From: Methanobrevibacter sp.
GTDB lineage: Archaea > Methanobacteriota > Methanobacteria > Methanobacteriales > Methanobacteriaceae
Length of the DNA: 64,000 nucleotides
Assembly: GCF_017431965.1 (NCBI RefSeq)
Contig: NZ_JAFRKB010000033.1
Location: 62,001-126,000, forward strand
Reading direction: 5' to 3'
The position numbers and the translations under genes are program-made. The notes under the pieces are model-generated. The model was not told the origin of the DNA, did not search any database, and saw only the letters and a list, made by a program, of their open reading frames with translations. Below are positions 1 to 64,000 of the stretch, in pieces (the first letter of the stretch is position 1; the number at the start of each line of letters is the position of its first letter).

Positions 1-250
1 CCAGTTTAGGATTGATATTAATAATTGCTTTTGTAAAAGAGGATTTATAGTTATAACCAACACCGTATTCTAGAACTAAAACTGGAATTGCCAGAACTAA
101 AATAGCAATTAGATAGGGAATATAAAAAGCACCGCCCCCATTAGAATAAAGTATATATGGATATCTCCAAATATTGCCCAATCCAACAGAAGAACCTATC
201 ATTGCAAGAATAAATGAAATGTTACTTCCCCATTCGTTTTCTTTAGTCAT
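1..250 (-). CDS. Sodium-dependent transporter, SNF/NSS family (N-terminal part, cut by window edge)
   Basis: Only about 83 N-terminal residues are in the window; the gene continues beyond base 1. The visible part has the NSS-family TM1 signature (IGSSVGLGNIWRYPYILYSN), which in LeuT-type transporters lines the sodium and substrate site. It is closely similar in protein and DNA to the complete transporter at 18422-19909, so the two are paralogues. The start ATG is at 248-250, preceded by an AGAGGATAA ribosome site. Substrate cannot be told; the family imports amino acids or related compounds with sodium. Family assignment is firm, substrate unknown. Confidence 0.85.
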   Translation of the reverse strand, partial: MTKENEWGSNISFILAMIGSSVGLGNIWRYPYILYSNGGGAFYIPYLIAILVLAIPVLVLEYGVGYNYKSSFTKAIININPKL

Positions 251-753
251 ATTATCCTCTTAATTAAAATCAACACTCAATATTTTTTCAGTTTCTCAAT
301 CATATTATACTCATTCCATGATATGGCCATATCCATCAAAGTTATTCGACAGATGGACAACTATAACAATAACCCCTAGAATTAACAAACATAAATCCAA
401 TTTCAATATCTCATAAATGTTTAATTGATAAAATCTCATATAATAGTTAATATTCAGGTTATCTTAAAAAAGGACATGAAATATACATATAATAAGATTA
501 ACAATATTTCAATACTTATAAAAAATTAAATAGCCATAAATAAAGGCATATAAATACGATTACATGAATTACTCATCATACATCCACACATAGTTAAACA
601 CCCTTTTTCATGATTATTTTTTAAAATTTTATAACTATTGTTATAAAAAGTAGTCTGGTAGATATAAATTGAATAATCAAATATATAAACATTATGGTTT
701 TCAGCCATCCTAGAAAATTAAAATATTTCAAATGCCCATCATATTGAAATAAT
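251..753. other. Gene-free AT-rich stretch
   Basis: About 500 bases without a supportable gene. A 60-codon minus-strand reading frame at 526-708 has no recognisable content and poor ribosome-site spacing. The region probably contains the promoter of the transporter to its left, but no single TATA box stands out from the AT-rich background. Confidence 0.5.
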
Positions 754-910
754 TTAAAATAATCTTTGTTGCGTATCAATGAAACTTGTCTTAGAAACTT
801 CCATTACTACATCACTATCTTTAACATCACCAATCAATAGTGGTGAATCAAGATCATGCAATTTCTGATTCCTTTTCACCAACTTGATGTTACTGTTTGC
901 ATAAAATACT
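754..910 (-). pseudogene. Remnant of a DUF1848 gene (C-terminal fragment)
   Basis: Read on the minus strand, this piece encodes about 50 residues ending in SFIDTQQRLF and stop (TAA at 754-756). It matches the last 50 residues of the intact DUF1848 protein at 2878-3801 nearly line for line: shared segments include LVKRNQKLH, DSPLLIGDVKD and IDTQQ. The match breaks at the Cys-cluster: where the intact copy has CRYCYAN the remnant reads IVFYAN, and no DUF1848 sequence is visible further upstream. It is therefore the tail of a duplicated, otherwise deleted gene. Confidence 0.8.
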
Positions 911-1265
911 ATTGAAATTATCTACCTCAAATTCAAAACTTGTTCCTTCTCTTGCGAACAATCAATATGTAAAAGTATAAGAATTATCCATTACTTTTTG
1001 GAATTTGCATAGAAAACCAATCATTTCCATCTTCTAAAAAAATTGTTTGAAAACCAAAATAAGTTTATCAACTCATAGTTGATAAACTCTAAAAAAGGTG
1101 GAATACCTCAAAAAGGACATAATGTTGATGCAACCATACCAATGAGATAAGAAGCAATGCAGTTTCATCAATTAACTACTAAATTATCATTTCATAGTAT
1201 ATAACGCATGATAAATTGTAGCTGTTTTTGAAAAGTATTGTCAATCAGAAATACTTTAGAAAGAA
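911..1265. other. Decayed non-coding stretch with a 12-bp inverted repeat
   Basis: No open gene. Short minus-strand stretches look like broken coding sequence (for example GNDWFSMQIPKSNG ending in a stop near 990), but I cannot name a parent family. A perfect inverted repeat, AGTTTATCAACT-cat-AGTTGATAAACT, lies at 1062-1088. With the DUF1848 remnant next door, the whole 0.75-1.27 kb interval looks like gene debris. Confidence 0.5.
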
Positions 1266-2546
1266 TTATCTCAATGTACCAATTGGAATTACCATTACTC
1301 CATCTTTTCGAACTTTTGCAATTGGACCACCAGTTACAACAGCTAAAAAGCTAGGTTCTGGAATATGCGTATCTCCATCAGCAATTTTTTGCTTGATCAA
1401 TTTATCTATTTTTAATAAAGATTGTGCACCCTCATCAATCCTTTTATCTCCTAATTTAAACTCGATTAATCCATAACGCCCATCAGCAATTTGCAAAACA
1501 CAATCCACTTCCAAGGTACCGTCATTATAATATAATACTTTTCCACCCAATGGTGCTGAATATACCTTTAAATCCCTGATACATAATGTTTCAAAAATGA
1601 ATCCGAAAGTTTCTAAATCATAGACCAACATTTCAGGAGTTACATTAAGTCCTGCAACTGCAATTGATGGGTCTATAAATTCTTTTTTTTCTGATTTTCT
1701 CATTTTTTGCTTTGACCGAATATTGGGAGCCCATGCTGGAACATTGTCAATGACAAAAAGATTTTTTAAAACGGAAATATATGAATAAAATGTAGGTTCA
1801 GAAATTTTGCCGTAATTCTCCTCAATATCCGCCATTATTTTAGTATTATTGACCAATGTTGAAATGTTACGTGAATAAGATCTAAGAATTGCTTCAAATA
1901 CTTTTGAATCACGTTTAACACCATCAATATTATAAGTGTCATCACGACAGATGTTATCAAAATATGAAGAAGCCACGATTAACTGTTTTTGTTTATCTTC
2001 AATATTCAATGTTTCAGGCCAACCTCCGCGAGAAGCTAAAAAAGTTAAATCCCTTAAAGACAAATCCGAAGTAATTCCATTAATTTTAACATCTTTATCA
2101 TTAAATAAGTCAATTAATGAAATCTTACCATTGGAATCGCCGCTTTCATATAAGCTCATAGGCCTCATCATCAACCTGTGGATTCTTCCAACACCTTTAT
2201 GATTTATTTTAGAATTATCAACAATTGTAGAACCAGTTAAAATGTACAAACCATAACCATCTGTTTTATCAACGGAATATCTAACTGCATCCCACAATTG
2301 GGGAGCCATCTGCCATTCATCAATCAATAACGGTTTTGCCCCTTCCAATAATAACAATGGATCTACATCTGCCAGTTCAATATATGATTTGCCCAATGCA
2401 GGATGTTGCAATTCAATTAATGTTTTAGCAAACTGAGTAGCAGTAGTTGTTTTACCACACCATTTCGGTCCAACTATTAAAACAGCCCCCATACATTCAA
2501 GTATATTCTTTAATTCTTCATCCACATACCTTTTAATATATTCCAC
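1266..2546 (-). CDS. AAA-family ATP-binding protein with C-terminal DUF4143
   Basis: A 426-residue protein of the AAA_14/DUF4143 type. The Walker A loop (GPKWCGKTTTATQFA) is near residue 27 and a Walker B-like strand (LLIDEWQMAP) near residue 92. The C-terminal third (IEFKLGDKRIDEGAQSLLKI) has the look of a PD-(D/E)xK-like fold seen in DUF4143 proteins. Members are common, multicopy and of unknown function in methanogens and gut bacteria; roles in DNA binding or defence have been suggested without proof. The gene stands alone, and its upstream region carries six 23-bp tandem repeats. Family firm, role unknown. Confidence 0.85.
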   Translation of the reverse strand: MEYIKRYVDEELKNILECMGAVLIVGPKWCGKTTTATQFAKTLIELQHPALGKSYIELADVDPLLLLEGAKPLLIDEWQMAPQLWDAVRYSVDKTDGYGLYILTGSTIVDNSKINHKGVGRIHRLMMRPMSLYESGDSNGKISLIDLFNDKDVKINGITSDLSLRDLTFLASRGGWPETLNIEDKQKQLIVASSYFDNICRDDTYNIDGVKRDSKVFEAILRSYSRNISTLVNNTKIMADIEENYGKISEPTFYSYISVLKNLFVIDNVPAWAPNIRSKQKMRKSEKKEFIDPSIAVAGLNVTPEMLVYDLETFGFIFETLCIRDLKVYSAPLGGKVLYYNDGTLEVDCVLQIADGRYGLIEFKLGDKRIDEGAQSLLKIDKLIKQKIADGDTHIPEPSFLAVVTGGPIAKVRKDGVMVIPIGTLR

Positions 2547-2559
2547 ATTACCACCAATT

Positions 2560-2697
2560 AAGTGATTATACTAATTATATTTAAGTGATTATACTAATTA
2601 TATTTAAGTGATTATACTAATTATATTTAAGTGATTATACTAATTATATTTAAGTGATTATACTAATTATATTTAAGTAATTATACTAATTTTATTT
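2560..2697. repeat. Six tandem copies of a 23-bp AT-rich unit
   Basis: The unit AAGTGATTATACTAATTATA + TTT is repeated six times head to tail with no spacer. Copies 1-5 are identical by eye; copy 6 has two changes (GTAATT and AATTTT) and a broken seventh starts AAGTAGCATAT. The array begins only 14 bases upstream of the ATPase start codon, so it lies in the promoter/5' leader of that gene. Absence of spacers excludes CRISPR. An operator for autoregulation or an iteron-like binding site are both possible; neither is shown. Confidence 0.95.
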
Positions 2698-2877
2698 AAG
2701 TAGCATATCGAGTCAAAATTAATTAAAAATTTAACCTTACCCACATATACATATCATGGATTTTAAACTATTTAAAATTAGTTAATTTAATAATAAAAAA
2801 CTAGAATGAAGTAAAAACAATATTCAAGAATTAAAACAATTTATAATGTGAAAACAATAGTTTTATTGACTAAAAAA
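2698..2877. other. AT-rich intergenic, nothing recognised
   Basis: Between the repeat array and the end of the DUF1848 gene. It is A/T-rich with no coding potential and no hairpin I would call a terminator. It may hold the promoter of the ATPase gene if transcription starts upstream of the tandem repeats. Confidence 0.4.
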
Positions 2878-3801
2878 TTAAATCAAAGTTTGTTGTGTAT
2901 CAATATAACTTGGCTCAACAATTTCTTTTACACCTTCGCCGTCTTTAACATCACCAATTAAAAGTGGCGAATCAGGATTGTGCAACTTTTGATTTCTTTT
3001 AACAAGATTTGTCGAATAATTTGCATAGCAATACCTGCATCCATGCATGCAAGTGTTATATGCTCCAATATCCCTTCCAAATATGCAGTCGCATTCGCGA
3101 ATCCTATATTTTCCTTTAGGAATCTTTAAATTATTTCCGATGGCATTTTCAATTACTCTTTGAGTCATGCACCCACTTGAGTCAAATCCAAATTGGTCAA
3201 GCAAAGTTCCTTCAACACATGTTTTCATTTGAATATCATATCTTTTAGCTATTTTTGAGAAATTTTCACCAATCACTAATTGTTCAGACTTTGTTACCTC
3301 ATTTGCCTCCAGAAAATTTCTCAATACCTTCTGATATAAATCAATGAAGCTTATTGTACAGTCATTGGTATAATCTGCAAGCTCTGATGCCATATGCTCA
3401 AACATATCAATATGAAAATCAAGGGAGTATTTTTCAGTGATGAAAATCGGATCATATCTCCATGAAATTTTATTTATTCCCAAATGTTCAGATAGCTCCT
3501 TAAAAGATTTTATGACCTTCTTGAAATCAGGAACATTAACTTCAATATCTTTGTCATATGGAGTGATTGTTACAAACCAGAACTGATTGAAGTCATCCAA
3601 TTTTTCAATTTTTTTAAGCAACGGTTTCGGATTTTTCGTACAAAAACACAGACAATCAATGATTTTCGAATCCAAAGGATATCTGTAGATATCATCATTA
3701 TACGGATTTCTGGTGCAGACAAAACCTTCGTCAACTCTATTCAAAAACCATTTGTGAAAAAAAGCGGGAATATCGGTTCTTGAACCTGTATTAATAATCA
3801 T
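2878..3801 (-). CDS. DUF1848 domain protein, predicted Fe-S/radical-SAM-like
   Basis: A 307-residue member of DUF1848. The N-terminus (INTGSRTDIPAFFHKWFLNR) and mid-segment (FCTKNPKPLLKKIEKL, WFVTITPYDKDIE) are family hallmarks. A C-terminal cysteine cluster (CDCIFGRDIGAYNTCMHGCRYCYAN) suggests an iron-sulfur site; the CxxGCxYC layout recalls radical SAM proteins although it is at the C-terminus. The reaction is unknown. It sits 24 bases downstream of the thiolase gene on the same strand, where other methanogens often have the DUF35 partner of thiolase. A decayed copy of its 3' end is at 754-910. Confidence 0.8.
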   Translation of the reverse strand: MIINTGSRTDIPAFFHKWFLNRVDEGFVCTRNPYNDDIYRYPLDSKIIDCLCFCTKNPKPLLKKIEKLDDFNQFWFVTITPYDKDIEVNVPDFKKVIKSFKELSEHLGINKISWRYDPIFITEKYSLDFHIDMFEHMASELADYTNDCTISFIDLYQKVLRNFLEANEVTKSEQLVIGENFSKIAKRYDIQMKTCVEGTLLDQFGFDSSGCMTQRVIENAIGNNLKIPKGKYRIRECDCIFGRDIGAYNTCMHGCRYCYANYSTNLVKRNQKLHNPDSPLLIGDVKDGEGVKEIVEPSYIDTQQTLI

Positions 3802-3825
3802 AAAAAAAAGAAAAATAAAAGAGAT

Positions 3826-4995
<1,170 letters not shown>

Positions 4996-6033
4996 TTACA
5001 TTTTAATTTTGCCTTTGAATTTAGCATAAACAGCATAATCAACATAAGTCTTATCATCGATTATATCCTGTGTTTTTGGAGCTAATTCTCTTCTCTCAAC
5101 AATTTCATCTTTTACAGTGATTGTGAATCCATCACTTCCTGCGCCTGATCCATATGAAATAACAAATATATTATCTCCAGGTTCTGCAACATCTAAAATA
5201 TTAGATAATGCTAAAGGCACTGCTCCAGAATAGGTATTTCCAATATTTGGAGTTAAGAGACCTTGTTTTATTTGTTCTGAAGTGAAACCTAATTTTTTAC
5301 CTGCCCTTAAGTAAAATTTACCGTTAGGTTGATGGAAACAAGCATAATCATAATCTTCAGGTTTTGAGTCAGTTTCGTCAAATAACATTTTAGCTGCACT
5401 TAAAACATGCTTAAAGTAAGCTGGCTCTCCTGTAAACCTACCACCATGGGACGGATAGTTTTGACCTTCTCTTCTGTAGAAATCAGGAGTATCAGTTGTA
5501 AAACTGCAAGTATGATTAATATCAGCTATAGTATTTTCGCTACCTATAATATAAGCTGCTCCTCCAGCGGATGCAGTATATTCTAAAGCATCACCCGGCG
5601 CACCTTGAGAAGTGTCAGCACCAATAGCCAATGCATATTCTACCATTCCAGACTGTACAAGACCCATAGACATTTGAATGCCAGCAGTTCCTGCTTTACA
5701 AGCGAATTCCAAATCAGCAGCAGTTAATTTTGGAGTTGCACAAACAGCTTCAGCAACAATGGAAGCGGTTGGCTTTACTGCATAAGGATGTGATTCAGAA
5801 CCAACATAAACAGCACCAATCTTACTTGGATCAATCTGAGCTCTTGCTAGAGCATATCTAGCAGCGGTTACTGCAATAGTTGCAGTATCTTCATCAGCAG
5901 AAGGAACGGATTTTTCATTAACGACCAATCCATTTGACAAAGCTACAGGGTCATCACCCCATACTTTTGCAATTTCTTCTACCTTAATCCTATATGAGGG
6001 TACATGTGCCCCATATCCTACTATTCCTACCAT
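4996..6033 (-). CDS. Hydroxymethylglutaryl-CoA synthase
   Basis: A 345-residue archaeal HMG-CoA synthase that condenses acetyl-CoA and acetoacetyl-CoA in the mevalonate pathway. Visible catalytic residues are E80 ([14 protein letters not shown]) and C112 ([11 protein letters not shown]); FHQPNGKF carries the conserved His. The start ATG at 6031-6033 has an AGGTGATTTA ribosome site. It is the first gene of the pair with thiolase. Archaeal HMGS is shorter than the eukaryotic form, and this length is normal for the archaeal type. Confidence 0.95.
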
Positions 6034-6177
6034 TAAATCACCTTAAATCAAAATATTTAAAGACATTAAAAATTAATTTAACTATTTATATTATAATTAT
6101 ATTATTATATATAATTAACTAAAAAATAGCTATTTTTTAAACAAAATAAGAATTTTAAAAAAAGATTTCATTCAAGA

Positions 6178-6251
6178 TGCAGTCGCCGGGATTCGAACCC
6201 GGGTTGTAGGCTTGGAAGGCCCAAGTAATAACCAGACTATACCACGACTGC
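6178..6251 (-). tRNA. tRNA-Gly (TCC)
   Basis: On the minus strand the acceptor stem is GCAGTCG/CGACTGC (seven perfect pairs) with discriminator A. The anticodon loop CTTCCAA is closed by TGGGC/GCCTA, giving anticodon TCC. The T arm is CCGGG-TTCGAAT-CCCGG. CCA is not encoded. It is eight bases downstream of the other glycine tRNA, probably cotranscribed. Confidence 0.95.
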
Positions 6252-6259
6252 ATAAAAAA

Positions 6260-6333
6260 TGCGGCGTCCGGGATTTGAACCCGGGTCTCTAACGTGGCAG
6301 GCTAGAGTCTTAACCAGGCTGGACTAACACCGC
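6260..6333 (-). tRNA. tRNA-Gly (GCC)
   Basis: The minus-strand acceptor stem GCGGTGT/ACGCCGC includes one T-G wobble. The anticodon stem CTAGC/GTTAG closes the loop CTGCCAC, anticodon GCC. The T arm is CCGGG-TTCAAAT-CCCGG. No CCA is encoded. Together with the TCC gene it covers all glycine codons by wobble. Confidence 0.95.
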
Positions 6334-6370
6334 ATAAAAACTAACAACAAATAAACTTATGTTTTAATAT

Positions 6371-6385
6371 TATATAAAACTTTCG
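6371..6385 (-). promoter_or_regulatory. BRE/TATA promoter of the tRNA-Gly pair
   Basis: On the minus strand CGAAAGTTTTATATA gives a purine-rich BRE followed by an archaeal TATA box. The box centre is about 40 bases upstream of the GCC tRNA 5' end, so initiation about 25 bases downstream would give a short leader. Seen by motif only. Confidence 0.6.
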
Positions 6386-6412
6386 ATTATTTGAAAGAAA
6401 ATATAAAAATGA

Positions 6413-7081
6413 TTAAATTTTTCGAGCTAATATACAAATCCAATCATTTTCCTCATTAATATAAGATTCAAAATCTTTAAAACCAGTTTTTTCTAAAGAT
6501 TCTTTTAAAACATCTTCGGAATATATTTTCATATCTAAAAGTTCCACCAAATCATCATATTTTTCCATCTCACCTTCTCTGTAGACTGCTTCATTACAGA
6601 AAAATACTAAACCTCCCTTTTTAAGAACTCGATTTACCTCTTTTAAATCATTGATAAAATCCGGCCAGAAATAAATTGTTTCAAATCCTGTTACAATATC
6701 AAATGTCCCATCATAAAATGGCATGTCTGAAACAGACCCTTTCAAAACATTTACAATTCCCCTGTCAATAACTTCCTTGTTGAGTTCCTTTGATTTTTCA
6801 ACACTGACTTCGGAATAGTCTATTCCGACAACACGTCCGTTTTGAGAAATTTGTGATGCGAAACGCTGTATGTTTCTTCCTCCTCCGCATCCGATATCAA
6901 GGATTTTGTCATCCTCTTTAATTTCAAAGTGACTTACTCCCCACTGAGCCATGCTTTCATGGGATTTGTTCATTCTGTCCAGTATCTGATGGCCCAGATC
7001 ACCGACGGGTTTTCTTGCATTTTTAATGAGTTCCTTGTCTTCAATATTGTGGCCTGTATTTACTTTGTTATCTTCGCTCAT
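6413..7081 (-). CDS. Class I SAM-dependent methyltransferase
   Basis: A 222-residue methyltransferase. The SAM-binding motif I is ILDIGCGGGRNIQRFA near residue 62, with the acidic end of strand 2 (VVGIDYSEVSVEKS) after it and a Methyltransf_11/25-like core (FDIVTGFETIYFWPDF). Substrate not recognisable; it resembles UbiE-like small-molecule methyltransferases. It begins nine bases after tgtA on the same strand and is probably cotranscribed with it, but nothing in its sequence ties it to tRNA. Confidence 0.85.
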   Translation of the reverse strand: MSEDNKVNTGHNIEDKELIKNARKPVGDLGHQILDRMNKSHESMAQWGVSHFEIKEDDKILDIGCGGGRNIQRFASQISQNGRVVGIDYSEVSVEKSKELNKEVIDRGIVNVLKGSVSDMPFYDGTFDIVTGFETIYFWPDFINDLKEVNRVLKKGGLVFFCNEAVYREGEMEKYDDLVELLDMKIYSEDVLKESLEKTGFKDFESYINEENDWICILARKI

Positions 7082-7089
7082 AATTCCAC

Positions 7090-9069
7090 CTATTTTTTCA
7101 TTCCCTTACGTGTTTTGATAGCCTGTCCTGTCTGGAACTGTTTGATTTCACATGCCCCAAGCAATGCCTTACCGTAGGCAAGCAGCTTATCCTCTTCATT
7201 TACTATCAAAACCTCATCCTTTGATCTGATATTATCATCACAGTCAACTACAAATTTACAGAACACACTTTTTCCATCAAGTGCAAATGGTTCTGAGTCC
7301 TTGTTTACTACAACCCTGTTTTCAGGATATGGCATTGCATTGTGAAGCCTTTTGGCACCTTCCTTTGAAAGTATGAGATATGAATCTGATGCCCTCATAT
7401 TCACAATCAGGACTTTTCCGTCGTAGATGTGTCTGATTTTTCCTGTCTTTTTACTTTTTTCAATGTTTATGTTTCCGCTAAACAGTGCATCTCCCGCACC
7501 AACGCCGAACTGATAATCTGCAATGGCCTTAATCTTTTTGATGTCATCCTTTTTATATCTTATTTCATCAGAGTCTATGCATTTGTTGTAAAGGCCAATT
7601 TCCAAATCCTTAATGATTCTTGAGTGGATTAACACCTGCTCATAATATTCGACGAACTCATTGATGAAATCCTCAACGAATTCTATGCTGTCAACATCAC
7701 GTGTTTTTGGTGCGTCATTCTGACTTAACGGATATACCTCATCAATTTCCAAAGGTATCAATCCGAACGGCACATCCAATACCATAAAATCGGTATTTTC
7801 CAAATCGATTTCTTGTTCTGCACCATAAATGTAGAATTCTCCAAGTTTTCCTGAAATGAATTTTGAGTAAGGCTTTCTTGTTGGAGGCAATAACACCAGG
7901 TCTCTTTTTTTGGGCATCTCACGTAATTTCTGCATGTGTCTCAGCACTTCCGGGCGGCACAGTGATTCAGGACCTGTGTAGAAAAACGCTGACTTTTTGC
8001 TTCTAGGGTCGTATTTTTCCATATCCATGGAGTAATTTCCAAGCTGTCTTACCGCTTCAAGAAGTGCAGGATGAGCTCTGCATCGCTCCTCTACAAGTTC
8101 CATGAGATTGCCGTCATAGATTGCCTGCCTAATCAATCTCAATTCTGCAAATGAAACATGCAAGTTGTGTTGAGCTATAAGGTCTCTTCTTTTCTCTTTA
8201 GGCATTGCCCTTAAATCATCGGGAGTGTATTTGGTACATACTTCACATGAACACGGCATTTCCTGAAGGTTTTCCAGTTTGAATGTTCCTCTTGTTGATA
8301 AAAGCCTGTCGTCTTCTGCATAAAGGATATATGCCGCTGAGTCAAACAGATCACATCCCATTGCAACGCACAGTGCGAATATCATTGGGTGGCCTGCACC
8401 CATCAGGTGGCGTGCGGTATCATCAGGAAGCTCCTTCATGGAGTTCATCACGACATCCACCAGATCTTTGTAGTGATATGATTCCATAAGAGGGACAACT
8501 GCACCTATAGGATATAAATCGGCATCAAGCTTTGACAGTTCACGGGCACATTCACGTCTCAAATCAAGAAATGTTGAACCCTGAACAACAGAATTCAGCA
8601 TCATTTCCATTTCCTGAGATTTTTTGTATTCAACAGCTTCCTTTGCTCTTTCCAAAGTGATTTTCAAATCGCTTTCAGCCTTTTCTCTTTCAACAAAGGG
8701 TGCTGTAGGAATATCCAAACTTGTTCCGATATCAGTCTTGATTAATTCCTGAAATTCAATAACTTCCTTATTTGTGATTTCAACATCACCGTAAACGGAA
8801 AGCTGGAAAGAACCGGAATCCGTCATTATCGGACCGTCAAAATGAATCAGTTCATGCAGACCTTTCTCGGCCGCTTCCTTTTTAAGTTCCTCATCCTTAT
8901 AAATCAGATACGCATTAGTAATGACGATGTCAGCACCGTACTTACCTACATCTATCGCCTGTTTACGTGGATGAATAACGGGCATCAACGCAGGAGTTTT
9001 AACGTCCCCATGCTTGGTTTTTAAAACACCTACACGCCCCATATTATCTTTAGCCTTAATTTCAAACAT
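7090..9069 (-). CDS. tgtA: Archaeosine tRNA-guanine transglycosylase
   Basis: A 659-residue ArcTGT that swaps guanine-15 in the tRNA D-loop for preQ0, the first tRNA step of archaeosine synthesis. The N-terminal TIM barrel starts FEIKAKDNMGRVGVLKTKHG; D84 lies in MTDSGSFQLSVYG, and zinc ligands are in CSCEVC plus a downstream His (QHNLH). The last roughly 80 residues (KVLIVNMRASDSYLILSKEG onward) look like the PUA RNA-binding domain. Full length for the archaeal two-part enzyme. Confidence 0.95.
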   Translation of the reverse strand: MFEIKAKDNMGRVGVLKTKHGDVKTPALMPVIHPRKQAIDVGKYGADIVITNAYLIYKDEELKKEAAEKGLHELIHFDGPIMTDSGSFQLSVYGDVEITNKEVIEFQELIKTDIGTSLDIPTAPFVEREKAESDLKITLERAKEAVEYKKSQEMEMMLNSVVQGSTFLDLRRECARELSKLDADLYPIGAVVPLMESYHYKDLVDVVMNSMKELPDDTARHLMGAGHPMIFALCVAMGCDLFDSAAYILYAEDDRLLSTRGTFKLENLQEMPCSCEVCTKYTPDDLRAMPKEKRRDLIAQHNLHVSFAELRLIRQAIYDGNLMELVEERCRAHPALLEAVRQLGNYSMDMEKYDPRSKKSAFFYTGPESLCRPEVLRHMQKLREMPKKRDLVLLPPTRKPYSKFISGKLGEFYIYGAEQEIDLENTDFMVLDVPFGLIPLEIDEVYPLSQNDAPKTRDVDSIEFVEDFINEFVEYYEQVLIHSRIIKDLEIGLYNKCIDSDEIRYKKDDIKKIKAIADYQFGVGAGDALFSGNINIEKSKKTGKIRHIYDGKVLIVNMRASDSYLILSKEGAKRLHNAMPYPENRVVVNKDSEPFALDGKSVFCKFVVDCDDNIRSKDEVLIVNEEDKLLAYGKALLGACEIKQFQTGQAIKTRKGMKK

Positions 9070-9309
9070 CTAACTACCTTATTACATTGATTCATGAACT
9101 AATTAACTGATAATTTCAATAAGAAAAATATTCAATAATTTAAAGTTCAGTTAAAGAAATAATCTCCACAAAAATCTGGAGTATTAATAATATCTAAATA
9201 AAGTTATAATTAGAAATTATATAAATTTTGCTCATTTAATAATTAAAAAGTTGAATTGACATATCAAAAAAAAGTTATAACATTAAATTGAAGTTTAATC
9301 ATGAAAAAA

Positions 9310-9352
9310 ATAATAAAAAAAAGGAAAAACGGAGGTTAAGTTGAACTTAACC
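9310..9352 (-). terminator. Hairpin plus T-tract terminator after the secreted repeat protein gene
   Basis: A perfect palindrome GGTTAAGTTgAACTTAACC at 9334-9352 is followed on the minus strand by CCGTTTTTCCTTTTTTTT. It lies 14 bases past the stop of the gene at 9366-10952. The shape is that of an intrinsic terminator; in archaea the T-run is probably the active part. Confidence 0.6.
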
Positions 9353-9365
9353 AGATTTTTTTAAA

Positions 9366-10952
9366 TTATAATTTAGCCATCTCCTTCATCATATCATTAC
9401 GTAAAGTTTTACCTAAATTTTCAAAGGTGTTTATATCTTTACTAACTGGGTTTTGAGTGTTTTTATCTTTGATAGATTTTTCATCGACTTTTTTATTGTT
9501 TTGAGAGTTAATGTTAGCATTTTGATTTACATCAGGATTTTTGTTCATAGGCATAGTGTTATTTTCCGGCTTTGAATTATCATATTTGGGATTATTTACA
9601 GTTTTAGATAAATTGAAATTAGGAGCAATTTTATCTAAGCCTATTAATTTAGACATGACATTATTCATTGCTTCTCCATTAAGGACAGCAGCGTTATTGT
9701 TATCTCTTAAATCAATAGGTTTTACATCAGAATTACCCACCGGTTTCATACCAGACATATTACCAACAACAACATCCAAAGGTTTCACACCAGAAAAATT
9801 ATCTCTAGGCAAATCCATAGGTTTCATACCAGACATATTACCAACAACAACATCCAAAGGTTTTTTGTCAATATCAGAAAAATTATCTCTAGGCAAATCC
9901 ATAGGTTTTACATCAGAAAAATTATCTCTAGGCAAATCCATAGGTTTTACATCAGAAAAATTATCTCTAGGCAGATCCATAGGTTTCATACCAGACATAT
10001 TACCAATAACAACATCTATAAGTTTTTTGTCAATATCGGAGAAATTATCTCTAGGTAAATCCATAGGTTTTACACCAGACATATTACCAATAACAACATC
10101 CAAAGGTTTCACACCAGAAAAATTATCTCTAGGCAAATCCATAGGTTTCATACCAGACATATTACCAACAACAACATCCAAAGGTTTTTTGTCAATATCA
10201 GAAAAATTATCTCTAGGTAAATCCATAGGTTTCATACCAGACATATTACCAATAACAACATCTATAGGTTTTTTGTCAATATCTGAGAAATTATCTTTAG
10301 GAAAACCAATGGTTTTATGATCATTTAAACCATTGAAATCATCTTTAGGCAAATCCATAGCTTTTTGGTTATTGCCTATAAATGATACATTATCCATTGG
10401 AATATTCATCTTTTTCTGATTATTTACATCAGAAGGCAAATCAATATCTTTTTGGTTTTTCACATTAAAATCCCCAGGCAAATTCATAACATGATTATTA
10501 TTTACCCTAGAATCTCTAGGAAAATCCATAGCATTATTATCATCACGATGAGCATCGATTTCATTGTTTTGTCTAAAATCATTAGCATTATTCTGATTAT
10601 TATTTACAGCTTCGTTAGAATCGAAAGATACATCACCGTTAGATTTAACATCCCCATCATATTCGTACAAATTCTCATCACTATTTTTATCTCCAATCAT
10701 TCTTGGAGGTTGATTAAATGATTTTTGTTCATTATGGGAGAAATAATCACCAATATCATTTTCATGATTTTGCATGAATCCATCATCATTACTTTCACCA
10801 GCAATATTATGATTTCTAATATTGGTTTTTATAGACGGATCGTGTCCCGTCCCACTAATTTCAGCATCATCAACTGCTGAAACCTCCGAAATAATAGCGA
10901 AAGATAACATAATGAACAAAAACATTACAATAATATTTCTTTTATTATGCAT
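9366..10952 (-). CDS. Secreted repeat protein of unknown function
   Basis: A 528-residue protein with an N-terminal signal peptide (MHNKRNIIVMFLFIMLSFAI, then cleavage near SAVDDA). The mature part is hydrophilic, rich in Asn and Asp. The centre, roughly residues 215-410, is built from two alternating motifs: PMDLPRDNFS (seven exact copies) and DVV(I/V)GNMSG (six copies), joined by short GVK or DIDKK linkers; degenerate forms precede them. No C-terminal membrane anchor, sortase-like site or Big/pseudomurein-binding domain is visible. Probably an extracellular or wall-associated protein. I know no family for it. It stands alone with a clear terminator. Confidence 0.8.
   Translation of the reverse strand: MHNKRNIIVMFLFIMLSFAIISEVSAVDDAEISGTGHDPSIKTNIRNHNIAGESNDDGFMQNHENDIGDYFSHNEQKSFNQPPRMIGDKNSDENLYEYDGDVKSNGDVSFDSNEAVNNNQNNANDFRQNNEIDAHRDDNNAMDFPRDSRVNNNHVMNLPGDFNVKNQKDIDLPSDVNNQKKMNIPMDNVSFIGNNQKAMDLPKDDFNGLNDHKTIGFPKDNFSDIDKKPIDVVIGNMSGMKPMDLPRDNFSDIDKKPLDVVVGNMSGMKPMDLPRDNFSGVKPLDVVIGNMSGVKPMDLPRDNFSDIDKKLIDVVIGNMSGMKPMDLPRDNFSDVKPMDLPRDNFSDVKPMDLPRDNFSDIDKKPLDVVVGNMSGMKPMDLPRDNFSGVKPLDVVVGNMSGMKPVGNSDVKPIDLRDNNNAAVLNGEAMNNVMSKLIGLDKIAPNFNLSKTVNNPKYDNSKPENNTMPMNKNPDVNQNANINSQNNKKVDEKSIKDKNTQNPVSKDINTFENLGKTLRNDMMKEMAKL
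9727..10320 (-). repeat. Coding tandem repeats within the secreted protein
   Basis: DNA units of about 30 and 45 bases recur here, for example CTAGGCAAATCCATAGGTTT and TTACCAACAACAACATCCAA on the plus strand. Many copies are identical at the DNA level, which implies recent expansion or gene-conversion-like homogenisation rather than old protein-level constraint. All observed units keep the frame. Confidence 0.85.
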
Positions 10953-11997
10953 TTTTTCATCTCGCTTTTGATTACAACCCCAAATATATTGTCATGAAAA
11001 ATTACCCTAAATAAGAGTAAAATTTCAAAATACTTAAGGTTGATGGTTTTTATTTTAAATTAAGTAGTATATAAATGTTTTTATTTAAAAATAATAAAAA
11101 ATAGGAATTTAATTTAAAAAATAAGCAATTTTAAGCGAAAAATTAAATGGCTAAAACTGGCTTAAATCAGCTCCAAATAGTTGAAAACATGACAAAGTTA
11201 AATCAGAAAACATGTTAGTGATAATTTGAACTTTAATTAAACAAGGCCAAATTAGATTTATAGTAATCAAACAAGCCCATTTTAAATAAAAAATAACAAT
11301 TACCATATTTTTAAGACAAAAAATACCAATTTTATAACTAATTTCCAAATTAAAGGCAAGATTTAAGAAAATGATTTAGAAATTCACAAACTTAGAAATA
11401 AGGACAAACAAAAGGCTTTTAGGAAAATAAGCTAAAAACAACATAGTTTACATTTAAACCAATAAAAAGAAAATTAGCAAAATTCACCTCAAAACTAACA
11501 AATAAGTTAAATTCAAGCCCTAAAAATCATAAAACAACTAATTAAACTCATTTAATTAAAAAATAAAGATTAAAATCAATTTTAAATAATAAAGCTAAAA
11601 ACGATTAAAGGATGTTGTAATTTTCTACAATTATCTTTAAACTGAATTAAAATCATTGCCTGTCCATAAAACTCATAGTAATCGAAAAAGATTTATGCAA
11701 AAAAAGACGAAATGAATAGAGACACATCGCAAAAAGCACCAACACACCAAAACAATCATGACCCCATCTCCACAATCAAAATCAAAATTCCCTATAAATA
11801 AACTCTTCACCATAAAAAATAGCTAAAATAATCAATGACTATTCAATTAAATAAATTATTATCCCCTAAACACAAAAATAACGTTTAAAACAAAAATTAT
11901 TGAAAAATTTTGTAAAACCTCAGTTTTTGTCTATTTTTCTTTTCTGACTACAAAAATCAATATATATTAAAAAAAACAAATTTTTCTTTTAGATACA
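10953..11997. other. Gene-poor AT-rich kilobase
   Basis: No supportable gene on either strand. Reading frames are short and of A/T-driven composition. A block at about 11690-11800 is slightly richer in C/G than its surroundings but yields no tRNA-like or hairpin structure by eye. The right end (TATATATTA near 11960) may be the TATA box of the methyltransferase gene at 11998; the left end should hold the promoter of the secreted repeat protein. Confidence 0.5.
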
Positions 11998-13215
11998 ATG
12001 AGCTATGAAGAGAGTGCACGAATAATTAATGATGATATTTTTGATTTGGTGAATTCATGTTTCGATGAGGAAAGAAGTAGTCGAAATAATGAAGGAAGAG
12101 TTAATTTTTTTGATACTTACAAAGATTATTTTGTTTTAACTGATGATGGATCTTATTCTATTAACTCAAAGGAAATAAATAATAAAATTGAAACACTCCA
12201 TACATCTACAGGTGCAATAAGTGAGTCATTTGAAAAATTTATCAACCCTATGAAGTTTGACTATGACCAGGACATTGCAATTTTAGATATTTGTGCCGGC
12301 ATAGGATACAACTCCTCAGCGGCAATATCCAATTTTTTAAAAAATAACCATGATTCCAATCTAAAAATAGACATGGTTGAAATTTCACATGCAACACTTG
12401 CCTGCGGTCTTTTAGTTCCTTCACCAATAAAAGCCCATAATATTACTCGAAAAGCCATCGAAGATGAACTAATTGCCCAAGATTATGCAACTTTAAGTCT
12501 GGAAGAATGTGAAATACCAGAAAATATTGATCTTAACGTTTATATTGAAGATGCCCGCCAAACCGTTCAAAAATTAGATGATAATACTTATGATGCAATA
12601 TTTCTAGATCCCTTTTCACAGAATATGGCTCCTGAATTGTTTTCAGTGGAATTTTTCAAAGAGTTTAGACGCGTTATTAAAGATGACGGGATTGTAGCTA
12701 CATACACTTCCTCCGCTCCAATCAGAGCGGCATTTATCGAAGCCGACTTTTACATAGGCCAAGGCCCGATATTCGGAAGAAAGCAGGGTGGCACACTGGC
12801 CAGCCCAAATCCTGTGATGCTTGATACATCCCTTCCCAAAAATGACGAGATAAGAATTGCATTATCTGATGTGGGAATTCCATTCAGAGATCCAAATCTA
12901 AATAATTCCAGCGAATACATTTTAGATAAAAGAACAGAAGAAAGGCACAACGCCCGCCATAACACCAAAATATCTTCTGCAGTGAAAACACCAATATTTC
13001 TAACATCCGAAATGGATGACGAAAAACTGAAAAGAAGAGTTGAACGAAACCTCGCAAAAATGAACATACCTTCAACAACATCACATGAGGCATTCTATAT
13101 TGTTGAATGTGAAGAAAATTATTCAACAAAACAGGATGCTGAAAATAATTCTACAAACAGAATTTTAAATATGAAAGAAAGATTAAAAAAAGTAAAATTA
13201 GGTAACTGGAAATGA
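11998..13215 (+). CDS. MnmC-like SAM-dependent methyltransferase
   Basis: A 405-residue protein of the MnmC-like methyltransferase group (Methyltransf_30). Motif I is ILDICAGIGYNSSAAI near residue 95; the family's catalytic strip is YDAIFLDPFSQNMAPELFS, followed by GIVATYTSSAPIRAA and GPIFGRKQGGTLASPNP. Bacterial MnmC methylates aminomethyl-uridine at tRNA wobble positions; the archaeal substrate is not established, so a tRNA role is inference. It converges on glmS with only five bases between the stops. Confidence 0.8.
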   Translation: MSYEESARIINDDIFDLVNSCFDEERSSRNNEGRVNFFDTYKDYFVLTDDGSYSINSKEINNKIETLHTSTGAISESFEKFINPMKFDYDQDIAILDICAGIGYNSSAAISNFLKNNHDSNLKIDMVEISHATLACGLLVPSPIKAHNITRKAIEDELIAQDYATLSLEECEIPENIDLNVYIEDARQTVQKLDDNTYDAIFLDPFSQNMAPELFSVEFFKEFRRVIKDDGIVATYTSSAPIRAAFIEADFYIGQGPIFGRKQGGTLASPNPVMLDTSLPKNDEIRIALSDVGIPFRDPNLNNSSEYILDKRTEERHNARHNTKISSAVKTPIFLTSEMDDEKLKRRVERNLAKMNIPSTTSHEAFYIVECEENYSTKQDAENNSTNRILNMKERLKKVKLGNWK

Positions 13216-13220
13216 TTATG

Positions 13221-15005
13221 CTATTCCACAGTTACACATTTTGCTAAGTTTTTAGGCTTATCAGGGTCATGGCCTTTCTCTATTGTAATATAATATGCAA
13301 TTAATTGTAAAGGAACTATATAAACCAATGGTGCAATAATTTCCTTAACTTCAGAGTTAATTGTAATTACTGCATTTGCTTTAACTTTTAGTGATTCATC
13401 ATCAGACGATCCAATAGCCAATACATTAGCTCCACGAGATTTAACTTCTTCCAAATTGCTCATGGTTTTTCTGTAATTATCCCCCGGAGGAATTATAACT
13501 ACAACCGGAATTCCCTCATCAATCAATGCTAAAGGACCATGCTTTAGCTCTCCTGCAGCATAACCTTCACCATGAATATAAGTAATCTCTTTGAGTTTTA
13601 AAGCACCTTCCAATGCAGTAGGATAGGAATAGCCTCTTCCCAGATAGAAGAAATCTCGAGCATAATTGTATGTTTTTGATATGTCTTTAATATAATCAAC
13701 ATCTGAAAGAGCTTCATCAATAAAGTCAGGTACCTTTTCTATTTCTTTAAGCAATTCCATATTTTTAGAAATCAATGCTGCGAATAAATAAATTGCAGTA
13801 AGTTGAGCCACATAAGTTTTTGTAGCAGCAACACCAATTTCAGGACCTGCCTGAGTTTGGATTACATATTGAGCTCTTCTTGTAATTGAAGAACCTGCCA
13901 CATTAACAATACCTAAAGTTTTGGAAGTCTGATTTGCAACATCCAATGCTTTTAGTGAATCTGCAGTTTCACCAGATTGTGAAATGAAAATAACTAAAGT
14001 TTTATCATTTAAAGTATTTGCAGAATATTTGAACTCGGATGCAAGAATTACATCAGTTGGAATGCCTGCAAGTGATTCAATTAAATATTTTCCTGTCAAT
14101 GAAGCATGATAAGATGTTCCGCATGCAACAAAGCATATCCTTTGAAGGTCTTCAATATCATCAATTATTTCTTGGATATTTTCCTTTTGAGTCAGTGTAT
14201 TTCTAACAGCTGTTGCCTGTTCATTAATTTCTTTAATCATGAAATGGTCATAACCTTCCTTTTCGGCCATTTCAGGAGTCCAGTTAATAGTATCGATTTC
14301 TTTATTAACCACATTGTCGAATTCATCATGAACAACAACTCCATCCTTATCCAAAATGACAATTTCCCCCTTTTCAGGATAGATTATATCGCGCGCATAC
14401 TTTAAAATGGCGGGGGAATCGGATGCTAGGTAATATCCATCTTCGCCAATGCCTACAATTAAAGGGGAATCCTTACGAGTTGCAACTATCTTATCCGGTT
14501 CGTTTTTACTGATTGCCGCGATTGCATAAGCTCCTTCAAGTACATCAATAGTTTTTCTAACCGCATGTTCAAGGTCAAACTTTTCATCCATAAACTTCTG
14601 AATTAAATGAGGAATGACCTCAGTGTCAGTATCTGATTTGAAAATATGGCCTTCAAGAGTTAATTTTTCCTTAATTTCCAAGTAATTTTCAATAATACCA
14701 TTGTGAACAACAGCAACAGTATTGTCTTCATCAATGTGAGGATGAGAATTCAATTTTGAAGGATCACCATGGGTTGCCCAGCGAACATGAGCAATACCAA
14801 ATTTTCCAGGCATATCAGTTAAATCCAATTTTTTATCTACCTCTTCAATTTTGCCCTTATCTTTCTTAATGTGTATATTTCCTTCATTGAATGTAGCCAA
14901 ACCTATTGAATCATATCCCCTATATTCCAATTTTGAGATGCAGTCAAAAAGGATTGGTGCTACGTCATTATCTTCCTTTAATATACAACCTACAATTCCA
15001 CACAT
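13221..15005 (-). CDS. glmS: Glutamine-fructose-6-phosphate aminotransferase
   Basis: A 594-residue GlmS making glucosamine-6-phosphate from fructose-6-phosphate and glutamine, the entry to UDP-GlcNAc and pseudomurein sugars. The glutaminase domain starts MCGIVGCILKE with nucleophile Cys2 and includes HVRWATHGDPS; two SIS domains follow (CGTSYHASLTGKYL, FISQSGETADSL, HGEGYAAGELKHGPLALI), ending in the typical KCVTVE. Last gene of purC-purS-purQ-cobA-glmS; it starts directly after the cobA stop. Confidence 0.97.
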   Translation of the reverse strand: MCGIVGCILKEDNDVAPILFDCISKLEYRGYDSIGLATFNEGNIHIKKDKGKIEEVDKKLDLTDMPGKFGIAHVRWATHGDPSKLNSHPHIDEDNTVAVVHNGIIENYLEIKEKLTLEGHIFKSDTDTEVIPHLIQKFMDEKFDLEHAVRKTIDVLEGAYAIAAISKNEPDKIVATRKDSPLIVGIGEDGYYLASDSPAILKYARDIIYPEKGEIVILDKDGVVVHDEFDNVVNKEIDTINWTPEMAEKEGYDHFMIKEINEQATAVRNTLTQKENIQEIIDDIEDLQRICFVACGTSYHASLTGKYLIESLAGIPTDVILASEFKYSANTLNDKTLVIFISQSGETADSLKALDVANQTSKTLGIVNVAGSSITRRAQYVIQTQAGPEIGVAATKTYVAQLTAIYLFAALISKNMELLKEIEKVPDFIDEALSDVDYIKDISKTYNYARDFFYLGRGYSYPTALEGALKLKEITYIHGEGYAAGELKHGPLALIDEGIPVVVIIPPGDNYRKTMSNLEEVKSRGANVLAIGSSDDESLKVKANAVITINSEVKEIIAPLVYIVPLQLIAYYITIEKGHDPDKPKNLAKCVTVE

Positions 15006-15725
15006 CTAATCACCTTGATAATTGTAAATATCCTCATAAAGATTTACAACATCCCCAATTATTAGAATAGCTGGAGTGTTAATCTTTTTATCAGCAATGT
15101 TTCCTAATGTTCCAAATACAACATTTTCATCAGGCAAAGTTCCGCTTTCAACAACACACACCGGAGTATCTGCTGAGCGGTATTTCATAATTTCAGAAGT
15201 ATTTTCACGGATATTGCCAATGCCCATTAAAATAATTAAAGTATCTGCAGTATAATCCCAATGAACTTGGCTTTCCGCCTTGGTTGGGTCTTCATGACCA
15301 GTTACGATAGTCACAGAAGTGGCTACTGCCCTGTGAGTTACAGGTAGTCCTAGTGAAGTTGGTGCTCCAATAGCTGAAGTTACACCTGGAATTACTTCAA
15401 ATTTGATATCATGTTCCATTAAAGCCAATATTTCTTCTCCACCACGACCAAATACAAAAGGATCGCCTCCTTTTAGCCTAACAACATTTTCATGATTTTG
15501 AGCCTGCTCAATAATCAATTCATTAATTTGGTCCTGTGTTTTATAATGTTCCCCTGCCTTTTTACCAACATAAATTTTTTCTGCATCATCAGGAGCATGA
15601 GCCAATATTTCTTCATTAGCCAAATAATCATATAAAACAACATCAGCTTTATTCAATGCTTTAACTGCTTTAAGAGTTATTAAATCAGCATCTCCAGGTC
15701 CTGCACCAATTAAATAAACTACCAT
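15006..15725 (-). CDS. cobA: Uroporphyrinogen-III C-methyltransferase
   Basis: A 239-residue SUMT that methylates uroporphyrinogen III at C2 and C7 to precorrin-2, the branch to cobamides, F430 and sirohaem. Family signatures are [18 protein letters not shown] at the N-terminus and [17 protein letters not shown] near residue 83. Single-domain form without CysG fusion. It lies between purQ (9-base gap) and glmS, so it is likely cotranscribed with purine genes. Confidence 0.95.
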
Positions 15726-15734
15726 TTTATCACA

Positions 15735-16379
15735 CTATAAAAATCCTTTAAAGAAGTTTAAACCATCATCAGAGCCAAATATTTCTTCACAAGCTCTTTC
15801 AGGGTGAGGCATCATAGCACAAACAAGGCCAGATTCATCACAAACGCTTGTAATAGCTTCCATTGAACCATTAGGGTTTTTACCTTCAAACTGTAAAACA
15901 ATTTGGTCTTGATCTTTCAATAAATCAATGTCTTCTGTATAAAATCTTCCTTCAGCATGTGCAATCGGAAGAGCAATAATCTGATTATTCTTGAATGCTT
16001 TGGTGAAAGGTGTCCTATTTGTAGAAACCTTTAAATCCACCCATTCGCAGTTGAATTTTGGATTTTCATTAGTAATGAAAATACCTGGAACAAGACCAAT
16101 TTCACCTAAAATTTGAGCTCCATTACATATTCCCAAAACAGGCTTTTCTTCTTTTACTAATTCTTTAATTCCATCAATTACTGGTGTAATAGAAGCCATT
16201 GCACCGGCCCTTAAGTAATCTCCATAAGAGAAACCTCCAGGAATAACAATACCATCAAAATCTGTTAATTTTTCTTCACTCCACCATACATATTCTGGAG
16301 TGAGACCAGCAAGCTCAATAGCTTTTGCAACATCCCTGTCGCAGTTAGTTCCCGGAAATCTAATTACTCCAATTTTCAT
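15735..16379 (-). CDS. purQ: Phosphoribosylformylglycinamidine synthase, glutaminase subunit
   Basis: A 214-residue class I glutamine amidotransferase supplying ammonia for FGAM synthesis in purine biosynthesis. The nucleophile is in [11 protein letters not shown] near residue 85, and the His/Glu end is in [11 protein letters not shown]. Works with PurS (next gene upstream) and PurL, which is not in the window. Preceded by purS with a 10-base gap. Confidence 0.96.
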
Positions 16380-16389
16380 TTAAATCCCT

Positions 16390-16656
16390 CTATTTACCAC
16401 ATGCCATGTTTTGTGGGATAACATTAATCTTATAATCATGAATTACAGGGTTACAGAGTAACCTTTCACACATGTCTACAACATTTTCTCTGATTACTTC
16501 CCTGTCTTCGCCTTCTATTTGGAATTTGATAATATCAACAGTTTTGACATTTTTAACTTCATAACCAAGCAAATCAAGAGATCTTTCAATTGTTGTAGCT
16601 TCAGGATTTAACATACCGCTTTTAAGGGAAATTTTTACTTCAATATCAAATAACAT
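16390..16656 (-). CDS. purS: Phosphoribosylformylglycinamidine synthase, PurS subunit
   Basis: An 88-residue PurS, the small subunit that bridges PurQ and small PurL. The start MLFDIEVKISLKSGMLNPEA and the segment SLDLLGYEVKNVKTVDIIKF are typical. Its start codon immediately follows the purC stop, consistent with translational coupling in the purC-purS-purQ operon. Confidence 0.95.
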   Translation of the reverse strand: MLFDIEVKISLKSGMLNPEATTIERSLDLLGYEVKNVKTVDIIKFQIEGEDREVIRENVVDMCERLLCNPVIHDYKINVIPQNMACGK

Positions 16657-17385
16657 TTAAATCACCTTTTCTGAATCTGGAATAACTCTATTATACACTT
16701 CAATGTAAGCATTCATAACTTCTGAATCTTTTCCTTTTCTGAATAGTTCTTTATCTAAGATTTCCAATGTTTCACTATCCCATAATCTGCATCCGTCAGG
16801 AGAAATTTCATCACCTAAAAGAATGTTTCCATCCTTATCTTTACCGAATTCAATTTTGAAATCAACCAAAATAATTCCTGCATCAGCGAAGAATTTGGTT
16901 AAGATTTCATTGATTTTTAAAGCCTTTTGGGTTAATATTTCAATTTCTTCTTGAGTAGCGATTCCTAATGCCTTAATTAAAGAATCATTCAACATAGGAT
17001 CATGATATTCGTCAGCTTTGAAATCCATTTGAACAATAGGAGGTTCTAATCTGGAACCCTCCGCAAATGGGTATTTGCGAATCAAACTACCTGTTGCAAT
17101 ATTTCTTATAATGACTTCAATTGGAATCATTTCAAGTTTTTTTGCAATCATGATATTAGGTTCAGGCAAGTCAATGAACTGAGTTTCGATGCCATTTTCT
17201 TCCAAAACTTTAAATATTTTAGTTGAAATTATGGCGTTGTAAGCTCCTTTGTTATCCATTACTTCTTTTCTCTCACCATCCCCTGCGGTCATATCATCCC
17301 TAAACTCAATTATGACCTCATCTGGATTATCAGTAGCGTATACACTTTTTACTTTTCCATTGTTAATTAACTCTTTTTTGTCCAT
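16657..17385 (-). CDS. purC: SAICAR synthetase
   Basis: A 242-residue phosphoribosylaminoimidazole-succinocarboxamide synthase, joining aspartate to CAIR in purine synthesis. Signatures are KVKSVYATDNPDEVIIEFRD, GDGERKEVMDNKGAYNA, the conserved IRNIATGSLIRKYPF block and LVDFKIEFGKD, GDEISPDGCRLWD. First gene of the purine/cobA/glmS operon; the 90-base gap upstream should hold the promoter. Confidence 0.96.
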   Translation of the reverse strand: MDKKELINNGKVKSVYATDNPDEVIIEFRDDMTAGDGERKEVMDNKGAYNAIISTKIFKVLEENGIETQFIDLPEPNIMIAKKLEMIPIEVIIRNIATGSLIRKYPFAEGSRLEPPIVQMDFKADEYHDPMLNDSLIKALGIATQEEIEILTQKALKINEILTKFFADAGIILVDFKIEFGKDKDGNILLGDEISPDGCRLWDSETLEILDKELFRKGKDSEVMNAYIEVYNRVIPDSEKVI

Positions 17386-17473
17386 GATATCAACAAAACA
17401 AATTTTAAATTATTATAATATAATTTTTGGTCTAAATATTATATAACTTTAATTAGAAAATAAGGAAAAATAG

Positions 17474-17758
17474 CTATAATTCATTAACAAATGTTAAATC
17501 ATCTTTTTCATGTCCGAATTTAATTCCATTCAATTTGCCGCTTGGCAGTTTTGACATTACCTTTACTGGAAAATCATCATCCGGATTCAAATACATCGTA
17601 TGAATAACATCCTGTCGTGTTTTAATTTCAATTTTATAAGAATTATCCGTTTTAGATAAATCTCCATCTAGAAATACTTCATTGAAAGATTCATCCAAAA
17701 GATAATCCGGAAAGGATTCATTTATATTGAAATGCTTTAATAAATCCCTAAGAATCAT
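17474..17758 (-). CDS. Hypothetical protein, 94 residues
   Basis: Not recognised. Acidic, soluble, no membrane segment, no Cys motif. Begins MILRDLLKHFNI and contains short beta-prone segments (SYKIEIKTRQDVIHTMYLNP). It starts five bases after the stop of the equally small unknown gene at 17764-17946, so the two are probably one transcript. The pair lies in the gap before purC on the same strand, separated by 88 bases. Reality of the gene is supported by tight spacing and a full codon-biased frame. Confidence 0.6.
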   Translation of the reverse strand: MILRDLLKHFNINESFPDYLLDESFNEVFLDGDLSKTDNSYKIEIKTRQDVIHTMYLNPDDDFPVKVMSKLPSGKLNGIKFGHEKDDLTFVNEL

Positions 17759-17763
17759 TTAAC

Positions 17764-17946
17764 TCATTCCATGCTTGGAAGCTTGTCTTGATCTGACTCA
17801 TAAGAAGAACCAATAAGCTTACCTGATTCAACATCGAATTGGCGGAATCCTCCGTCCTCGTATGTTACTTCGCGGTAATTTAATCCTTCCTCCTGGCCAT
17901 TTTTAATAATTTCTTCTTTTACTATTTTCAAAGTATCACCTACCAT
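17764..17946 (-). CDS. Hypothetical protein, 60 residues
   Basis: Not recognised. A small acidic protein (MVGDTLKIVKEEIIKNGQEE onward). A GGTGAT ribosome-site-like run lies inside the first codons, so a TTG start at residue 5 or 6 (LKIVKEEI) is an alternative to the ATG used here. It precedes the 94-residue unknown by five bases and appears coupled to it. No domain or function can be given. Confidence 0.5.
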   Translation of the reverse strand: MVGDTLKIVKEEIIKNGQEEGLNYREVTYEDGGFRQFDVESGKLIGSSYESDQDKLPSME

Positions 17947-18067
17947 TGATTTATAGAAGAAATATTAATCTTTTTAATATTTCATCAAAGCTTTCATTAA
18001 ACCTTTGAGTGTGGACATTAAAATACTTTACTATTATTTATATATCTCAAAAATTATAATATATGAT

Positions 18068-18289
18068 ATGGATATGAAAAATGCTGTTATACTTTTAATA
18101 TTTTTACTGTCTATTTTAGGACTCATAATTGGCGTTCATTATACCACAGATGATACTGCCGATGCAAGTCAAAACAGTGATGATATTGGTTTAAAAAGTG
18201 AAAACGATAGTATTATTCTCCATTTACAAAAAAAAGAAAATGACAGTAGTTTAATTGACAGAATACTAAATTTAGCCAATGCTAAGTAG
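18068..18289 (+). CDS. Small secreted or membrane-anchored protein
   Basis: About 73 residues from the ATG at 18068. The N-terminus MDMKNAVILLIFLLSILGLI is a signal peptide or single membrane anchor; the rest (TTDDTADASQNSDDIGLKSE onward) is acidic and polar. An upstream in-frame ATG at 18005 would add 21 residues without a better ribosome site, so I chose the start next to the hydrophobic segment. Function unknown; isolated between small unknown genes and the transporter. Confidence 0.5.
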   Translation: MDMKNAVILLIFLLSILGLIIGVHYTTDDTADASQNSDDIGLKSENDSIILHLQKKENDSSLIDRILNLANAK

Positions 18290-18421
18290 TAACTCCTTTT
18301 GAAATTTTTTGCATAAGATTTAAACATGACTTATTTTGAATATCATCAATTAAAACGCCGGCATATATAATTGTACTTCAATTTTGAAAGCGATGAAAAA
18401 AGAAAATTTATGATAGAATAT

Positions 18422-19909
18422 TTAAACTCTATCTTCTGTTTTTTTCCAATTATCATTTTTTGGCGGAAGAATGGTAAATATCAATGAGGATATCAGCAAT
18501 ACTGCCGCTGAAACGATTGTGAAATTCATTTGATGAATTGAAGATGAATTAATAACATCAATCAGGCCTCCAATCCAAACTATTGAAATGAAAATCGGAA
18601 GTACATATTTAACGATTACAATCCACCATTTACCAAGCTTAATTGTCTTGGTTCGTGAGTTCATGAAATCAACCAATTTTTCAGCTTTAAATACCCAAGC
18701 AAAGATTATACACTCAACAATTACACCAAAAAGCAATGCAATCTGATTTATGAATGTATCAACATAACCAAGCAATGATCCACCATATGAAGTTGCATAA
18801 ATCATTGAAATGAGAGCGCCAACAACACACAAAATTGTCATTGTCCTGTTTCTTGTAAGGCCAAATTTATTTTGAATTGAAAAGGATAACGGTTCAATTG
18901 TTGATAGGATGCTTGTAAGACCTGCAAGATAAACTGTTAGGAAAAACAGCGGTCCTAAAATATAAGCCCATTGACCCAATACATTAAATACAGTAGGATA
19001 CGCAATGAATACAAGGCCGGTTCCCTGAGTAACCAAATCCGCTACAGCAGTGCCTGACTGAAGTGACATATAACCTAAAATTGAAAATACTCCCAAAGCT
19101 GCGAAATTTTCAAACAAGGAATTTGCAAGAGCTATTGAAATTGTATTGGTGATTAAATCCGCATTATCTTTTGTATAGCTTGCATAAGTAAAAGCAATTG
19201 ACATTCCCAAACTCAGTGAAAATACTATTTGTCCGAATGCAGCCATCCAAATTTCAAAACGGCCTAAAAGTGACCAGTCCGGATTGAAGAGCTCGGAAAG
19301 TCCAATTGAAGCACCTGGCAAAGTCAGGGAAAATGCTACAATAATCACCATTATAATGAATAATAAAGGTACTAAAAGTTTTGAAACTTTACCTAAACCT
19401 TTTTCCAGGTCCCTATGAGAGATGAACCATATTATTACCCAACCCACAAGCATTGCAACGGCAATATATGGAATGAAATGAGTTAATCCCATGTAAGATT
19501 CAGAAGATTGAAGAAGAGTGGTTGTGAAGAAAGCATTTGGATCTGCTCCCCAGCCTTTAAAGAAACTCAATAGAATGTATATTCCATCCCAACCCAAAAT
19601 GGCTGAGTAATAAACCATAATCATGAACACCGCAACAGGCAACAGCCATCCCAAATATTCAAATTTGGAATTAATCTTTGTAATTGCCTTTGCAAAAGAG
19701 GATTTATAGTTATATCCAACACCATACTCTAAAATCAAAAATGGAATACCCATTAGCAAAATTGCCACTATATAGGGGATGTAAAATGCTCCTCCTCCAT
19801 TAGAATAAAGTACGTATGGATATCTCCAAATATTTCCAAGTCCAACTGCAGAACCAATCATTGCCAATATAAATGAAAGGTTACTTCCCCATTCGTTTTT
19901 ATCTTCCAT
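18422..19909 (-). CDS. Sodium-dependent transporter, SNF/NSS family
   Basis: A complete 495-residue LeuT-fold transporter with about 11-12 membrane segments. The TM1 signature GSAVGLGNIWRYPYVLYSNG starts near residue 16; FSLSLGMSIAFTYASY (TM6 region) and LTSILSTIEPLSF (TM8 region, sodium site) follow. Members couple sodium entry to uptake of amino acids or similar solutes; substrate not predictable. The N-terminal 80 residues closely match the truncated gene at the left edge of the window, so the genome has at least two copies. Standalone, with its own leader. Confidence 0.92.
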   Translation of the reverse strand: MEDKNEWGSNLSFILAMIGSAVGLGNIWRYPYVLYSNGGGAFYIPYIVAILLMGIPFLILEYGVGYNYKSSFAKAITKINSKFEYLGWLLPVAVFMIMVYYSAILGWDGIYILLSFFKGWGADPNAFFTTTLLQSSESYMGLTHFIPYIAVAMLVGWVIIWFISHRDLEKGLGKVSKLLVPLLFIIMVIIVAFSLTLPGASIGLSELFNPDWSLLGRFEIWMAAFGQIVFSLSLGMSIAFTYASYTKDNADLITNTISIALANSLFENFAALGVFSILGYMSLQSGTAVADLVTQGTGLVFIAYPTVFNVLGQWAYILGPLFFLTVYLAGLTSILSTIEPLSFSIQNKFGLTRNRTMTILCVVGALISMIYATSYGGSLLGYVDTFINQIALLFGVIVECIIFAWVFKAEKLVDFMNSRTKTIKLGKWWIVIVKYVLPIFISIVWIGGLIDVINSSSIHQMNFTIVSAAVLLISSLIFTILPPKNDNWKKTEDRV

Positions 19910-20013
19910 AATTTCCCATTTCCTATTTAATATATGTCATATATTTTTATTCATAAGATAATAAATAGGTTTAGATTAATGAAAATAAGATTGTAAAAAA
20001 ATAAATGGGATTG

Positions 20014-20844
20014 CTAATATTGTCCAAAATCAATGAAATCAATATGATGATTATATCTTTCTTCTTCTGGAGGCAACTCCATATAATCTCCATATAATTC
20101 AGTCAATATCTTATCATAATTTTTTGGAACATTGACATAAATATCTTCAAATTTGACTTTTTCAATTTCTTTAAAATCATTTTTGTCATATATTAAAGGA
20201 TACTCATTAGCATTTGCCGAGAAATCAAACACACTTTCAGAATTAGCATCAGCATAACTATTTAAAAAATTTAAGCATTTCCTATTCAATTTTGAAGGAG
20301 TGATATTTAAAATATTTAATAGATGATACATTGAATGTGAAATAAACTTTGATATGAATGGCAAATCATCCAATCTTATTCTGGAAGTAACTAACAAACG
20401 GTTATATAAAAAAGCCTTTTTAATTTGAAAAAAACGTTTGAATTTGTTGTTAGATACATCATCAAGAACAAAGATATCAATATTGAATCCGATAGTGAAA
20501 TCAAGATTAGATGCCCATTTTTCTTCAAATCTCGTATTTTTCAGTGATAACTTTGCAAACAAGTAACAATAATCCTCTTCTGATTCAATGGTTAACAATT
20601 CATATTTTTCATTTGAAGAATAGAGTTTTTTGAATTTTTCAAAATCATCCCTCAACATCACGACATCCAAATCATCATCCCAAGGAATAAAGCCGCCATG
20701 CCTTATAGTTCCCAATAAAGAACCGGCATACATGAAATATGTAAGGTCATTATCTTCACAAAAACTGATCAAATCCTTTAAAATCATTAATTCAACATCA
20801 TGAATATGTTTTAAAGTCTCATCATCATATTTTTTAATTTTCAC
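20014..20844 (-). CDS. LicD family phosphotransferase
   Basis: A 276-residue LicD protein. The nucleotidyltransferase-fold signature GSLLGTIRHGGFIPWDDDLD is near residue 42. Bacterial LicD enzymes transfer phosphocholine from CDP-choline to surface glycans; eukaryotic fukutin relatives transfer ribitol phosphate. Last gene of a run of seven minus-strand genes led by PEP mutase, 12 bases after phosphonopyruvate decarboxylase. Inference: it transfers a CDP-activated phosphonate or polyol-phosphate to a glycan. A paralogue with the same ends (KKYDDETL, DFG(Q/E)Y) is at 27126-27959. Confidence 0.88.
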   Translation of the reverse strand: MKIKKYDDETLKHIHDVELMILKDLISFCEDNDLTYFMYAGSLLGTIRHGGFIPWDDDLDVVMLRDDFEKFKKLYSSNEKYELLTIESEEDYCYLFAKLSLKNTRFEEKWASNLDFTIGFNIDIFVLDDVSNNKFKRFFQIKKAFLYNRLLVTSRIRLDDLPFISKFISHSMYHLLNILNITPSKLNRKCLNFLNSYADANSESVFDFSANANEYPLIYDKNDFKEIEKVKFEDIYVNVPKNYDKILTELYGDYMELPPEEERYNHHIDFIDFGQY

Positions 20845-20855
20845 AATATCACAAT

Positions 20856-21977
20856 TTATTCCTTATTAATGAAATTCATGAAGTTCTCTTTGTTTTCAAG
20901 TGCAGTGGTTGTTGGCCTTCCCAAATCTTCACGAGCGCCGATAGAACACAATACCTCAATAAAACAAAGGTCATCTCTAGATTTTGCCAATTTTAATTCA
21001 TTATCCAAATCATCGAAATTATCAACTGATACGGCATATGAATAACCGCAGGATTCAGCTATGTTGACCAGATTCATTGTAGATGCAACGGTTGGCATTC
21101 CACCAACGGTTTCATGAGCACTATTGTTTATAACAATATGTACTAAATTAGAGGGATTTACATTACCCACAACAGCTAACGAACCCATATGCATTAATGC
21201 AGATCCATCACCGTCAATACACCAAACCTTCTCATCAGGTTTATTTATAGCGACACCTAATGCAATAGAAGAAGTATGTCCCATAGAACCTACAGTTAAG
21301 AAATCATATTTGTGTGCTTGATTATTAGATTCCCTTATCTCAAATAATTCCCTACTAGCTTTACCTGTAGTGGAAACAATAGGATCCTCGCCACTAACAT
21401 TAACAATGTGTTCAATGATTTCCTCACGAACCATAAGATTATCATTTTCATAAACAACTTTTTTATCATATGTCAAAGCATTTTTGCGGACAACAAAAGC
21501 AACGCATTTTCCAGAAGCAAGAAGATCATTATATTCCGCCATAACATCATTAAGTTCATTAACACTAGTGTCTTCACCAATGACAAAATTATCAATATCC
21601 ATTAAATCAAGCAATGTACAGGTTATTTCTCCTTGATAGATATGCTGCGGTTCATCGTGAACACCAGGTTCGCCTCGCCAACCAATAACAAAAATACAGG
21701 GAATAGCATAAACTTTGTCATTCAACAAAGATGCAACAGGATTAATAATATTACCTTCACCACTATTTTGCATATAAACAACAGGGACTTTACCAGTTGC
21801 TAAATGATAACCTGCAGCTAATGCAGTACAATTTCCCTCATTAGCAGCAATTATATGATGATTTTCATCAATACCATATTCATTCATTAAATAATTGCAT
21901 AATGCTTTTAGCTGTGAATCCGGAACGCCTGTGTAAAAATCACAACCCAGAACCCTTACAAAATCTTCAACATTCAT
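20856..21977 (-). CDS. aepY: Phosphonopyruvate decarboxylase
   Basis: A 373-residue thiamine-diphosphate enzyme that decarboxylates phosphonopyruvate to phosphonoacetaldehyde, making C-P bond formation irreversible. It begins NVEDFVRVLGCDFYTGVPDS, typical of Ppd, with the cofactor-activating Glu at E47 (ANEGNCTALAAGYHLATG) and the ThDP/Mg motif GDGSALMHMGSLAVVGN...NNSAHE. Length matches bacterial AepY/Ppd. Shared operon with PEP mutase makes the assignment over sulfopyruvate decarboxylase (ComDE, coenzyme M pathway) secure; methanogen ComDE is the main look-alike. Confidence 0.93.
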   Translation of the reverse strand: MNVEDFVRVLGCDFYTGVPDSQLKALCNYLMNEYGIDENHHIIAANEGNCTALAAGYHLATGKVPVVYMQNSGEGNIINPVASLLNDKVYAIPCIFVIGWRGEPGVHDEPQHIYQGEITCTLLDLMDIDNFVIGEDTSVNELNDVMAEYNDLLASGKCVAFVVRKNALTYDKKVVYENDNLMVREEIIEHIVNVSGEDPIVSTTGKASRELFEIRESNNQAHKYDFLTVGSMGHTSSIALGVAINKPDEKVWCIDGDGSALMHMGSLAVVGNVNPSNLVHIVINNSAHETVGGMPTVASTMNLVNIAESCGYSYAVSVDNFDDLDNELKLAKSRDDLCFIEVLCSIGAREDLGRPTTTALENKENFMNFINKE

Positions 21978-21992
21978 ATTTTAATACCTATA

Positions 21993-23168
21993 TTATAATT
22001 GTGGAGTAATAATCTTTTCAATCAAGAATTCAGCAGTTTTTTCAATATCGTCATATGCTACTTCTTTTGGTAAATCTTCACCAAAGGCATCTTTCACTTT
22101 ACGAATCAAATCATCAGTATAATAAAGTGTTGCATCTTTAATATCTTCCACACCATCTAAAGCCAATGATTCACGATTTGCCTTGTCCATTTCATCAAAA
22201 GTAAATACTGATTCATCAATCCATGCAGAAATCTTATCATCTTTATATCCAATAATTACAGGATATCCACCAATGTGTCCGAATACACCAGGAGCGAATA
22301 CCTTTTGACTTTCACCTGTGCGTATTGCATCAATAACTGCTGAGATAATGCGATAATTACTGGATGCATTCATCATGTTCCTTTTTTGGTCAACGGGCAT
22401 GCTAATTGAACATGCACTGTAAATATCTTCATGAGGAATGTCCTTTTCTTCACCGCGATAGTAAATCTTTAACGGTAAATCCACGCCTTCTGTTTGGCCT
22501 TCTTTGCTTATGCATACATCATGGAAATGTGCTGCTGCAAAATTGAAATCAACATTCCAGAAATCATCCACACCAAGAATATCTGCAACTGCAAATTTCA
22601 TTCTAGGAATTAAATGATTTAAGTTTCCACTGCCAAAGTCCGGATATGCCTTACCTGCACTTTTAAGCCAAGGAATAACCGCATCAGAATAGGAAGTATT
22701 AATTACAACTGCATCGGTATCGGCTTTGTCACATGCTTCCATAATGTTTTTAGTGAATCTGATTGATAATGGAGTCCAAATACCGTATGCCCTTACATTA
22801 TTCCATGAAATACTTCCATATTTAAGACCAGGATAAGCCCTACTGGAGTTGACAATAAAATCTGGACTATGTTTAGCTATTGCTTTTTCGATGGAATCAA
22901 TGTCATTTAAATCAACCCCTGCTTCGACAATAATCTCTGATTTATTTAATTCACGAATAAGGCTTGCAACACGAACAATATTAACATCAGATTGCATTTT
23001 TTCCTGATTTCTTCCAACAACAACTAATTTTATAGCAGGATCGTTTTTACTTACTAAAAAGTCTAATAAATAGGTTCCCACGCTTCCTAAACCTATAATC
23101 ATAATTGTAATTTCATCATCTTTTACATGTTTTTCAACAACTTGTAATCTTTCATCTAATGTTTTCAT
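21993..23168 (-). CDS. Rossmann-fold NAD(P)-dependent dehydrogenase, substrate unknown
   Basis: A 391-residue protein whose nucleotide-binding loop is MIIGLGSVGTYLLDFLVSKN near residue 23, in the style of saccharopine-dehydrogenase-like proteins. Other conserved-looking segments are NSSRAYPGLKYGS, NTSYSDAVIPWL and GHIGGYPVII. I do not recognise a characterised family. It sits between the nucleotidyltransferase (3-base gap) and phosphonopyruvate decarboxylase (15 bases), so it is probably part of the phosphonate pathway; reduction or oxidation of phosphonoacetaldehyde or a later intermediate is a guess from position only. Confidence 0.65.
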   Translation of the reverse strand: MKTLDERLQVVEKHVKDDEITIMIIGLGSVGTYLLDFLVSKNDPAIKLVVVGRNQEKMQSDVNIVRVASLIRELNKSEIIVEAGVDLNDIDSIEKAIAKHSPDFIVNSSRAYPGLKYGSISWNNVRAYGIWTPLSIRFTKNIMEACDKADTDAVVINTSYSDAVIPWLKSAGKAYPDFGSGNLNHLIPRMKFAVADILGVDDFWNVDFNFAAAHFHDVCISKEGQTEGVDLPLKIYYRGEEKDIPHEDIYSACSISMPVDQKRNMMNASSNYRIISAVIDAIRTGESQKVFAPGVFGHIGGYPVIIGYKDDKISAWIDESVFTFDEMDKANRESLALDGVEDIKDATLYYTDDLIRKVKDAFGEDLPKEVAYDDIEKTAEFLIEKIITPQL

Positions 23169-23171
23169 AAT

Positions 23172-23942
23172 TTATTTCTCCCAATAATTTTTAATTAATT
23201 TATAATCTTCACGAGTGTTACAGTTTACCCAATGTTTTAAACCAATTATTTCAATTTCAGAAGCATTTTCAACTAAATCGAAGTATTTTTGAATAATTCC
23301 CAAATTGGTATCCTCAATGATATTTTCATAGAAATTATCATTTGCAGCTTTAAGTAAATCCATATCCTTGAATTTCCAGGTTTGACCGGAATTAAAAATA
23401 GCCTTAAAAGGTTCATTTAACTCCAATAATCCATGGTCACTATTAAACAAATAGTGATATTCATCATTAGCACCAACATATAGGACAACCGCCTTATTTG
23501 AATAAATCGGATCATAATTGAATGTTAAAACATTCTTATCAGAGAAAACTACTTTATTAAATGATTCACTGTCAATGTCCAAATCTCCTTCTACAAATAA
23601 TATTTCATCAATATTATTAAAATTGTCTAAGGCTTCTTTTATTCCAAGATATAAACTATATCCTGAACTTAAATCACTGAAATGATCATTATAAACAGTT
23701 ACAATTTTATCCTGCAACTCTTTTGAAATGTTGTGGTTAATGTAGTCAACCAAATCATCATATTTGTATCCGCCGACAATGACAATCTTATCAGCATAAC
23801 TGACCTTTTCAAGCATATGATAAATTAAACTATCTTGAGGGTTTTCTTCATAATACAAACACTTTAATATCTTATCCTCTTCAGGAATGTCCTTGTTGAA
23901 TCTGCTTGAGACACCCGCCACTCCAATAATAACTATTTTCAA
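23172..23942 (-). CDS. Nucleotidyltransferase-like protein (candidate phosphonate cytidylyltransferase)
   Basis: A 256-residue member of the sugar-phosphate/choline-phosphate nucleotidyltransferase fold. It starts KIVIIGVAGVSSRFNKDIPE, a variant of the GxGxR loop followed by a KxL segment (DKILKCLYYEENPQDSLIYH), with acidic metal ligand candidates in FVEGDLDIDS near residue 119. Family members LicC and the phosphonate enzyme PntC activate phosphocholine or 2-aminoethylphosphonate with CTP. In this operon a CTP:phosphonate cytidylyltransferase role is the natural inference; the atypical glycine loop leaves activity uncertain. Confidence 0.7.
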   Translation of the reverse strand: MKIVIIGVAGVSSRFNKDIPEEDKILKCLYYEENPQDSLIYHMLEKVSYADKIVIVGGYKYDDLVDYINHNISKELQDKIVTVYNDHFSDLSSGYSLYLGIKEALDNFNNIDEILFVEGDLDIDSESFNKVVFSDKNVLTFNYDPIYSNKAVVLYVGANDEYHYLFNSDHGLLELNEPFKAIFNSGQTWKFKDMDLLKAANDNFYENIIEDTNLGIIQKYFDLVENASEIEIIGLKHWVNCNTREDYKLIKNYWEK

Positions 23943-23944
23943 AT

Positions 23945-24955
23945 TTATTCACCCGAATTAAGGTAATTTTCAACACATTCATCCAATCCTTTATCTAAAT
24001 CCATAATAGGTTCCCAATTGGTTCTTGTTCTGATTTTTTCAGTTGATAATAATCTTCTCTCAGGGTCGGATTCACGGTAACCTTCAAACTTGATAACAGG
24101 CTCATCAATACCCATTTTTTTAGCAATCAATTTTGTCAAATCAATGATTGATATTTCTTCATCTGTTGCCACATTATAGATTGTACCATCCAGTGCGGAG
24201 TCTGTTTTAGCCAATGCCAATACTGCACTGCAGCTATCATAATTGTTTAAAAATGTTCTGCAGTTCTTTTTGGAATTTTCCAATAGTGTTACTTCACCAT
24301 CATTTTTAAAGCTGTTTATGATGTGAGGTATAATATGTTTTGGTAATTTTTCATTTTTACTGTAAACATTAGCAAAACGAATGGAACAACCTTTAATTTT
24401 ACCGTTATCAACTGCATCCTTCATGAAAAACTCAGTCAATAGCTTTCCGGTTGCATAACTTGTCCTTTGACTGTGTTCCGCATTTGCCATAGTGATGAAA
24501 TCAGATTCCTTAACACCGCCATCTTCATTCCATGAATTCATTGAATAAATTTCAGAAGTGGAACAGTTGATGTATTTTTCAGCACCGACTTCAATAGCCT
24601 GAGTTAAAAAATCATTCATGCTAACCACATTGGTTTCGTAAGTTTCATAAACGTTGTAAAAATGTTCTGTGTGAACAACAGCTGCACAGTTAATATAACA
24701 AATTTCATCAAAATCATCTTTCAAATCTAAAACTAATGATTTGATTTCATCCATCTGCTCTTTGTTGTTTAAGTCATATTCATAAAAATCAAAGCGGTCA
24801 TCATCCAAACAGTCTTTTACTGTATCTATTGATGATGCATAGAAATTGTCGAAACCAATGATTTTTACTTCATCTTCATCTTGGTTTAAAAGTTGTCTTA
24901 CCAACTCGTTACCTGTCATTCCAGTAACACCACTAATAACATATAAAACTTTCAT
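23945..24955 (-). CDS. NAD-dependent epimerase/dehydratase (extended SDR)
   Basis: A 336-residue extended SDR. Motifs: GVTGMTGNELVRQLL for NAD binding near residue 9, NCAAVVHTEHF, a catalytic Ser in CSTSEIY, and SYATGK carrying the YxxxK pair. C-terminal substrate-domain pieces are FANVYSKNEKLPKHIIPH and TNWEPIMDLDKGLDE. It resembles nucleotide-sugar 4-epimerases or dehydratases. It is 2 bases upstream of the nucleotidyltransferase in the phosphonate operon, so its substrate may be a nucleotide-linked sugar of the same glycan. Exact reaction unknown. Confidence 0.82.
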   Translation of the reverse strand: MKVLYVISGVTGMTGNELVRQLLNQDEDEVKIIGFDNFYASSIDTVKDCLDDDRFDFYEYDLNNKEQMDEIKSLVLDLKDDFDEICYINCAAVVHTEHFYNVYETYETNVVSMNDFLTQAIEVGAEKYINCSTSEIYSMNSWNEDGGVKESDFITMANAEHSQRTSYATGKLLTEFFMKDAVDNGKIKGCSIRFANVYSKNEKLPKHIIPHIINSFKNDGEVTLLENSKKNCRTFLNNYDSCSAVLALAKTDSALDGTIYNVATDEEISIIDLTKLIAKKMGIDEPVIKFEGYRESDPERRLLSTEKIRTRTNWEPIMDLDKGLDECVENYLNSGE

Positions 24956-24967
24956 AAATAAACCTTC

Positions 24968-25699
24968 TTAAATTCCATTTTCTAACCTTAAACGATAAAA
25001 ATCATCAATACTTCCATCATACAAAGCCATAGCTTTATCTTTTGGATATTTAACATACCTGAGCTCAACGCTCATTGAATCTGTGTCAAGAATTGCATAT
25101 TGTGCATTTGGATTATGGTTTCTAGGCTGGCCCACAGATCCGGGATTAATAAATAAAACAGACTTTTTATTTCTCATATCAGGATTGTCAACATCGTAAA
25201 AATACTGAAAAACGTGAGGATAATGAGAATGACCTGACAAGACAATGTCAAAATCAGAATAATCTCCATTTAAGTTATCTGGAAAAATTGCTTTCCAATA
25301 ATAATCAATTAAGGAACCATGAATCGCCAAAACTTTTTTATCATCAATTTCAAATTCATATCTTCCTTCATGAATCAAATCCTTATTTAAATAATCTTTA
25401 GATTCCTCAGTGAGTTGGGATTCTGTGAATTTTGCTGAATCAACACCTCGTTGGTTTGAAAAATGGTCAAAATCTTTAGTCAAAATAGCTCTTTCATGAT
25501 TTCCCCAAATATTGCATATTATTTTTTCTGACAAATTATCCTTAACGCATTCTATTACCTCATTTGATTGCATTCCATAATCAATCAAATCACCTAAAAG
25601 AATAATTGATTCAATATTTTGATTATTCAAATCTTCAATAACCTCTGTTAATGCAAACAGGTTTCCATGAATATCTGATAAAATTGCATATTTAGACAT
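24968..25699 (-). CDS. Metallophosphoesterase, YfcE/MJ0936-like
   Basis: A calcineurin-like phosphoesterase of 243 residues from the ATG at 25697-25699. Motifs in order: ILSDIHGNLFAL, LLGDLIDYG, IWGNHERAI, LAIHGSL, LSGHSHYPHVF and NPGSVGQPRN, which together bind two metals. An in-frame TTG/ATG pair at 25718-25723 overlaps the PEP mutase stop and would add eight residues; the shorter start fits the family better. Its place inside the phosphonate operon suggests hydrolysis of a phosphate ester or CDP-linked intermediate, but this type is promiscuous. Confidence 0.82.
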   Translation of the reverse strand: MSKYAILSDIHGNLFALTEVIEDLNNQNIESIILLGDLIDYGMQSNEVIECVKDNLSEKIICNIWGNHERAILTKDFDHFSNQRGVDSAKFTESQLTEESKDYLNKDLIHEGRYEFEIDDKKVLAIHGSLIDYYWKAIFPDNLNGDYSDFDIVLSGHSHYPHVFQYFYDVDNPDMRNKKSVLFINPGSVGQPRNHNPNAQYAILDTDSMSVELRYVKYPKDKAMALYDGSIDDFYRLRLENGI

Positions 25700-25709
25700 G
25701 TTAATCGTT

Positions 25710-27017
25710 TTATAATTCATCAATTAATGTGATAATATCCTTGATAGATAGTAATTCTTCATCGATTTCGTGGGCTCTGTGATATTTTAAAATGGATTTT
25801 GCTGCATTTTGCATAGCCGGGAAAGCTGCTCTTAACAATTGATTTGCATAAATTACAATATTGACGCCGTGCTCGATGAGTTCTTCTTCAGTTACTGTGT
25901 TATAGGAAGACGGAACTACTACAATTGGAGTTTCACTGTCTTTTTCTCTAAATTTATCACAGAATTCAAGTATCTCATCCGGTTCCTTTTTCCTACTGTG
26001 TATCATTATACCATCTGCACCGGCATCCCTAAATGCAAATGCCCTTTCTAGTGCATCTTCCATTCCTTGCTCAAGAATTAAACTTTCAATTCTTGCAATA
26101 ATCATGAAATCATCTGATAGTTGTGCGTTTTTACCAGCTGCTATTTTTTCACAGAAATGTTCAATGTCATCTTGAGTCTGCTCCACTTCAGTTCCAAATA
26201 GTGAATTTTTCTTTAATCCTACCTTATCTTCAATGATTACTGCTGAAACACCCATTCTCTCAAGAGATCTTACCGTATAGACAAAATGCTCTGTAATTCC
26301 ACCAGTATCTCCATCAAAAATAATCGGTTTGGTTGTAACTTCCATTATGTCATTGATTGTTCTGAATCTGGAAGTCATGTCCACCAATTCAATGTCCGGT
26401 TTTCCCTTTTCGGTACTGTCACATAAACTGGATATCCACATTGCTTCAAACTGATCAACATGTTCATCATCGGCAATGACAGTTTTTTCAGCAATCAAAC
26501 CAGTCAACCCGCTGTGAACTTCAATTGTTTTTACAACAGGAACAATATCCAATAATTGTCTTAATCTTTTTCTTCTAAGCTCAGGCATTGCCAATTTTTC
26601 CCTCATTTGCCTGTCCATCTTTTGAATTTTGGGATTGAATGTATATGGAATTTCTATCAATTCCCCACCATATTTATCCAGAACATTGATGATATTTTTC
26701 CGGATAACTTTCATGGAGTCCTCAGCCCAGTTATCTCCATGGATAACATAATCCGGACGCAATTCCTTTACAATATCATCATACATGACTTGATGCTGTA
26801 TGACAACATCTTTAATGTCTGGAATTGATTTGACCAATTCGACACGTTCTTCTGTTGATTTTAAAGGAAATCTATTATACTTAACCATTTCAGAATCACA
26901 AAGGACACCAACAACAACATCACCATACTTTTTTGCTTCATTAATCAGGTTCAAGTGTCCATCATGGATAACATCGGTACAAAAACAAGTATAAACAATT
27001 GGTTTATCAGAGCTCAT
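25710..27017 (-). CDS. aepX: Phosphoenolpyruvate mutase fused to an N-terminal cytidylyltransferase-like domain
   Basis: A two-domain protein of about 435 residues. Residues 1 to about 140 are a cytidylyltransferase-like domain with the HxGH box (DVIHDGHLNLINEAKKYGD). From about 150 is PEP mutase: metal-binding FDGDTGG and the diagnostic active-site loop EDKVGLKKNS, which separates true PEP mutases from isocitrate-lyase-like relatives. It forms phosphonopyruvate from PEP, the entry to nearly all natural phosphonates. First gene of the seven-gene minus-strand run. An AAAGGT ribosome site fits the ATG at 27015-27017 (spacing 7) better than the ATG at 27021-27023. Confidence 0.93.
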   Translation of the reverse strand: MSSDKPIVYTCFCTDVIHDGHLNLINEAKKYGDVVVGVLCDSEMVKYNRFPLKSTEERVELVKSIPDIKDVVIQHQVMYDDIVKELRPDYVIHGDNWAEDSMKVIRKNIINVLDKYGGELIEIPYTFNPKIQKMDRQMREKLAMPELRRKRLRQLLDIVPVVKTIEVHSGLTGLIAEKTVIADDEHVDQFEAMWISSLCDSTEKGKPDIELVDMTSRFRTINDIMEVTTKPIIFDGDTGGITEHFVYTVRSLERMGVSAVIIEDKVGLKKNSLFGTEVEQTQDDIEHFCEKIAAGKNAQLSDDFMIIARIESLILEQGMEDALERAFAFRDAGADGIMIHSRKKEPDEILEFCDKFREKDSETPIVVVPSSYNTVTEEELIEHGVNIVIYANQLLRAAFPAMQNAAKSILKYHRAHEIDEELLSIKDIITLIDEL

Positions 27018-27125
27018 AGTCATTACCTTTACTATTATAATATATTATTTATAAAAAAAGAAATATTTAAAAATTTCCAAGACATATATAATTATTAGAT
27101 TCATAAAAAAATTTATGGGAAAAAT
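27018..27125. promoter_or_regulatory. Divergent promoter region, PEP mutase operon and second LicD gene
   Basis: About 100 very AT-rich bases between two outward-facing operons. For the plus-strand LicD gene, ATATATAATT at 27084-27093 is a TATA box about 40 bases before the ATG. For the minus strand, TTTATAAATAATATATTATA at about 27034-27053 is a candidate. Shared control of the two halves of the locus is plausible. Confidence 0.5.
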
Positions 27126-27959
27126 ATGTTCAAATCAAAAAGATATGATGACAAAACATTAAGACATCTTCAAAAAGTTCAACTGATGATGTTGAAGGAT
27201 TTCATTAAAATTTGTGAAAACAATGATATACTTTATTTCATTAATGGAGGCAGTTTGCTTGGAACTATCCGTCATGAAGGATTCATTCCATGGGATGATG
27301 ACATTGACTTGATGATGTTTAGAAAAGACTTTGAAAAACTGGATTCCATCTTTGACAATGAAAACAATGAAAAATATAGGCTCATTAATGTATTGAATGA
27401 AGAAACCTATCATTATACTTTTGCTAGGATAATGTTGAAAAATACCATTTTCGAAGAATGGTGGGCCGATCAAGTAGATTACACCCAAAATATTTTCATT
27501 GACATTTTTATTCTTGATAATATTCCCGACAAAGGATTTAAAAGGTCTATTCATAAATGGAAATGTTTTGCACTTAATCAGATGATATATTATTCACTTA
27601 TAAAATTCACGGATGATTCTAAATTCAAAAGCTTTTTAAAACAATTATTGTATTATATTCTAAAAATAATTCCCGTTTCAACAAACACACTGAAAAGGAA
27701 ATGCATAAATTCCTATAAGAAATACGAAGATTACGAATCCGAGGAGGTCTGTGATTTTCCCGCTCCATGCAACTTGCCCATCTATAAAAGAAATGATTGG
27801 TTACCTCCAAAAAAAGCCAAATTCGAGGATATTGAAGTGAACATACCTAATAATCCAGATAGCATATTGACAAGAATATATGGCGATTACATGAAATTAC
27901 CACCAGAGGATAAGAGATTTAGGCCCGCACCGGAAAAAATTGACTTTGGAGAATATTAA
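27126..27959 (+). CDS. LicD family phosphotransferase (second copy)
   Basis: A 277-residue LicD protein with GSLLGTIRHEGFIPWDDDID near residue 42, clearly paralogous to the gene at 20014-20844 over its whole length (matching starts YDD(E/K)TL and ends YGDYM(E/K)LPPE...DFG(Q/E)Y). LicD proteins transfer phosphocholine-like groups from CDP carriers to glycans. It heads a plus-strand pair with the epimerase gene 12 bases downstream. Two copies suggest two acceptor sites or two donor headgroups in the glycan; which is not visible. Confidence 0.88.
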   Translation: MFKSKRYDDKTLRHLQKVQLMMLKDFIKICENNDILYFINGGSLLGTIRHEGFIPWDDDIDLMMFRKDFEKLDSIFDNENNEKYRLINVLNEETYHYTFARIMLKNTIFEEWWADQVDYTQNIFIDIFILDNIPDKGFKRSIHKWKCFALNQMIYYSLIKFTDDSKFKSFLKQLLYYILKIIPVSTNTLKRKCINSYKKYEDYESEEVCDFPAPCNLPIYKRNDWLPPKKAKFEDIEVNIPNNPDSILTRIYGDYMKLPPEDKRFRPAPEKIDFGEY

Positions 27960-27971
27960 AAAGGTGATGAT

Positions 27972-29024
27972 TTGATAATAAATAAAATAATAGACGAAGA
28001 TGCACAACAGATTATTGATGAAAATGATGGATTGAACGAATTATATAACTCTTCAGTAATGATTACAGGTGCAACAGGCATGATTGGAAGTTATTTTGTC
28101 TATACTTTAATGAAATTAAATGAAAATTACGATGCCAATATTGAAATAATCCCGTTGGTTAGAAATTTAAATAAATTAAATAAGCAGATTCTCTCTAAAG
28201 ATTATGTTCATCCAGTTATCCAAGATGTTACTGAAAAAATTGAATACGAAAATGATGTTGATTATATAATTCACGCAGCCAGTCCGGCCAGCCCCAAAAT
28301 AATGAAAGAAAAACCAGTTGAAACAAATTTCGCCAATACATTAGGCGCTGCCAATACACTAATGTTTGCAAAAGACCATAATACAAAAAAATACTTGTTT
28401 ATATCCTCAAGAGAAATTTATGGTGCTCCACTTGAAAATCAGGAATACTTTTCGGAAGACAGTTTTGGAATTATTGACCAATTGATACCTAGAAATGCAT
28501 ATGCTGAAGGAAAAAAAGCTGCAGAAAACATGTGCGTAGGGTTTAAAAAAGAATATGGGTTAGATACTAAAATCGTTAGACTTGCCCATACATATGGACC
28601 TGGCATGAGTGTTGATGATGGAAGAGTTCAAGCAGATTTCCTAAAAAACTTGTTAAATGAAGAGGATATTGTTTTAAATAGTGATGGATCTTCAATAAGA
28701 ACTTACACATATATCAGTGATGCAGTCAGTGCAATGTTTAAAATTATCTTAAAAAGCAAAGATATGGTATACAATGTATCAGATGAAAGAAACGAAGTTT
28801 CAATAAGAGAATTGGCTGAAACAATGGTTAAGATTTTACCTGAAAAACAATTGAAATTAGTGTTCAATATCAAAGATGAAGAGAATGACACAGGATATGC
28901 TCCTTTCAAGTTTGGTCTTTTATCATCTGAAAAAATTAGAAATGAATTGAATTGGAATGCTAAATATTCCGTTTTTGAAGGATTTAAAAGAACATTGGAA
29001 TATTTAAAAATTGTATCTAACTAG
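27972..29024 (+). CDS. NAD-dependent epimerase/dehydratase (UDP-glucuronate decarboxylase-like SDR)
   Basis: A 350-residue extended SDR starting at a TTG after an AAGGTGATGA ribosome site. Motifs: MITGATGMIGSYFVYTL, HAASPASPKIM, the Ser site FISSREIYGAP and NAYAEGKKAAENM with YxxxK, then RLAHTYGPGM and SIRTYTYISDAVSA. The HAASPASP and YGPGM blocks are like UDP-xylose synthases and related decarboxylases. It is cotranscribed with LicD and converges on the GatZ-like gene, overlapping its 3' end by 8 bases. Sugar product unknown. Confidence 0.83.
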   Translation: MIINKIIDEDAQQIIDENDGLNELYNSSVMITGATGMIGSYFVYTLMKLNENYDANIEIIPLVRNLNKLNKQILSKDYVHPVIQDVTEKIEYENDVDYIIHAASPASPKIMKEKPVETNFANTLGAANTLMFAKDHNTKKYLFISSREIYGAPLENQEYFSEDSFGIIDQLIPRNAYAEGKKAAENMCVGFKKEYGLDTKIVRLAHTYGPGMSVDDGRVQADFLKNLLNEEDIVLNSDGSSIRTYTYISDAVSAMFKIILKSKDMVYNVSDERNEVSIRELAETMVKILPEKQLKLVFNIKDEENDTGYAPFKFGLLSSEKIRNELNWNAKYSVFEGFKRTLEYLKIVSN

Positions 29025-30321
29025 CTTTTGTCGCATGAAAATAATCTTCAACTACATCAATAACATTGGACTTTACAAGACTTTTAGAATCTAACGGATA
29101 ATCTTCTTCCAATATCTTCATGAAAGCATTTGGGAAAAATTGTTTAATCAAACCCAAAGGCAAATCACAAGAATCGATATTATTAAATAGATTGTCAATA
29201 CTTGATTCAATATCCCCTCTGGACATATAATAACGAGACCTGTCGGAAAAGCTATATTTCCTTGAAAGTTCCTTTTCAAGCTCACTACCGATATAATAAT
29301 TTTGCCAATCCTTTGGATTTTCGATCATTACCTCTTCAAGACATTCAATGAAATTAGCATGCTTGGCTTTATCTTTAATTAATTCCTTTTCCATCATGCT
29401 GAGTGCAAACAATCCTTCTCTAAATGCAAAAGTACATGCCGGGCCCACCTTCAGAATAGCTACACCATCACCCACCATTTCCTTTAGTTTAGCTGGAGGT
29501 TGATAATCAGTAGAATGTCCTTCAAATACCAAATTAGGATAATCTTTAAGGACTTTAGAAAGACCATTCATTTCTTCTCTTTCATAAAGATGTACATTAA
29601 CATTACTAAATTCAACACCTGGTTGCACCACTACAGCAATAATATTATCCCATGCATTCTTAATTCCTGCTTCTTTGAATTTTTTATCATAAGCATTTAT
29701 TGTATTTTTGAAATCATTAGGAGATGTCACTTGTAATGTATCAACTTCTTCAAACTCCCCACCAGGAATAGGCACCTCACTACCAATTACATAAACTGGA
29801 TGGATTGAATTAGGGAATTTTTCAACTCGTTGTTTAAATGCCTCTTCGCAAACTTCATATAATTCCACACCTCTTTTAGCAATGACCTCATCAGACAGCT
29901 TAACATTAACATCATCGCTTCCCAGTCTCATACTGGTATCCAAGTGTATTTTAGTATATCCTGCCAATACTGCTTGTTCAACAAGCTCTTTAGCATTTTC
30001 CATAGCTTCTGTTTCTGATTTATCAGCCCATGCAAGTGGCCCAAAATGATCAGCACCCAATAAAAGTTTTTCTTTGGGAAAATCTACTTTATCCGCAATA
30101 TCATAAATATAATCAACAAAATCATAAGGAGTCATATTCATATATCCTCCAAATTGATTTACCTGATTGGCAGTGGCTTCTATTAATACATAATCATTGA
30201 ATTTTTTACTATATTCTAAGATAGCCTCAATTACAATGCCGTTCGCAGTACAAAATGAAGGAATACCAACATGGATCCCTAATTTTCTTTTAGAAAGGAT
30301 TTCCTTAATAGGATGATTCAT
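29017..30321 (-). CDS. GatZ/KbaZ-like class II tagatose-bisphosphate aldolase non-catalytic subunit homologue
   Basis: About 434 residues from the ATG at 30319-30321, which has an AGGTG ribosome site; an upstream frame to 30402 lies inside the IspD-like gene and is unlikely. Family segments: GIHVGIPSFCTANGIVIEA, VLIEATANQVNQFGGYMNM, LLLGADHFGPLAW, IHLDTSMRLG and FEGHSTDYQ. GatZ and KbaZ stabilise the GatY/KbaY aldolases in galactitol and N-acetylgalactosamine breakdown. No catalytic partner or PTS gene is present; it follows a cytidylyltransferase in a glycan locus, so it probably has another task, perhaps making a sugar-phosphate precursor. Confidence 0.82.
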   Translation of the reverse strand: MNHPIKEILSKRKLGIHVGIPSFCTANGIVIEAILEYSKKFNDYVLIEATANQVNQFGGYMNMTPYDFVDYIYDIADKVDFPKEKLLLGADHFGPLAWADKSETEAMENAKELVEQAVLAGYTKIHLDTSMRLGSDDVNVKLSDEVIAKRGVELYEVCEEAFKQRVEKFPNSIHPVYVIGSEVPIPGGEFEEVDTLQVTSPNDFKNTINAYDKKFKEAGIKNAWDNIIAVVVQPGVEFSNVNVHLYEREEMNGLSKVLKDYPNLVFEGHSTDYQPPAKLKEMVGDGVAILKVGPACTFAFREGLFALSMMEKELIKDKAKHANFIECLEEVMIENPKDWQNYYIGSELEKELSRKYSFSDRSRYYMSRGDIESSIDNLFNNIDSCDLPLGLIKQFFPNAFMKILEEDYPLDSKSLVKSNVIDVVEDYFHATKAS

Positions 30322-30343
30322 ACATACACCTGTAAGTGTTAAA

Positions 30344-31054
30344 TTATTTTTTTGATTCGAAGAAATAGCTATGAATAGTTTTTTTAAATATTTCAAGGTC
30401 ATGAGGATAAGTGATCTTTAGATTAATAACATTTGCTTCAATTGTTTTCATCTTAATTCCATGTTCTAAAGCTAAAGCTCCTCCAGAAGTCATGCTTTCA
30501 AGTTCCTCATCAGTTGATTGGTCATAAATCGGGAATATTTCACCAAATTTAAAACCTTCAGGGGAAGCTCCAGCAACTAATTCCTGTCGAGGAATTACAT
30601 CAGTTATAAAACCATCTTCACTCATTTTATAAACTGTGTCATATTGGAATGCTCCCAATGTTGCACCACCATATTCGTTAATAGCATCAATGACTTCTAT
30701 TGTACCCGGTTCATCCACATAGGGGTGTGTTGCATCATGGAAAAGTACTATGTCTTCATCCTGAGCACAATGGGAAATGGATTTTAATCCATAATAAACA
30801 GAATGTGAACGAGTTTCGCCACCGGCAACAATTGATATCGGATGTTTAAGTTCCAAACTGTCAACCCATTTTTGTACATAATCAATCCACATTTCATTTG
30901 ATACAATTACTATTTCATCAATACAATCCAATTTATTATAAGAACGCAATATATAAAAGAAAATTGGAATACCATCAATTTCAATGTACTGTTTAGGCCT
31001 ATCGGCACCCAATCTTGTGCCGCTTCCACCCATCATCAATAATAAATAATTCAT
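30344..31054 (-). CDS. IspD/TarI-like cytidylyltransferase
   Basis: A 236-residue IspD-superfamily protein. The CTP-binding loop is MMGGSGTRLGADRPKQYIEI at the N-terminus; IVAGGETRSHSVYYGL and LFHDATHPYVDEP follow, the last with the metal-binding acid. IspD proper serves the MEP isoprenoid pathway, but this organism has mevalonate enzymes (3826-6033). The TarI relatives make CDP-ribitol for teichoic acids, so a CDP-polyol role in this surface locus is more likely. The GatZ-like gene starts 22 bases downstream and may make its substrate. Confidence 0.82.
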   Translation of the reverse strand: MNYLLLMMGGSGTRLGADRPKQYIEIDGIPIFFYILRSYNKLDCIDEIVIVSNEMWIDYVQKWVDSLELKHPISIVAGGETRSHSVYYGLKSISHCAQDEDIVLFHDATHPYVDEPGTIEVIDAINEYGGATLGAFQYDTVYKMSEDGFITDVIPRQELVAGASPEGFKFGEIFPIYDQSTDEELESMTSGGALALEHGIKMKTIEANVINLKITYPHDLEIFKKTIHSYFFESKK

Positions 31055-31205
31055 TTAATCACATCTTTTAAAAAACACATCTATATTAAATTAATTAGAT
31101 AATTACTTAAAGTATATATTATCATTCTTAATAAAAGTTTTTCAAATCTATTTAAAAAATCAATTTTGCCACAATTTTATATATTAAATTAACATATAAA
31201 ATAAT

Positions 31206-32228
31206 ATGAATTACAAGATTAGTGTAATTATTCCATGTTATAATGCTGAATCAACATTAAAACGATGCATAGACTCAGTAATCAATCAGACATTTGGTTT
31301 TGAAAATATTGAACTTATCTTATATGATGATGCATCTACAGACTCTACTAAAAAAATAATAGAAAATTATGCTAAACAATATGAAAATATTGTTCCGATA
31401 TATTCCTCAGAAAACAGCGGTTTTCCCGTACGAGGAAGAAATAAAGGAATAGAAATAGCTTCATCAGATTACATTATGTTTATGGACAATGATGATGAAT
31501 ATGATTTGAATGTATGTGAATTTTTCTATAATATTATTAATGAATCAAATCCTGATTTGATTTCCTGTGGAAAAGTTAATTTAGACAATATCACCACAAA
31601 GTACACTCCAACTAGTCCAAATGGGAAAGAAAAAATCAATATTGCTAAAGAAGACATAATATACTTTGAAGACAGGTTCATATGGAACAAAATATACAAA
31701 CGAAGCATTTTAATTGAAAACAACATTCTGTTTCCCGAAGGAAAATATGCTGAAGATTTATATTTTACTATTTTGTATTTATTGCATTGCAACTCTTTAA
31801 TTGATGTTCCGGAGTATAATGGATATATACGCCATGTTCAAGAAGATTCAATTTCAAGAACATGGGATTTGAATGATTTGACTATGATAATTGGCGTAGA
31901 CAAATTAATCTATTCAAAAATATCAAACAATAAGAATATAGATTTTTCCAGATTATATAAAAAAGAAATCAGTATTTTAATATACAAATTATATGGACTG
32001 CATTTACTAAAAGAAAAACAGGGAGTGATTACTTATTTAAATCATTTATATGATTTTGAAAATGACATTTCGTTTAAAGGATCACTAGATACTTCAATTC
32101 AAGATATTGCCAATAAATTGCTATTAAAAGAAAGATTCAATTTATGTTATTATTATCTTAAAATTGTTGAAAAAATTTATGATTCACATATACTTAGAAA
32201 ATTATATCGTAAAACAAATAATTTGTGA
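31206..32228 (+). CDS. Glycosyltransferase family 2
   Basis: A 340-residue GT2 enzyme. It starts with the GT-A donor-binding strand KISVIIPCYNAESTLKRCID; the acid pairs are YDDASTDST and FMDNDDEYD (DxD-type metal site near residue 95), followed by ISCGKVN and FIWNKIYKRSIL, then AEDLYFTILYL, typical of capsule and teichoic-type transferases. Probably adds a sugar to the lipid-linked repeat on the cytoplasmic side. It starts the plus-strand export half of the locus. Confidence 0.9.
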   Translation: MNYKISVIIPCYNAESTLKRCIDSVINQTFGFENIELILYDDASTDSTKKIIENYAKQYENIVPIYSSENSGFPVRGRNKGIEIASSDYIMFMDNDDEYDLNVCEFFYNIINESNPDLISCGKVNLDNITTKYTPTSPNGKEKINIAKEDIIYFEDRFIWNKIYKRSILIENNILFPEGKYAEDLYFTILYLLHCNSLIDVPEYNGYIRHVQEDSISRTWDLNDLTMIIGVDKLIYSKISNNKNIDFSRLYKKEISILIYKLYGLHLLKEKQGVITYLNHLYDFENDISFKGSLDTSIQDIANKLLLKERFNLCYYYLKIVEKIYDSHILRKLYRKTNNL

Positions 32229-32387
32229 TTACTATAAATATTTTGAAAACTATAAAAAATATTATTCATCATTTTTCAATGAAAATCAACATTAGTTGGT
32301 AAAACTATTGAATTAAAAAAAGTTTAGAATGGATTTAATACTTTTAGTAAAACTTCTATTATAAAATCCCTAACTTAGGAAGATACC

Positions 32388-33290
32388 ATGTTTAAAAAGA
32401 TTTCATATTTAATTGACTATTTTAAATATCTTGATAATCCAATTGAAGCTTTAAAATTTAAATTTGGATTAACAAAATCATGCAACATCATTACTAAAAA
32501 TTCAAAAAAAGAAATAACTATCCATAATGAATTCACATTAAATAGGTTGATGAGGAAAATTAAATATCTCTCCCCCGATAAAACTACTGAATTTTTAGAA
32601 TATATGGAAGAAATTGATGAAGATTCAGAATATGTTGTTATTGGGGATATAAAATATGTTAATATTTTCAATTCCAGGTTTAAAGAGAAATCCTCTTTTG
32701 AGTATGAAATTTGTAATGAAGAATACTTCAGTAGTGATGAATGGGATATGATTAATTTTGAAGGCCGTCACGTAATTGACATTGGGGGGAATATTGGAGA
32801 TACTTCCTTATATTTTGCAAAAAGAGGTGCAAATGTTATTGGATTTGAACCGGTGAAACATTTATTTGATTTGGCTCTTGAAAATATAGCATTAAACGAG
32901 GACATAAAAGAAAAAATTATTTATGTCAATAAAGGTGTTGGTGCAAAAAGAGGAACATTAAAAATCGATGCAAACTCCATTAAAAGTTATATTGGTAACG
33001 ATACATATGATATGGAAATTATAACTATTGAAGATATATTTAACAATTATGAATTCACTCCAGATATTTTAAAAATGGACTGTGAGGGTTGTGAATTTGA
33101 AATTATTCTTAATGAAAATTTAACCATGTTTAATGATATTGTCTTTGAACATCATTCCAAAATAGCTAATAAAGACTATAAACCACTTATAACAAAATTA
33201 AAAGAAGAAGGATTTGTAATAGATACATATCCCGTTGCTGCCAGCGGATTAAATTTTGAAGATATTGGAATTATCCATGCATACAAATAA
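32388..33290 (+). CDS. FkbM family methyltransferase
   Basis: A 300-residue protein whose central and C-terminal part is an FkbM-type SAM methyltransferase: VIDIGGNIGDTSLYFAKRGA near residue 128, IGFEPVKHLFDLALENI, and the diagnostic ILKMDCEGCEFEII near residue 222. FkbM enzymes often O-methylate sugars. An AGGAAGAT ribosome site precedes the ATG. Its place between a glycosyltransferase and the flippase implies methylation of the surface glycan. The N-terminal 100 residues carry no recognised domain. Confidence 0.87.
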   Translation: MFKKISYLIDYFKYLDNPIEALKFKFGLTKSCNIITKNSKKEITIHNEFTLNRLMRKIKYLSPDKTTEFLEYMEEIDEDSEYVVIGDIKYVNIFNSRFKEKSSFEYEICNEEYFSSDEWDMINFEGRHVIDIGGNIGDTSLYFAKRGANVIGFEPVKHLFDLALENIALNEDIKEKIIYVNKGVGAKRGTLKIDANSIKSYIGNDTYDMEIITIEDIFNNYEFTPDILKMDCEGCEFEIILNENLTMFNDIVFEHHSKIANKDYKPLITKLKEEGFVIDTYPVAASGLNFEDIGIIHAYK

Positions 33291-33456
33291 CATTAAACTG
33301 ATTTACTCCAACTAAAAAAAAACACACAATATATATTAATTAAAAAATTATTGGATTTATTCATAGTCCAATGATGAAAAGTTTTTATACTGTTAAGCAA
33401 AAAAAATTCTAAAAATGTAAACTGTAAAAATTGAAAAGAAATATTAAAATGATAAA

Positions 33457-34887
33457 ATGAGTCAAGTAAAAACAATATTCAAAAATATGAGCTGGTTACT
33501 CATTTCACAGATAATAGCTAGCATTTGCGGGTTTATCTGGACAATCTTAATGGCCAGATATCTTGGAGTCAGCAAATATGGTATTTTTGGATTTGCAGTA
33601 TCCTTAACTGGAATGATGTCCATCTTATTTGATTTAGGAATTGGAATTCATAGTGTTCGCCATATTGCAACAAATTATAATTCCGCCCCCAAATATTTGG
33701 GCAATGTAATACCATTAAAAGGATTATTTTCAGTTATGGGATTTATTGCAATATTGATTGTTCTAATAATAATGAAATCAAATGAAATTACAATAATTGT
33801 TACATTACTTTTTGCTATCGAACAGATTATAAAGAAATTTGTAGAATTACTTAATGCTACTTTTCAAGCTTTTGAAGAAGGCAAATATCAAGGAATTGGA
33901 AACACTATACTAAATACCCTCTTACTTGTTTTTATATTAATTGCAATTTACACTGATATGGATCTTTATGGAATAGCAGTAGCCTACATCTTAGCTAATG
34001 TAATTGCATTACTTTATGAATATTATGTTTTAAAAAAATATATCACTCAACCTAACTATGAATTTGATACATCATTTTGTAAAAAAATTACAATAGCGTC
34101 AATCCCATTTGCAGCCACTGTTATTTTATCATCCATTTATTATTCAATCGATATTGTTATGCTTACAAATATTGTTGGAGATTATGCAACAGGAATCTAT
34201 AATGCTACATATAAATTAATTTCAGTATTAACATTATTTTATTCCGTTTATACAGCAGTTATTTTCCCAGTAATGAGTAAATTTTATAAAAATGATGAAA
34301 AAATGCTTTTAACAAGTTATGAAAAATCGATTAAATATTTAATGATTATTATAATCCCTCTTGCAGTATCAACAATGATTTACTCTACAGATATAATTCA
34401 TTTATTCTATGGTTCCGAATATGATTCAGCATCATCTGTTTTATCTATTTTAATTTGGACTGTCTGCTTATTGTTCATTAGTGGTGCAGGAAATACATTA
34501 TTAAATGCATCACATAAAGAAATATCAGTTACATATATTTATTTAATAGCAGCAATATTTAATGTCGTTTTAAATCTAATTTTAATTCCAAAATACTCAT
34601 ATAACGGAGCTGCAATTACAACTGTTTTAAGTGATGTTATAATTGTAATTATACAAACTTATATAATTTATAAAATAGGACACAGACCAGATAGAAAATT
34701 ATATGTAGATATTTTAAAAATCATCATTGGATCTACAATTTTAGGAATTGCATTATTCTTCTTGAACTTAAACATGTGGGTAGCAATTCCAGTTGGAATA
34801 ATAATTTACTTCCTATTAATTTATTTATTAAGAGTCTTTGATGATGATGACACATATGTCTTAAAAGAGATTTTAGGGAAAAATTAA
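33457..34887 (+). CDS. Polysaccharide flippase, Wzx/MATE-like
   Basis: A 476-residue membrane protein with about 12-14 hydrophobic helices. It begins KTIFKNMSWLLISQIIASIC and has GFIWTILMARYLGVSKYGIFG, a hallmark of the oligosaccharide flippase family (Polysacc_synt). It would move lipid-linked glycan units across the membrane for outside assembly. Last gene of the export half of the locus. A remnant of a nucleotide-sugar gene starts directly after its stop. Confidence 0.92.
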   Translation: MSQVKTIFKNMSWLLISQIIASICGFIWTILMARYLGVSKYGIFGFAVSLTGMMSILFDLGIGIHSVRHIATNYNSAPKYLGNVIPLKGLFSVMGFIAILIVLIIMKSNEITIIVTLLFAIEQIIKKFVELLNATFQAFEEGKYQGIGNTILNTLLLVFILIAIYTDMDLYGIAVAYILANVIALLYEYYVLKKYITQPNYEFDTSFCKKITIASIPFAATVILSSIYYSIDIVMLTNIVGDYATGIYNATYKLISVLTLFYSVYTAVIFPVMSKFYKNDEKMLLTSYEKSIKYLMIIIIPLAVSTMIYSTDIIHLFYGSEYDSASSVLSILIWTVCLLFISGAGNTLLNASHKEISVTYIYLIAAIFNVVLNLILIPKYSYNGAAITTVLSDVIIVIIQTYIIYKIGHRPDRKLYVDILKIIIGSTILGIALFFLNLNMWVAIPVGIIIYFLLIYLLRVFDDDDTYVLKEILGKN

Positions 34888-34888
34888 C

Positions 34889-34963
34889 ATAAAAAGAATT
34901 ATAGTTGCAGGAGGAACTGGAACTCACCTTTTCACAATAACATTATTTATATACTTTTAATCT
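34889..34963 (+). pseudogene. RmlA-like nucleotidyltransferase remnant (N-terminal fragment)
   Basis: Directly after the flippase stop the frame from 34889 reads IKRIIVAGGTGTHLFTIT and soon stops. This matches the start of glucose-1-phosphate thymidylyltransferases (family consensus MKGIxLAGGTGTRLxPIT), with the start codon ATG changed to ATA, the catalytic R to H and P to T. Only about 18 residues remain. It implies that an rmlA gene once followed the flippase. Confidence 0.65.
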
Positions 34964-35069
34964 TCAAATTTTCCCCCCAGATTACTATATTTTTTATATA
35001 TCATGATTTTTTTATTTCACAAGGTGTGTATGAAAATTATTAAATACTTCTTTTAAATTAATTATTTTT

Positions 35070-36587
35070 ATGAACAGAAAATGCATAATTGCCATCATTG
35101 CAATACTTTTAATAATTTGTGCCTGTGCTTTTGCACTTACACATTTCTCAAATACTGGTTCTACATCCACAAGTATTGATGCAAACGCACTGGAAGACAG
35201 AGGAAACCTAGTTGTCGACGGGAAAACTTTAGACGAAAGCAAAGGATTATATCACACAGACAGTGCGGAAACCAATGCTATTTTAGTTAAAAACGGAGGA
35301 GTCCTGAAATTAGTCGACTCCCTTTTAAATAAAACAGGAGATACACAGACTTCAGGAGATGATGCTGACTTTTATGGTGTCAACTCAGCTATTTTAGTAA
35401 ATACCAACGGTACTCTGGATATTTCAAATGTTGAGATTATCACAAATTCCAAAGGCTCAAACGGAATTTTCGTAACCAATGCGGAAGCTTCAAGCAGTGG
35501 CTCTTCACAAGGCTCAGGAGACGGAGGCCAATCACCAGAAGCAACCGGAAATGGCGGAGCCGGACAAGGTTCAGGAGACGGAGGCCAACCACCTGAAATG
35601 CCTGAAGGTTCAGGTGAAGGAGGACAACCTTCTGGCGGCAGCGACGGAGGACCTGGCGAAACAACAGTCGAAGGCACAACCCAAGCAAACATCAACAACG
35701 TGAAAATCACCACCCACTCAGACAAGTCAAGAGGGCTTGATGCAACATACAACGGTATAATCAATGCAGTTAATGTAATCATCAATACTGACGGTCAAAG
35801 CTGTGCGGCTCTTGCAACAGATCGTGGAGAAGGTCAGGTGCATGTCAAAAACTCAGAAATCAACACTGGAGTAAGTAAAGATTCAGGAAGAGGCTCACCT
35901 TTAATCTATTCAACAGGAAACATCACCTGTGAAAATACTAAAGGAACTTCATATGTATCCCAAATAGCATGTATTGAAGGTAAAAACTCAATTGAATTAA
36001 AAGATTGTGACCTGACAGGTTATGCGGAAGGTAACAGAAAAGATGGGGATGCTTACGTTGATTTGGGCGGAATATTCATCTACCAAAGCATGAGCGGTGA
36101 TGCAGACGTTGGAACATCCCATTTCACAGCGGAAAATACCAAATTAGCAATAGCTGAAGACTCTTCAGTTTACAAAGAGGCTCCAATGTTTCATGTAACA
36201 AACACTGCTTGTGTAATTGACCTGGAAAATACCGAGTTAAGCTTCGGCAGCGGATTATTTTTAGAAATTGCCGGTCAAAACCAATGGGGAACTCAGGGTT
36301 CCAATGGAGGAACAGCTGAAGTAAACACAAATAATGAAAAAATAGAAGGAAACGTAATTGTTGATTCAATAAGTTCTTTAACTTGGATTATGAAAAATAC
36401 TGAGTTTAAAGGAGCAATCAACTCCACAGGAAACACAACCGTTAATGTGGCTGAAGGATCAACCTGGACCCTAACTGGTGACAGTTCCGTTTCTGCTTTG
36501 GAAGTTTCCGGAAATATTGACTACGGTTCATACACCTTAACCGTAAACGGTCAAAAATATACAAGTTCAAATCCTTTTAAAGGGTAA
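35070..36587 (+). CDS. Secreted beta-helix-like protein with a Gly/Pro/Ser-rich insert
   Basis: A 505-residue protein. The signal or anchor is KCIIAIIAILLIICACAFAL. The rest has stacked short strands typical of parallel beta-helices (NAILVKNGGVLKLVDSLLNK, SAILVNTNGTLDISNVEI, GIINAVNVIINTDGQS), resembling bacterial surface proteins with repeated ILVxNGG turns. Residues 140-200 form a low-complexity insert with repeats of GSGDGGQ(P/S)PE. The C-terminal part ends TVNVAEGSTWTLTGDSSVSA and NGQKYTSSNPF without a membrane anchor. GC content is visibly higher than in its neighbours. Likely an extracellular surface protein; specific role unknown. Confidence 0.75.
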   Translation: MNRKCIIAIIAILLIICACAFALTHFSNTGSTSTSIDANALEDRGNLVVDGKTLDESKGLYHTDSAETNAILVKNGGVLKLVDSLLNKTGDTQTSGDDADFYGVNSAILVNTNGTLDISNVEIITNSKGSNGIFVTNAEASSSGSSQGSGDGGQSPEATGNGGAGQGSGDGGQPPEMPEGSGEGGQPSGGSDGGPGETTVEGTTQANINNVKITTHSDKSRGLDATYNGIINAVNVIINTDGQSCAALATDRGEGQVHVKNSEINTGVSKDSGRGSPLIYSTGNITCENTKGTSYVSQIACIEGKNSIELKDCDLTGYAEGNRKDGDAYVDLGGIFIYQSMSGDADVGTSHFTAENTKLAIAEDSSVYKEAPMFHVTNTACVIDLENTELSFGSGLFLEIAGQNQWGTQGSNGGTAEVNTNNEKIEGNVIVDSISSLTWIMKNTEFKGAINSTGNTTVNVAEGSTWTLTGDSSVSALEVSGNIDYGSYTLTVNGQKYTSSNPFKG

Positions 36588-36596
36588 AATTATTTT

Positions 36597-36630
36597 TAAG
36601 AGGATAATACCTCTTAATTATTTTATTTAA
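36597..36630 (+). terminator. Hairpin terminator after the secreted beta-helix gene
   Basis: TAAGAGG-ataata-CCTCTTA at 36597-36616 is followed by ATTATTTTATTT. It starts nine bases after the stop codon. The stem is seven pairs and the T-tract is interrupted, so confidence is moderate. Confidence 0.45.
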
Positions 36631-36643
36631 TTAAAAATAGCAT

Positions 36644-37030
36644 TTAATGGATTCTAATAATATTATCAACTTTATCAAAATCGCTATCAAAACTAATTAT
36701 TTCATTAATACCATATTTTTTCATTATAGCAACATACATTGCATCAAAAAATGAAAGTGTTGAATCATATTTGACAAACTCACTCATTGCATCACCATAA
36801 CAATTTGTATCTTCAATAACCTGAAAAAAATTTGGAATGCTTCTATAAATTTCCAAAATTTCTTTTGTTTCAAGTTTATTCTTTAATACAGTAATTGTTT
36901 CTGCAATGACTAAACTAGATATCACCAATTCATGATTTTTAATATTTTTATAAACTTCTAAAGCTTGTGGATGCCAATAATCATTGGAAACGAATAATGC
37001 TACAACAAAAGTAGTATCCAAAAAATACAT
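36644..37030 (-). CDS. PIN-domain ribonuclease, VapC-type toxin
   Basis: A 128-residue PIN protein. The four acidic positions are visible: D5 in MYFLDTTFVVALF, E44 in SLVIAETITVL, D96 in LSFFDAMYVAIM and D116/D119 in IISFDSDFDKVD. VapC toxins cut tRNA or rRNA when freed from antitoxin. It starts three bases after the small gene at 37034-37219, which is the likely antitoxin. Target unknown. Confidence 0.85.
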   Translation of the reverse strand: MYFLDTTFVVALFVSNDYWHPQALEVYKNIKNHELVISSLVIAETITVLKNKLETKEILEIYRSIPNFFQVIEDTNCYGDAMSEFVKYDSTLSFFDAMYVAIMKKYGINEIISFDSDFDKVDNIIRIH

Positions 37031-37033
37031 TGA

Positions 37034-37219
37034 TTATGCACCCCCATTTTTAAATTCATGCTTCAATTTTACGCAATTGATTTTATTCTTTGCTTTAAAT
37101 TTCCCTACAAAATCATCCAAATCAATATTTTTTTGTGGTGTTGCTTTAGGATACATATTATGCTTCCTTAAATTATTAGGTGAAATTACTTTAATTTTTT
37201 TATAATTAAAACTATTCAT
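37034..37219 (-). CDS. Small antitoxin-like protein with a truncated AbrB domain
   Basis: A 61-residue protein with a strong GGTGGTAAT ribosome site before its ATG. Its C-terminal half (LDDFVGKFKAKNKINCVKLK, then HEFKNGG) matches the tail of the AbrB-type protein at 37274-37513 (LDDMVGRYSASENIDSVKLK, then QDFKNN). The N-terminus VISPNNLRKHN only partly matches the AbrB core VIPAEIRKEFN and lacks the first strands. The tail is likely the part that wraps the PIN toxin encoded three bases downstream; DNA binding may be lost. Confidence 0.65.
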   Translation of the reverse strand: MNSFNYKKIKVISPNNLRKHNMYPKATPQKNIDLDDFVGKFKAKNKINCVKLKHEFKNGGA

Positions 37220-37273
37220 ATTACCACCTAACTTTATATTATATTCCTAACTATTTAAATATTTCCTAACAAT

Positions 37274-37513
37274 TTACAGCCTATTATTTTTAAAATCCTG
37301 TTTTAATTTAACAGAATCGATATTTTCGCTAGCAGAATATCTTCCAACCATATCATCCAATGACAGTTCCTTTATAAATTCCAATTCAACTTTTCCATTT
37401 TCATTTATATTCCACTCTATTTTATAGGATTTATCTAAATTAAATTCCTTGCGAATTTCAGCAGGTATAACTGTTTGGAATTTATCATAAATACTTGTTA
37501 CACTAACCATCAA
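37274..37513 (-). CDS. AbrB/SpoVT-type antitoxin
   Basis: A 79-residue protein. The N-terminal AbrB/MazE DNA-binding hairpin is seen in VTSIYDKFQTVIPAEIRKEF, followed by YKIEWNINENGKVELEFI. The C-terminal tail (LDDMVGRYSASENIDSVKLK) is shared with the adjacent 61-residue protein. AAGTGATTTG precedes the ATG. It is 54 bases upstream of the PIN operon on the same strand and may repress all three genes and also bind the PIN toxin. Confidence 0.8.
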   Translation of the reverse strand: MMVSVTSIYDKFQTVIPAEIRKEFNLDKSYKIEWNINENGKVELEFIKELSLDDMVGRYSASENIDSVKLKQDFKNNRL

Positions 37514-37677
37514 ATCACTTCCTAACTATAATTTAATTTCATAACTTTATATAAATATTTATATCAAATTATAATTTTGATAAACACTATCAATTACATT
37601 TAAAAATTATAGCTAATCCTGAATGATTAAAAAAAAGTAGTACAATAATTTTTTGTTAAAAAAAAGAAAAGAAAGTA

Positions 37678-38193
37678 TTAACAGTCGAAACCTGCTTCAT
37701 ATACTTCTTTTAACAGTTCCGGTTGGGATTTAGCATCACCTATAACAGTGAAAACAGCCTTTTCAGTCGGGTTTTTTGAAAAGCTGATGAAATCCCTGAT
37801 TCCAGTCAATGCATTGCCGTTTGAAGATCCTGCTGCTGTTATGATATAGTAATCCTTATCTTCCAAGTGGTTAAATATAGGATAACATCTGTCAAAGAAC
37901 CTTTTCAGTGTGCCGCACATGGAATAGTAATAGATTGGGGTTGCATATACGATTACATCCGCTTCCATCATCTTGTCAAGGACTTCAGCCAGACCATCTT
38001 CCTGGAAACATTTCATTTCAGGAGTTTTGCACCTCATGCACGCCTTGCATGCGTGGAATCTGATTTCTTCCAAGTTATACTTGACAGCAGCATTATCTGC
38101 ATCAAGGGCACCCCTTACAAATTCATCGCATAAAGTGTCTGAATTTCCACCGATTCTCGGTGAAGAACTAATTACAATAACCTTTTTACTCAT
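37678..38193 (-). CDS. NADPH-dependent FMN reductase-like iron-sulfur flavoprotein
   Basis: About 171 residues from the ATG at 38191-38193, which overlaps the stop of the flavodoxin gene (GATGAGTAA). FMN-binding starts VIVISSSPRIGGNSDTLC; C-A-C-M-R-C in HACKACMRCKTPEMKCFQ suggests an Fe-S site as in methanogen iron-sulfur flavoproteins; VIVYATPIYYYSMCGTLKRF is the second flavin loop. The upstream ATG at 38221 would add ten residues inside the preceding gene. Probably a redox partner of the flavodoxin encoded just upstream. Physiological substrate unknown. Confidence 0.83.
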   Translation of the reverse strand: MSKKVIVISSSPRIGGNSDTLCDEFVRGALDADNAAVKYNLEEIRFHACKACMRCKTPEMKCFQEDGLAEVLDKMMEADVIVYATPIYYYSMCGTLKRFFDRCYPIFNHLEDKDYYIITAAGSSNGNALTGIRDFISFSKNPTEKAVFTVIGDAKSQPELLKEVYEAGFDC

Positions 38194-38650
38194 CTTCAAT
38201 CCATCCTTTTGCTTTTGATACATCGCCCATGAATCTCATACCTTTTGAAAAATTGAGTTCAGGATATGCTGCCTGCAAATCGCTTACGCATTTGTCAATT
38301 CCGGATCCCCCAGAAGTGCAGAATGCCTTAATTGTTTTTCCGCTTAAATCAACGCTTTCTATGAACGTATTGATTATTGTAGGTGCGGTATACCACCATA
38401 CCGGAAAACCGATTACAACAGTATCATAACCTGAAACATCACAGGATTCTTTGATTGGAGGTCTGAACTCCTTGTCGTTCATTTCAATTGTTGATCTTGA
38501 ATCCTTATTTGTCCAATCAAGGTCTTCAGGAGTGTAAATCTCTTCAGGCACAATTTCAAAAATATCATAATCATTTTCGCTAGCTATCTTTTCGGCGACG
38601 CTTTTAGTTACACCGCTAGCTGAGAAATAAGCTACTAAAACATCACTCAT
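38186..38650 (-). CDS. Flavodoxin
   Basis: A 154-residue flavodoxin-fold protein. VAYFSASGVTKSVAEKIASE near residue 6 is the FMN phosphate loop; VVIGFPVWWYTAPTIINTFI supplies the ring-stacking Trp/Tyr. This subtype (flavodoxin_4-like) is often a stand-alone electron carrier. It is translationally coupled, with an 8-base overlap, to the iron-sulfur flavoprotein downstream. Confidence 0.88.
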   Translation of the reverse strand: MSDVLVAYFSASGVTKSVAEKIASENDYDIFEIVPEEIYTPEDLDWTNKDSRSTIEMNDKEFRPPIKESCDVSGYDTVVIGFPVWWYTAPTIINTFIESVDLSGKTIKAFCTSGGSGIDKCVSDLQAAYPELNFSKGMRFMGDVSKAKGWIEDE

Positions 38651-38745
38651 TTTATCACCTATTTTAAAGTTAAGACATTATCATATATAAAATTGTTTAT
38701 ACATGCAACAATCCCCATATAAAAAAAATAAAAAATAATTATCAA

Positions 38746-39111
38746 CTATGCAGTTGATAATAATGTTTCAATTGAAGGAATTCCATAATTATTAGCAATG
38801 TTTTGTTTAATACTAACATCTTGTTCCAATTTATTATCTACAAAAGTGAAATTTATCTCAAGTTTGATTAAATCATCGTTAACACTAATAGACATATTAA
38901 TATCCGGAGATACTAAAAATTTCTTATCGATACCTAAAATCTTTGAAGCACTAATCATTTCTATTGCAACAGGACAATAATTTTCATCAAAATCTAAAAT
39001 AATACCCTTGCATATTTCAATAGATTTCAAATATTTAAAATCATTCTTAATAGTCAAATCAACTAAATCATATTCATAATCATATATATAATTTAATTTA
39101 AAAGCTTGCAT
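38746..39111 (-). CDS. DUF2283 family protein
   Basis: A 121-residue protein with the DUF2283 core YDYEYDLVDLTIK...GIILDFDENYCPVAIEMISASKI, extended by about 60 residues that end NNYGIPSIETLLS. DUF2283 proteins are often partners of DUF4258 proteins, in a toxin-antitoxin-like arrangement; consistent with this, its ATG overlaps by one base (TAATG) the stop of the DUF4258-like gene at 39111-39428. A partial paralogue is at 51714-52079. A 10-bp inverted repeat (38738-38761) spans its stop codon. Confidence 0.78.
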   Translation of the reverse strand: MQAFKLNYIYDYEYDLVDLTIKNDFKYLKSIEICKGIILDFDENYCPVAIEMISASKILGIDKKFLVSPDINMSISVNDDLIKLEINFTFVDNKLEQDVSIKQNIANNYGIPSIETLLSTA

Positions 39112-39428
39112 TAATGTTGCCTCCTCTTTTCATTTTTAGGTATTACTGTCATTATACAAATCTCATCAGAATTAATTATATCCACAACAATATATAAATC
39201 ATCATTATTATTAAACTCATAAATTAATTCAAATCTATTATAATAACCTAACGTTTTCTGAATACCTACAGGAATTTCATTTAATAATTTTTCGTCAACT
39301 ACACCTTGATTAATATCCCTTTGATATGATTTTCTTAAATAATGTTTAGAATATTTTATCCCATATGGATTATTCCGAACATGAAATAAAACTTCTTGCA
39401 GATAATTAATATTAAAATCTAATCTAAT
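39111..39428 (-). CDS. DUF4258-like protein (possible toxin) without a standard start codon
   Basis: The open frame bounded by a TAA at 39435-39437 encodes about 105 residues: LDFNINYLQEVLFHVRNNPY, then GIKYSKHYLRKSYQRDINQG, and near the end IVVDIINSDEICIMTVIP. The KHYLRK...DINQGVV and late TVIP strand fit DUF4258/RelE-like folds. No in-frame ATG, GTG or TTG lies near the 5' end. An AAGGGGGA ribosome-site-like run is followed by ATTAGATTAGATTTT; the repeated ATTAG may mark a mutation that destroyed the start, or ATT may be used. It ends in TAATG overlap with DUF2283. Confidence 0.65.
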   Translation of the reverse strand: MRLDFNINYLQEVLFHVRNNPYGIKYSKHYLRKSYQRDINQGVVDEKLLNEIPVGIQKTLGYYNRFELIYEFNNNDDLYIVVDIINSDEICIMTVIPKNEKRRQH

Positions 39429-39646
39429 TCCCCCTTAAATTAATTATAGTTCACTAAAAAAGTTTATAAAATCAAATAAATAAATTTAACTAATTTAAAA
39501 ACGAAATATTGTAATTTAAATGCAATATTTTATAATTAAATCAATTTTATAAAGTCAAATCAATTTTAATATTTCCTCAATTAAAACAAATAATATATAC
39601 AAACAAAAACAAAATATAAAACAGTATAAATTAATGAGGTAAAAAA

Positions 39647-40411
39647 ATGTCAAAACCCGTTGTTGCAATAACAAGACCTCAAGATAGAGCTAAAAAAGCT
39701 TGTGAAATTGTAGAAAAGTTAAGTGGGGTACCAGTGCTCGCACCAACTCTTGATTTAAAGCCGGTTAACACTGAATCATTAAGGGAATTGGTGGAAAGAA
39801 AAGATGAACTTGATTGGATTATATTTACATCCCCAACAACAATAGTTTCACTGAATAAGTTTTATCCGGATTTTATAAAAACTTTAGACTGCAAATTGGC
39901 AGTTATTGGAAATAAAACCGGGAAACTGGCTGAAAAGCAAGGATTGACTGTTGATTTGATGCCTGAAGATTTCACAGCAGAGGGCCTTATTGAAGAATTT
40001 GAAAAAAGAGGCATTACCAATCAAACAATAGGCATTCCAAGAACCGCTTCTGCAAGACCTGTTTTACCTGAAAGCCTAGAAAAACTCGGAAACAAGGTAA
40101 TTTTAGCTGAAGCATACAAATCACTCTTTCCAATGGACGATACAAAAGTTAAGGAATTAATAACTAAAATCAAAAACAAGGAAATTGATGCAATAACTTT
40201 TACAAGCCCACTTACTGTTGAAAACTTCTTCACAATAGCTGAAGACAAACAGGAAATAGCTGAAATGTTGAATGAAAACTTGTTGACAGTTTCAATCGGC
40301 CCTATCACTGCAAAGGTTTTAGACAAATACAACGTTGATTACATTTACCCAGATACATATACGGTTCCAGACATGATGGAACTATTATTTGAAACATTGA
40401 ATAGGTGTTAG
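39647..40411 (+). CDS. hemD: Uroporphyrinogen-III synthase
   Basis: A 254-residue HemD-type protein that closes hydroxymethylbilane to uroporphyrinogen III for cobamide and F430 synthesis. Low-similarity family, recognised by VAITRPQDRAKKACEIVEKL, WIIFTSPTTIVSLNKF, AVIGNKTGKLAEKQG, and in the second half AITFTSPLTVENFF and SIGPITAKVLDKYNV. AATGAGGT precedes the ATG. One base separates its stop from the SRP19 start. CobA (15006) and HemB (57438) are elsewhere in the window. Confidence 0.9.
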   Translation: MSKPVVAITRPQDRAKKACEIVEKLSGVPVLAPTLDLKPVNTESLRELVERKDELDWIIFTSPTTIVSLNKFYPDFIKTLDCKLAVIGNKTGKLAEKQGLTVDLMPEDFTAEGLIEEFEKRGITNQTIGIPRTASARPVLPESLEKLGNKVILAEAYKSLFPMDDTKVKELITKIKNKEIDAITFTSPLTVENFFTIAEDKQEIAEMLNENLLTVSIGPITAKVLDKYNVDYIYPDTYTVPDMMELLFETLNRC

Positions 40412-40412
40412 A

Positions 40413-40682
40413 ATGATTACTATTTGGCCACAATATTTAAATAAAAATTTAAGTCTTTCCGAAGGCCGTAAAATCTCACTGGAGGATGCTGTTAAAGATC
40501 CAACCATAAATGACATTGAAAAAGCCCTAAAAAGACTTGGATTACAGTATAACGTGCAAAAAGAGTTTTCATATCCTGGAAAATGGTATGAAAAATCCGG
40601 AAGAGTTTTAGTGGAATGGGATAAGACCAAATTAGAGCTTATCCGTGAAATCAGTTTAAAGATAAAAGAATTCAAGAAATGA
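40413..40682 (+). CDS. srp19: Signal recognition particle 19 kDa protein
   Basis: An 89-residue archaeal SRP19, which binds 7S RNA and helps SRP54 assemble for membrane targeting. Signature: TIWPQYLNKNLSLSEGRKIS at the N-terminus, then RLGLQYNVQKEFSYPGKWYE and GRVLVEW. Follows hemD by one base and overlaps the DHH-family gene by four (ATGA), so the three are one transcript. Confidence 0.95.
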   Translation: MITIWPQYLNKNLSLSEGRKISLEDAVKDPTINDIEKALKRLGLQYNVQKEFSYPGKWYEKSGRVLVEWDKTKLELIREISLKIKEFKK

Positions 40683-42094
40683 TTACTATGGAAATGCCAC
40701 AACTAATGAGCCAGCAATACCATCAGGCAAGAGAAATCATTGAGCAGTCAGAAGACATTAAAATCTACTCACATATCGATTGTGATGGTATCTGTTCAGG
40801 CGCAATATTATCAACCATCCTTGACAGACAAAATAAACCCCATGACATTGAATTCGTTAATTTAGATGTCTTGGACGATATAGAACTTGACCATGAGCTT
40901 ACAATATTTTCAGATTTGGGTTCAGGCCAGAGAATTGACACAAAAGCAAAAGACTCACAAAAAATTATAATCCTTGACCACCACCCTCCCTTAAGAGACA
41001 TCGATTATAAAAATGACAAGAATTACACTTACCTCGAAATTAATCCTTTGCATCATGGAATTGACGGGTCATATTACGTTTGCGGTGGAGGATTATGTTA
41101 TTTTCTTGCAAAGGAATTTGGATACACTGACTTAAGCTGGATTGGAGTCCTGTCCGCTATTGGAGATATGCAAAATACAAAATCCGGGCATTTTGAAGGT
41201 TTGAATGAAATAATTCAGCAGGATGCAATTGATGAAGGATATCTTGAAGTGACCAAAAATGACATTAACATTTATGGGCGCAACACCAGACCATTATTTG
41301 TTGCGCTTTCATATTTCAGTGATGTGAAATTGCCGATTACCAACAATACTACCGAAACAATGGCCGTTTTGGAAGAACTTGGTATTGATGAAAAACACAA
41401 CAGGAAAACACTGAATGAACTAAGCATGCCAGAAAAGGCAAAATTATACCAAAAGCTCGTTGAGATGATTTCAAAGGTTGTTCCGGGAAAATATGTTAAG
41501 TATATTCCTCAGCTCATCATAGGAGATTCATATACCTTCTTAAAAGAGGATGAAGACAGTTTCCTAAGAGACGGATCTGAATTTTCAACTGCAATGAACG
41601 CCTGCGGAAGAAATCATGAAGAGAAAGTTGCGATGGAAGTTTTAAAGGGTGATAGAATCGAAGCTCTTGACGAACTTGAAGCAATCAGTAAAACTCATCG
41701 CTATAATTTAGCTACCTCAATATCCAGCGTTGCTGAAAATGATGAAACCAACATAATAGAATTGGAAAACCTCCAATACTTTGATGGCACAGGTATTAAA
41801 CCTGAAATTGTTGGAACCGTGACTGGAATGATTCTAGGATATTGCAATTGGAAAAAGCCGATTATTGGATTTACTCAAACGGATGAAAATGGCCTTAAAG
41901 TTTCTCTTAGATGCTCTAGATTACTTTCATATGACGGAATTCATTTTGGAAATATTATTCGTGAAATTTCATCTGAAGTTGGAGGAACTGGCGGAGGACA
42001 TGCGATGGCATGTGGTGCATACATTCCAACCGATAAAAAAGATGAGTTTATAGAATTATTTAATGAACGTTTAAACGGCAAAATTACAAACTAA
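40679..42094 (+). CDS. DHH-family exonuclease, archaeal RecJ-like
   Basis: A 471-residue DHH/DHHA1 protein. Motifs: KIYSHIDCDGICSGAILS (motif I), LTIFSDLGSGQ, KIIILDHHPPLRDID (DHH, motif III), and the C-terminal DHHA1 glycine motif GGTGGGHAMACGA. Archaeal RecJ-like proteins include the GINS-associated nuclease GAN and the tRNA/RNA exonucleases; which this is cannot be told by eye. Start overlaps the SRP19 stop. Confidence 0.88.
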   Translation: MITMEMPQLMSQQYHQAREIIEQSEDIKIYSHIDCDGICSGAILSTILDRQNKPHDIEFVNLDVLDDIELDHELTIFSDLGSGQRIDTKAKDSQKIIILDHHPPLRDIDYKNDKNYTYLEINPLHHGIDGSYYVCGGGLCYFLAKEFGYTDLSWIGVLSAIGDMQNTKSGHFEGLNEIIQQDAIDEGYLEVTKNDINIYGRNTRPLFVALSYFSDVKLPITNNTTETMAVLEELGIDEKHNRKTLNELSMPEKAKLYQKLVEMISKVVPGKYVKYIPQLIIGDSYTFLKEDEDSFLRDGSEFSTAMNACGRNHEEKVAMEVLKGDRIEALDELEAISKTHRYNLATSISSVAENDETNIIELENLQYFDGTGIKPEIVGTVTGMILGYCNWKKPIIGFTQTDENGLKVSLRCSRLLSYDGIHFGNIIREISSEVGGTGGGHAMACGAYIPTDKKDEFIELFNERLNGKITN

Positions 42095-42145
42095 TTTATA
42101 TAATATAAAACAAATAAATAATAAATTAAGTTAAGTTATAGGGGA

Positions 42146-42958
42146 ATGAACTATATGAAAACTTTTAAAAAAAGAGGTGCTCTTACACATTTTCAAATTT
42201 TAAGTGAAATTTCAAAACAAGACCCTCATCTCAAACAAAAAGATTTGGCTAAAAGTTTAGGGATTACAATACAGGCTGTTTCAGAAAATATTAAAACATT
42301 AATCGAATTAGGTTATATTACATCAAAAGATGGTAGATCACCTTATAAAATTACCCAAGCAGGTATCGATAAAGTAAAAAGAGATGCTATAAGCTTAAGA
42401 AAATATACTGATTCTGTTCTAGAAACCATGAATCATTATAAAACCATCTGGCCCGCAATTGCTAAGGAAGACTTAAAGCAAGACGATATTGTTGGACTTT
42501 ACATGGACAATGGAGTTTTATATGCTCACAAAAAAGAAGAAAATGCAACCGGCGTTGTCATGGAAGATGCTGAAGAAGGTAGAGATGTGGCATTAACTAA
42601 TCTTACAGGCATTATTGACATGAGCGTTGGTGAAGTAACAGTCATTATTGTTCCAACAATTAAAGACGGCGGTTCTAAAGCTTGTGATTTAGAATTAATT
42701 AAGACAATTTTTGAAAATGGTACAAACAGCGGTGCTAAAATCGATAAAGTTGCTGTTGCAGGTACTGTTGCACGTGCTATTACAGGCATTCTCGATATAG
42801 ATATTGACATTGAATTTGCAGCCCCTCATGCAACTGCAAATGCCGCTCGTAAAGGATTAAATGTTATTGCAATATGTGTTGGAGATATGAGCAAAGCATT
42901 CATCCGTGAGCTTGAAAATGAAAAAATCAAATTCAATATAATTGATGGTGGAAAATAA
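42146..42958 (+). CDS. Winged-helix transcriptional regulator with conserved methanogen C-terminal domain
   Basis: A 270-residue protein. Residues 1 to about 80 are a MarR/ArsR-like winged helix (FQILSEISKQDPHLKQKDLA, KSLGITIQAVSENIKTLIEL). The remaining roughly 190 residues form a conserved domain in methanogens (GVVMEDAEEGRDVALTNLTG, VGEVTVIIVPTIKDGGSKAC, FAAPHATANAARKGLNVIAI) that looks ligand-binding. Regulon unknown. Two start codons are possible, ATG at 42146 or 42155; the weak AGGGGA ribosome site fits the second at a spacing of ten. Confidence 0.8.
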   Translation: MNYMKTFKKRGALTHFQILSEISKQDPHLKQKDLAKSLGITIQAVSENIKTLIELGYITSKDGRSPYKITQAGIDKVKRDAISLRKYTDSVLETMNHYKTIWPAIAKEDLKQDDIVGLYMDNGVLYAHKKEENATGVVMEDAEEGRDVALTNLTGIIDMSVGEVTVIIVPTIKDGGSKACDLELIKTIFENGTNSGAKIDKVAVAGTVARAITGILDIDIDIEFAAPHATANAARKGLNVIAICVGDMSKAFIRELENEKIKFNIIDGGK

Positions 42959-44227
42959 TTAATTTTCCATTATCCTTTTTAATAGTCCAGCAGCCAGTTC
43001 AGTTGAACTAAAATTCTTATTTTCACTCTTTTCAATTATTTTAACATATTCATCCAGATTATCTTTTGATTTTTTAACATCATTCAAAATAAGTAGACTT
43101 TTAAGTTCATTGATTTCTAAAAGCGTGGGGATTTGCTTTTGTGAAATGTTGTTTGATTTTTTAATATTATTGAATCTTGAAACCTCATCTGCTGAGACTA
43201 AACTAAGCGCATACCCTGTTTTGCCTGCACGTGCTGTTCTTCCAATACGATGAGTATAGTCATCAGCATTCTGAGCTACATCATAGTTAATTACTACATC
43301 AACCCCATCAATATCCAAACCACGTGCCGCCACGTCTGTTGCAACCAAAATGTTGATATTGCCATTTCTAAATTTATTCATTACTTTATCCCTGGCCTTT
43401 TGAGTCATGTCCCCATGCAATGCATCTACATTAAATTCCTGCTTTTTCAAGTGTTTTTTTACAAAATCAACACTTTTTTTAGTATTGCAGAATATTAAAA
43501 TAAGTTTCACATCATATGCCATTATTAAACGAGTTAATGAATCAAATTTATCATTTATATCACATTTATAATAATATTGAGTAATTTTAGGAGCATTTTT
43601 CCTATTTGAAGAAATCTTAATGAATTTAGGACTTTTTTGATATTTTTTAGCAATTTCCCTGATTTCAGAAGGTATTGTTGCCGAGAAAAGTAAAGTTTGT
43701 CTTTGGTTAGGAGTATTGGACAGGATTTCCTCGATATCCTCCCTAAAACCCATTTCCAACATTTCATCTGCTTCATCCAGTACAACACTTTCAACTCCAA
43801 TTAAATCAAGATTTTCCCTTTCGATATGATCAATTACACGACCGGGAGTTCCGACAACAATATGGACTCCTTTTTTTAATACCCTTGTTTGTTTTCCGAT
43901 TGGTTGGCCACCATAAACTGCTAAAACCTTAAGTTTCTTAATTTTAGAGCCTACTTTATTTATCTCGTCTGCAACTTGCATGCATAATTCTCTTGTGGGG
44001 CATAGTATAATGGCTTGGGGAGATTTATCCGGAATGAAAATCTTTTCCAAAACTGGAATTGCAAAAGCGATTGTTTTACCCGAACCTGTTTGTGCCTGTG
44101 CAGTAATATCCATCCCTTTTAAAGCTTGAGGAATCGCCTTTTCTTGAATTGGTGTTGGTTTTGTAAAACCCATCTGCCCAATAGCATCCTTAATTTGTGA
44201 TGAAATGTTAAAATCTTCAAAATTCAT
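42959..44227 (-). CDS. DEAD-box ATP-dependent RNA helicase
   Basis: A 422-residue DEAD-box helicase of the CshA/DeaD type. Q motif GFTKPTPIQEKAIP, Walker A AQTGSGKT, PTRELCMQV, VLDEADEMLEMGF, LLFSAT, then helicase C-domain VATDVAARGLDIDGV and HRIGRTARAG. Probably unwinds structured RNA in ribosome assembly or cold adaptation. Convergent with the regulator gene, stops adjacent. No distinctive C-terminal extension beyond about 60 charged residues. Confidence 0.95.
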   Translation of the reverse strand: MNFEDFNISSQIKDAIGQMGFTKPTPIQEKAIPQALKGMDITAQAQTGSGKTIAFAIPVLEKIFIPDKSPQAIILCPTRELCMQVADEINKVGSKIKKLKVLAVYGGQPIGKQTRVLKKGVHIVVGTPGRVIDHIERENLDLIGVESVVLDEADEMLEMGFREDIEEILSNTPNQRQTLLFSATIPSEIREIAKKYQKSPKFIKISSNRKNAPKITQYYYKCDINDKFDSLTRLIMAYDVKLILIFCNTKKSVDFVKKHLKKQEFNVDALHGDMTQKARDKVMNKFRNGNINILVATDVAARGLDIDGVDVVINYDVAQNADDYTHRIGRTARAGKTGYALSLVSADEVSRFNNIKKSNNISQKQIPTLLEINELKSLLILNDVKKSKDNLDEYVKIIEKSENKNFSSTELAAGLLKRIMEN

Positions 44228-44262
44228 TATATAAATATTTAAAAAAATAGCTATTTAATTAT

Positions 44263-45129
44263 TTAGATTAACTTTGATTGATGTGATTTTTGAGGAAATT
44301 CAGATATATACTTGAAAATTTCATTATTGTCACTTAAAATTCCATTTTGTGCAGTAACATCCCTAAAAATTTCCATCAATTCATTGTTTTTAGGTGACGG
44401 AATTGAATAACTGTTGCCGAATTCGTCGATATATCTCTTTTTTAAGCCAGGGAAATGTTCATCTAATTTTTCATAAAAGTATTGCCTGTTGCCATCCCTT
44501 AAGGTTAAGCCCATTTCAAAACAAATTATCCCCTTAACATTAGCTTCAATACAATAATCCAGGATTTTTTTAATATTTTCTTCATTATCGTTAATATAAG
44601 GCAGAATTGGACATAGCCAAACAACAGTTGGAATTCCTGCTTCTTTGAGAATGTTTAAGACTTCCACTCTTCTTTTTGACCCGCATACATTAGGTTCTAA
44701 AATCCTACATAACTCTTCATCTGCAGTTGTCAAAGTCATTTGAACGACTACTTTTGATTTTTCATTGATTTTTTTAAGCAAGTCCAAATCTCTTAATATC
44801 AAATCAGATTTAGTAATGCAAGTAAAACCAAAACCATATCGATATATCAGCTCTAAAGATTTTCGGACATATTGCAGATTTTTTTCAAGGGGAATGCATG
44901 GATCGCACATTGCCCCAGTTCCAATCATTGCTTTAGGCCTTTTGATAAGTTCTTTTTTCAGTAACTCCAAAGAATTCTGCTTAACTTCAATATCTTCAAA
45001 TTCATGTTCCATTCCATAAATATCACTTCTTGAATCACAGTAAATGCATCCATGTGTACATCCCCTGTATAGATTCATTCCATTTTTTGAAGATAAAATG
45101 CTTTTAGACGTTGCATAATGCATGAACAT
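44263..45129 (-). CDS. Radical SAM protein, spore-photoproduct-lyase-like
   Basis: A 288-residue radical SAM protein. The cluster motif is NLYRGCTHGCIYCDSRSDIY (CxxxCxxC) near residue 21; IGTGAMCDPCIPLEKNLQYV and CITKSDLILRDLDLL follow, as in the SplB-like Rv2578c subgroup often found in archaea. Reaction unknown. Transcribed away from the Cas4-like gene, with an 80-base shared promoter region. Confidence 0.87.
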   Translation of the reverse strand: MFMHYATSKSILSSKNGMNLYRGCTHGCIYCDSRSDIYGMEHEFEDIEVKQNSLELLKKELIKRPKAMIGTGAMCDPCIPLEKNLQYVRKSLELIYRYGFGFTCITKSDLILRDLDLLKKINEKSKVVVQMTLTTADEELCRILEPNVCGSKRRVEVLNILKEAGIPTVVWLCPILPYINDNEENIKKILDYCIEANVKGIICFEMGLTLRDGNRQYFYEKLDEHFPGLKKRYIDEFGNSYSIPSPKNNELMEIFRDVTAQNGILSDNNEIFKYISEFPQKSHQSKLI

Positions 45130-45209
45130 AGTTTATAAAAAATCATATATAAAAAATTACTAAGAGCCGATGAAAAGTATTATCATCATCTAAAAACATA
45201 AGATGAACT

Positions 45210-45899
45210 ATGCAACAAAAAAACATTACTGGATTTGACAAGGAATACTCAATTAAAAAACATCCTGACATAAAAGATGTTCAAATTATCGAAGGTAAAA
45301 ACAATTTCCCAATTAGTTGGCTCAATCAACAAGGATATTGTGAATATCAGATATATCTCGAGTACATGAAAGGTATAGAAACTGCGCCTACCCCAGCAAT
45401 GACTCACGGCAGTGAAATTCATCACCAACTTGAAGATATTTTCAAACAAGATGCAACACCTGCAACATTTGAGGAAGTTGTAGAAACATCCAAAAGCGAA
45501 GCCAGCATGTCAAGGGAATGTTTTGTTATTTCCCCAAAATACGGTATTAGAGGATACATAGATGAAATATGGATGAGTCCGGATGAAATTGTCATAATCG
45601 ATGATAAGCCAGGTCGTACACCCTACCAATCCACCATGAATCAAGTAAGAGCATATTGTCTTGCTTTTAAAGATATGGCCGATGATACAAGGACAATTAA
45701 AGGTGCACTTAGAGAACGAGGTACCCGAAATCTCTTTTGGATTGAAATATTTACACCTGAAATTGAAAAAGAAATAGAATTTACAATAAATAGAATGCAA
45801 GGATTGTTAGATGGTTCAAAACCATTTATCCCCACCAAAAATCCGAATAAATGCCGATCCTGCAGATACAAAAGTTACTGCGAACATTACAAAAAATAA
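45210..45899 (+). CDS. Cas4-like PD-(D/E)xK exonuclease (stand-alone)
   Basis: A 229-residue Cas4/Dna2-type nuclease. THGSEIHHQLEDIF contains the RecB-motif His region, GYIDEIWMSPDEIVIIDDKP the metal-binding D and DxK, and QVRAYCLAF the QxxxY motif. The Fe-S cysteines are one in NQQGYCEYQIYLEYMKG and three in NKCRSCRYKSYCEHYKK. Cas4 trims DNA ends for CRISPR spacer capture, but no cas gene or array is here, so a general DNA repair role or virus-independent function is more likely. Confidence 0.88.
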   Translation: MQQKNITGFDKEYSIKKHPDIKDVQIIEGKNNFPISWLNQQGYCEYQIYLEYMKGIETAPTPAMTHGSEIHHQLEDIFKQDATPATFEEVVETSKSEASMSRECFVISPKYGIRGYIDEIWMSPDEIVIIDDKPGRTPYQSTMNQVRAYCLAFKDMADDTRTIKGALRERGTRNLFWIEIFTPEIEKEIEFTINRMQGLLDGSKPFIPTKNPNKCRSCRYKSYCEHYKK

Positions 45900-45902
45900 T
45901 GT

Positions 45903-46541
45903 TTAAACAACCCTATTCAAACCCAAATATATTTTATTTTTTTTATAAACCTTTTCAAGAATTTCATTCCATTCATCGATAGTAATTCTTCCCTTATTTG
46001 GGATTAAATTATCTAAAGAAGACTCATTTACATTTAAAATATCTGATAAAATAAATGATAATGTTTTTCCGGTTAAGGATAAATCGTAAGGATCATAACC
46101 AGTTACGGCCAAAACCCACAGATTTTCACGGGTGGCTATTTTATATTCCTTTTTAAGAGATTCAAACCAACTGCTGATTTTATTACCCTCTTTTCCTATA
46201 CCTGAACCGATTGAAATGTAATAATCTTCACCATCAAAATCAATTGAACTAATGGCATTATCGATTTTAGATTTAAGTTCAGGAGAATCGAGGCTCAATT
46301 CATATTCATTATTTGAAATATAATCGGATACGTAGTTTTCAATTTCCTTCTTATTTTTAAAATAGCCTATCGGTTCCAGCCTATCAGAATCAATATCGCA
46401 CAAATCAAAAATCAAATCTTCATCAACTTCACAAATCTCATAACCTTCAAGCTTATGTGATTTATATTCCTTAAAATCAATGCAATAATTTTCTAAATCT
46501 TCCTTATTTAAATACCATAAAATCTGAACTTTTTTAATCAT
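45903..46541 (-). CDS. Hypothetical protein, about 212 residues
   Basis: Not recognised. Soluble, acidic, mixed alpha/beta. Starts MIKKVQILWYLNKEDLENYC from the ATG at 46539-46541; the frame extends to a TTG at 46589 inside the RDD gene, which seems less likely. Segments ISIGSGIGKEGNKISSWFES and WVLAVTGYDPYDLSLTGKTL may hold the conserved core. Follows hypE and the RDD-protein gene on the same strand, so it is probably the last gene of that transcript; no link in function is evident. Confidence 0.65.
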   Translation of the reverse strand: MIKKVQILWYLNKEDLENYCIDFKEYKSHKLEGYEICEVDEDLIFDLCDIDSDRLEPIGYFKNKKEIENYVSDYISNNEYELSLDSPELKSKIDNAISSIDFDGEDYYISIGSGIGKEGNKISSWFESLKKEYKIATRENLWVLAVTGYDPYDLSLTGKTLSFILSDILNVNESSLDNLIPNKGRITIDEWNEILEKVYKKNKIYLGLNRVV

Positions 46542-46566
46542 TATATCAAAAAATAAAGAATTGAGC

Positions 46567-46968
46567 TTATCTAAGCTCATCGACAACAACAGTCTTTGTA
46601 ATATAGGCCAAAATCCTATCTTGATTTAAAAATTTACCTATAGCCCAATCAAAAATAATCGGAACCCAAAATATTTTAGATAAATTACGTACAATAGCTT
46701 GAGCCCAATTGATATACGCTCCATTTCTTGAACGGACTTGCAAATACATTAAAGCCTTACCAACGGTAGCGCCTTTTATTTTTTCACAAGCTACAAAATA
46801 AACAATAATCAAAATTGGAACAATGACTGGGAAAATTTGATATACATAGTAAACATCAACAGGATTCACCACTAAGAAAAATAAATAAGATAAAATCCAC
46901 ATGAATGATGAAACGACAAAAAAGTCAAGAACATAAGCAATTACCCTTCTTGTAAATACAGTAACCAT
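46567..46968 (-). CDS. RDD family membrane protein
   Basis: A 133-residue integral membrane protein. The RDD-type start (RRVIAYVLDFFVVSSFMWIL) is near residue 6, followed by two more hydrophobic segments and the family block TVGKALMYLQVRSRNG, NWAQAIVRNLSKIFWVPIIF. RDD proteins are of general unknown function, some linked to ion or solute exchange. Starts nine bases after the hypE stop. Confidence 0.85.
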   Translation of the reverse strand: MVTVFTRRVIAYVLDFFVVSSFMWILSYLFFLVVNPVDVYYVYQIFPVIVPILIIVYFVACEKIKGATVGKALMYLQVRSRNGAYINWAQAIVRNLSKIFWVPIIFDWAIGKFLNQDRILAYITKTVVVDELR

Positions 46969-46977
46969 TTTATCACC

Positions 46978-47997
46978 TTAACACACTCTTGGAACAGGAT
47001 CTGCAATTGGCGCTTCAAGAATTCTTTCACCGCCAATAGGAGTGTTAACAATTACATAATTCCCTTCAACAACTTCGCCAATAATTGCGGCATTTTCACC
47101 ATATTTTTCACCTTTAATAGCTTCAAGGACTGCTTCAGCTTTATCCGCTTTAACACCCATGACAACTTTTCCTTCATTAGCTACTTCAAATGGATCAATT
47201 CCTAACATTTCAGATACAGCGTGGACTTCCTCTTTTACTGGAATTGCCTCTTGTTCAAGTACAACACCAACACCGGCTTTGGAAGCCATTTCGTTAATTG
47301 CATTTGCAAAACCCCCACGTGTAGGGTCTTTCATTGCTGTAACTCCACCAATTTCTAAAGCTTTTTTAATTATATTCCACATAGGAGCAACATCTGATTT
47401 CAAATCTGTTTCAAAACCAAATCCTTCCCTAAATGACATAAGACTCATTCCATGGTCTCCCAAACTGCCTGTGACAATAATTTTGTCACCCACTTCAAGA
47501 CCGCAATCACGAACCACTTCACCCTTTTTAGCTATCCCTATGCCTGTTGTAACCATAACAATACCATCAAGCTTATCGCGAGGCATTACTTTAGTATCAC
47601 CGGTGATTACTGCAACTCCAACCTCTTCACAAGCTTCATTTAAGGATTTCATAATTTTATCCAAATCCTCTATTGGAAATCCTTCCTGCATGATGATTGC
47701 ATTTGAAATAGCCAACGGCTGAGCTCCCATTACTGAAACGTCATTTATTGTTCCGGCAGCTGAAATCCTACCAATGTCACCACCTGGGAAAAATAATGGA
47801 TCTATTGTATGACCATCTGTTGTAAAAACAATTTCATAATCACCTAATGGGATTGATGCTCCATCATCCAAATCATCTAAGCTAATACCGCCATTAACAC
47901 TTTTTTTAGAAATATTATCTAAAACTGTACTAGCAATAAGATTAGCCATGACTTCTCCACCAGCACCATGATTCATATTTATTTTATCTTCTGACAT
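46978..47997 (-). CDS. hypE: Hydrogenase expression/formation protein HypE
   Basis: A 339-residue HypE from the ATG at 47995-47997, which has an AGGAGAT ribosome site; ten upstream residues in the longer frame are unlikely. HypE dehydrates the carbamoyl group on its C-terminal cysteine to thiocyanate, the CN donor for the NiFe-hydrogenase centre. Start MSEDKINMNHGAGGEVM, ATP site FTTDGHTIDPLFFPGGDIGR, ending PVPRVC with the essential terminal Cys. Needed for the Frh, Mvh and Ech/Eha/Ehb hydrogenases of methanogens. No other hyp gene is in the window. Confidence 0.96.
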   Translation of the reverse strand: MSEDKINMNHGAGGEVMANLIASTVLDNISKKSVNGGISLDDLDDGASIPLGDYEIVFTTDGHTIDPLFFPGGDIGRISAAGTINDVSVMGAQPLAISNAIIMQEGFPIEDLDKIMKSLNEACEEVGVAVITGDTKVMPRDKLDGIVMVTTGIGIAKKGEVVRDCGLEVGDKIIVTGSLGDHGMSLMSFREGFGFETDLKSDVAPMWNIIKKALEIGGVTAMKDPTRGGFANAINEMASKAGVGVVLEQEAIPVKEEVHAVSEMLGIDPFEVANEGKVVMGVKADKAEAVLEAIKGEKYGENAAIIGEVVEGNYVIVNTPIGGERILEAPIADPVPRVC

Positions 47998-48097
47998 TTT
48001 ATCTCCTAATTCAATAGTATATAACAAGATAATATATGTAATAACAAGTATATAAAATTATGAAAAAAATATGAAATTTTTATTTTCCAAAAGTTTT

Positions 48098-48131
48098 AAA
48101 AAAATAGTTTAGGCACATTGGAAAATGTGCC
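48098..48131 (-). terminator. Hairpin terminator after the adhesin-like pseudogene
   Basis: GGCACATT-ggaa-AATGTGCC at 48112-48131 is a perfect eight-pair stem with a four-base loop; on the minus strand it is followed by TAAACTATTTTTTT. It begins 19 bases past the pseudogene stop. Confidence 0.55.
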
Positions 48132-48150
48132 CTGAAAAAATTTTATATTC

Positions 48151-50150
48151 CTATACTATTGCTTCAACATAATGAACTGAATTTTCTGCAATCATATCCT
48201 CAAGTTCCCCATCTGTAAACATATTGCATATCATTTCCTGACATTCACTGCTTAAATCACTAAGTGATACGGAATCATCCAAACCGGAGCTTGAAAAAAT
48301 ACTGTCCACATCTATGGACTCCTCTATTACATTATTTTCAGCAGCTTCAAGAGCCCACTCCTGAGCTAAACTGCATCCAAGATAACCTCCAAGTGCACCA
48401 GCCAAAGCACAACCTGCAACCAACGTAATGCAAACTACATATCTATTAAGGTTCACATTATAAACATTTGAAACAATTAACTTTGAACATAATGCACCTA
48501 CACCAGCCCCGATACCTGCACCAACAAGAATACCGACAGCAGGATTTAATGTAAACGTGCCTGCAATTGTACCTAAAAGAAAACTTACCCCAACACCTAA
48601 TACGCTAGTTACTGTAACTGCAGTAGAAGACATACTTTCAACATATTTAACACAACCCTGTGAACCCTGAATTTGAACTCCATCTACATACACCACGCCA
48701 TTATCCACATTCAAGACATCATTACCGTAATCATATGCACTATTGCCTTTAAAGGTACAATTATTTATAGTTAAATTTCCCTGATTGAAAACTGCACCAC
48801 CATTATTGCACCTATTATCAATAAAACTACAGTTAGTACAAATACATATTCCTGCATTGAGAATTGCAGACTGAAAATTCATTAAAAGATTCATCATTTA
48901 CGCCACGAAAATCATCATTCATTGTCATGAATTGCTCTTCGGTGTAAATTGAATTTGACCTGATTGTACGCGCATATTCATAATCATTAATGCTACTTAC
49001 AGTTAGTTTTTTAGTTAATGTGACATCATTTTTATATCTCTCTTCAAGTAACTGTTGAAAGACATCGTTTAAATCTTCGAAATTGTAAAAATGATATCCT
49101 CTTTGATAAGTAAAACCGTCATCATAATTTTTAGTCAATGTAACTATAAACACATTGCCTATATATTGAGCATAATATGTTGTATCGCCATTTAGGCGAA
49201 CAAAATCATTTCGGCTTATTATAGCTGAATAGATTATAGGAATTAAATTTATCTTTTCGCCTGAAAAATGTGACTCATAACTATAACTGAAATAATTTAC
49301 ATCGATATTTGTAATACTGCCATCAGTGATTAATTTTTCGCCGTCACATATTGCAGAAATATTACATTTTTTATGGTTGCGGTCAAGATAAATTGCTTCA
49401 CCCCCTATTAGTGAGGTGGAATTTATGAAAATGGACCTGCAAATCGTATTATTCAAACCCGCCATGTAAATTGCGCCACCAATTACACCTGCAGTATTAT
49501 TTATAAAAATGGAACTATCAATTATTCCATTATTTCCAATCCATGTTATTGCTCCTCCCTTAACAAGTGCAGAATTTCTATAAAATTTACAATTGGAAAT
49601 TATACCATTGTCACCTTGCCAAAATATTGGACTCAATTCATCCTTATAGTAAACATTCATTTGTGATATTCCTTTATTGAGAGTAATCTGACTTATATCA
49701 TAAGTAATGGTGATATTATAACCATAATCCTTAGAATTAATGAATGTCAAATTGAAGATTTTGACATTATTGCCTGTAATCTTAAATAATGCAGTACTAT
49801 AACTTCCATAACATGCCCATTACCATTGATAGTCACATTATCCGTAGCAATATTTATAATAGGATTTCGAATATTGAGATGTGGACCATATCCTGAATCA
49901 AAAAAATAATCTTTAGTTACATTATAAATGTCTCCAGGAGAAAGTTCCTCAATATCGCGTTGTAAATCATCAAAAGATCCATTAACATCATCCAATTCAA
50001 AAACAGTATCGTCAATGCTGCTATTGCAATTAGAATTCAAATCTCTAAAATCAGCATCATTAACATCACTTGCACAAACACAAGAAGCAGTCGTAAAAAC
50101 ACATACACATACGATTAATAAAACTAAGTTAAAATTCCAAATTTAAACAT
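48151..50150 (-). pseudogene. Adhesin-like secreted protein gene, disrupted by three frameshifts
   Basis: A once continuous gene of about 665 codons with an AGAGGTAA site and ATG at 50148-50150. A signal peptide (LVLLIVCVCVFTTASCVCAS) is out of frame with the ATG because a base is missing in the TTTT run near 50131. The body frame (50040 to about 49805) breaks where GHVIDGSYS would be expected; GTTATGGAAGT there looks like a four-base deletion. The second frame (49750-48833) carries beta-helix repeats (GGAITWIGNNGIIDSSIFIN) and breaks near 48860; the third (48897-48151) resumes with GGAVFNQGNLTINNCTFKGN and ends in hydrophobic segments. Adhesin-like proteins are a large Methanobrevibacter surface family. 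Confidence 0.8.
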
Positions 50151-50368
50151 TTTTACCTCTAATTCCCCACGATTACTATTTTGAGGAACATTTACTATTT
50201 TTCTCCTACAAATTTAGGTATTGCAAAAAATTAGTAATAAAATTTTCCGCGTGTAAGTGCTTGCTTGCAGTAAAAAACTAAAAAATAGATACGAAAATTA
50301 AATAAAAACAACAAATAAAAAGTTAATTTAAAAAAAATAGAAAAAAAGAGAATTTAAAGAAAATATCT

Positions 50369-50743
50369 TTAAATTAAAATTCCGTTAATAACACCATCTT
50401 GACCAGGTCTAGATGTTACTTTAGCATTACCTTCAGGAGTTTCTACAATAGCACCTTTGGTAATGATGTTCCTTCTAACGTAGTTAGGGTTTGCAGTGTT
50501 TTCTACTACATTAAGAATATCTACAACTTTGGTTTTACCATCAGCATCAGTAACATTGATTTTATTACCGGTAGCTAATCTAAGTTTTTCGTTTCCACCA
50601 CGGGTTCTAATTTTTCTTAATTTTTTTTCATCTAATCTGGTTTCAGCTGGATCTCTACCTAATTCAGCTTTCCTTTTTCCACGGTTTGCAACATTTCTTG
50701 CACCGGATGGACTTCTAGTTGATTTTCCTTGAGAAATTGCCAT
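50369..50743 (-). CDS. rps8e: Small ribosomal subunit protein eS8 (S8e)
   Basis: A 124-residue archaeal S8e from the ATG at 50741-50743, with a TTTAGGTGA ribosome site; the longer frame adds nine unlikely residues. Signatures: [40 protein letters not shown] and the C-terminal [20 protein letters not shown], then [11 protein letters not shown]. Binds 16S rRNA. Monocistronic, as often in methanogens. Confidence 0.96.
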
Positions 50744-50934
50744 TATTTCACCTAAATAAATATAATACATTAAATAATAATCGCAGTCTATAAGACCCTT
50801 TCAATTAAAACTGTAAGCAAGAAAAAATAACAGTTTAATTCTGAGAGCAAAAAAGAGCCTTAAAGAATAATGATAATAAAATATTACTTTATCATTATAT
50901 ATAAACTTTAGTTTTTTAAAAGAAAAAAGAGAAA

Positions 50935-51177
50935 TTATTTTTTATTTTTTAAAATAAAATTATCAACCAACTTATCAAAGTCTTCCTCACTCAAATTTTT
51001 ATCAGAAGCTGCATCCAAAATTTTTTGAATTTCTTCTTCGCTAACAGAATCCCCTAAAAAATCAATTAATAATTCTCTTAACTCATTATCATCAATATAG
51101 GCTTCTCCATTTGAAGAAACATATTGACAGTTGCCTTCATCATCGAGAGTATAATATGGAACTTCTTTCATAATCAA
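50935..51177 (-). CDS. Hypothetical acidic protein, 80 residues
   Basis: Not recognised. A small, strongly acidic protein (DEGNCQYVSSNGEAYIDDNE; LIDFLGDSVSEEEIQKILDA). Its start overlaps the stop of the zinc-ribbon gene upstream by four bases (ATGA), so the two are translated together and probably act together. EF-hand-like or helical-bundle character might be guessed from the spacing of acids but no motif is complete. Confidence 0.65.
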   Translation of the reverse strand: MIMKEVPYYTLDDEGNCQYVSSNGEAYIDDNELRELLIDFLGDSVSEEEIQKILDAASDKNLSEEDFDKLVDNFILKNKK

Positions 51178-51635
51178 TCCTCAAAGTTAATAAATCTATA
51201 GTAAACAATTTTATATGGATCATTGTCAAAATACCATTCACAGTTAGGTATTTCACCATCATTAAATTCAGAATAATCTTCCAAATCAGCATCATCGACC
51301 TGAATAAGAATATTGACTTCCTTACCTATATTTTCAACATCAATGCCCAATTCATCCAAATCAATTACAAATTCATCATTGTCACCGCCTTTCGGTACGG
51401 TAATAACAATTTCATCTTCATGGTTCATATTAACATTATAATTGTCATCCAGCACAATTATTTCTTCATTTCCTTTAAATAACTCTATGGAATTGTCTTC
51501 ATTATCACTTTTCAATAAATAACCTTTAGCAAATAATTCTTCAATATCCAAACTACATAATGGACAAGTAAAGCTCCCATTAACCAATTCTGAACCACAT
51601 GAAGGACAATAATTAATCTTTACTATAATCATCAC
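51174..51635 (-). CDS. Zinc-ribbon protein of unknown function
   Basis: A 153-residue protein. A zinc ribbon at the N-terminus (YCPSCGSELVNGSFTCPLCS, CxxC...CxxC) is followed by an acidic region with beta-prone segments (NVNMNHEDEIVITVPKGGDN; EFVIDLDELGIDVENIGKEV). No known family recognised. Coupled by a four-base overlap to the 80-residue acidic protein. Possibly a small transcription- or ribosome-associated pair, but nothing proves that. Confidence 0.7.
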   Translation of the reverse strand: MMIIVKINYCPSCGSELVNGSFTCPLCSLDIEELFAKGYLLKSDNEDNSIELFKGNEEIIVLDDNYNVNMNHEDEIVITVPKGGDNDEFVIDLDELGIDVENIGKEVNILIQVDDADLEDYSEFNDGEIPNCEWYFDNDPYKIVYYRFINFED

Positions 51636-51713
51636 CTCAAAAAATCCACATTTAATATTAATATTTAAGAAGTAATATTTAAAATGATAATATAAAAAAA
51701 GAATAATGGATAA

Positions 51714-52079
51714 CTAAACATTAGTATCCATCAAAAAATTTATTTTTGGAATTCCCCACCGGTTCTCAGATTTTATAGAACATATTTTTAAATCTTCAAT
51801 AAACATGTTAAAAGATAGAATGATACTATCACAATCAATAGTTATTTTAACATTTGAATTTTCTAACATAGTCTTTGAGATTTTAAAAACATTTGATGCA
51901 TTCTCAATGAAAACAGAATATGGAATGTTATTATTATCAATAGCTAAAAAAATTCCATCAGAAATGCTATAGTCAGCACAATATTTATTTTTTCCATCAA
52001 TTTTTCCAACAAATGTATCGTTTATTTCGTCATAGCTTGAAATTAACCTTTTTGTATTCATTTTAAAAACCTCACTCAT
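51714..52079 (-). CDS. DUF2283-like protein, orphan paralogue
   Basis: A 121-residue protein with the same length and layout as the DUF2283 protein at 38746-39111. The match is clearest at the C-terminus, NRWGIPKINFLMDT against NNYGIPSIETLLST, and in the middle (GIFLAIDNNNIPYSVFIENA against GIILDFDENYCPVAIEMISA). Unlike the first copy, no DUF4258-like gene precedes it: the 180 bases upstream contain no matching frame. It may be an antitoxin that lost or never had a linked partner. Confidence 0.6.
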   Translation of the reverse strand: MSEVFKMNTKRLISSYDEINDTFVGKIDGKNKYCADYSISDGIFLAIDNNNIPYSVFIENASNVFKISKTMLENSNVKITIDCDSIILSFNMFIEDLKICSIKSENRWGIPKINFLMDTNV

Positions 52080-52261
52080 ATTATATCCACAATGACATAT
52101 AATTAAAACCTAAGAGCATTTGAAAACTAATATAAGAACTTCATTAACTAAATAAACCGAAATGAAAGCAATAAATTTGAAATAAAAATAAAAAATTGAT
52201 TTAGAAAACTATTATTAATACTTCAGACAAATTATTACATAGAAATGAAAAGGTGTCTTAA

Positions 52262-52945
52262 TTGGCAGAAGAGACAAAAGAACAATTAGCGCTTGAAGCA
52301 GAAATAAAAGCTCAAGCTCAAAAATTTATTACATACCTCAATTCAACCCTCCCCGAAAGTATGGAACTGGAATATGAGGGATTTTACAGAAGGGGATTTT
52401 TTGTAAGTAAGAAAAGATATGCTGTAATTGAAGATGGAGAAATTATAGCCAAAGGGTTGGAATTGGTTAGAAGAGATTGGGCGCCAATTGTTAAAAAAAC
52501 TCAGGAATCCGTTTTGATGGCCATTTTAAAAGAAGGAGATTCAGATAAAGCTATTAAAGAAGTAAAAAAAGTATTTAAACGAATTAAAAATGGAGATGTT
52601 GATAATAAAGAGCTAATTATCCACACACAAATTACAAAGCCTCTTGACCAATACAAACAAATCGGACCACATGTTATTGCTGCAAAAAAAATTGAAGAAC
52701 ATGGCATTAAAGTTACACGAGGGACCATCGTGCAGTATATAATCGTTAAAGGAAAAGGATCCATCAGTCAACGTGCCGTACCTTATGAATATAGTGAAGG
52801 ATATGCATATGACAAAGATTACTACATCAACAATCAGATGATTCCTGCAATTGAAAGAATAATGTATTCTTTCGGATATTCAAAAAAAGACTTACAGGAC
52901 CTTGCCCGTGGTGAAGTCCAACAAAGTTTAGATGCATTTTTCTAA
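52262..52945 (+). CDS. polB2: DNA polymerase B, small C-terminal subunit (split PolB2)
   Basis: A 227-residue protein that begins with TTG after an AAAAGGTG ribosome site. It matches the palm-end and thumb of family B polymerases: [20 protein letters not shown] with the KKRY motif, [20 protein letters not shown] and [20 protein letters not shown]. In Methanothermobacter PolB is encoded by two separate genes whose products associate; this is the smaller part. The large subunit with exonuclease and DxD palm sites is not in the window. Confidence 0.93.
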
Positions 52946-52983
52946 AAAAATTTATAATGTATTATAACCATAATTAGAATTAT

Positions 52984-53676
52984 ATGATGAATAATGATGA
53001 CCGTGTTGTTTTTTTCGATATAGACGGCACACTACTTGACACAACAGCTTTTGCTGAAACTGCAAGAAAAGCAGCTATTGGATTAATGGTAGATAATGGT
53101 TTACCTTTAGATAAGGATGAAGCATATGGCGTATTAAAAACAATCATACGTGAAAAAGGATCTAATTACGGCAAACACTTTAATGTATTGACTCAAGTCG
53201 TATTAGGCCATGAAGACCCTATGCTTGTTGCTCTTGGAATGATTACCTACCACAATGTAAAAATAGCACTTTTAAGACCTTATGCAGAAACTATTGATAC
53301 CTTAATTTATCTTAAAAGCCAAGGTTATCGCTTAGCTGTAATTTCAAATGGTATTACAATAAAACAATGGGAAAAGTTAGTCAGATTAAATGTATACTCC
53401 TTTTTTGATGCAGTGATTACTTCCGAAGAAGTGGGCAAGAAAAAACCTGACAAGCTAATTTACGATGTTGCCCTAAGGAAAATGAAAGGAAATCCTGAAA
53501 AATCAGTGATGATTGGAAATAAATTTAAAGAGGATGCATTAGGTGCAGTTAATGCCGGTTTAAGTGCAATTCTTGTAAATTCAGACATTACTGAAGAAGA
53601 CAGGGACTACATTAAAAAAGAAAAATTAGATATTACAATTATCGGCAATATTGGTGATGTGAAAACTGTATTATAA
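52984..53676 (+). CDS. HAD-superfamily hydrolase, archaeal subfamily IA
   Basis: A 230-residue HAD phosphatase-like protein. Motif I FFDIDGTLLDTTAFAE, motif II VISNGITIKQWEKL, motif III KKPDKLIYDVALRKM, motif IV region VMIGNKFKEDALGAVNAG. In motif IV the first acid of the usual GD pair is Asn, with ED following. It is the length of archaeal HAD-IA proteins (TIGR02253-like). Substrate unknown. It follows polB2 after 38 bases and converges on xthA. Confidence 0.85.
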   Translation: MMNNDDRVVFFDIDGTLLDTTAFAETARKAAIGLMVDNGLPLDKDEAYGVLKTIIREKGSNYGKHFNVLTQVVLGHEDPMLVALGMITYHNVKIALLRPYAETIDTLIYLKSQGYRLAVISNGITIKQWEKLVRLNVYSFFDAVITSEEVGKKKPDKLIYDVALRKMKGNPEKSVMIGNKFKEDALGAVNAGLSAILVNSDITEEDRDYIKKEKLDITIIGNIGDVKTVL

Positions 53677-53694
53677 TCACCAAATTACTTATTT

Positions 53695-54468
53695 TTAGAA
53701 ATCAAGTTCCAATGTTACAGGACAGTGGTCAGAACCATATATCTCATTTAAGATTTCTGCTGATTTAACTTTATCCTTGATTTCTTCATTTACATAAAAA
53801 TAATCAAGTCTCCAACCAGCATTTCTTTCACGTGCACGAGTTCTATAACTCCACCAGGTAAAGTTATTCTCACCTTCATCAAACATTCTAAATGTATCAA
53901 CAAAACCGGCTTCTTCCAGTTCATCTAACCATGCACGTTCTTCCGGCAAATAACCGGATTTTCCTTCACAATTTTTTGGATTATACACATCTATCGGGTT
54001 GTGAGCAATATTATAATCACCTGTTATAACAATATTTTTTCCCTGATTTTTTAGCTCAACAAGCTGTTTTAGTAATGCATTGCAGAAATCAACTTTAAAA
54101 TCTAATCTTTTAGCATTCATTCCACTATTCGGGAAGTAAATATTGTATAAAATAAAATCAGGATATTCTATTCTTAAAACTCTACCTTCCCCGTCAAGTT
54201 CCTCTACACCAAGACCCCTTGTAACTTCAACAGGTTCAATTCTTGAGTAAGTTCCAACACCACTATAACCCTTCTTCTCAGCTTCATTGAAAAATGAGTC
54301 AAATCCGTCTACATCAACTAATTTCTTAGGAATTTTATCTTTATCTGCACGAACTTCCTGAAAGTTGATAATGTCTGCATCACAGCCATCAAACCAGTCC
54401 CAAAATTCATCCTTTTTTGCAACTGCCCTAATACCATTTACATTCCAAGAAACTAGCTTAATAGACAT
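53695..54468 (-). CDS. xthA: Exodeoxyribonuclease III / AP endonuclease
   Basis: A 257-residue ExoIII-family enzyme. Motifs: VSWNVNGIRAVAKK, INFQEVRADKDKIP with the metal-binding Glu, VITGDYNIAHNPIDVYNPKN, and YGSDHCPVTLELDF with the catalytic Asp-His. The Methanothermobacter homologue Mth212 also acts on DNA uracil, in an organism lacking uracil-DNA glycosylase; this property may hold here. The ATG shares one base with the pheS stop, so the two are translationally coupled. Confidence 0.95.
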   Translation of the reverse strand: MSIKLVSWNVNGIRAVAKKDEFWDWFDGCDADIINFQEVRADKDKIPKKLVDVDGFDSFFNEAEKKGYSGVGTYSRIEPVEVTRGLGVEELDGEGRVLRIEYPDFILYNIYFPNSGMNAKRLDFKVDFCNALLKQLVELKNQGKNIVITGDYNIAHNPIDVYNPKNCEGKSGYLPEERAWLDELEEAGFVDTFRMFDEGENNFTWWSYRTRARERNAGWRLDYFYVNEEIKDKVKSAEILNEIYGSDHCPVTLELDF

Positions 54469-56009
54469 TACAATTCAACCCCATTATCAAGAGGAACTTC
54501 ACGAAGCCATTTGATATCACTTTTGTAAAGCATACGGATGTCTTCTACATCATATCTTATCATTGCCAATCTTTCAATACCCAAACCGAAAGCTAAAGCA
54601 GGCTGATTAATGCCTAATGGTTTTAATACTTCTGGCCTGAACATTCCAGCACCACCAAGTTCAATCCAGCTTTCCTTTTCTTCCAGATAAATTTCAGTTT
54701 CGGTAGATAAATAAGTATATGGGAAATAAGCAGGTCTGAACCTTACTTCAAAACCTAATTTTTTGTAAAACTCTTTTAAAACACCTAAAAGATTTTGGTA
54801 ACTGATTCCTTCACCGCAAACCAATCCTTCAACTTGGTGGAATTCAGGCAAATGTTTATAATCGAAGGTTTCTCTTCTGAATACCCTTCCAACAGAAAAC
54901 ATTTTTATTGGAGGTTCATGTTCAAACAAGTGTTTTGTTGAAATTCCAGTAGTATGGGTTCTTAAAACACTTTGGCGCGCAATATCTTCACTCCAATCAT
55001 ATTTCCATCCTATTGAACCAGTATCTGCACCGGTTTCATGAGTCTCTGCAGTCAATTTTACCAAATCATCATCCGGCAAATCACAAGTCAACGGATTTTT
55101 CAGATAAAAGGTATCCTGCATTTCACGGGCAGCGTGATCCTGCGGTTGGAAAAGAGAATCAAAGTTCCAGAATGCAGATTCGACATACTCCCCTTTATCT
55201 TCAACAAACCCCATATCTAAAAAGATATCTCTTATCTCATCAATAATGACTCTTAGCGGGTGTTTTTTGCCAGCAAATGCTATAGGTGCCTCTGCATTAA
55301 TATCATATGGACGGTATTCCAAACTTTTCCATTCTCCATCCTTTAATTGTTGGTGTGTTAATTGAGTAGCTTGTTCTTGAATAGTAAATCCTTCTTTTAG
55401 GATAGCTTCACCCTTAGGCAGAATTTTAAAAGAATGTGAGGTTTCTTTTTTAATGTTTAAAATGTTTTTTCTGCTGGCGAGTTTTTTGACTCCATTCATC
55501 AAGTCATCAGTGAAAAGTTTAACGCCATCAGCATTTGTTTTAAGATAATTTAAGGTTTTTTCATCAACATCAAGTTGGGATACAAAATCTTTACCGAATT
55601 CTGTGATATTAACCATTCCCTTATCGATTTCAGCCCAATTTTTACGACGTAACCAGCCAATCGCAATATTGGTTTCTTTTTTATCCACCCCAGTTTCATC
55701 TGCTAAATCTTTCATCTGAATTTGTTTCTTATCAGCCAAAACATCCAAAATTCTACGTTCTGGAAGTCCTTTTTCGGCATATTCAAGACCATCTTCAGTT
55801 AAAGAATAAGTTTTTTGAACTTCCTTTTCAACTTCAATAATATCTTTTGATGCAAGTGAACCTGCCGCACTCATTACAGATTTAATATCCATACCAGCAT
55901 TTTTGGCAACCTCTTCAGGAGTGGCTTCAGGATTAGCCTCAAGCTCTTTTAAAAGTTTCTTTTCATAAATATGTAATTCACTAATGGTTTTTTTAATATC
56001 CTCACTCAT
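54468..56009 (-). CDS. pheS: Phenylalanine-tRNA ligase alpha subunit
   Basis: A 513-residue archaeal PheS, the catalytic subunit. The N-terminal 170 residues hold winged-helix-like tRNA-binding repeats ([40 protein letters not shown]). The class II core includes [60 protein letters not shown] and the motif 3 block [20 protein letters not shown]. pheT is not nearby. Cotranscribed with xthA. Confidence 0.96.
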
Positions 56010-56126
56010 TTAAACACCATAATTTTAAGATTAATAATATAATAATATATGTTAAAAAACATTTATAAATATGATGTTAATTACAGAAAAATAACTTAAT
56101 TTAATAGAAAAGAAAAATAATTAATT

Positions 56127-56543
56127 ATGTCTGAAATTAATGAATCTGTCGAATTATTTGAAAACGGTTATATGTGCTCCCAAGCAGTGTTTGCAGCATT
56201 TTCCCCGAATTTGGGTCTTGATAAACAATTGGCATTGAAAATTGGGGCTTGTTTTGGAAGCGGGATGAGAAAAGGAGAAGTTTGTGGTGCCTGTACAGGT
56301 GCGCTTATGGTTTTAGGCTTGAAATACGGTGAAAGTAAAGAAAAAAGTAATGAAACATGCGAAGCTTTCTTAGACGAATTTAAAAAGGAAAACGGATCTT
56401 ACATCTGCAATGACCTGCTCGGCTGCGATATTTCAACTCCTGAAGGCGTGAAATCAGCAGTTGAAAACAATTTATTTAAGGAATTATGCCCAAAAATGGT
56501 TGAATCAGCTTCAAAAATTCTAAAAGAAATAATAGATGAATAA
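56127..56543 (+). CDS. C-GCAxxG-C-C family protein
   Basis: A 138-residue protein of the C_GCAxxG_C_C family. Conserved cysteines: YMCSQAVFAAF, IGACFGSGMRKGEVCGACTG, ETCEAFLDEF, and YICNDLLGCDIST, ELCPKM. Members are small redox or metal-binding proteins, found alone or fused to oxidoreductases; function is not established. Isolated plus-strand gene between two minus-strand groups. Confidence 0.88.
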   Translation: MSEINESVELFENGYMCSQAVFAAFSPNLGLDKQLALKIGACFGSGMRKGEVCGACTGALMVLGLKYGESKEKSNETCEAFLDEFKKENGSYICNDLLGCDISTPEGVKSAVENNLFKELCPKMVESASKILKEIIDE

Positions 56544-56558
56544 ATTAAAAAAAAGAAG

Positions 56559-57437
56559 TTATTCAAAATTAGATTTCAAATAACTTACAAAAATAGATGC
56601 TGCAGTTAAATCTGCAGTAGTTCCTGGATTATACTTATTTTTAAACAGATAGTCATCAAATTCATTAAGCTTATCCTTAAAATCAGCTTCATCCTTTAAA
56701 TTAAGCAAATCCCTTGTCATCATAGATATCTTTAAAGCTTCATCGGAACCGTATTTTCTTGAAATTAAGGTATCCGGAACCTGTGACAATATTGTTAAGA
56801 AAGTCAGTACGCAGGCGTCATTTTGAGATTTTTCTTCGTTTAATTTATGATAGGTCGGATAGCCTATCTCAAATACTGCAGGCATGTCTGAAGTCATCTC
56901 ACGAGCCAGCATGTCCCATGGAGCGGAAATTTTTAAAACATCAAACATAGTCTGGCCATTTTCTCTCAACTCATTTTTAGCATTGTCACTTGACACATCA
57001 TATTCGTCCTGATCACCCATTCCACCGGCATCGGCAATATTGATTGCATCGTATAAATCACATGCATCATCAACTGAAGTATTTGCCATTACCACTTTTA
57101 CGTTTTCTCGGATTTCATCAAAGGAATCACTGATAGCAGCCGCAACGGCAATTGGAGTGGTCATCATTACAATGCCCAAATTGGTGTTGTTTTTAATCCA
57201 TTTGTCAGTTTCCGCCACTGCCTGAAGAATATATTTTCCCAATTTAGGATTTTCAATATCCACATCACTGCATGCTTCACGGATAGCATCTCCAATAACA
57301 ATCCCGCTTATTACAAAGTCTTCAAATTCCATATCATCATAATCGCGGGTCCTGTGAACATTTCCAGGTTTTGGATATCCGCTTACCTCCAAAGCAGAGG
57401 CAATCTGTGCAATTTTAGCAATTTCATTGGCTTCCAT
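56559..57437 (-). CDS. CitG/MdcB-like triphosphoribosyl-dephospho-CoA synthase family protein
   Basis: A 292-residue CitG-family protein. Motifs: ALEVSGYPKPGNVHRTRDYD, IVMMTTPIAVAAAI, INIADAGGMGDQDEYDVSSD and NPGTTADLTAASIFV. CitG joins dephospho-CoA to ribosyl-triphosphate to build the prosthetic group of citrate lyase; there is no citrate or malonate lyase here and methanogens are not known to use them. Its start follows hemB directly, so cotranscription is likely; the archaeal substrate is unknown. Confidence 0.82.
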   Translation of the reverse strand: MEANEIAKIAQIASALEVSGYPKPGNVHRTRDYDDMEFEDFVISGIVIGDAIREACSDVDIENPKLGKYILQAVAETDKWIKNNTNLGIVMMTTPIAVAAAISDSFDEIRENVKVVMANTSVDDACDLYDAINIADAGGMGDQDEYDVSSDNAKNELRENGQTMFDVLKISAPWDMLAREMTSDMPAVFEIGYPTYHKLNEEKSQNDACVLTFLTILSQVPDTLISRKYGSDEALKISMMTRDLLNLKDEADFKDKLNEFDDYLFKNKYNPGTTADLTAASIFVSYLKSNFE

Positions 57438-58439
57438 TTATATCAACTCATTTAAAAGTAAGTAAGGTGCGAAGTTAGTGATTATTAAGTCTGCTCCTGC
57501 TCTTTTGATAGAAAGCAAAGATTCCAAAATGGCTCTTTCAGTCAGATATCCCTTTTCAATAGCGGCCATTATCATGGAATATTCACCGCTTACATTATAT
57601 GCAACCAAAGGAAGCATGAATTCATCGCGAACCATACGCACAACATCCAAGTACGGAAGTGCAGGCTTTACCATTAAAAAGTCAGCACCTTCAATGACGT
57701 CCAATTCGCATTCACGGATTGCTTCAATGGCATTTCCCGGATCCATTTGATAGGATTTTCTATCACCCAAGTGCGGTGATGAGCAGGCTGCAACCCTAAA
57801 CGGTTCATAAAATGCAGATGCATATTTGGCAGAATATGACATTATCATGACATTCTCATATCCTTCATCGTCTAAAGTTTGCCTTATTGCACCGACTCTT
57901 CCATCCATCATGTCTGAAGGCGCAACAATATCTGCTCCAGCTTCTGCATGAGAAAGGGCAACTTTAGCAATATATGGAAGTGATTCATCATTCAATATTT
58001 CGATTCCATCGTCAGTATCTTCGTTTTCCTTAATCATTCCACAATGACCGTGAGAAGTGTATTGGCATAAACAAACATCACTGATAATAACCAAATTGGT
58101 TTCCTTTTTGAGTTTTCTGATGGCTTTTTGAACAATTCCAGTAGATGAATAATCAGGAGTTGCTATCTCATCTTTTGTATCTTCCTTTGGTATTCCAAAT
58201 ACAATGATTGATTTTAAACCTTTGGCTTCAAGCTGTTTTGCAAATTCAACACCAGAATCCAAAGAGTATCTGAATTCACCTGGAAGAGATGAAATTTCTT
58301 CTTTTTGCATTCCGGTGAGCTCTTCTTTAAAATAAATCGGATAAATTAAATCTTCTTTTTGAAGTTTAGTTTCACGAACAATATCTCTTATTTTAGCATT
58401 TTTTCTTAATCTTCTCATTCTTGTTGTGGGAAATTCCAT
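57438..58439 (-). CDS. hemB: Porphobilinogen synthase (delta-aminolevulinic acid dehydratase)
   Basis: A 333-residue HemB from the ATG at 58437-58439 with an AAGTGAT ribosome site; an in-frame GTG three codons upstream is less likely. It condenses two 5-aminolevulinate to porphobilinogen. [16 protein letters not shown] carries the zinc cysteines; [16 protein letters not shown] and [15 protein letters not shown] the two active-site lysines. Serves F430, cobamide and possibly haem d1-type tetrapyrroles. Promoter likely in the 240-base gap shared with aroC. Confidence 0.96.
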
Positions 58440-58676
58440 AATAATCACTTAATATCAGTTGATTGCAACTGTTCTCAATAACATTTATATATAAAATTTG
58501 GATGGAATTATTAATTAAATTTATGGCTATTGTTCAAATACAAAAAACTCAACATTAGTTCAAAAATTATGAGATATTATAATAACTTGAACCAATACTT
58601 CTTTTTATTAAATTGAATTAAATTAATATAATTAAAAAGACAAATAATGCAATAATTACAACCAAAGAGGAAAAAA

Positions 58677-59771
58677 ATGTCAAATTCAATTGGAGAAAAA
58701 TTTAGAATAACAAGTTTTGGGACAAGCCATGGAAAAGCTTTAGGTGCAATTGTTGATGGATGCCCTGCAAACCTTGAATTATCCGCAGAAGATATTCAAA
58801 AAGAGCTTGATAAAAGAAAACCGGGAACAAGCAGTGTTACAACACCCAGAAAAGAATCAGATGAAGTTCAAATATTGTCTGGAATTTTTGAAGGAAAAAC
58901 TGACGGAACACCGATTACCGGAATCATTTTTAATAACGACCAACATTCAAAAGATTACTCCATGTTTAAAAATACTCCTCGCCCGTCCCATGGTGACTTT
59001 GGTTGGATGATGAAATACGGAAATTATGACTATAATGGCGGAGGACGTGGAAGCGGAAGGGTCACTATTGGCCATGTAATTGGTGGAGCAATAGCTAAAA
59101 AGCTCTTAAAAACAAAAGGTATTGAAATAGTATCCCATGTTACTCAAATTGGAGATATTAAGGCAGAACCTCAAGAATTCAATACCATAAAAGAAAATAT
59201 TGAAAAAAATCCAGTCCGCTGCGCAGACTTGAAAGCCGCAAGTGAAATGGAAGAATTAATTTTATCTAAAAAAAGTGAAGGAGATTCCGTTGGAGGAATT
59301 ATGGAAACAATAGCCATTGGCCTTCCGGCAGGACTTGGAGAACCCGTCTTTGAAAGGTTGGATGGTGACCTTGCAAGAATTCTGATGAATATTGGTGCCG
59401 TAAAAGGTGTTGAAATAGGCCTTGGATTTGATGTGGCAAACCACACTGGCTTCGAAATCAATGATGAATACCAAATTGAAAATGATAAAATTACTACTAA
59501 AACTAACAATTCCGGAGGGATTGTTGGTGGAATGAGCAACGGAATGCCAATTATCACAAGAATTGCCGTTAAACCAACACCATCAATTTCCAAATGTCAA
59601 GATTCAATTAATTTAGAAAAAAGAGAGAATGAAAAAATAGAAATTAAAGGAAGACATGATCCTTGTATCTGCCCAAGAGTGACAGCAGTTGCTGAATCAT
59701 GTACCGCAATTGTCCTTGCAGACCATATGATTCGCTCAGGATTTATTCACCCCTCAAATTTAGAACTTTAA
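58677..59771 (+). CDS. aroC: Chorismate synthase
   Basis: A 364-residue AroC making chorismate from EPSP with reduced FMN, the last common step to aromatic amino acids. Signatures: [73 protein letters not shown] and [20 protein letters not shown]. An AGAGGAA ribosome site precedes the ATG. Its stop overlaps by four bases the convergent gene at 59768-60697. Confidence 0.97.
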
Positions 59772-60697
59772 TTTGAATTTCTTTTTATGATTGAAATTTC
59801 ATCAAATTCATTGTTTTTAATTGAGGTTTGATAAGAATTTCTTCTCTCACTGTTATAAAGTGAATGGCTAGTGCTGTGATTTTGGGACTCTACATCCTTA
59901 AGGGAGATTAGTCTAAATCTTTTAGGATTATTATAATTTACATTAAATGACAATCCGTCATATGCTGCAATTACTTTTACCCCAGTCTCCTTAGAAATCT
60001 TTTTAGCTTCAGTAACCGGATTTGAAGAAATCATTTTAAGTCCTAAATGAGTCATGACCGCAACTTTTGGCTTGACCTCATTTATTAAATCAATGAAATT
60101 ACGGGAACACATGTGTCCATGAATTGACCTATTACCCGGCCTTAAAACACTAGCTATAAGAATATCCGCACCTTCATGATATTCATGCAGCTCATCAAAA
60201 TAGCCTGTGTCTGAAGTATATGATACTTTAAATCCGTTATAATCCAGCTGGAAACCTATGCCCCTAGGGTCGCCGTGAACTACTTTAGTTCCTTTGACTT
60301 TGATGCCATCAACTTCACTAACAACCCCCGGTTTTAAAACTACCTTATCAGATTTAGATTGGTGATAAGCTGATATACAAGGCCCCCATTTTTCAAAACC
60401 GTCTAATACGCTTTCACTTCCAAAAATAGTTCCATGATTTCTGGTCATTCCTCTTGTCATTGCTTCAATTAGAATTTCAGCATCATTATAATGGTCAGTA
60501 TGGGCATGGGAAACAAATACCCCACTTAAATTGCGAGGATCAAAACCAAATTGATAAGTCCTTATAAGGGCGCCTGGTCCAGGGTCAACATGATAATTTT
60601 TTCCATTGATATTATCAATCCTAAACCCCCCAGTCATCCTTCTTTGAGAGATAGCGGAAAATCTTCCACCACCACTACCTAAAAAAGTTAACTTCAT
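59768..60697 (-). CDS. MBL-fold metallohydrolase, RNase Z-like
   Basis: A 309-residue metallo-beta-lactamase-fold protein. Starts [20 protein letters not shown], with the zinc motif [15 protein letters not shown] near residue 62, a further His in [11 protein letters not shown], the Asp in SYTSDTGYF and the last His in [11 protein letters not shown]. It resembles RNase Z and related hydrolases but lacks a clear tRNA-binding flexible arm, so the substrate is open. The last 60 residues are polar and look disordered. Twelve bases after DUF2121 on the same strand. Confidence 0.82.
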
Positions 60698-60709
60698 TTA
60701 AATCCCCAA

Positions 60710-61630
60710 TCATAACGAACATAAAATTACATCACATTTAAGGGAAGATTTATCCTTTTTAAGACATAAATCTTCATTTTTAATAATGACTTTATCCCCT
60801 ATTTTTATATTATCATTTTCTGTAAACATGATTACATTTTGACCTGGTCCCGCCAGTTGTTTCCAGTTTTCATCCATTGCTTGCGTTTTATCGTTTAATT
60901 GGACATATAGTATATTTCCATCTACAGAAACAACCCTGCCCACATCACCCTCATCAATGATTTTACTGGACATCTCTATTTCCAGACTTTGTTGAACCAA
61001 TTGTTCTGTTAAATTTTGCCTGAATTTAACCAATACTTTAACATCATGGTCAATTGTTAAGTTTAAATGCTTTTGAGCTTGAGAGGTACTGAAAAGAGGA
61101 TCTTGTCTTAATACATCACAATTGCTTCCAACTGTAGGAGTCACAGATGAAATTTCTTTTATAATTTGTTCAAATATTTCTCCTTTTGATTTTAAACTAG
61201 ATGAAGGTTTAAATCTCTTTGAAACTAAATTTTCAGCCATTTTTTTGGCAAAAACATTACCAAAAATAATTATTCCACTTTCACCAGCTTTACGTGAAGT
61301 AACCTCGGAACCTAATAATTCAACCAATTGATAACCTTTGGTAGTTCCATAAATCCTCCTACGTCTTGTTTCAAAAGTTCCCTTTGTACTTACTTCTCCT
61401 CTAACACATTTCCCAACAATTTTCAGTTTACTAGCATCATCAGTAATTTTTACTGAAATGTCCAAATCTTCAGCTCTTTTTAAAAATTCTTCGTCGCTAC
61501 TAATCTCACCGTTATACAATTCTTTTTCTAAAATTTCCAAATTTTCTTTATCGCCGAAATAACCAATCTTTCTTTTATCGGCTGCCATTACACATCCATT
61601 TTTTCCAATGTAAGCAATAATTAAGCTCAT
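60710..61630 (-). CDS. DUF2121 family protein, proteasome-like N-terminus
   Basis: A 306-residue methanogen-conserved DUF2121 protein of unknown function. The first residues MSLIIAYIGKNGCVMAADKR line up with proteasome beta subunits (T1...K9-x-G11...A15-x-D17-x-R19) if Met1 is removed and Ser2 is position 1; this suggests an Ntn-hydrolase fold with a possible Ser nucleophile. K33 has no obvious counterpart. The C-terminal 90 residues (IDEGDVGRVVSVDGNILYVQ; FTENDNIKIGDKVIIKNEDL) resemble a small beta-barrel. Pairs with the MBL hydrolase gene downstream. Confidence 0.75.
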   Translation of the reverse strand: MSLIIAYIGKNGCVMAADKRKIGYFGDKENLEILEKELYNGEISSDEEFLKRAEDLDISVKITDDASKLKIVGKCVRGEVSTKGTFETRRRRIYGTTKGYQLVELLGSEVTSRKAGESGIIIFGNVFAKKMAENLVSKRFKPSSSLKSKGEIFEQIIKEISSVTPTVGSNCDVLRQDPLFSTSQAQKHLNLTIDHDVKVLVKFRQNLTEQLVQQSLEIEMSSKIIDEGDVGRVVSVDGNILYVQLNDKTQAMDENWKQLAGPGQNVIMFTENDNIKIGDKVIIKNEDLCLKKDKSSLKCDVILCSL

Positions 61631-61973
61631 AATATTCCCCTTAATTCATATATTATAATTAAAAAATTATAATATCAAAAGTTTATTAATTATATATAAT
61701 TATAATTATCCTATATTATAAAGTTAAGGCAAAAAATTATGATAATCTAAATCTTTAATATTCCCTTTTCTTAAAAAAAAGTTATTAAAAATTTCAAAAA
61801 TAACCAATACAATTACACAAAGTAGCATATTTAAAATTATACAGTTTAAAATTAAAAATGAAACAATATATTTAAATATTAATATTACCTATATTATAAT
61901 TATAATAATTGTTAATTATTTATCATTATAAATTAGTATAATGTTAACAATAAATGACAAAGGAGAGAAACTT
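61631..61973. other. AT-rich divergent intergenic region
   Basis: About 340 bases between DUF2121 (minus) and acetyl-CoA synthetase (plus), presumably with both promoters. The string CTATATTATAA occurs twice (near 61712 and 61890) and related TATA-like runs several times, so exact promoter elements cannot be fixed. An AAAGGAGAG ribosome site lies just before the ATG at 61974. No gene or RNA structure seen. Confidence 0.5.
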
Positions 61974-64000
61974 ATGATAGATCTCAATAAAATGTTTAAA
62001 CCTGAATCTGTGGCTGTTATTGGTGCTTCCAATACCCCTGGAAAAGTAGGATACATCATTGTTGACAATCTTATCAATGATGGATTCGAAGGCGAAATAT
62101 ATCCAGTAAACCCAAAAGGAGGAGAGATTTTAGGCAAAAAAGCTTATGCAAACATAACCGAAATTCCTGGAGATGTTGACTTAGCTATTATAACAATCCC
62201 TTCCCCATTTGTAAACACCGCCGTTGAAGAATGTGGAGAAAAAGGTGTTGAAAACATGGTTGTTATCACTGCTGGATTTAAGGAAGTTGGTGAAGAAGGA
62301 GCTAAACTAGAAGCTGAATTAACAGCACTTGGTGAAAAATATGGAATAAACATTATTGGACCAAATAGTTTAGGAATCACTGATTCACACACACCATTAA
62401 ACGGATCATTTTCACAGATGATGCCTCCTACAGGAAACATTGCATTCATCTCCCAAAGTGGAGCAATGATGGTGGCTATTATCGATTGGAGCGTAACTTC
62501 CGGAATAGGATTCAGTAAAGTAATCAGTTTAGGTAACAAAGCTGGAGTAAGTGAAATTGAATTGTTACAATACTTGGCTGAAGATGATGAAACTGCAGTA
62601 ATAATCTGTTACTTAGAATCTATTTCCGAAGATGAAGACTTTGTAAGAACCATGAGAGAAACTGCAGTTAAAAAACCAATTATTATCCTCAAATCAGGTT
62701 CAAGTAGTGCTGGAGCAGCAGCCGCATCCTCACACACAGGAGCGCTAGCTGGCAGTGATTTGGCATTTGACACTTCATTTAGACAATCCGGAATTATGCG
62801 TGTAGAAACCATGGCAGAATTATTTGACTTAGGTTTAGCATTCTCCAAAGCACCACTTCCAAAAGGAGATAATGTGGCTATCATTACCAATGCCGGTGGG
62901 GGAGGAGTTTTAACTGTAGATGCTATGGAAAAAGCTGGTTTAAACCTTGTCCAATTCGATGAAGAAACTACTGCAAAATTAAAAGAATGCGTAACTGAAG
63001 AAGGTAGTGCTAAAAATCCGATTGATGTATTGGGCGATGCACCAGTAAGCAGATACAAAGAATCATTAGAAATTGTCTTAGGATACGAAGATGTTGACAG
63101 CTTAATCATCATGGTATGTCCTACTGCATCAGCAGATCCTGATGGAATTGCACAGGCAATATTGGAAGAACGAAAAGAATTTGATAAACCTATCATTGTG
63201 GTAAATATGGGAGGTCCATCATTTGAAGCTGCAAACGAAGCTTTAAGAGCAAATGGAGTGCCAACATATGTATTCCCTGAAACTGCAGTAACTGCACTTG
63301 AAGCAATGACAAGATATGCAAAATTGCCGGAAAGACAATACGATGATGTTGTTGACAATATTGCTGATGTTGACAAAGATGCAGTAAAAGCAATATTCGA
63401 TAAAGTTAAATCTGATGGAAGAGACACATTGCTTGGTAGTGAAGCATACGCTGTAGCTGAAGCTTACGGAATTTCAGCAGCACCAATCAAATTATCAACA
63501 TCTGCTGATGAAGCGGCACAACTTGCAGAAGAAATGGAATTCCCTGTTGTACTGAAAATTGCATCCGATAAAATTTTACACAAATCAGATATTGGTGGTG
63601 TAAAAGTCGGAATCAGCAGTGCTGAAGAAGCAAAAGCAACATACGACGAAATCATTGCAAATGCTAAGGCTGCACACCCAGATATTGTTCCTGATGGTGT
63701 GGAAGTGCAAAAAATGATGGATTCCGGTGAGGAAGTCATTGTTGGTATGATTAGGGACAAACAATTTGGTCCTATGATTGCATTCGGTATGGGTGGAATC
63801 TATGTAAACCTCATTGAGGATGTTTCATTCAACTTAGCAAAAGGTTTAAGCTCCCAGGAAATAGATGAACAAATCGAAAGTACCAAAGTATCCAAATTAC
63901 TTGCAGGATACAGAGGAGAAGCACCTTGCGATGTTGAAGAAGTTAAAGAAGCTATCAAAAGAGTAGCTAGATTAACTTTAGACTTCCCAGAAATTTCCGA
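61974..64000 (+). CDS. ADP-forming acetate-CoA ligase, fused alpha-beta (3' end outside window)
   Basis: About 675 residues are visible and the frame is open at the window edge. It starts MIDLNKMFKPESVAVIGASN (CoA-binding Rossmann domain), continues FISQSGAMMVAIIDW and SSHTGALAGSD with the phosphorylated His at H254, then from about residue 470 an ATP-grasp (beta) domain (EFPVVLKIASDKILHKSDIG; MIRDKQFGPMIAFGMGGIYV). It interconverts acetyl-CoA and acetate with ADP/ATP. In a hydrogenotrophic methanogen it may activate environmental acetate for biosynthesis; the family also uses other acids. Confidence 0.93.
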   Translation, partial: MIDLNKMFKPESVAVIGASNTPGKVGYIIVDNLINDGFEGEIYPVNPKGGEILGKKAYANITEIPGDVDLAIITIPSPFVNTAVEECGEKGVENMVVITAGFKEVGEEGAKLEAELTALGEKYGINIIGPNSLGITDSHTPLNGSFSQMMPPTGNIAFISQSGAMMVAIIDWSVTSGIGFSKVISLGNKAGVSEIELLQYLAEDDETAVIICYLESISEDEDFVRTMRETAVKKPIIILKSGSSSAGAAAASSHTGALAGSDLAFDTSFRQSGIMRVETMAELFDLGLAFSKAPLPKGDNVAIITNAGGGGVLTVDAMEKAGLNLVQFDEETTAKLKECVTEEGSAKNPIDVLGDAPVSRYKESLEIVLGYEDVDSLIIMVCPTASADPDGIAQAILEERKEFDKPIIVVNMGGPSFEAANEALRANGVPTYVFPETAVTALEAMTRYAKLPERQYDDVVDNIADVDKDAVKAIFDKVKSDGRDTLLGSEAYAVAEAYGISAAPIKLSTSADEAAQLAEEMEFPVVLKIASDKILHKSDIGGVKVGISSAEEAKATYDEIIANAKAAHPDIVPDGVEVQKMMDSGEEVIVGMIRDKQFGPMIAFGMGGIYVNLIEDVSFNLAKGLSSQEIDEQIESTKVSKLLAGYRGEAPCDVEEVKEAIKRVARLTLDFPEIS

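Follow-up and report, generated by a model that had tools for sequence, protein, structure and literature searches.

A probable route to a CDP-hexitol, most likely CDP-galactitol, with a GatZ/KbaZ homologue as its predicted first enzyme in Methanobrevibacter

Introduction

GatZ and KbaZ of Escherichia coli belong to the catabolic gat and aga operons, together with GatY and KbaY. GatZ and KbaZ are reported in PMC11907403 to be fructose-6-phosphate/tagatose-6-phosphate C4-epimerases. CDP-activated hexitols are made by two described pairs which, according to PMC10918830, are HS5.18/HS5.17 of Campylobacter jejuni HS:5 for CDP-6-D-glucitol and Mnp1/Mnp2 of Streptococcus pneumoniae 35A for CDP-mannitol. 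HS5.18, a member of the IspD family, is described there as forming CDP-6-fructose, which is then reduced by the SDR protein HS5.17, and as giving less than 1% product with glucitol-6-phosphate (PMC10918830). LicD-domain proteins, as related in PMC4873967, move polyol phosphate off CDP donors.

Here, we analysed a stretch of 64,000 nucleotides of a Methanobrevibacter genome, hereafter the window, where homologues of these proteins are encoded by neighbouring genes (Table 1).

Table 1. Features of the window discussed in the text
Feature	Position	Strand	Details
Acetyl-CoA thiolase	3829-4983		mevalonate context
HMG-CoA synthase	4999-6033		615 bits
LicD-family protein	27126..27959	+	277 aa; PF04991, E 1.4e-40
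SDR reductase, Mnp2/HS5.17 type	27972..29024	+	350 aa
GatZ/KbaZ homologue	29017..30321	-	434 aa; Pfam PF08013, E 2.3e-159
IspD/TarI-family cytidylyltransferase	30344..31054	-	236 aa; Pfam IspD PF01128, E 1.8e-34

Results

Both open reading frames singled out in an earlier note on this DNA, those of the cytidylyltransferase and of the GatZ/KbaZ homologue, are confirmed. The start of the latter is 30402 in the list of open reading frames, but alignment to five homologues favours the ATG at 30321, and with this start the cytidylyltransferase gene lies 22 bases upstream, as the note had it. The SDR gene, which is absent from that note, converges on the kbaZ gene with a tail-to-tail overlap of 8 bases. 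The assembly has a completeness of 95% and a contamination of 8.3%, a caveat that is offset by the recurrence of the three genes in five other genomes.

The note had also pointed to mevalonate genes in the window and reasoned that the IspD-like protein should have no role in isoprenoid synthesis. The HMG-CoA synthase and acetyl-CoA thiolase matches bear out the former, and the latter agrees with these genes, with the absence of IspF (PF02542) from all six Methanobrevibacter genomes containing PF08013 in a profile search, and with a score of 138.4 bits against the NCBIfam IspD model TIGR00453, below its cut-off of 181.3.

The cytidylyltransferase, KbaZ and SDR genes are adjacent in each of the six Methanobacteriaceae genomes with PF08013, among 138 searched; the gene pair, whose conservation the note had proposed to check, recurs there as a triad. 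The same six genomes, and no others of the 138, contain the cytidylyltransferase clade described below (479-489 bits; next best match, 131 bits). They represent one genus and are not independent. The triad is nevertheless arranged in three different ways, convergent in the window and L017, divergent in L013, L015 and L016, and on the same strand in L014, which indicates that its linkage has survived rearrangement. The SDR gene is on the opposite strand in five of these six loci.

The GatZ/KbaZ protein matches PF08013 over its full length (531 bits for a cut-off of 26.7, profile positions 2-419 of 420) and aligns to 2fiq over 6-428. It reaches 475.8 bits against TIGR02810, the model of the aldolase non-catalytic subunit, whose cut-off is 568.8, and is thus not filed as an aldolase subunit. 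Its residues C24, E48, D91, H92, E182, H269 and K291 correspond to Cys20, Glu44, Asp87, His88, Glu171, His257 and Lys279 of GatZ, as named in PMC11907403. All seven, which include the epimerase Zn ligands and the catalytic Asp, are present in ten out of ten KbaZ copies linked to the clade. PF01116, the family of GatY, KbaY and Fba, had no match in a profile search of the genome itself, and none across the six Methanobrevibacter genomes with PF08013. The missing GatY/KbaY partner that the note had supposed is therefore indeed missing there, and its idea of a catalytic GatZ/KbaZ protein, already published for E. coli (PMC11907403), fits the conserved residues. On the basis of its sequence, we propose that the protein may be a D-fructose-6-phosphate/D-tagatose-6-phosphate 4-epimerase.

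The top match of the cytidylyltransferase in a PDB sequence search is TarI (4jis, E 4e-30), and its predicted structure, modelled from 9 aligned sequences with a pLDDT of 77.5 and stretches below 50, has the IspD/TarI fold (Z 25.4 to 23). Its score against the ribitol-5-phosphate cytidylyltransferase model NF001183 is 136.1 bits for a cut-off of 166. A separate TarI/TarJ-like pair is encoded in the same genome, and its TarI, at 344.7 bits, exceeds that cut-off, so that ribitol is already accounted for.

In a tree built without the HS5.18 and Mnp1 sequences, the protein belongs to a discrete clade of 10 members (support 100/100), distinct from the cytidylyltransferases of SDR pairs lacking KbaZ. 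The clade is marked by His110, found in 10/10 members and in 0/57 others, which replaces the usual Arg of the HDxxRP motif, an Arg that we take to lie in the IspD substrate site. Whether in Archaea, in Clostridia or on an E. coli plasmid, all ten are adjoined by a GatZ/KbaZ gene, which adjoins none of 39 other tree members, whose flanks are partly of just 1.5 kb. Five duplicate rows were removed from the first tree before counting; the tree defining the clade and His110 also omits L031, L059 and L075_2910m, long-branched in the first one. Within 3.5 kb, the first tree counted KbaZ beside eight of nine clade rows, and the ninth, L074, was read from its locus. One further clade count includes the window sequence twice, its 10 rows being 9 distinct sequences. 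A search of viral_contigs with the cytidylyltransferase found no relative; phage records gave 19 matches, with 25-28% identity among the matches listed, and the best 2 of 66 matching plasmid records were examined further. We propose from its sequence relationships that the enzyme would be a tagatose-6-phosphate or galactitol-phosphate cytidylyltransferase.

For the predicted structure of the SDR, modelled from 8 aligned sequences and also with stretches below 50 pLDDT, the top PDB matches are two entries of the CDP-glucitol reductase, 8v4h (Z 36.9, rmsd 2.4, 316 residues over 3-349) and 8v4g (Z 36.5, rmsd 2.5), the next structural match being at Z 32.9. The SDR displays the features of Mnp2/HS5.17 CDP-hexulose reductases: the fold with a predicted N-terminal helix (3-17), the YxxxK motif (Y177/K181) and, as E148, R174, R218 and D222, the CDP-contacting Glu140, Arg164, Arg208 and Asp212 of HS5.17. 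On the substrate side, Gln196, a residue of HS5.17 in contact with the C3' and C4' hydroxyls (PMC10918830), and Met139 are replaced by His206 and Arg147. As both positions vary among homologues beside IspD-family genes, these differences are compatible with a reductase function. The Gln196 position is occupied by His in all six SDRs linked to KbaZ. Among 33 SDRs without KbaZ, counted after one weak second match and three duplicate loci had been removed, it holds His in 14, Gln in 14 and another residue in 5, and His was therefore rejected as a marker of tagatose-specific SDRs. This SDR family stands beside an IspD-family gene in 19 of 29 Clostridia loci (L098-L126), drawn from the best 30 of the matches, and PF08013 is present in one of 30 Clostridia genomes with such SDRs, G443, whose SDR (L108) has Gln. 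The model leads us to propose that the window SDR may be a CDP-6-tagatose reductase.

A natural contrast is provided by L082 and L084, where a LicD gene (65% identical), without phosphonate genes, stands beside a cytidylyltransferase-SDR pair. The SDR is kept (63-67%), whereas the cytidylyltransferase is another one (30%) and KbaZ is absent; the cytidylyltransferase thus varies together with the epimerase, and the reductase is constant. The LicD-family protein of the window probably transfers hexitol phosphate to a glycan.

The bacterial clade members with KbaZ are L025 and L026 (62-63% identical), L074 (52%) and the E. coli plasmid L128/L130 (39%). In these four loci, a homologue of GatD, the galactitol-1-phosphate 5-dehydrogenase, stands in for the SDR, and this suggests galactitol as the polyol; a reductase gene of one or the other type is thus found at 10/10 clade loci. 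The galactitol-1-phosphate 5-dehydrogenase is the top NCBIfam model for the dehydrogenases of L025, L026 and L074 (298.6, 299.5 and 284.4 bits), all below its cut-off of 550, the next best model being at 164-184 bits. The gatZ and gatD genes of L128 have about 80% DNA identity to the E. coli gat genes. As the plasmid also carries a GatY-type aldolase gene and its locus is broken up by IS1, its gene order may be accidental. Class II aldolases occur in three bacterial genomes; the G139 copy, the one scanned, passes the cut-off of TIGR01859, the model of class II fructose-1,6-bisphosphate aldolase (377.1 bits for 343.05), and passes no GatY/KbaY cut-off.

Discussion

Taken together, these results make it fairly likely that the three neighbouring genes encode a route from fructose-6-phosphate to a CDP-hexitol, most likely CDP-galactitol, for LicD-dependent transfer to a glycan. 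GatZ/KbaZ, acting alone as a C4-epimerase, would convert D-fructose-6-phosphate into D-tagatose-6-phosphate; the IspD-family protein would join CTP to the C6 phosphate, giving CDP-6-D-tagatose; the SDR would reduce C2 with NADPH, giving most likely CDP-galactitol or, with the other stereochemistry, CDP-talitol; and the LicD-family transferase would pass the hexitol phosphate to a surface glycan. At the bacterial loci, the GatD-like dehydrogenase may reduce tagatose-6-phosphate to galactitol-1-phosphate ahead of cytidylylation. Two unrelated reductases would then act at different points, and a single type of cytidylyltransferase may be unable to use a ketose phosphate as well as a hexitol phosphate, given the poor yield of HS5.18 with glucitol-6-phosphate (PMC10918830).

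What we observe is the gene content and its conservation, the families and catalytic residues of the proteins, the structure of the clade and the recurrence of the linkage; what we infer is the action of the three proteins in series, the tagatose specificity and order of the second and third steps, the C2 stereochemistry and the final transfer. The epimerization has been described for E. coli GatZ/KbaZ (PMC11907403), and the next two steps for C. jejuni HS5.18/HS5.17 (PMC10918830), with fructose and not tagatose. Our results support the earlier note in suggesting a CDP-activated polyol as the likely product for a glycan and in placing the cytidylyltransferase and GatZ/KbaZ together, but nothing points to the triose phosphate that it offered as one starting point. 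The SDR, as a homologue of a CDP-6-glucitol reductase, and the epimerase make the prediction specific, namely a hexitol of tagatose configuration and not ribitol. No mention of CDP-galactitol or CDP-tagatose was found in the literature searched.

The genes could alternatively include an ordinary Mnp1/Mnp2 pair leading from fructose-6-phosphate to CDP-mannitol or CDP-glucitol, with KbaZ as an unrelated neighbour. The published pairs do use fructose-6-phosphate (PMC10918830), and this SDR family usually has an IspD-family gene beside it, as in the Clostridia loci; we nonetheless hold this unlikely, given that KbaZ accompanies all ten clade members, that PF08013 was present in one of 30 genomes with such SDRs, and that the clade is separate from the cytidylyltransferases of KbaZ-less pairs. 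It is quite improbable that CDP-6-D-tagatose is itself the donor, with tagatose phosphate entering the glycan and the SDR serving another sugar: the strand of the SDR gene in most Methanobrevibacter loci and the pairing of related SDRs with other cytidylyltransferases would suit it, but every clade locus has a reductase gene and the SDR is structurally nearest to a CDP-hexulose reductase.

The MEP and ribitol functions of the cytidylyltransferase were rejected on the missed cut-offs, the absence of IspF and the separate TarI. That the enzyme is a TarI acting on ribitol-5-phosphate, with KbaZ as an accessory aldolase subunit, would agree with its fold and its 4jis match, but is made very unlikely by the score of the second TarI-like gene, by the His in HDxxRP and by the lack of a PF01116 aldolase in all six genomes. 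That the enzyme serves an incomplete isoprenoid pathway as its MEP cytidylyltransferase, as suggested by the family name (PF01128) only, is hardly credible beside mevalonate genes, without IspF and with a score of 138 bits for a cut-off of 181.

The route from fructose-6-phosphate to CDP-galactitol could, more tentatively, be one case of a modular polyol-phosphate code, in which every cytidylyltransferase clade would have a co-inherited ketose-phosphate epimerase of its own, setting the polyol stereochemistry, while reductase and transferase are freely swapped, yielding CDP-galactitol and probably further CDP-polyols in gut bacteria and archaea. The epimerase would be GatZ/KbaZ (C4) here and, in the clade that holds L027 and L129, a homologue of ribulose-phosphate/allulose-6-phosphate 3-epimerase; the reductase would be an SDR or GatD-like, the transferase LicD or TarL-like. 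If the proposed CDP-galactitol route holds, this compound would be an added nucleotide-activated hexitol, a biosynthetic role would fall to a protein family that annotation treats as the non-catalytic subunit of an aldolase, and rumen methanogen surfaces would bear teichoic-acid-like hexitol phosphates in common with gut Clostridia. The clade and its His110 marker also provide a criterion by which genes at present named IspD could be re-annotated.

Among known systems, TarI/TarJ of CDP-ribitol resemble the locus in the IspD fold, the neighbouring reductase and a nearby CDP-polyol phosphotransferase gene, but the window cytidylyltransferase falls below the ribitol-5-phosphate cut-off and a separate TarI/TarJ-like pair exists. 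GatD provides the top model for the bacterial dehydrogenases, albeit below the equivalog cut-off, whereas none was seen in the archaeal loci, which have the SDR instead. With E. coli GatZ/KbaZ, the family PF08013 and all seven named active-site residues are common, but the context here is biosynthetic and the archaeal genomes have no class II aldolase. HS5.18/HS5.17 and Mnp1/Mnp2 share with the locus a PF01128 cytidylyltransferase, a PF01370 SDR with an N-terminal helix and a glycan locus; they start at fructose-6-phosphate without an epimerase, whereas a C4-epimerase gene always stands beside the cytidylyltransferase here, which, in the tree built without HS5.18 and Mnp1, belongs to a separate clade with His for the usual Arg. 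We predict that the system follows the logic known from Mnp1/Mnp2 (HS5.18/HS5.17) in a new form, leading by a so far undescribed route most likely to CDP-galactitol.

Occurrence of the Cytidylyltransferase and GatZ/KbaZ Pair

The adjoining IspD-like and GatZ/KbaZ reading frames claimed in the earlier note are present, as are their 22-base gap and two mevalonate-route genes in the window (HMG-CoA synthase and thiolase). As neither IspF nor a PF01116 aldolase was found in the six genomes carrying GatZ/KbaZ (0/6 for each, control genomes giving the expected result), the statements that IspD occurs without the MEP pathway and GatZ without GatY both hold.

Deletion of gatZ abolishes tagatose formation in E. 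coli, and GatZ has been modelled as a Zn-dependent C4-epimerase with a retro-aldol/aldol mechanism (PMC11907403). Since the seven GatZ residues named there are kept in all ten copies examined, a partner protein need not be required for GatZ/KbaZ function, judging from sequence. The proposed catalytic role thus fits the E. coli data but is not new, the "non-catalytic" label being already outdated.

PF08013 occurs in 6/138 Methanobacteriaceae genomes, and exactly these six carry the window's cytidylyltransferase type (479-489 bits; next best in any genome, 131). Cytidylyltransferase, KbaZ and SDR genes are adjacent in all six, in three arrangements; the other five genomes are titled uncultured Methanobrevibacter or M. 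millerae, and the window's organism falls in a genus-level group that includes Methanobrevibacter. Among bacteria, two related Firmicutes bins carry relatives (L025, L026; 62-63% identical), as does one genome (L074; 52%) among 391 from the class to which genome G138 belongs, G138 itself not counted; a further relative is plasmid-borne in E. coli (L128/L130; 39%). GatZ/KbaZ adjoins every one of them. Phylogenetic analysis of 67 IspD-family proteins, Mnp1 and HS5.18 not being among them, places the ten cytidylyltransferases in one clade (support 100/100), with His where the others carry Arg or Ser. A further well-supported Methanobacteriaceae group (L046, L047, L050, L054-L056, L064, L079-L081, L083) mostly has HYGASP for HDxxRP, and LicD adjoins some members.

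Coordinates of the features, in the window unless a locus is named
Feature	Position	Strand	Remarks
Phosphonate cassette	20014-27023	-	LicD, phosphonopyruvate decarboxylase (462 bits), NADP-binding oxidoreductase, DUF6564, SDR
Phosphonate cassette, further genes	within 20014-27023	-	metallophosphoesterase-like ORF; PEP mutase fused to cytidylyltransferase-like domain
SDR gene	27972-29024	+	overlaps KbaZ gene tail to tail
GatZ/KbaZ homologue	29017-30321	-	ORF and family match; 22 bases from IspD/TarI-family ORF
IspD/TarI-family protein	30344-31054	-	ORF and family match
Secreted-looking protein	35070-36587	+	Gly/Pro-rich repeat stretch; similar ORF near triad in L013
TarI/TarJ-like pair	L018 (G000:C34), 8713-10429		ribitol-5-P cytidylyltransferase 344.7 bits; near tandem LicD-like genes
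Broken TarI-like gene	G000:C67:2189-2681		same genome as window; internal stop, split matches
Second cytidylyltransferase type	L027:10001-13241; L129:6001-10952		with reductase (GatD-like or SDR), ribulose/allulose-phosphate 3-epimerase homologue, LicD or CDP-glycerol phosphotransferase genes
E. coli plasmid cluster	L128:4838-11528 and L130 (LR890578.1, NZ_JBTZOT010000002.1)		same-clade IspD-like gene, gatZ, class II aldolase, gatD, CDP-glycerol phosphotransferase genes; interrupted by IS1; whole cluster in 1/5,426 complete E. coli genomes

Predicted Route to CDP-galactitol

All functional assignments for the triad and related loci are predictions. We hold it fairly probable that fructose-6-P is converted through tagatose-6-P and CDP-6-tagatose to a CDP-hexitol, probably CDP-galactitol, for transfer by LicD. 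The four bacterial loci lack an SDR of the window type and have a zinc dehydrogenase instead, whose best model in three is galactitol-1-phosphate 5-dehydrogenase, below the curated cut-off; that of the E. coli plasmid is 41% identical to the L025 enzyme, and the plasmid's gatZ and gatD share ~80% DNA identity with gat genes from elsewhere in the species. GatD interconverts tagatose-6-P and galactitol-1-P. Transferase genes are LicD in L074 and TarL/CDP-glycerol-type phosphotransferase in L025, L026 and L128. Because candidate tagatose-6-P epimerase and reductase, CTP-dependent transferase and polyol-phosphate transferase genes adjoin, a CDP-galactitol route is predicted. The window's methanogen probably makes CDP-ribitol as well, judging from its TarI/TarJ-like pair.

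In the archaeal loci, reduction by the SDR would follow cytidylylation, as HS5.17 acts on CDP-6-fructose. One cytidylyltransferase clade would have to serve both a ketose phosphate at SDR loci and a hexitol phosphate at GatD loci, which we count as a weak point; alternatively, the GatD-like proteins could reduce the CDP compound instead. The IS-ridden E. coli cluster, with its class II aldolase gene, also counts against the CDP-hexitol route. A residue test of SDR tagatose specificity failed, the active-site His being also present in KbaZ-less SDRs. LicD would transfer the predicted hexitol phosphate, but it may serve the neighbouring phosphonate cassette, as CMP-phosphonate would also need a transferase; cassette parts adjoin the triad in L013, L015, L016 and L017, and none lies within the stretch of L014 examined.

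At L082 and L084, the SDR (63-67%) and LicD (65%) genes are kept, KbaZ is absent and the cytidylyltransferase is just 30% identical to the window's, whereas at L051 and L053, with close relatives of that cytidylyltransferase, a GatD-like dehydrogenase replaces the SDR. The reductase is hence swapped, cytidylyltransferase type and epimerase remaining linked. The L027 (Murimonas) and L129 (Parabacteroides plasmid) cytidylyltransferases are related (99/91), both long-branched and flagged, and a ribulose-phosphate-3-epimerase homologue lies in each cluster, perhaps a C3-epimer variant of this scheme. These two loci are few, and would support only the more tentative, somewhat doubtful idea that each cytidylyltransferase clade is inherited with its own ketose-phosphate epimerase while reductase and transferase are exchanged.

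Comparison with Known Systems

CDP-galactitol, CDP-tagatose and related phrases matched no open-access full text except the CDP-6-fructose paper. Homologues have been published for all of the enzyme steps, so this is not a new kind of pathway. The SDR gene goes unmentioned in the earlier note. The predicted SDR structure (pLDDT 84.0) is closest to the C. jejuni CDP-glucitol reductase (8v4h/8v4g; Z 36.9/36.5, residues 2-349; next row 32.9). A helix N-terminal to the Rossmann fold is described as unusual in HS5.17 (PMC10918830), and the window SDR is likewise predicted to have one.
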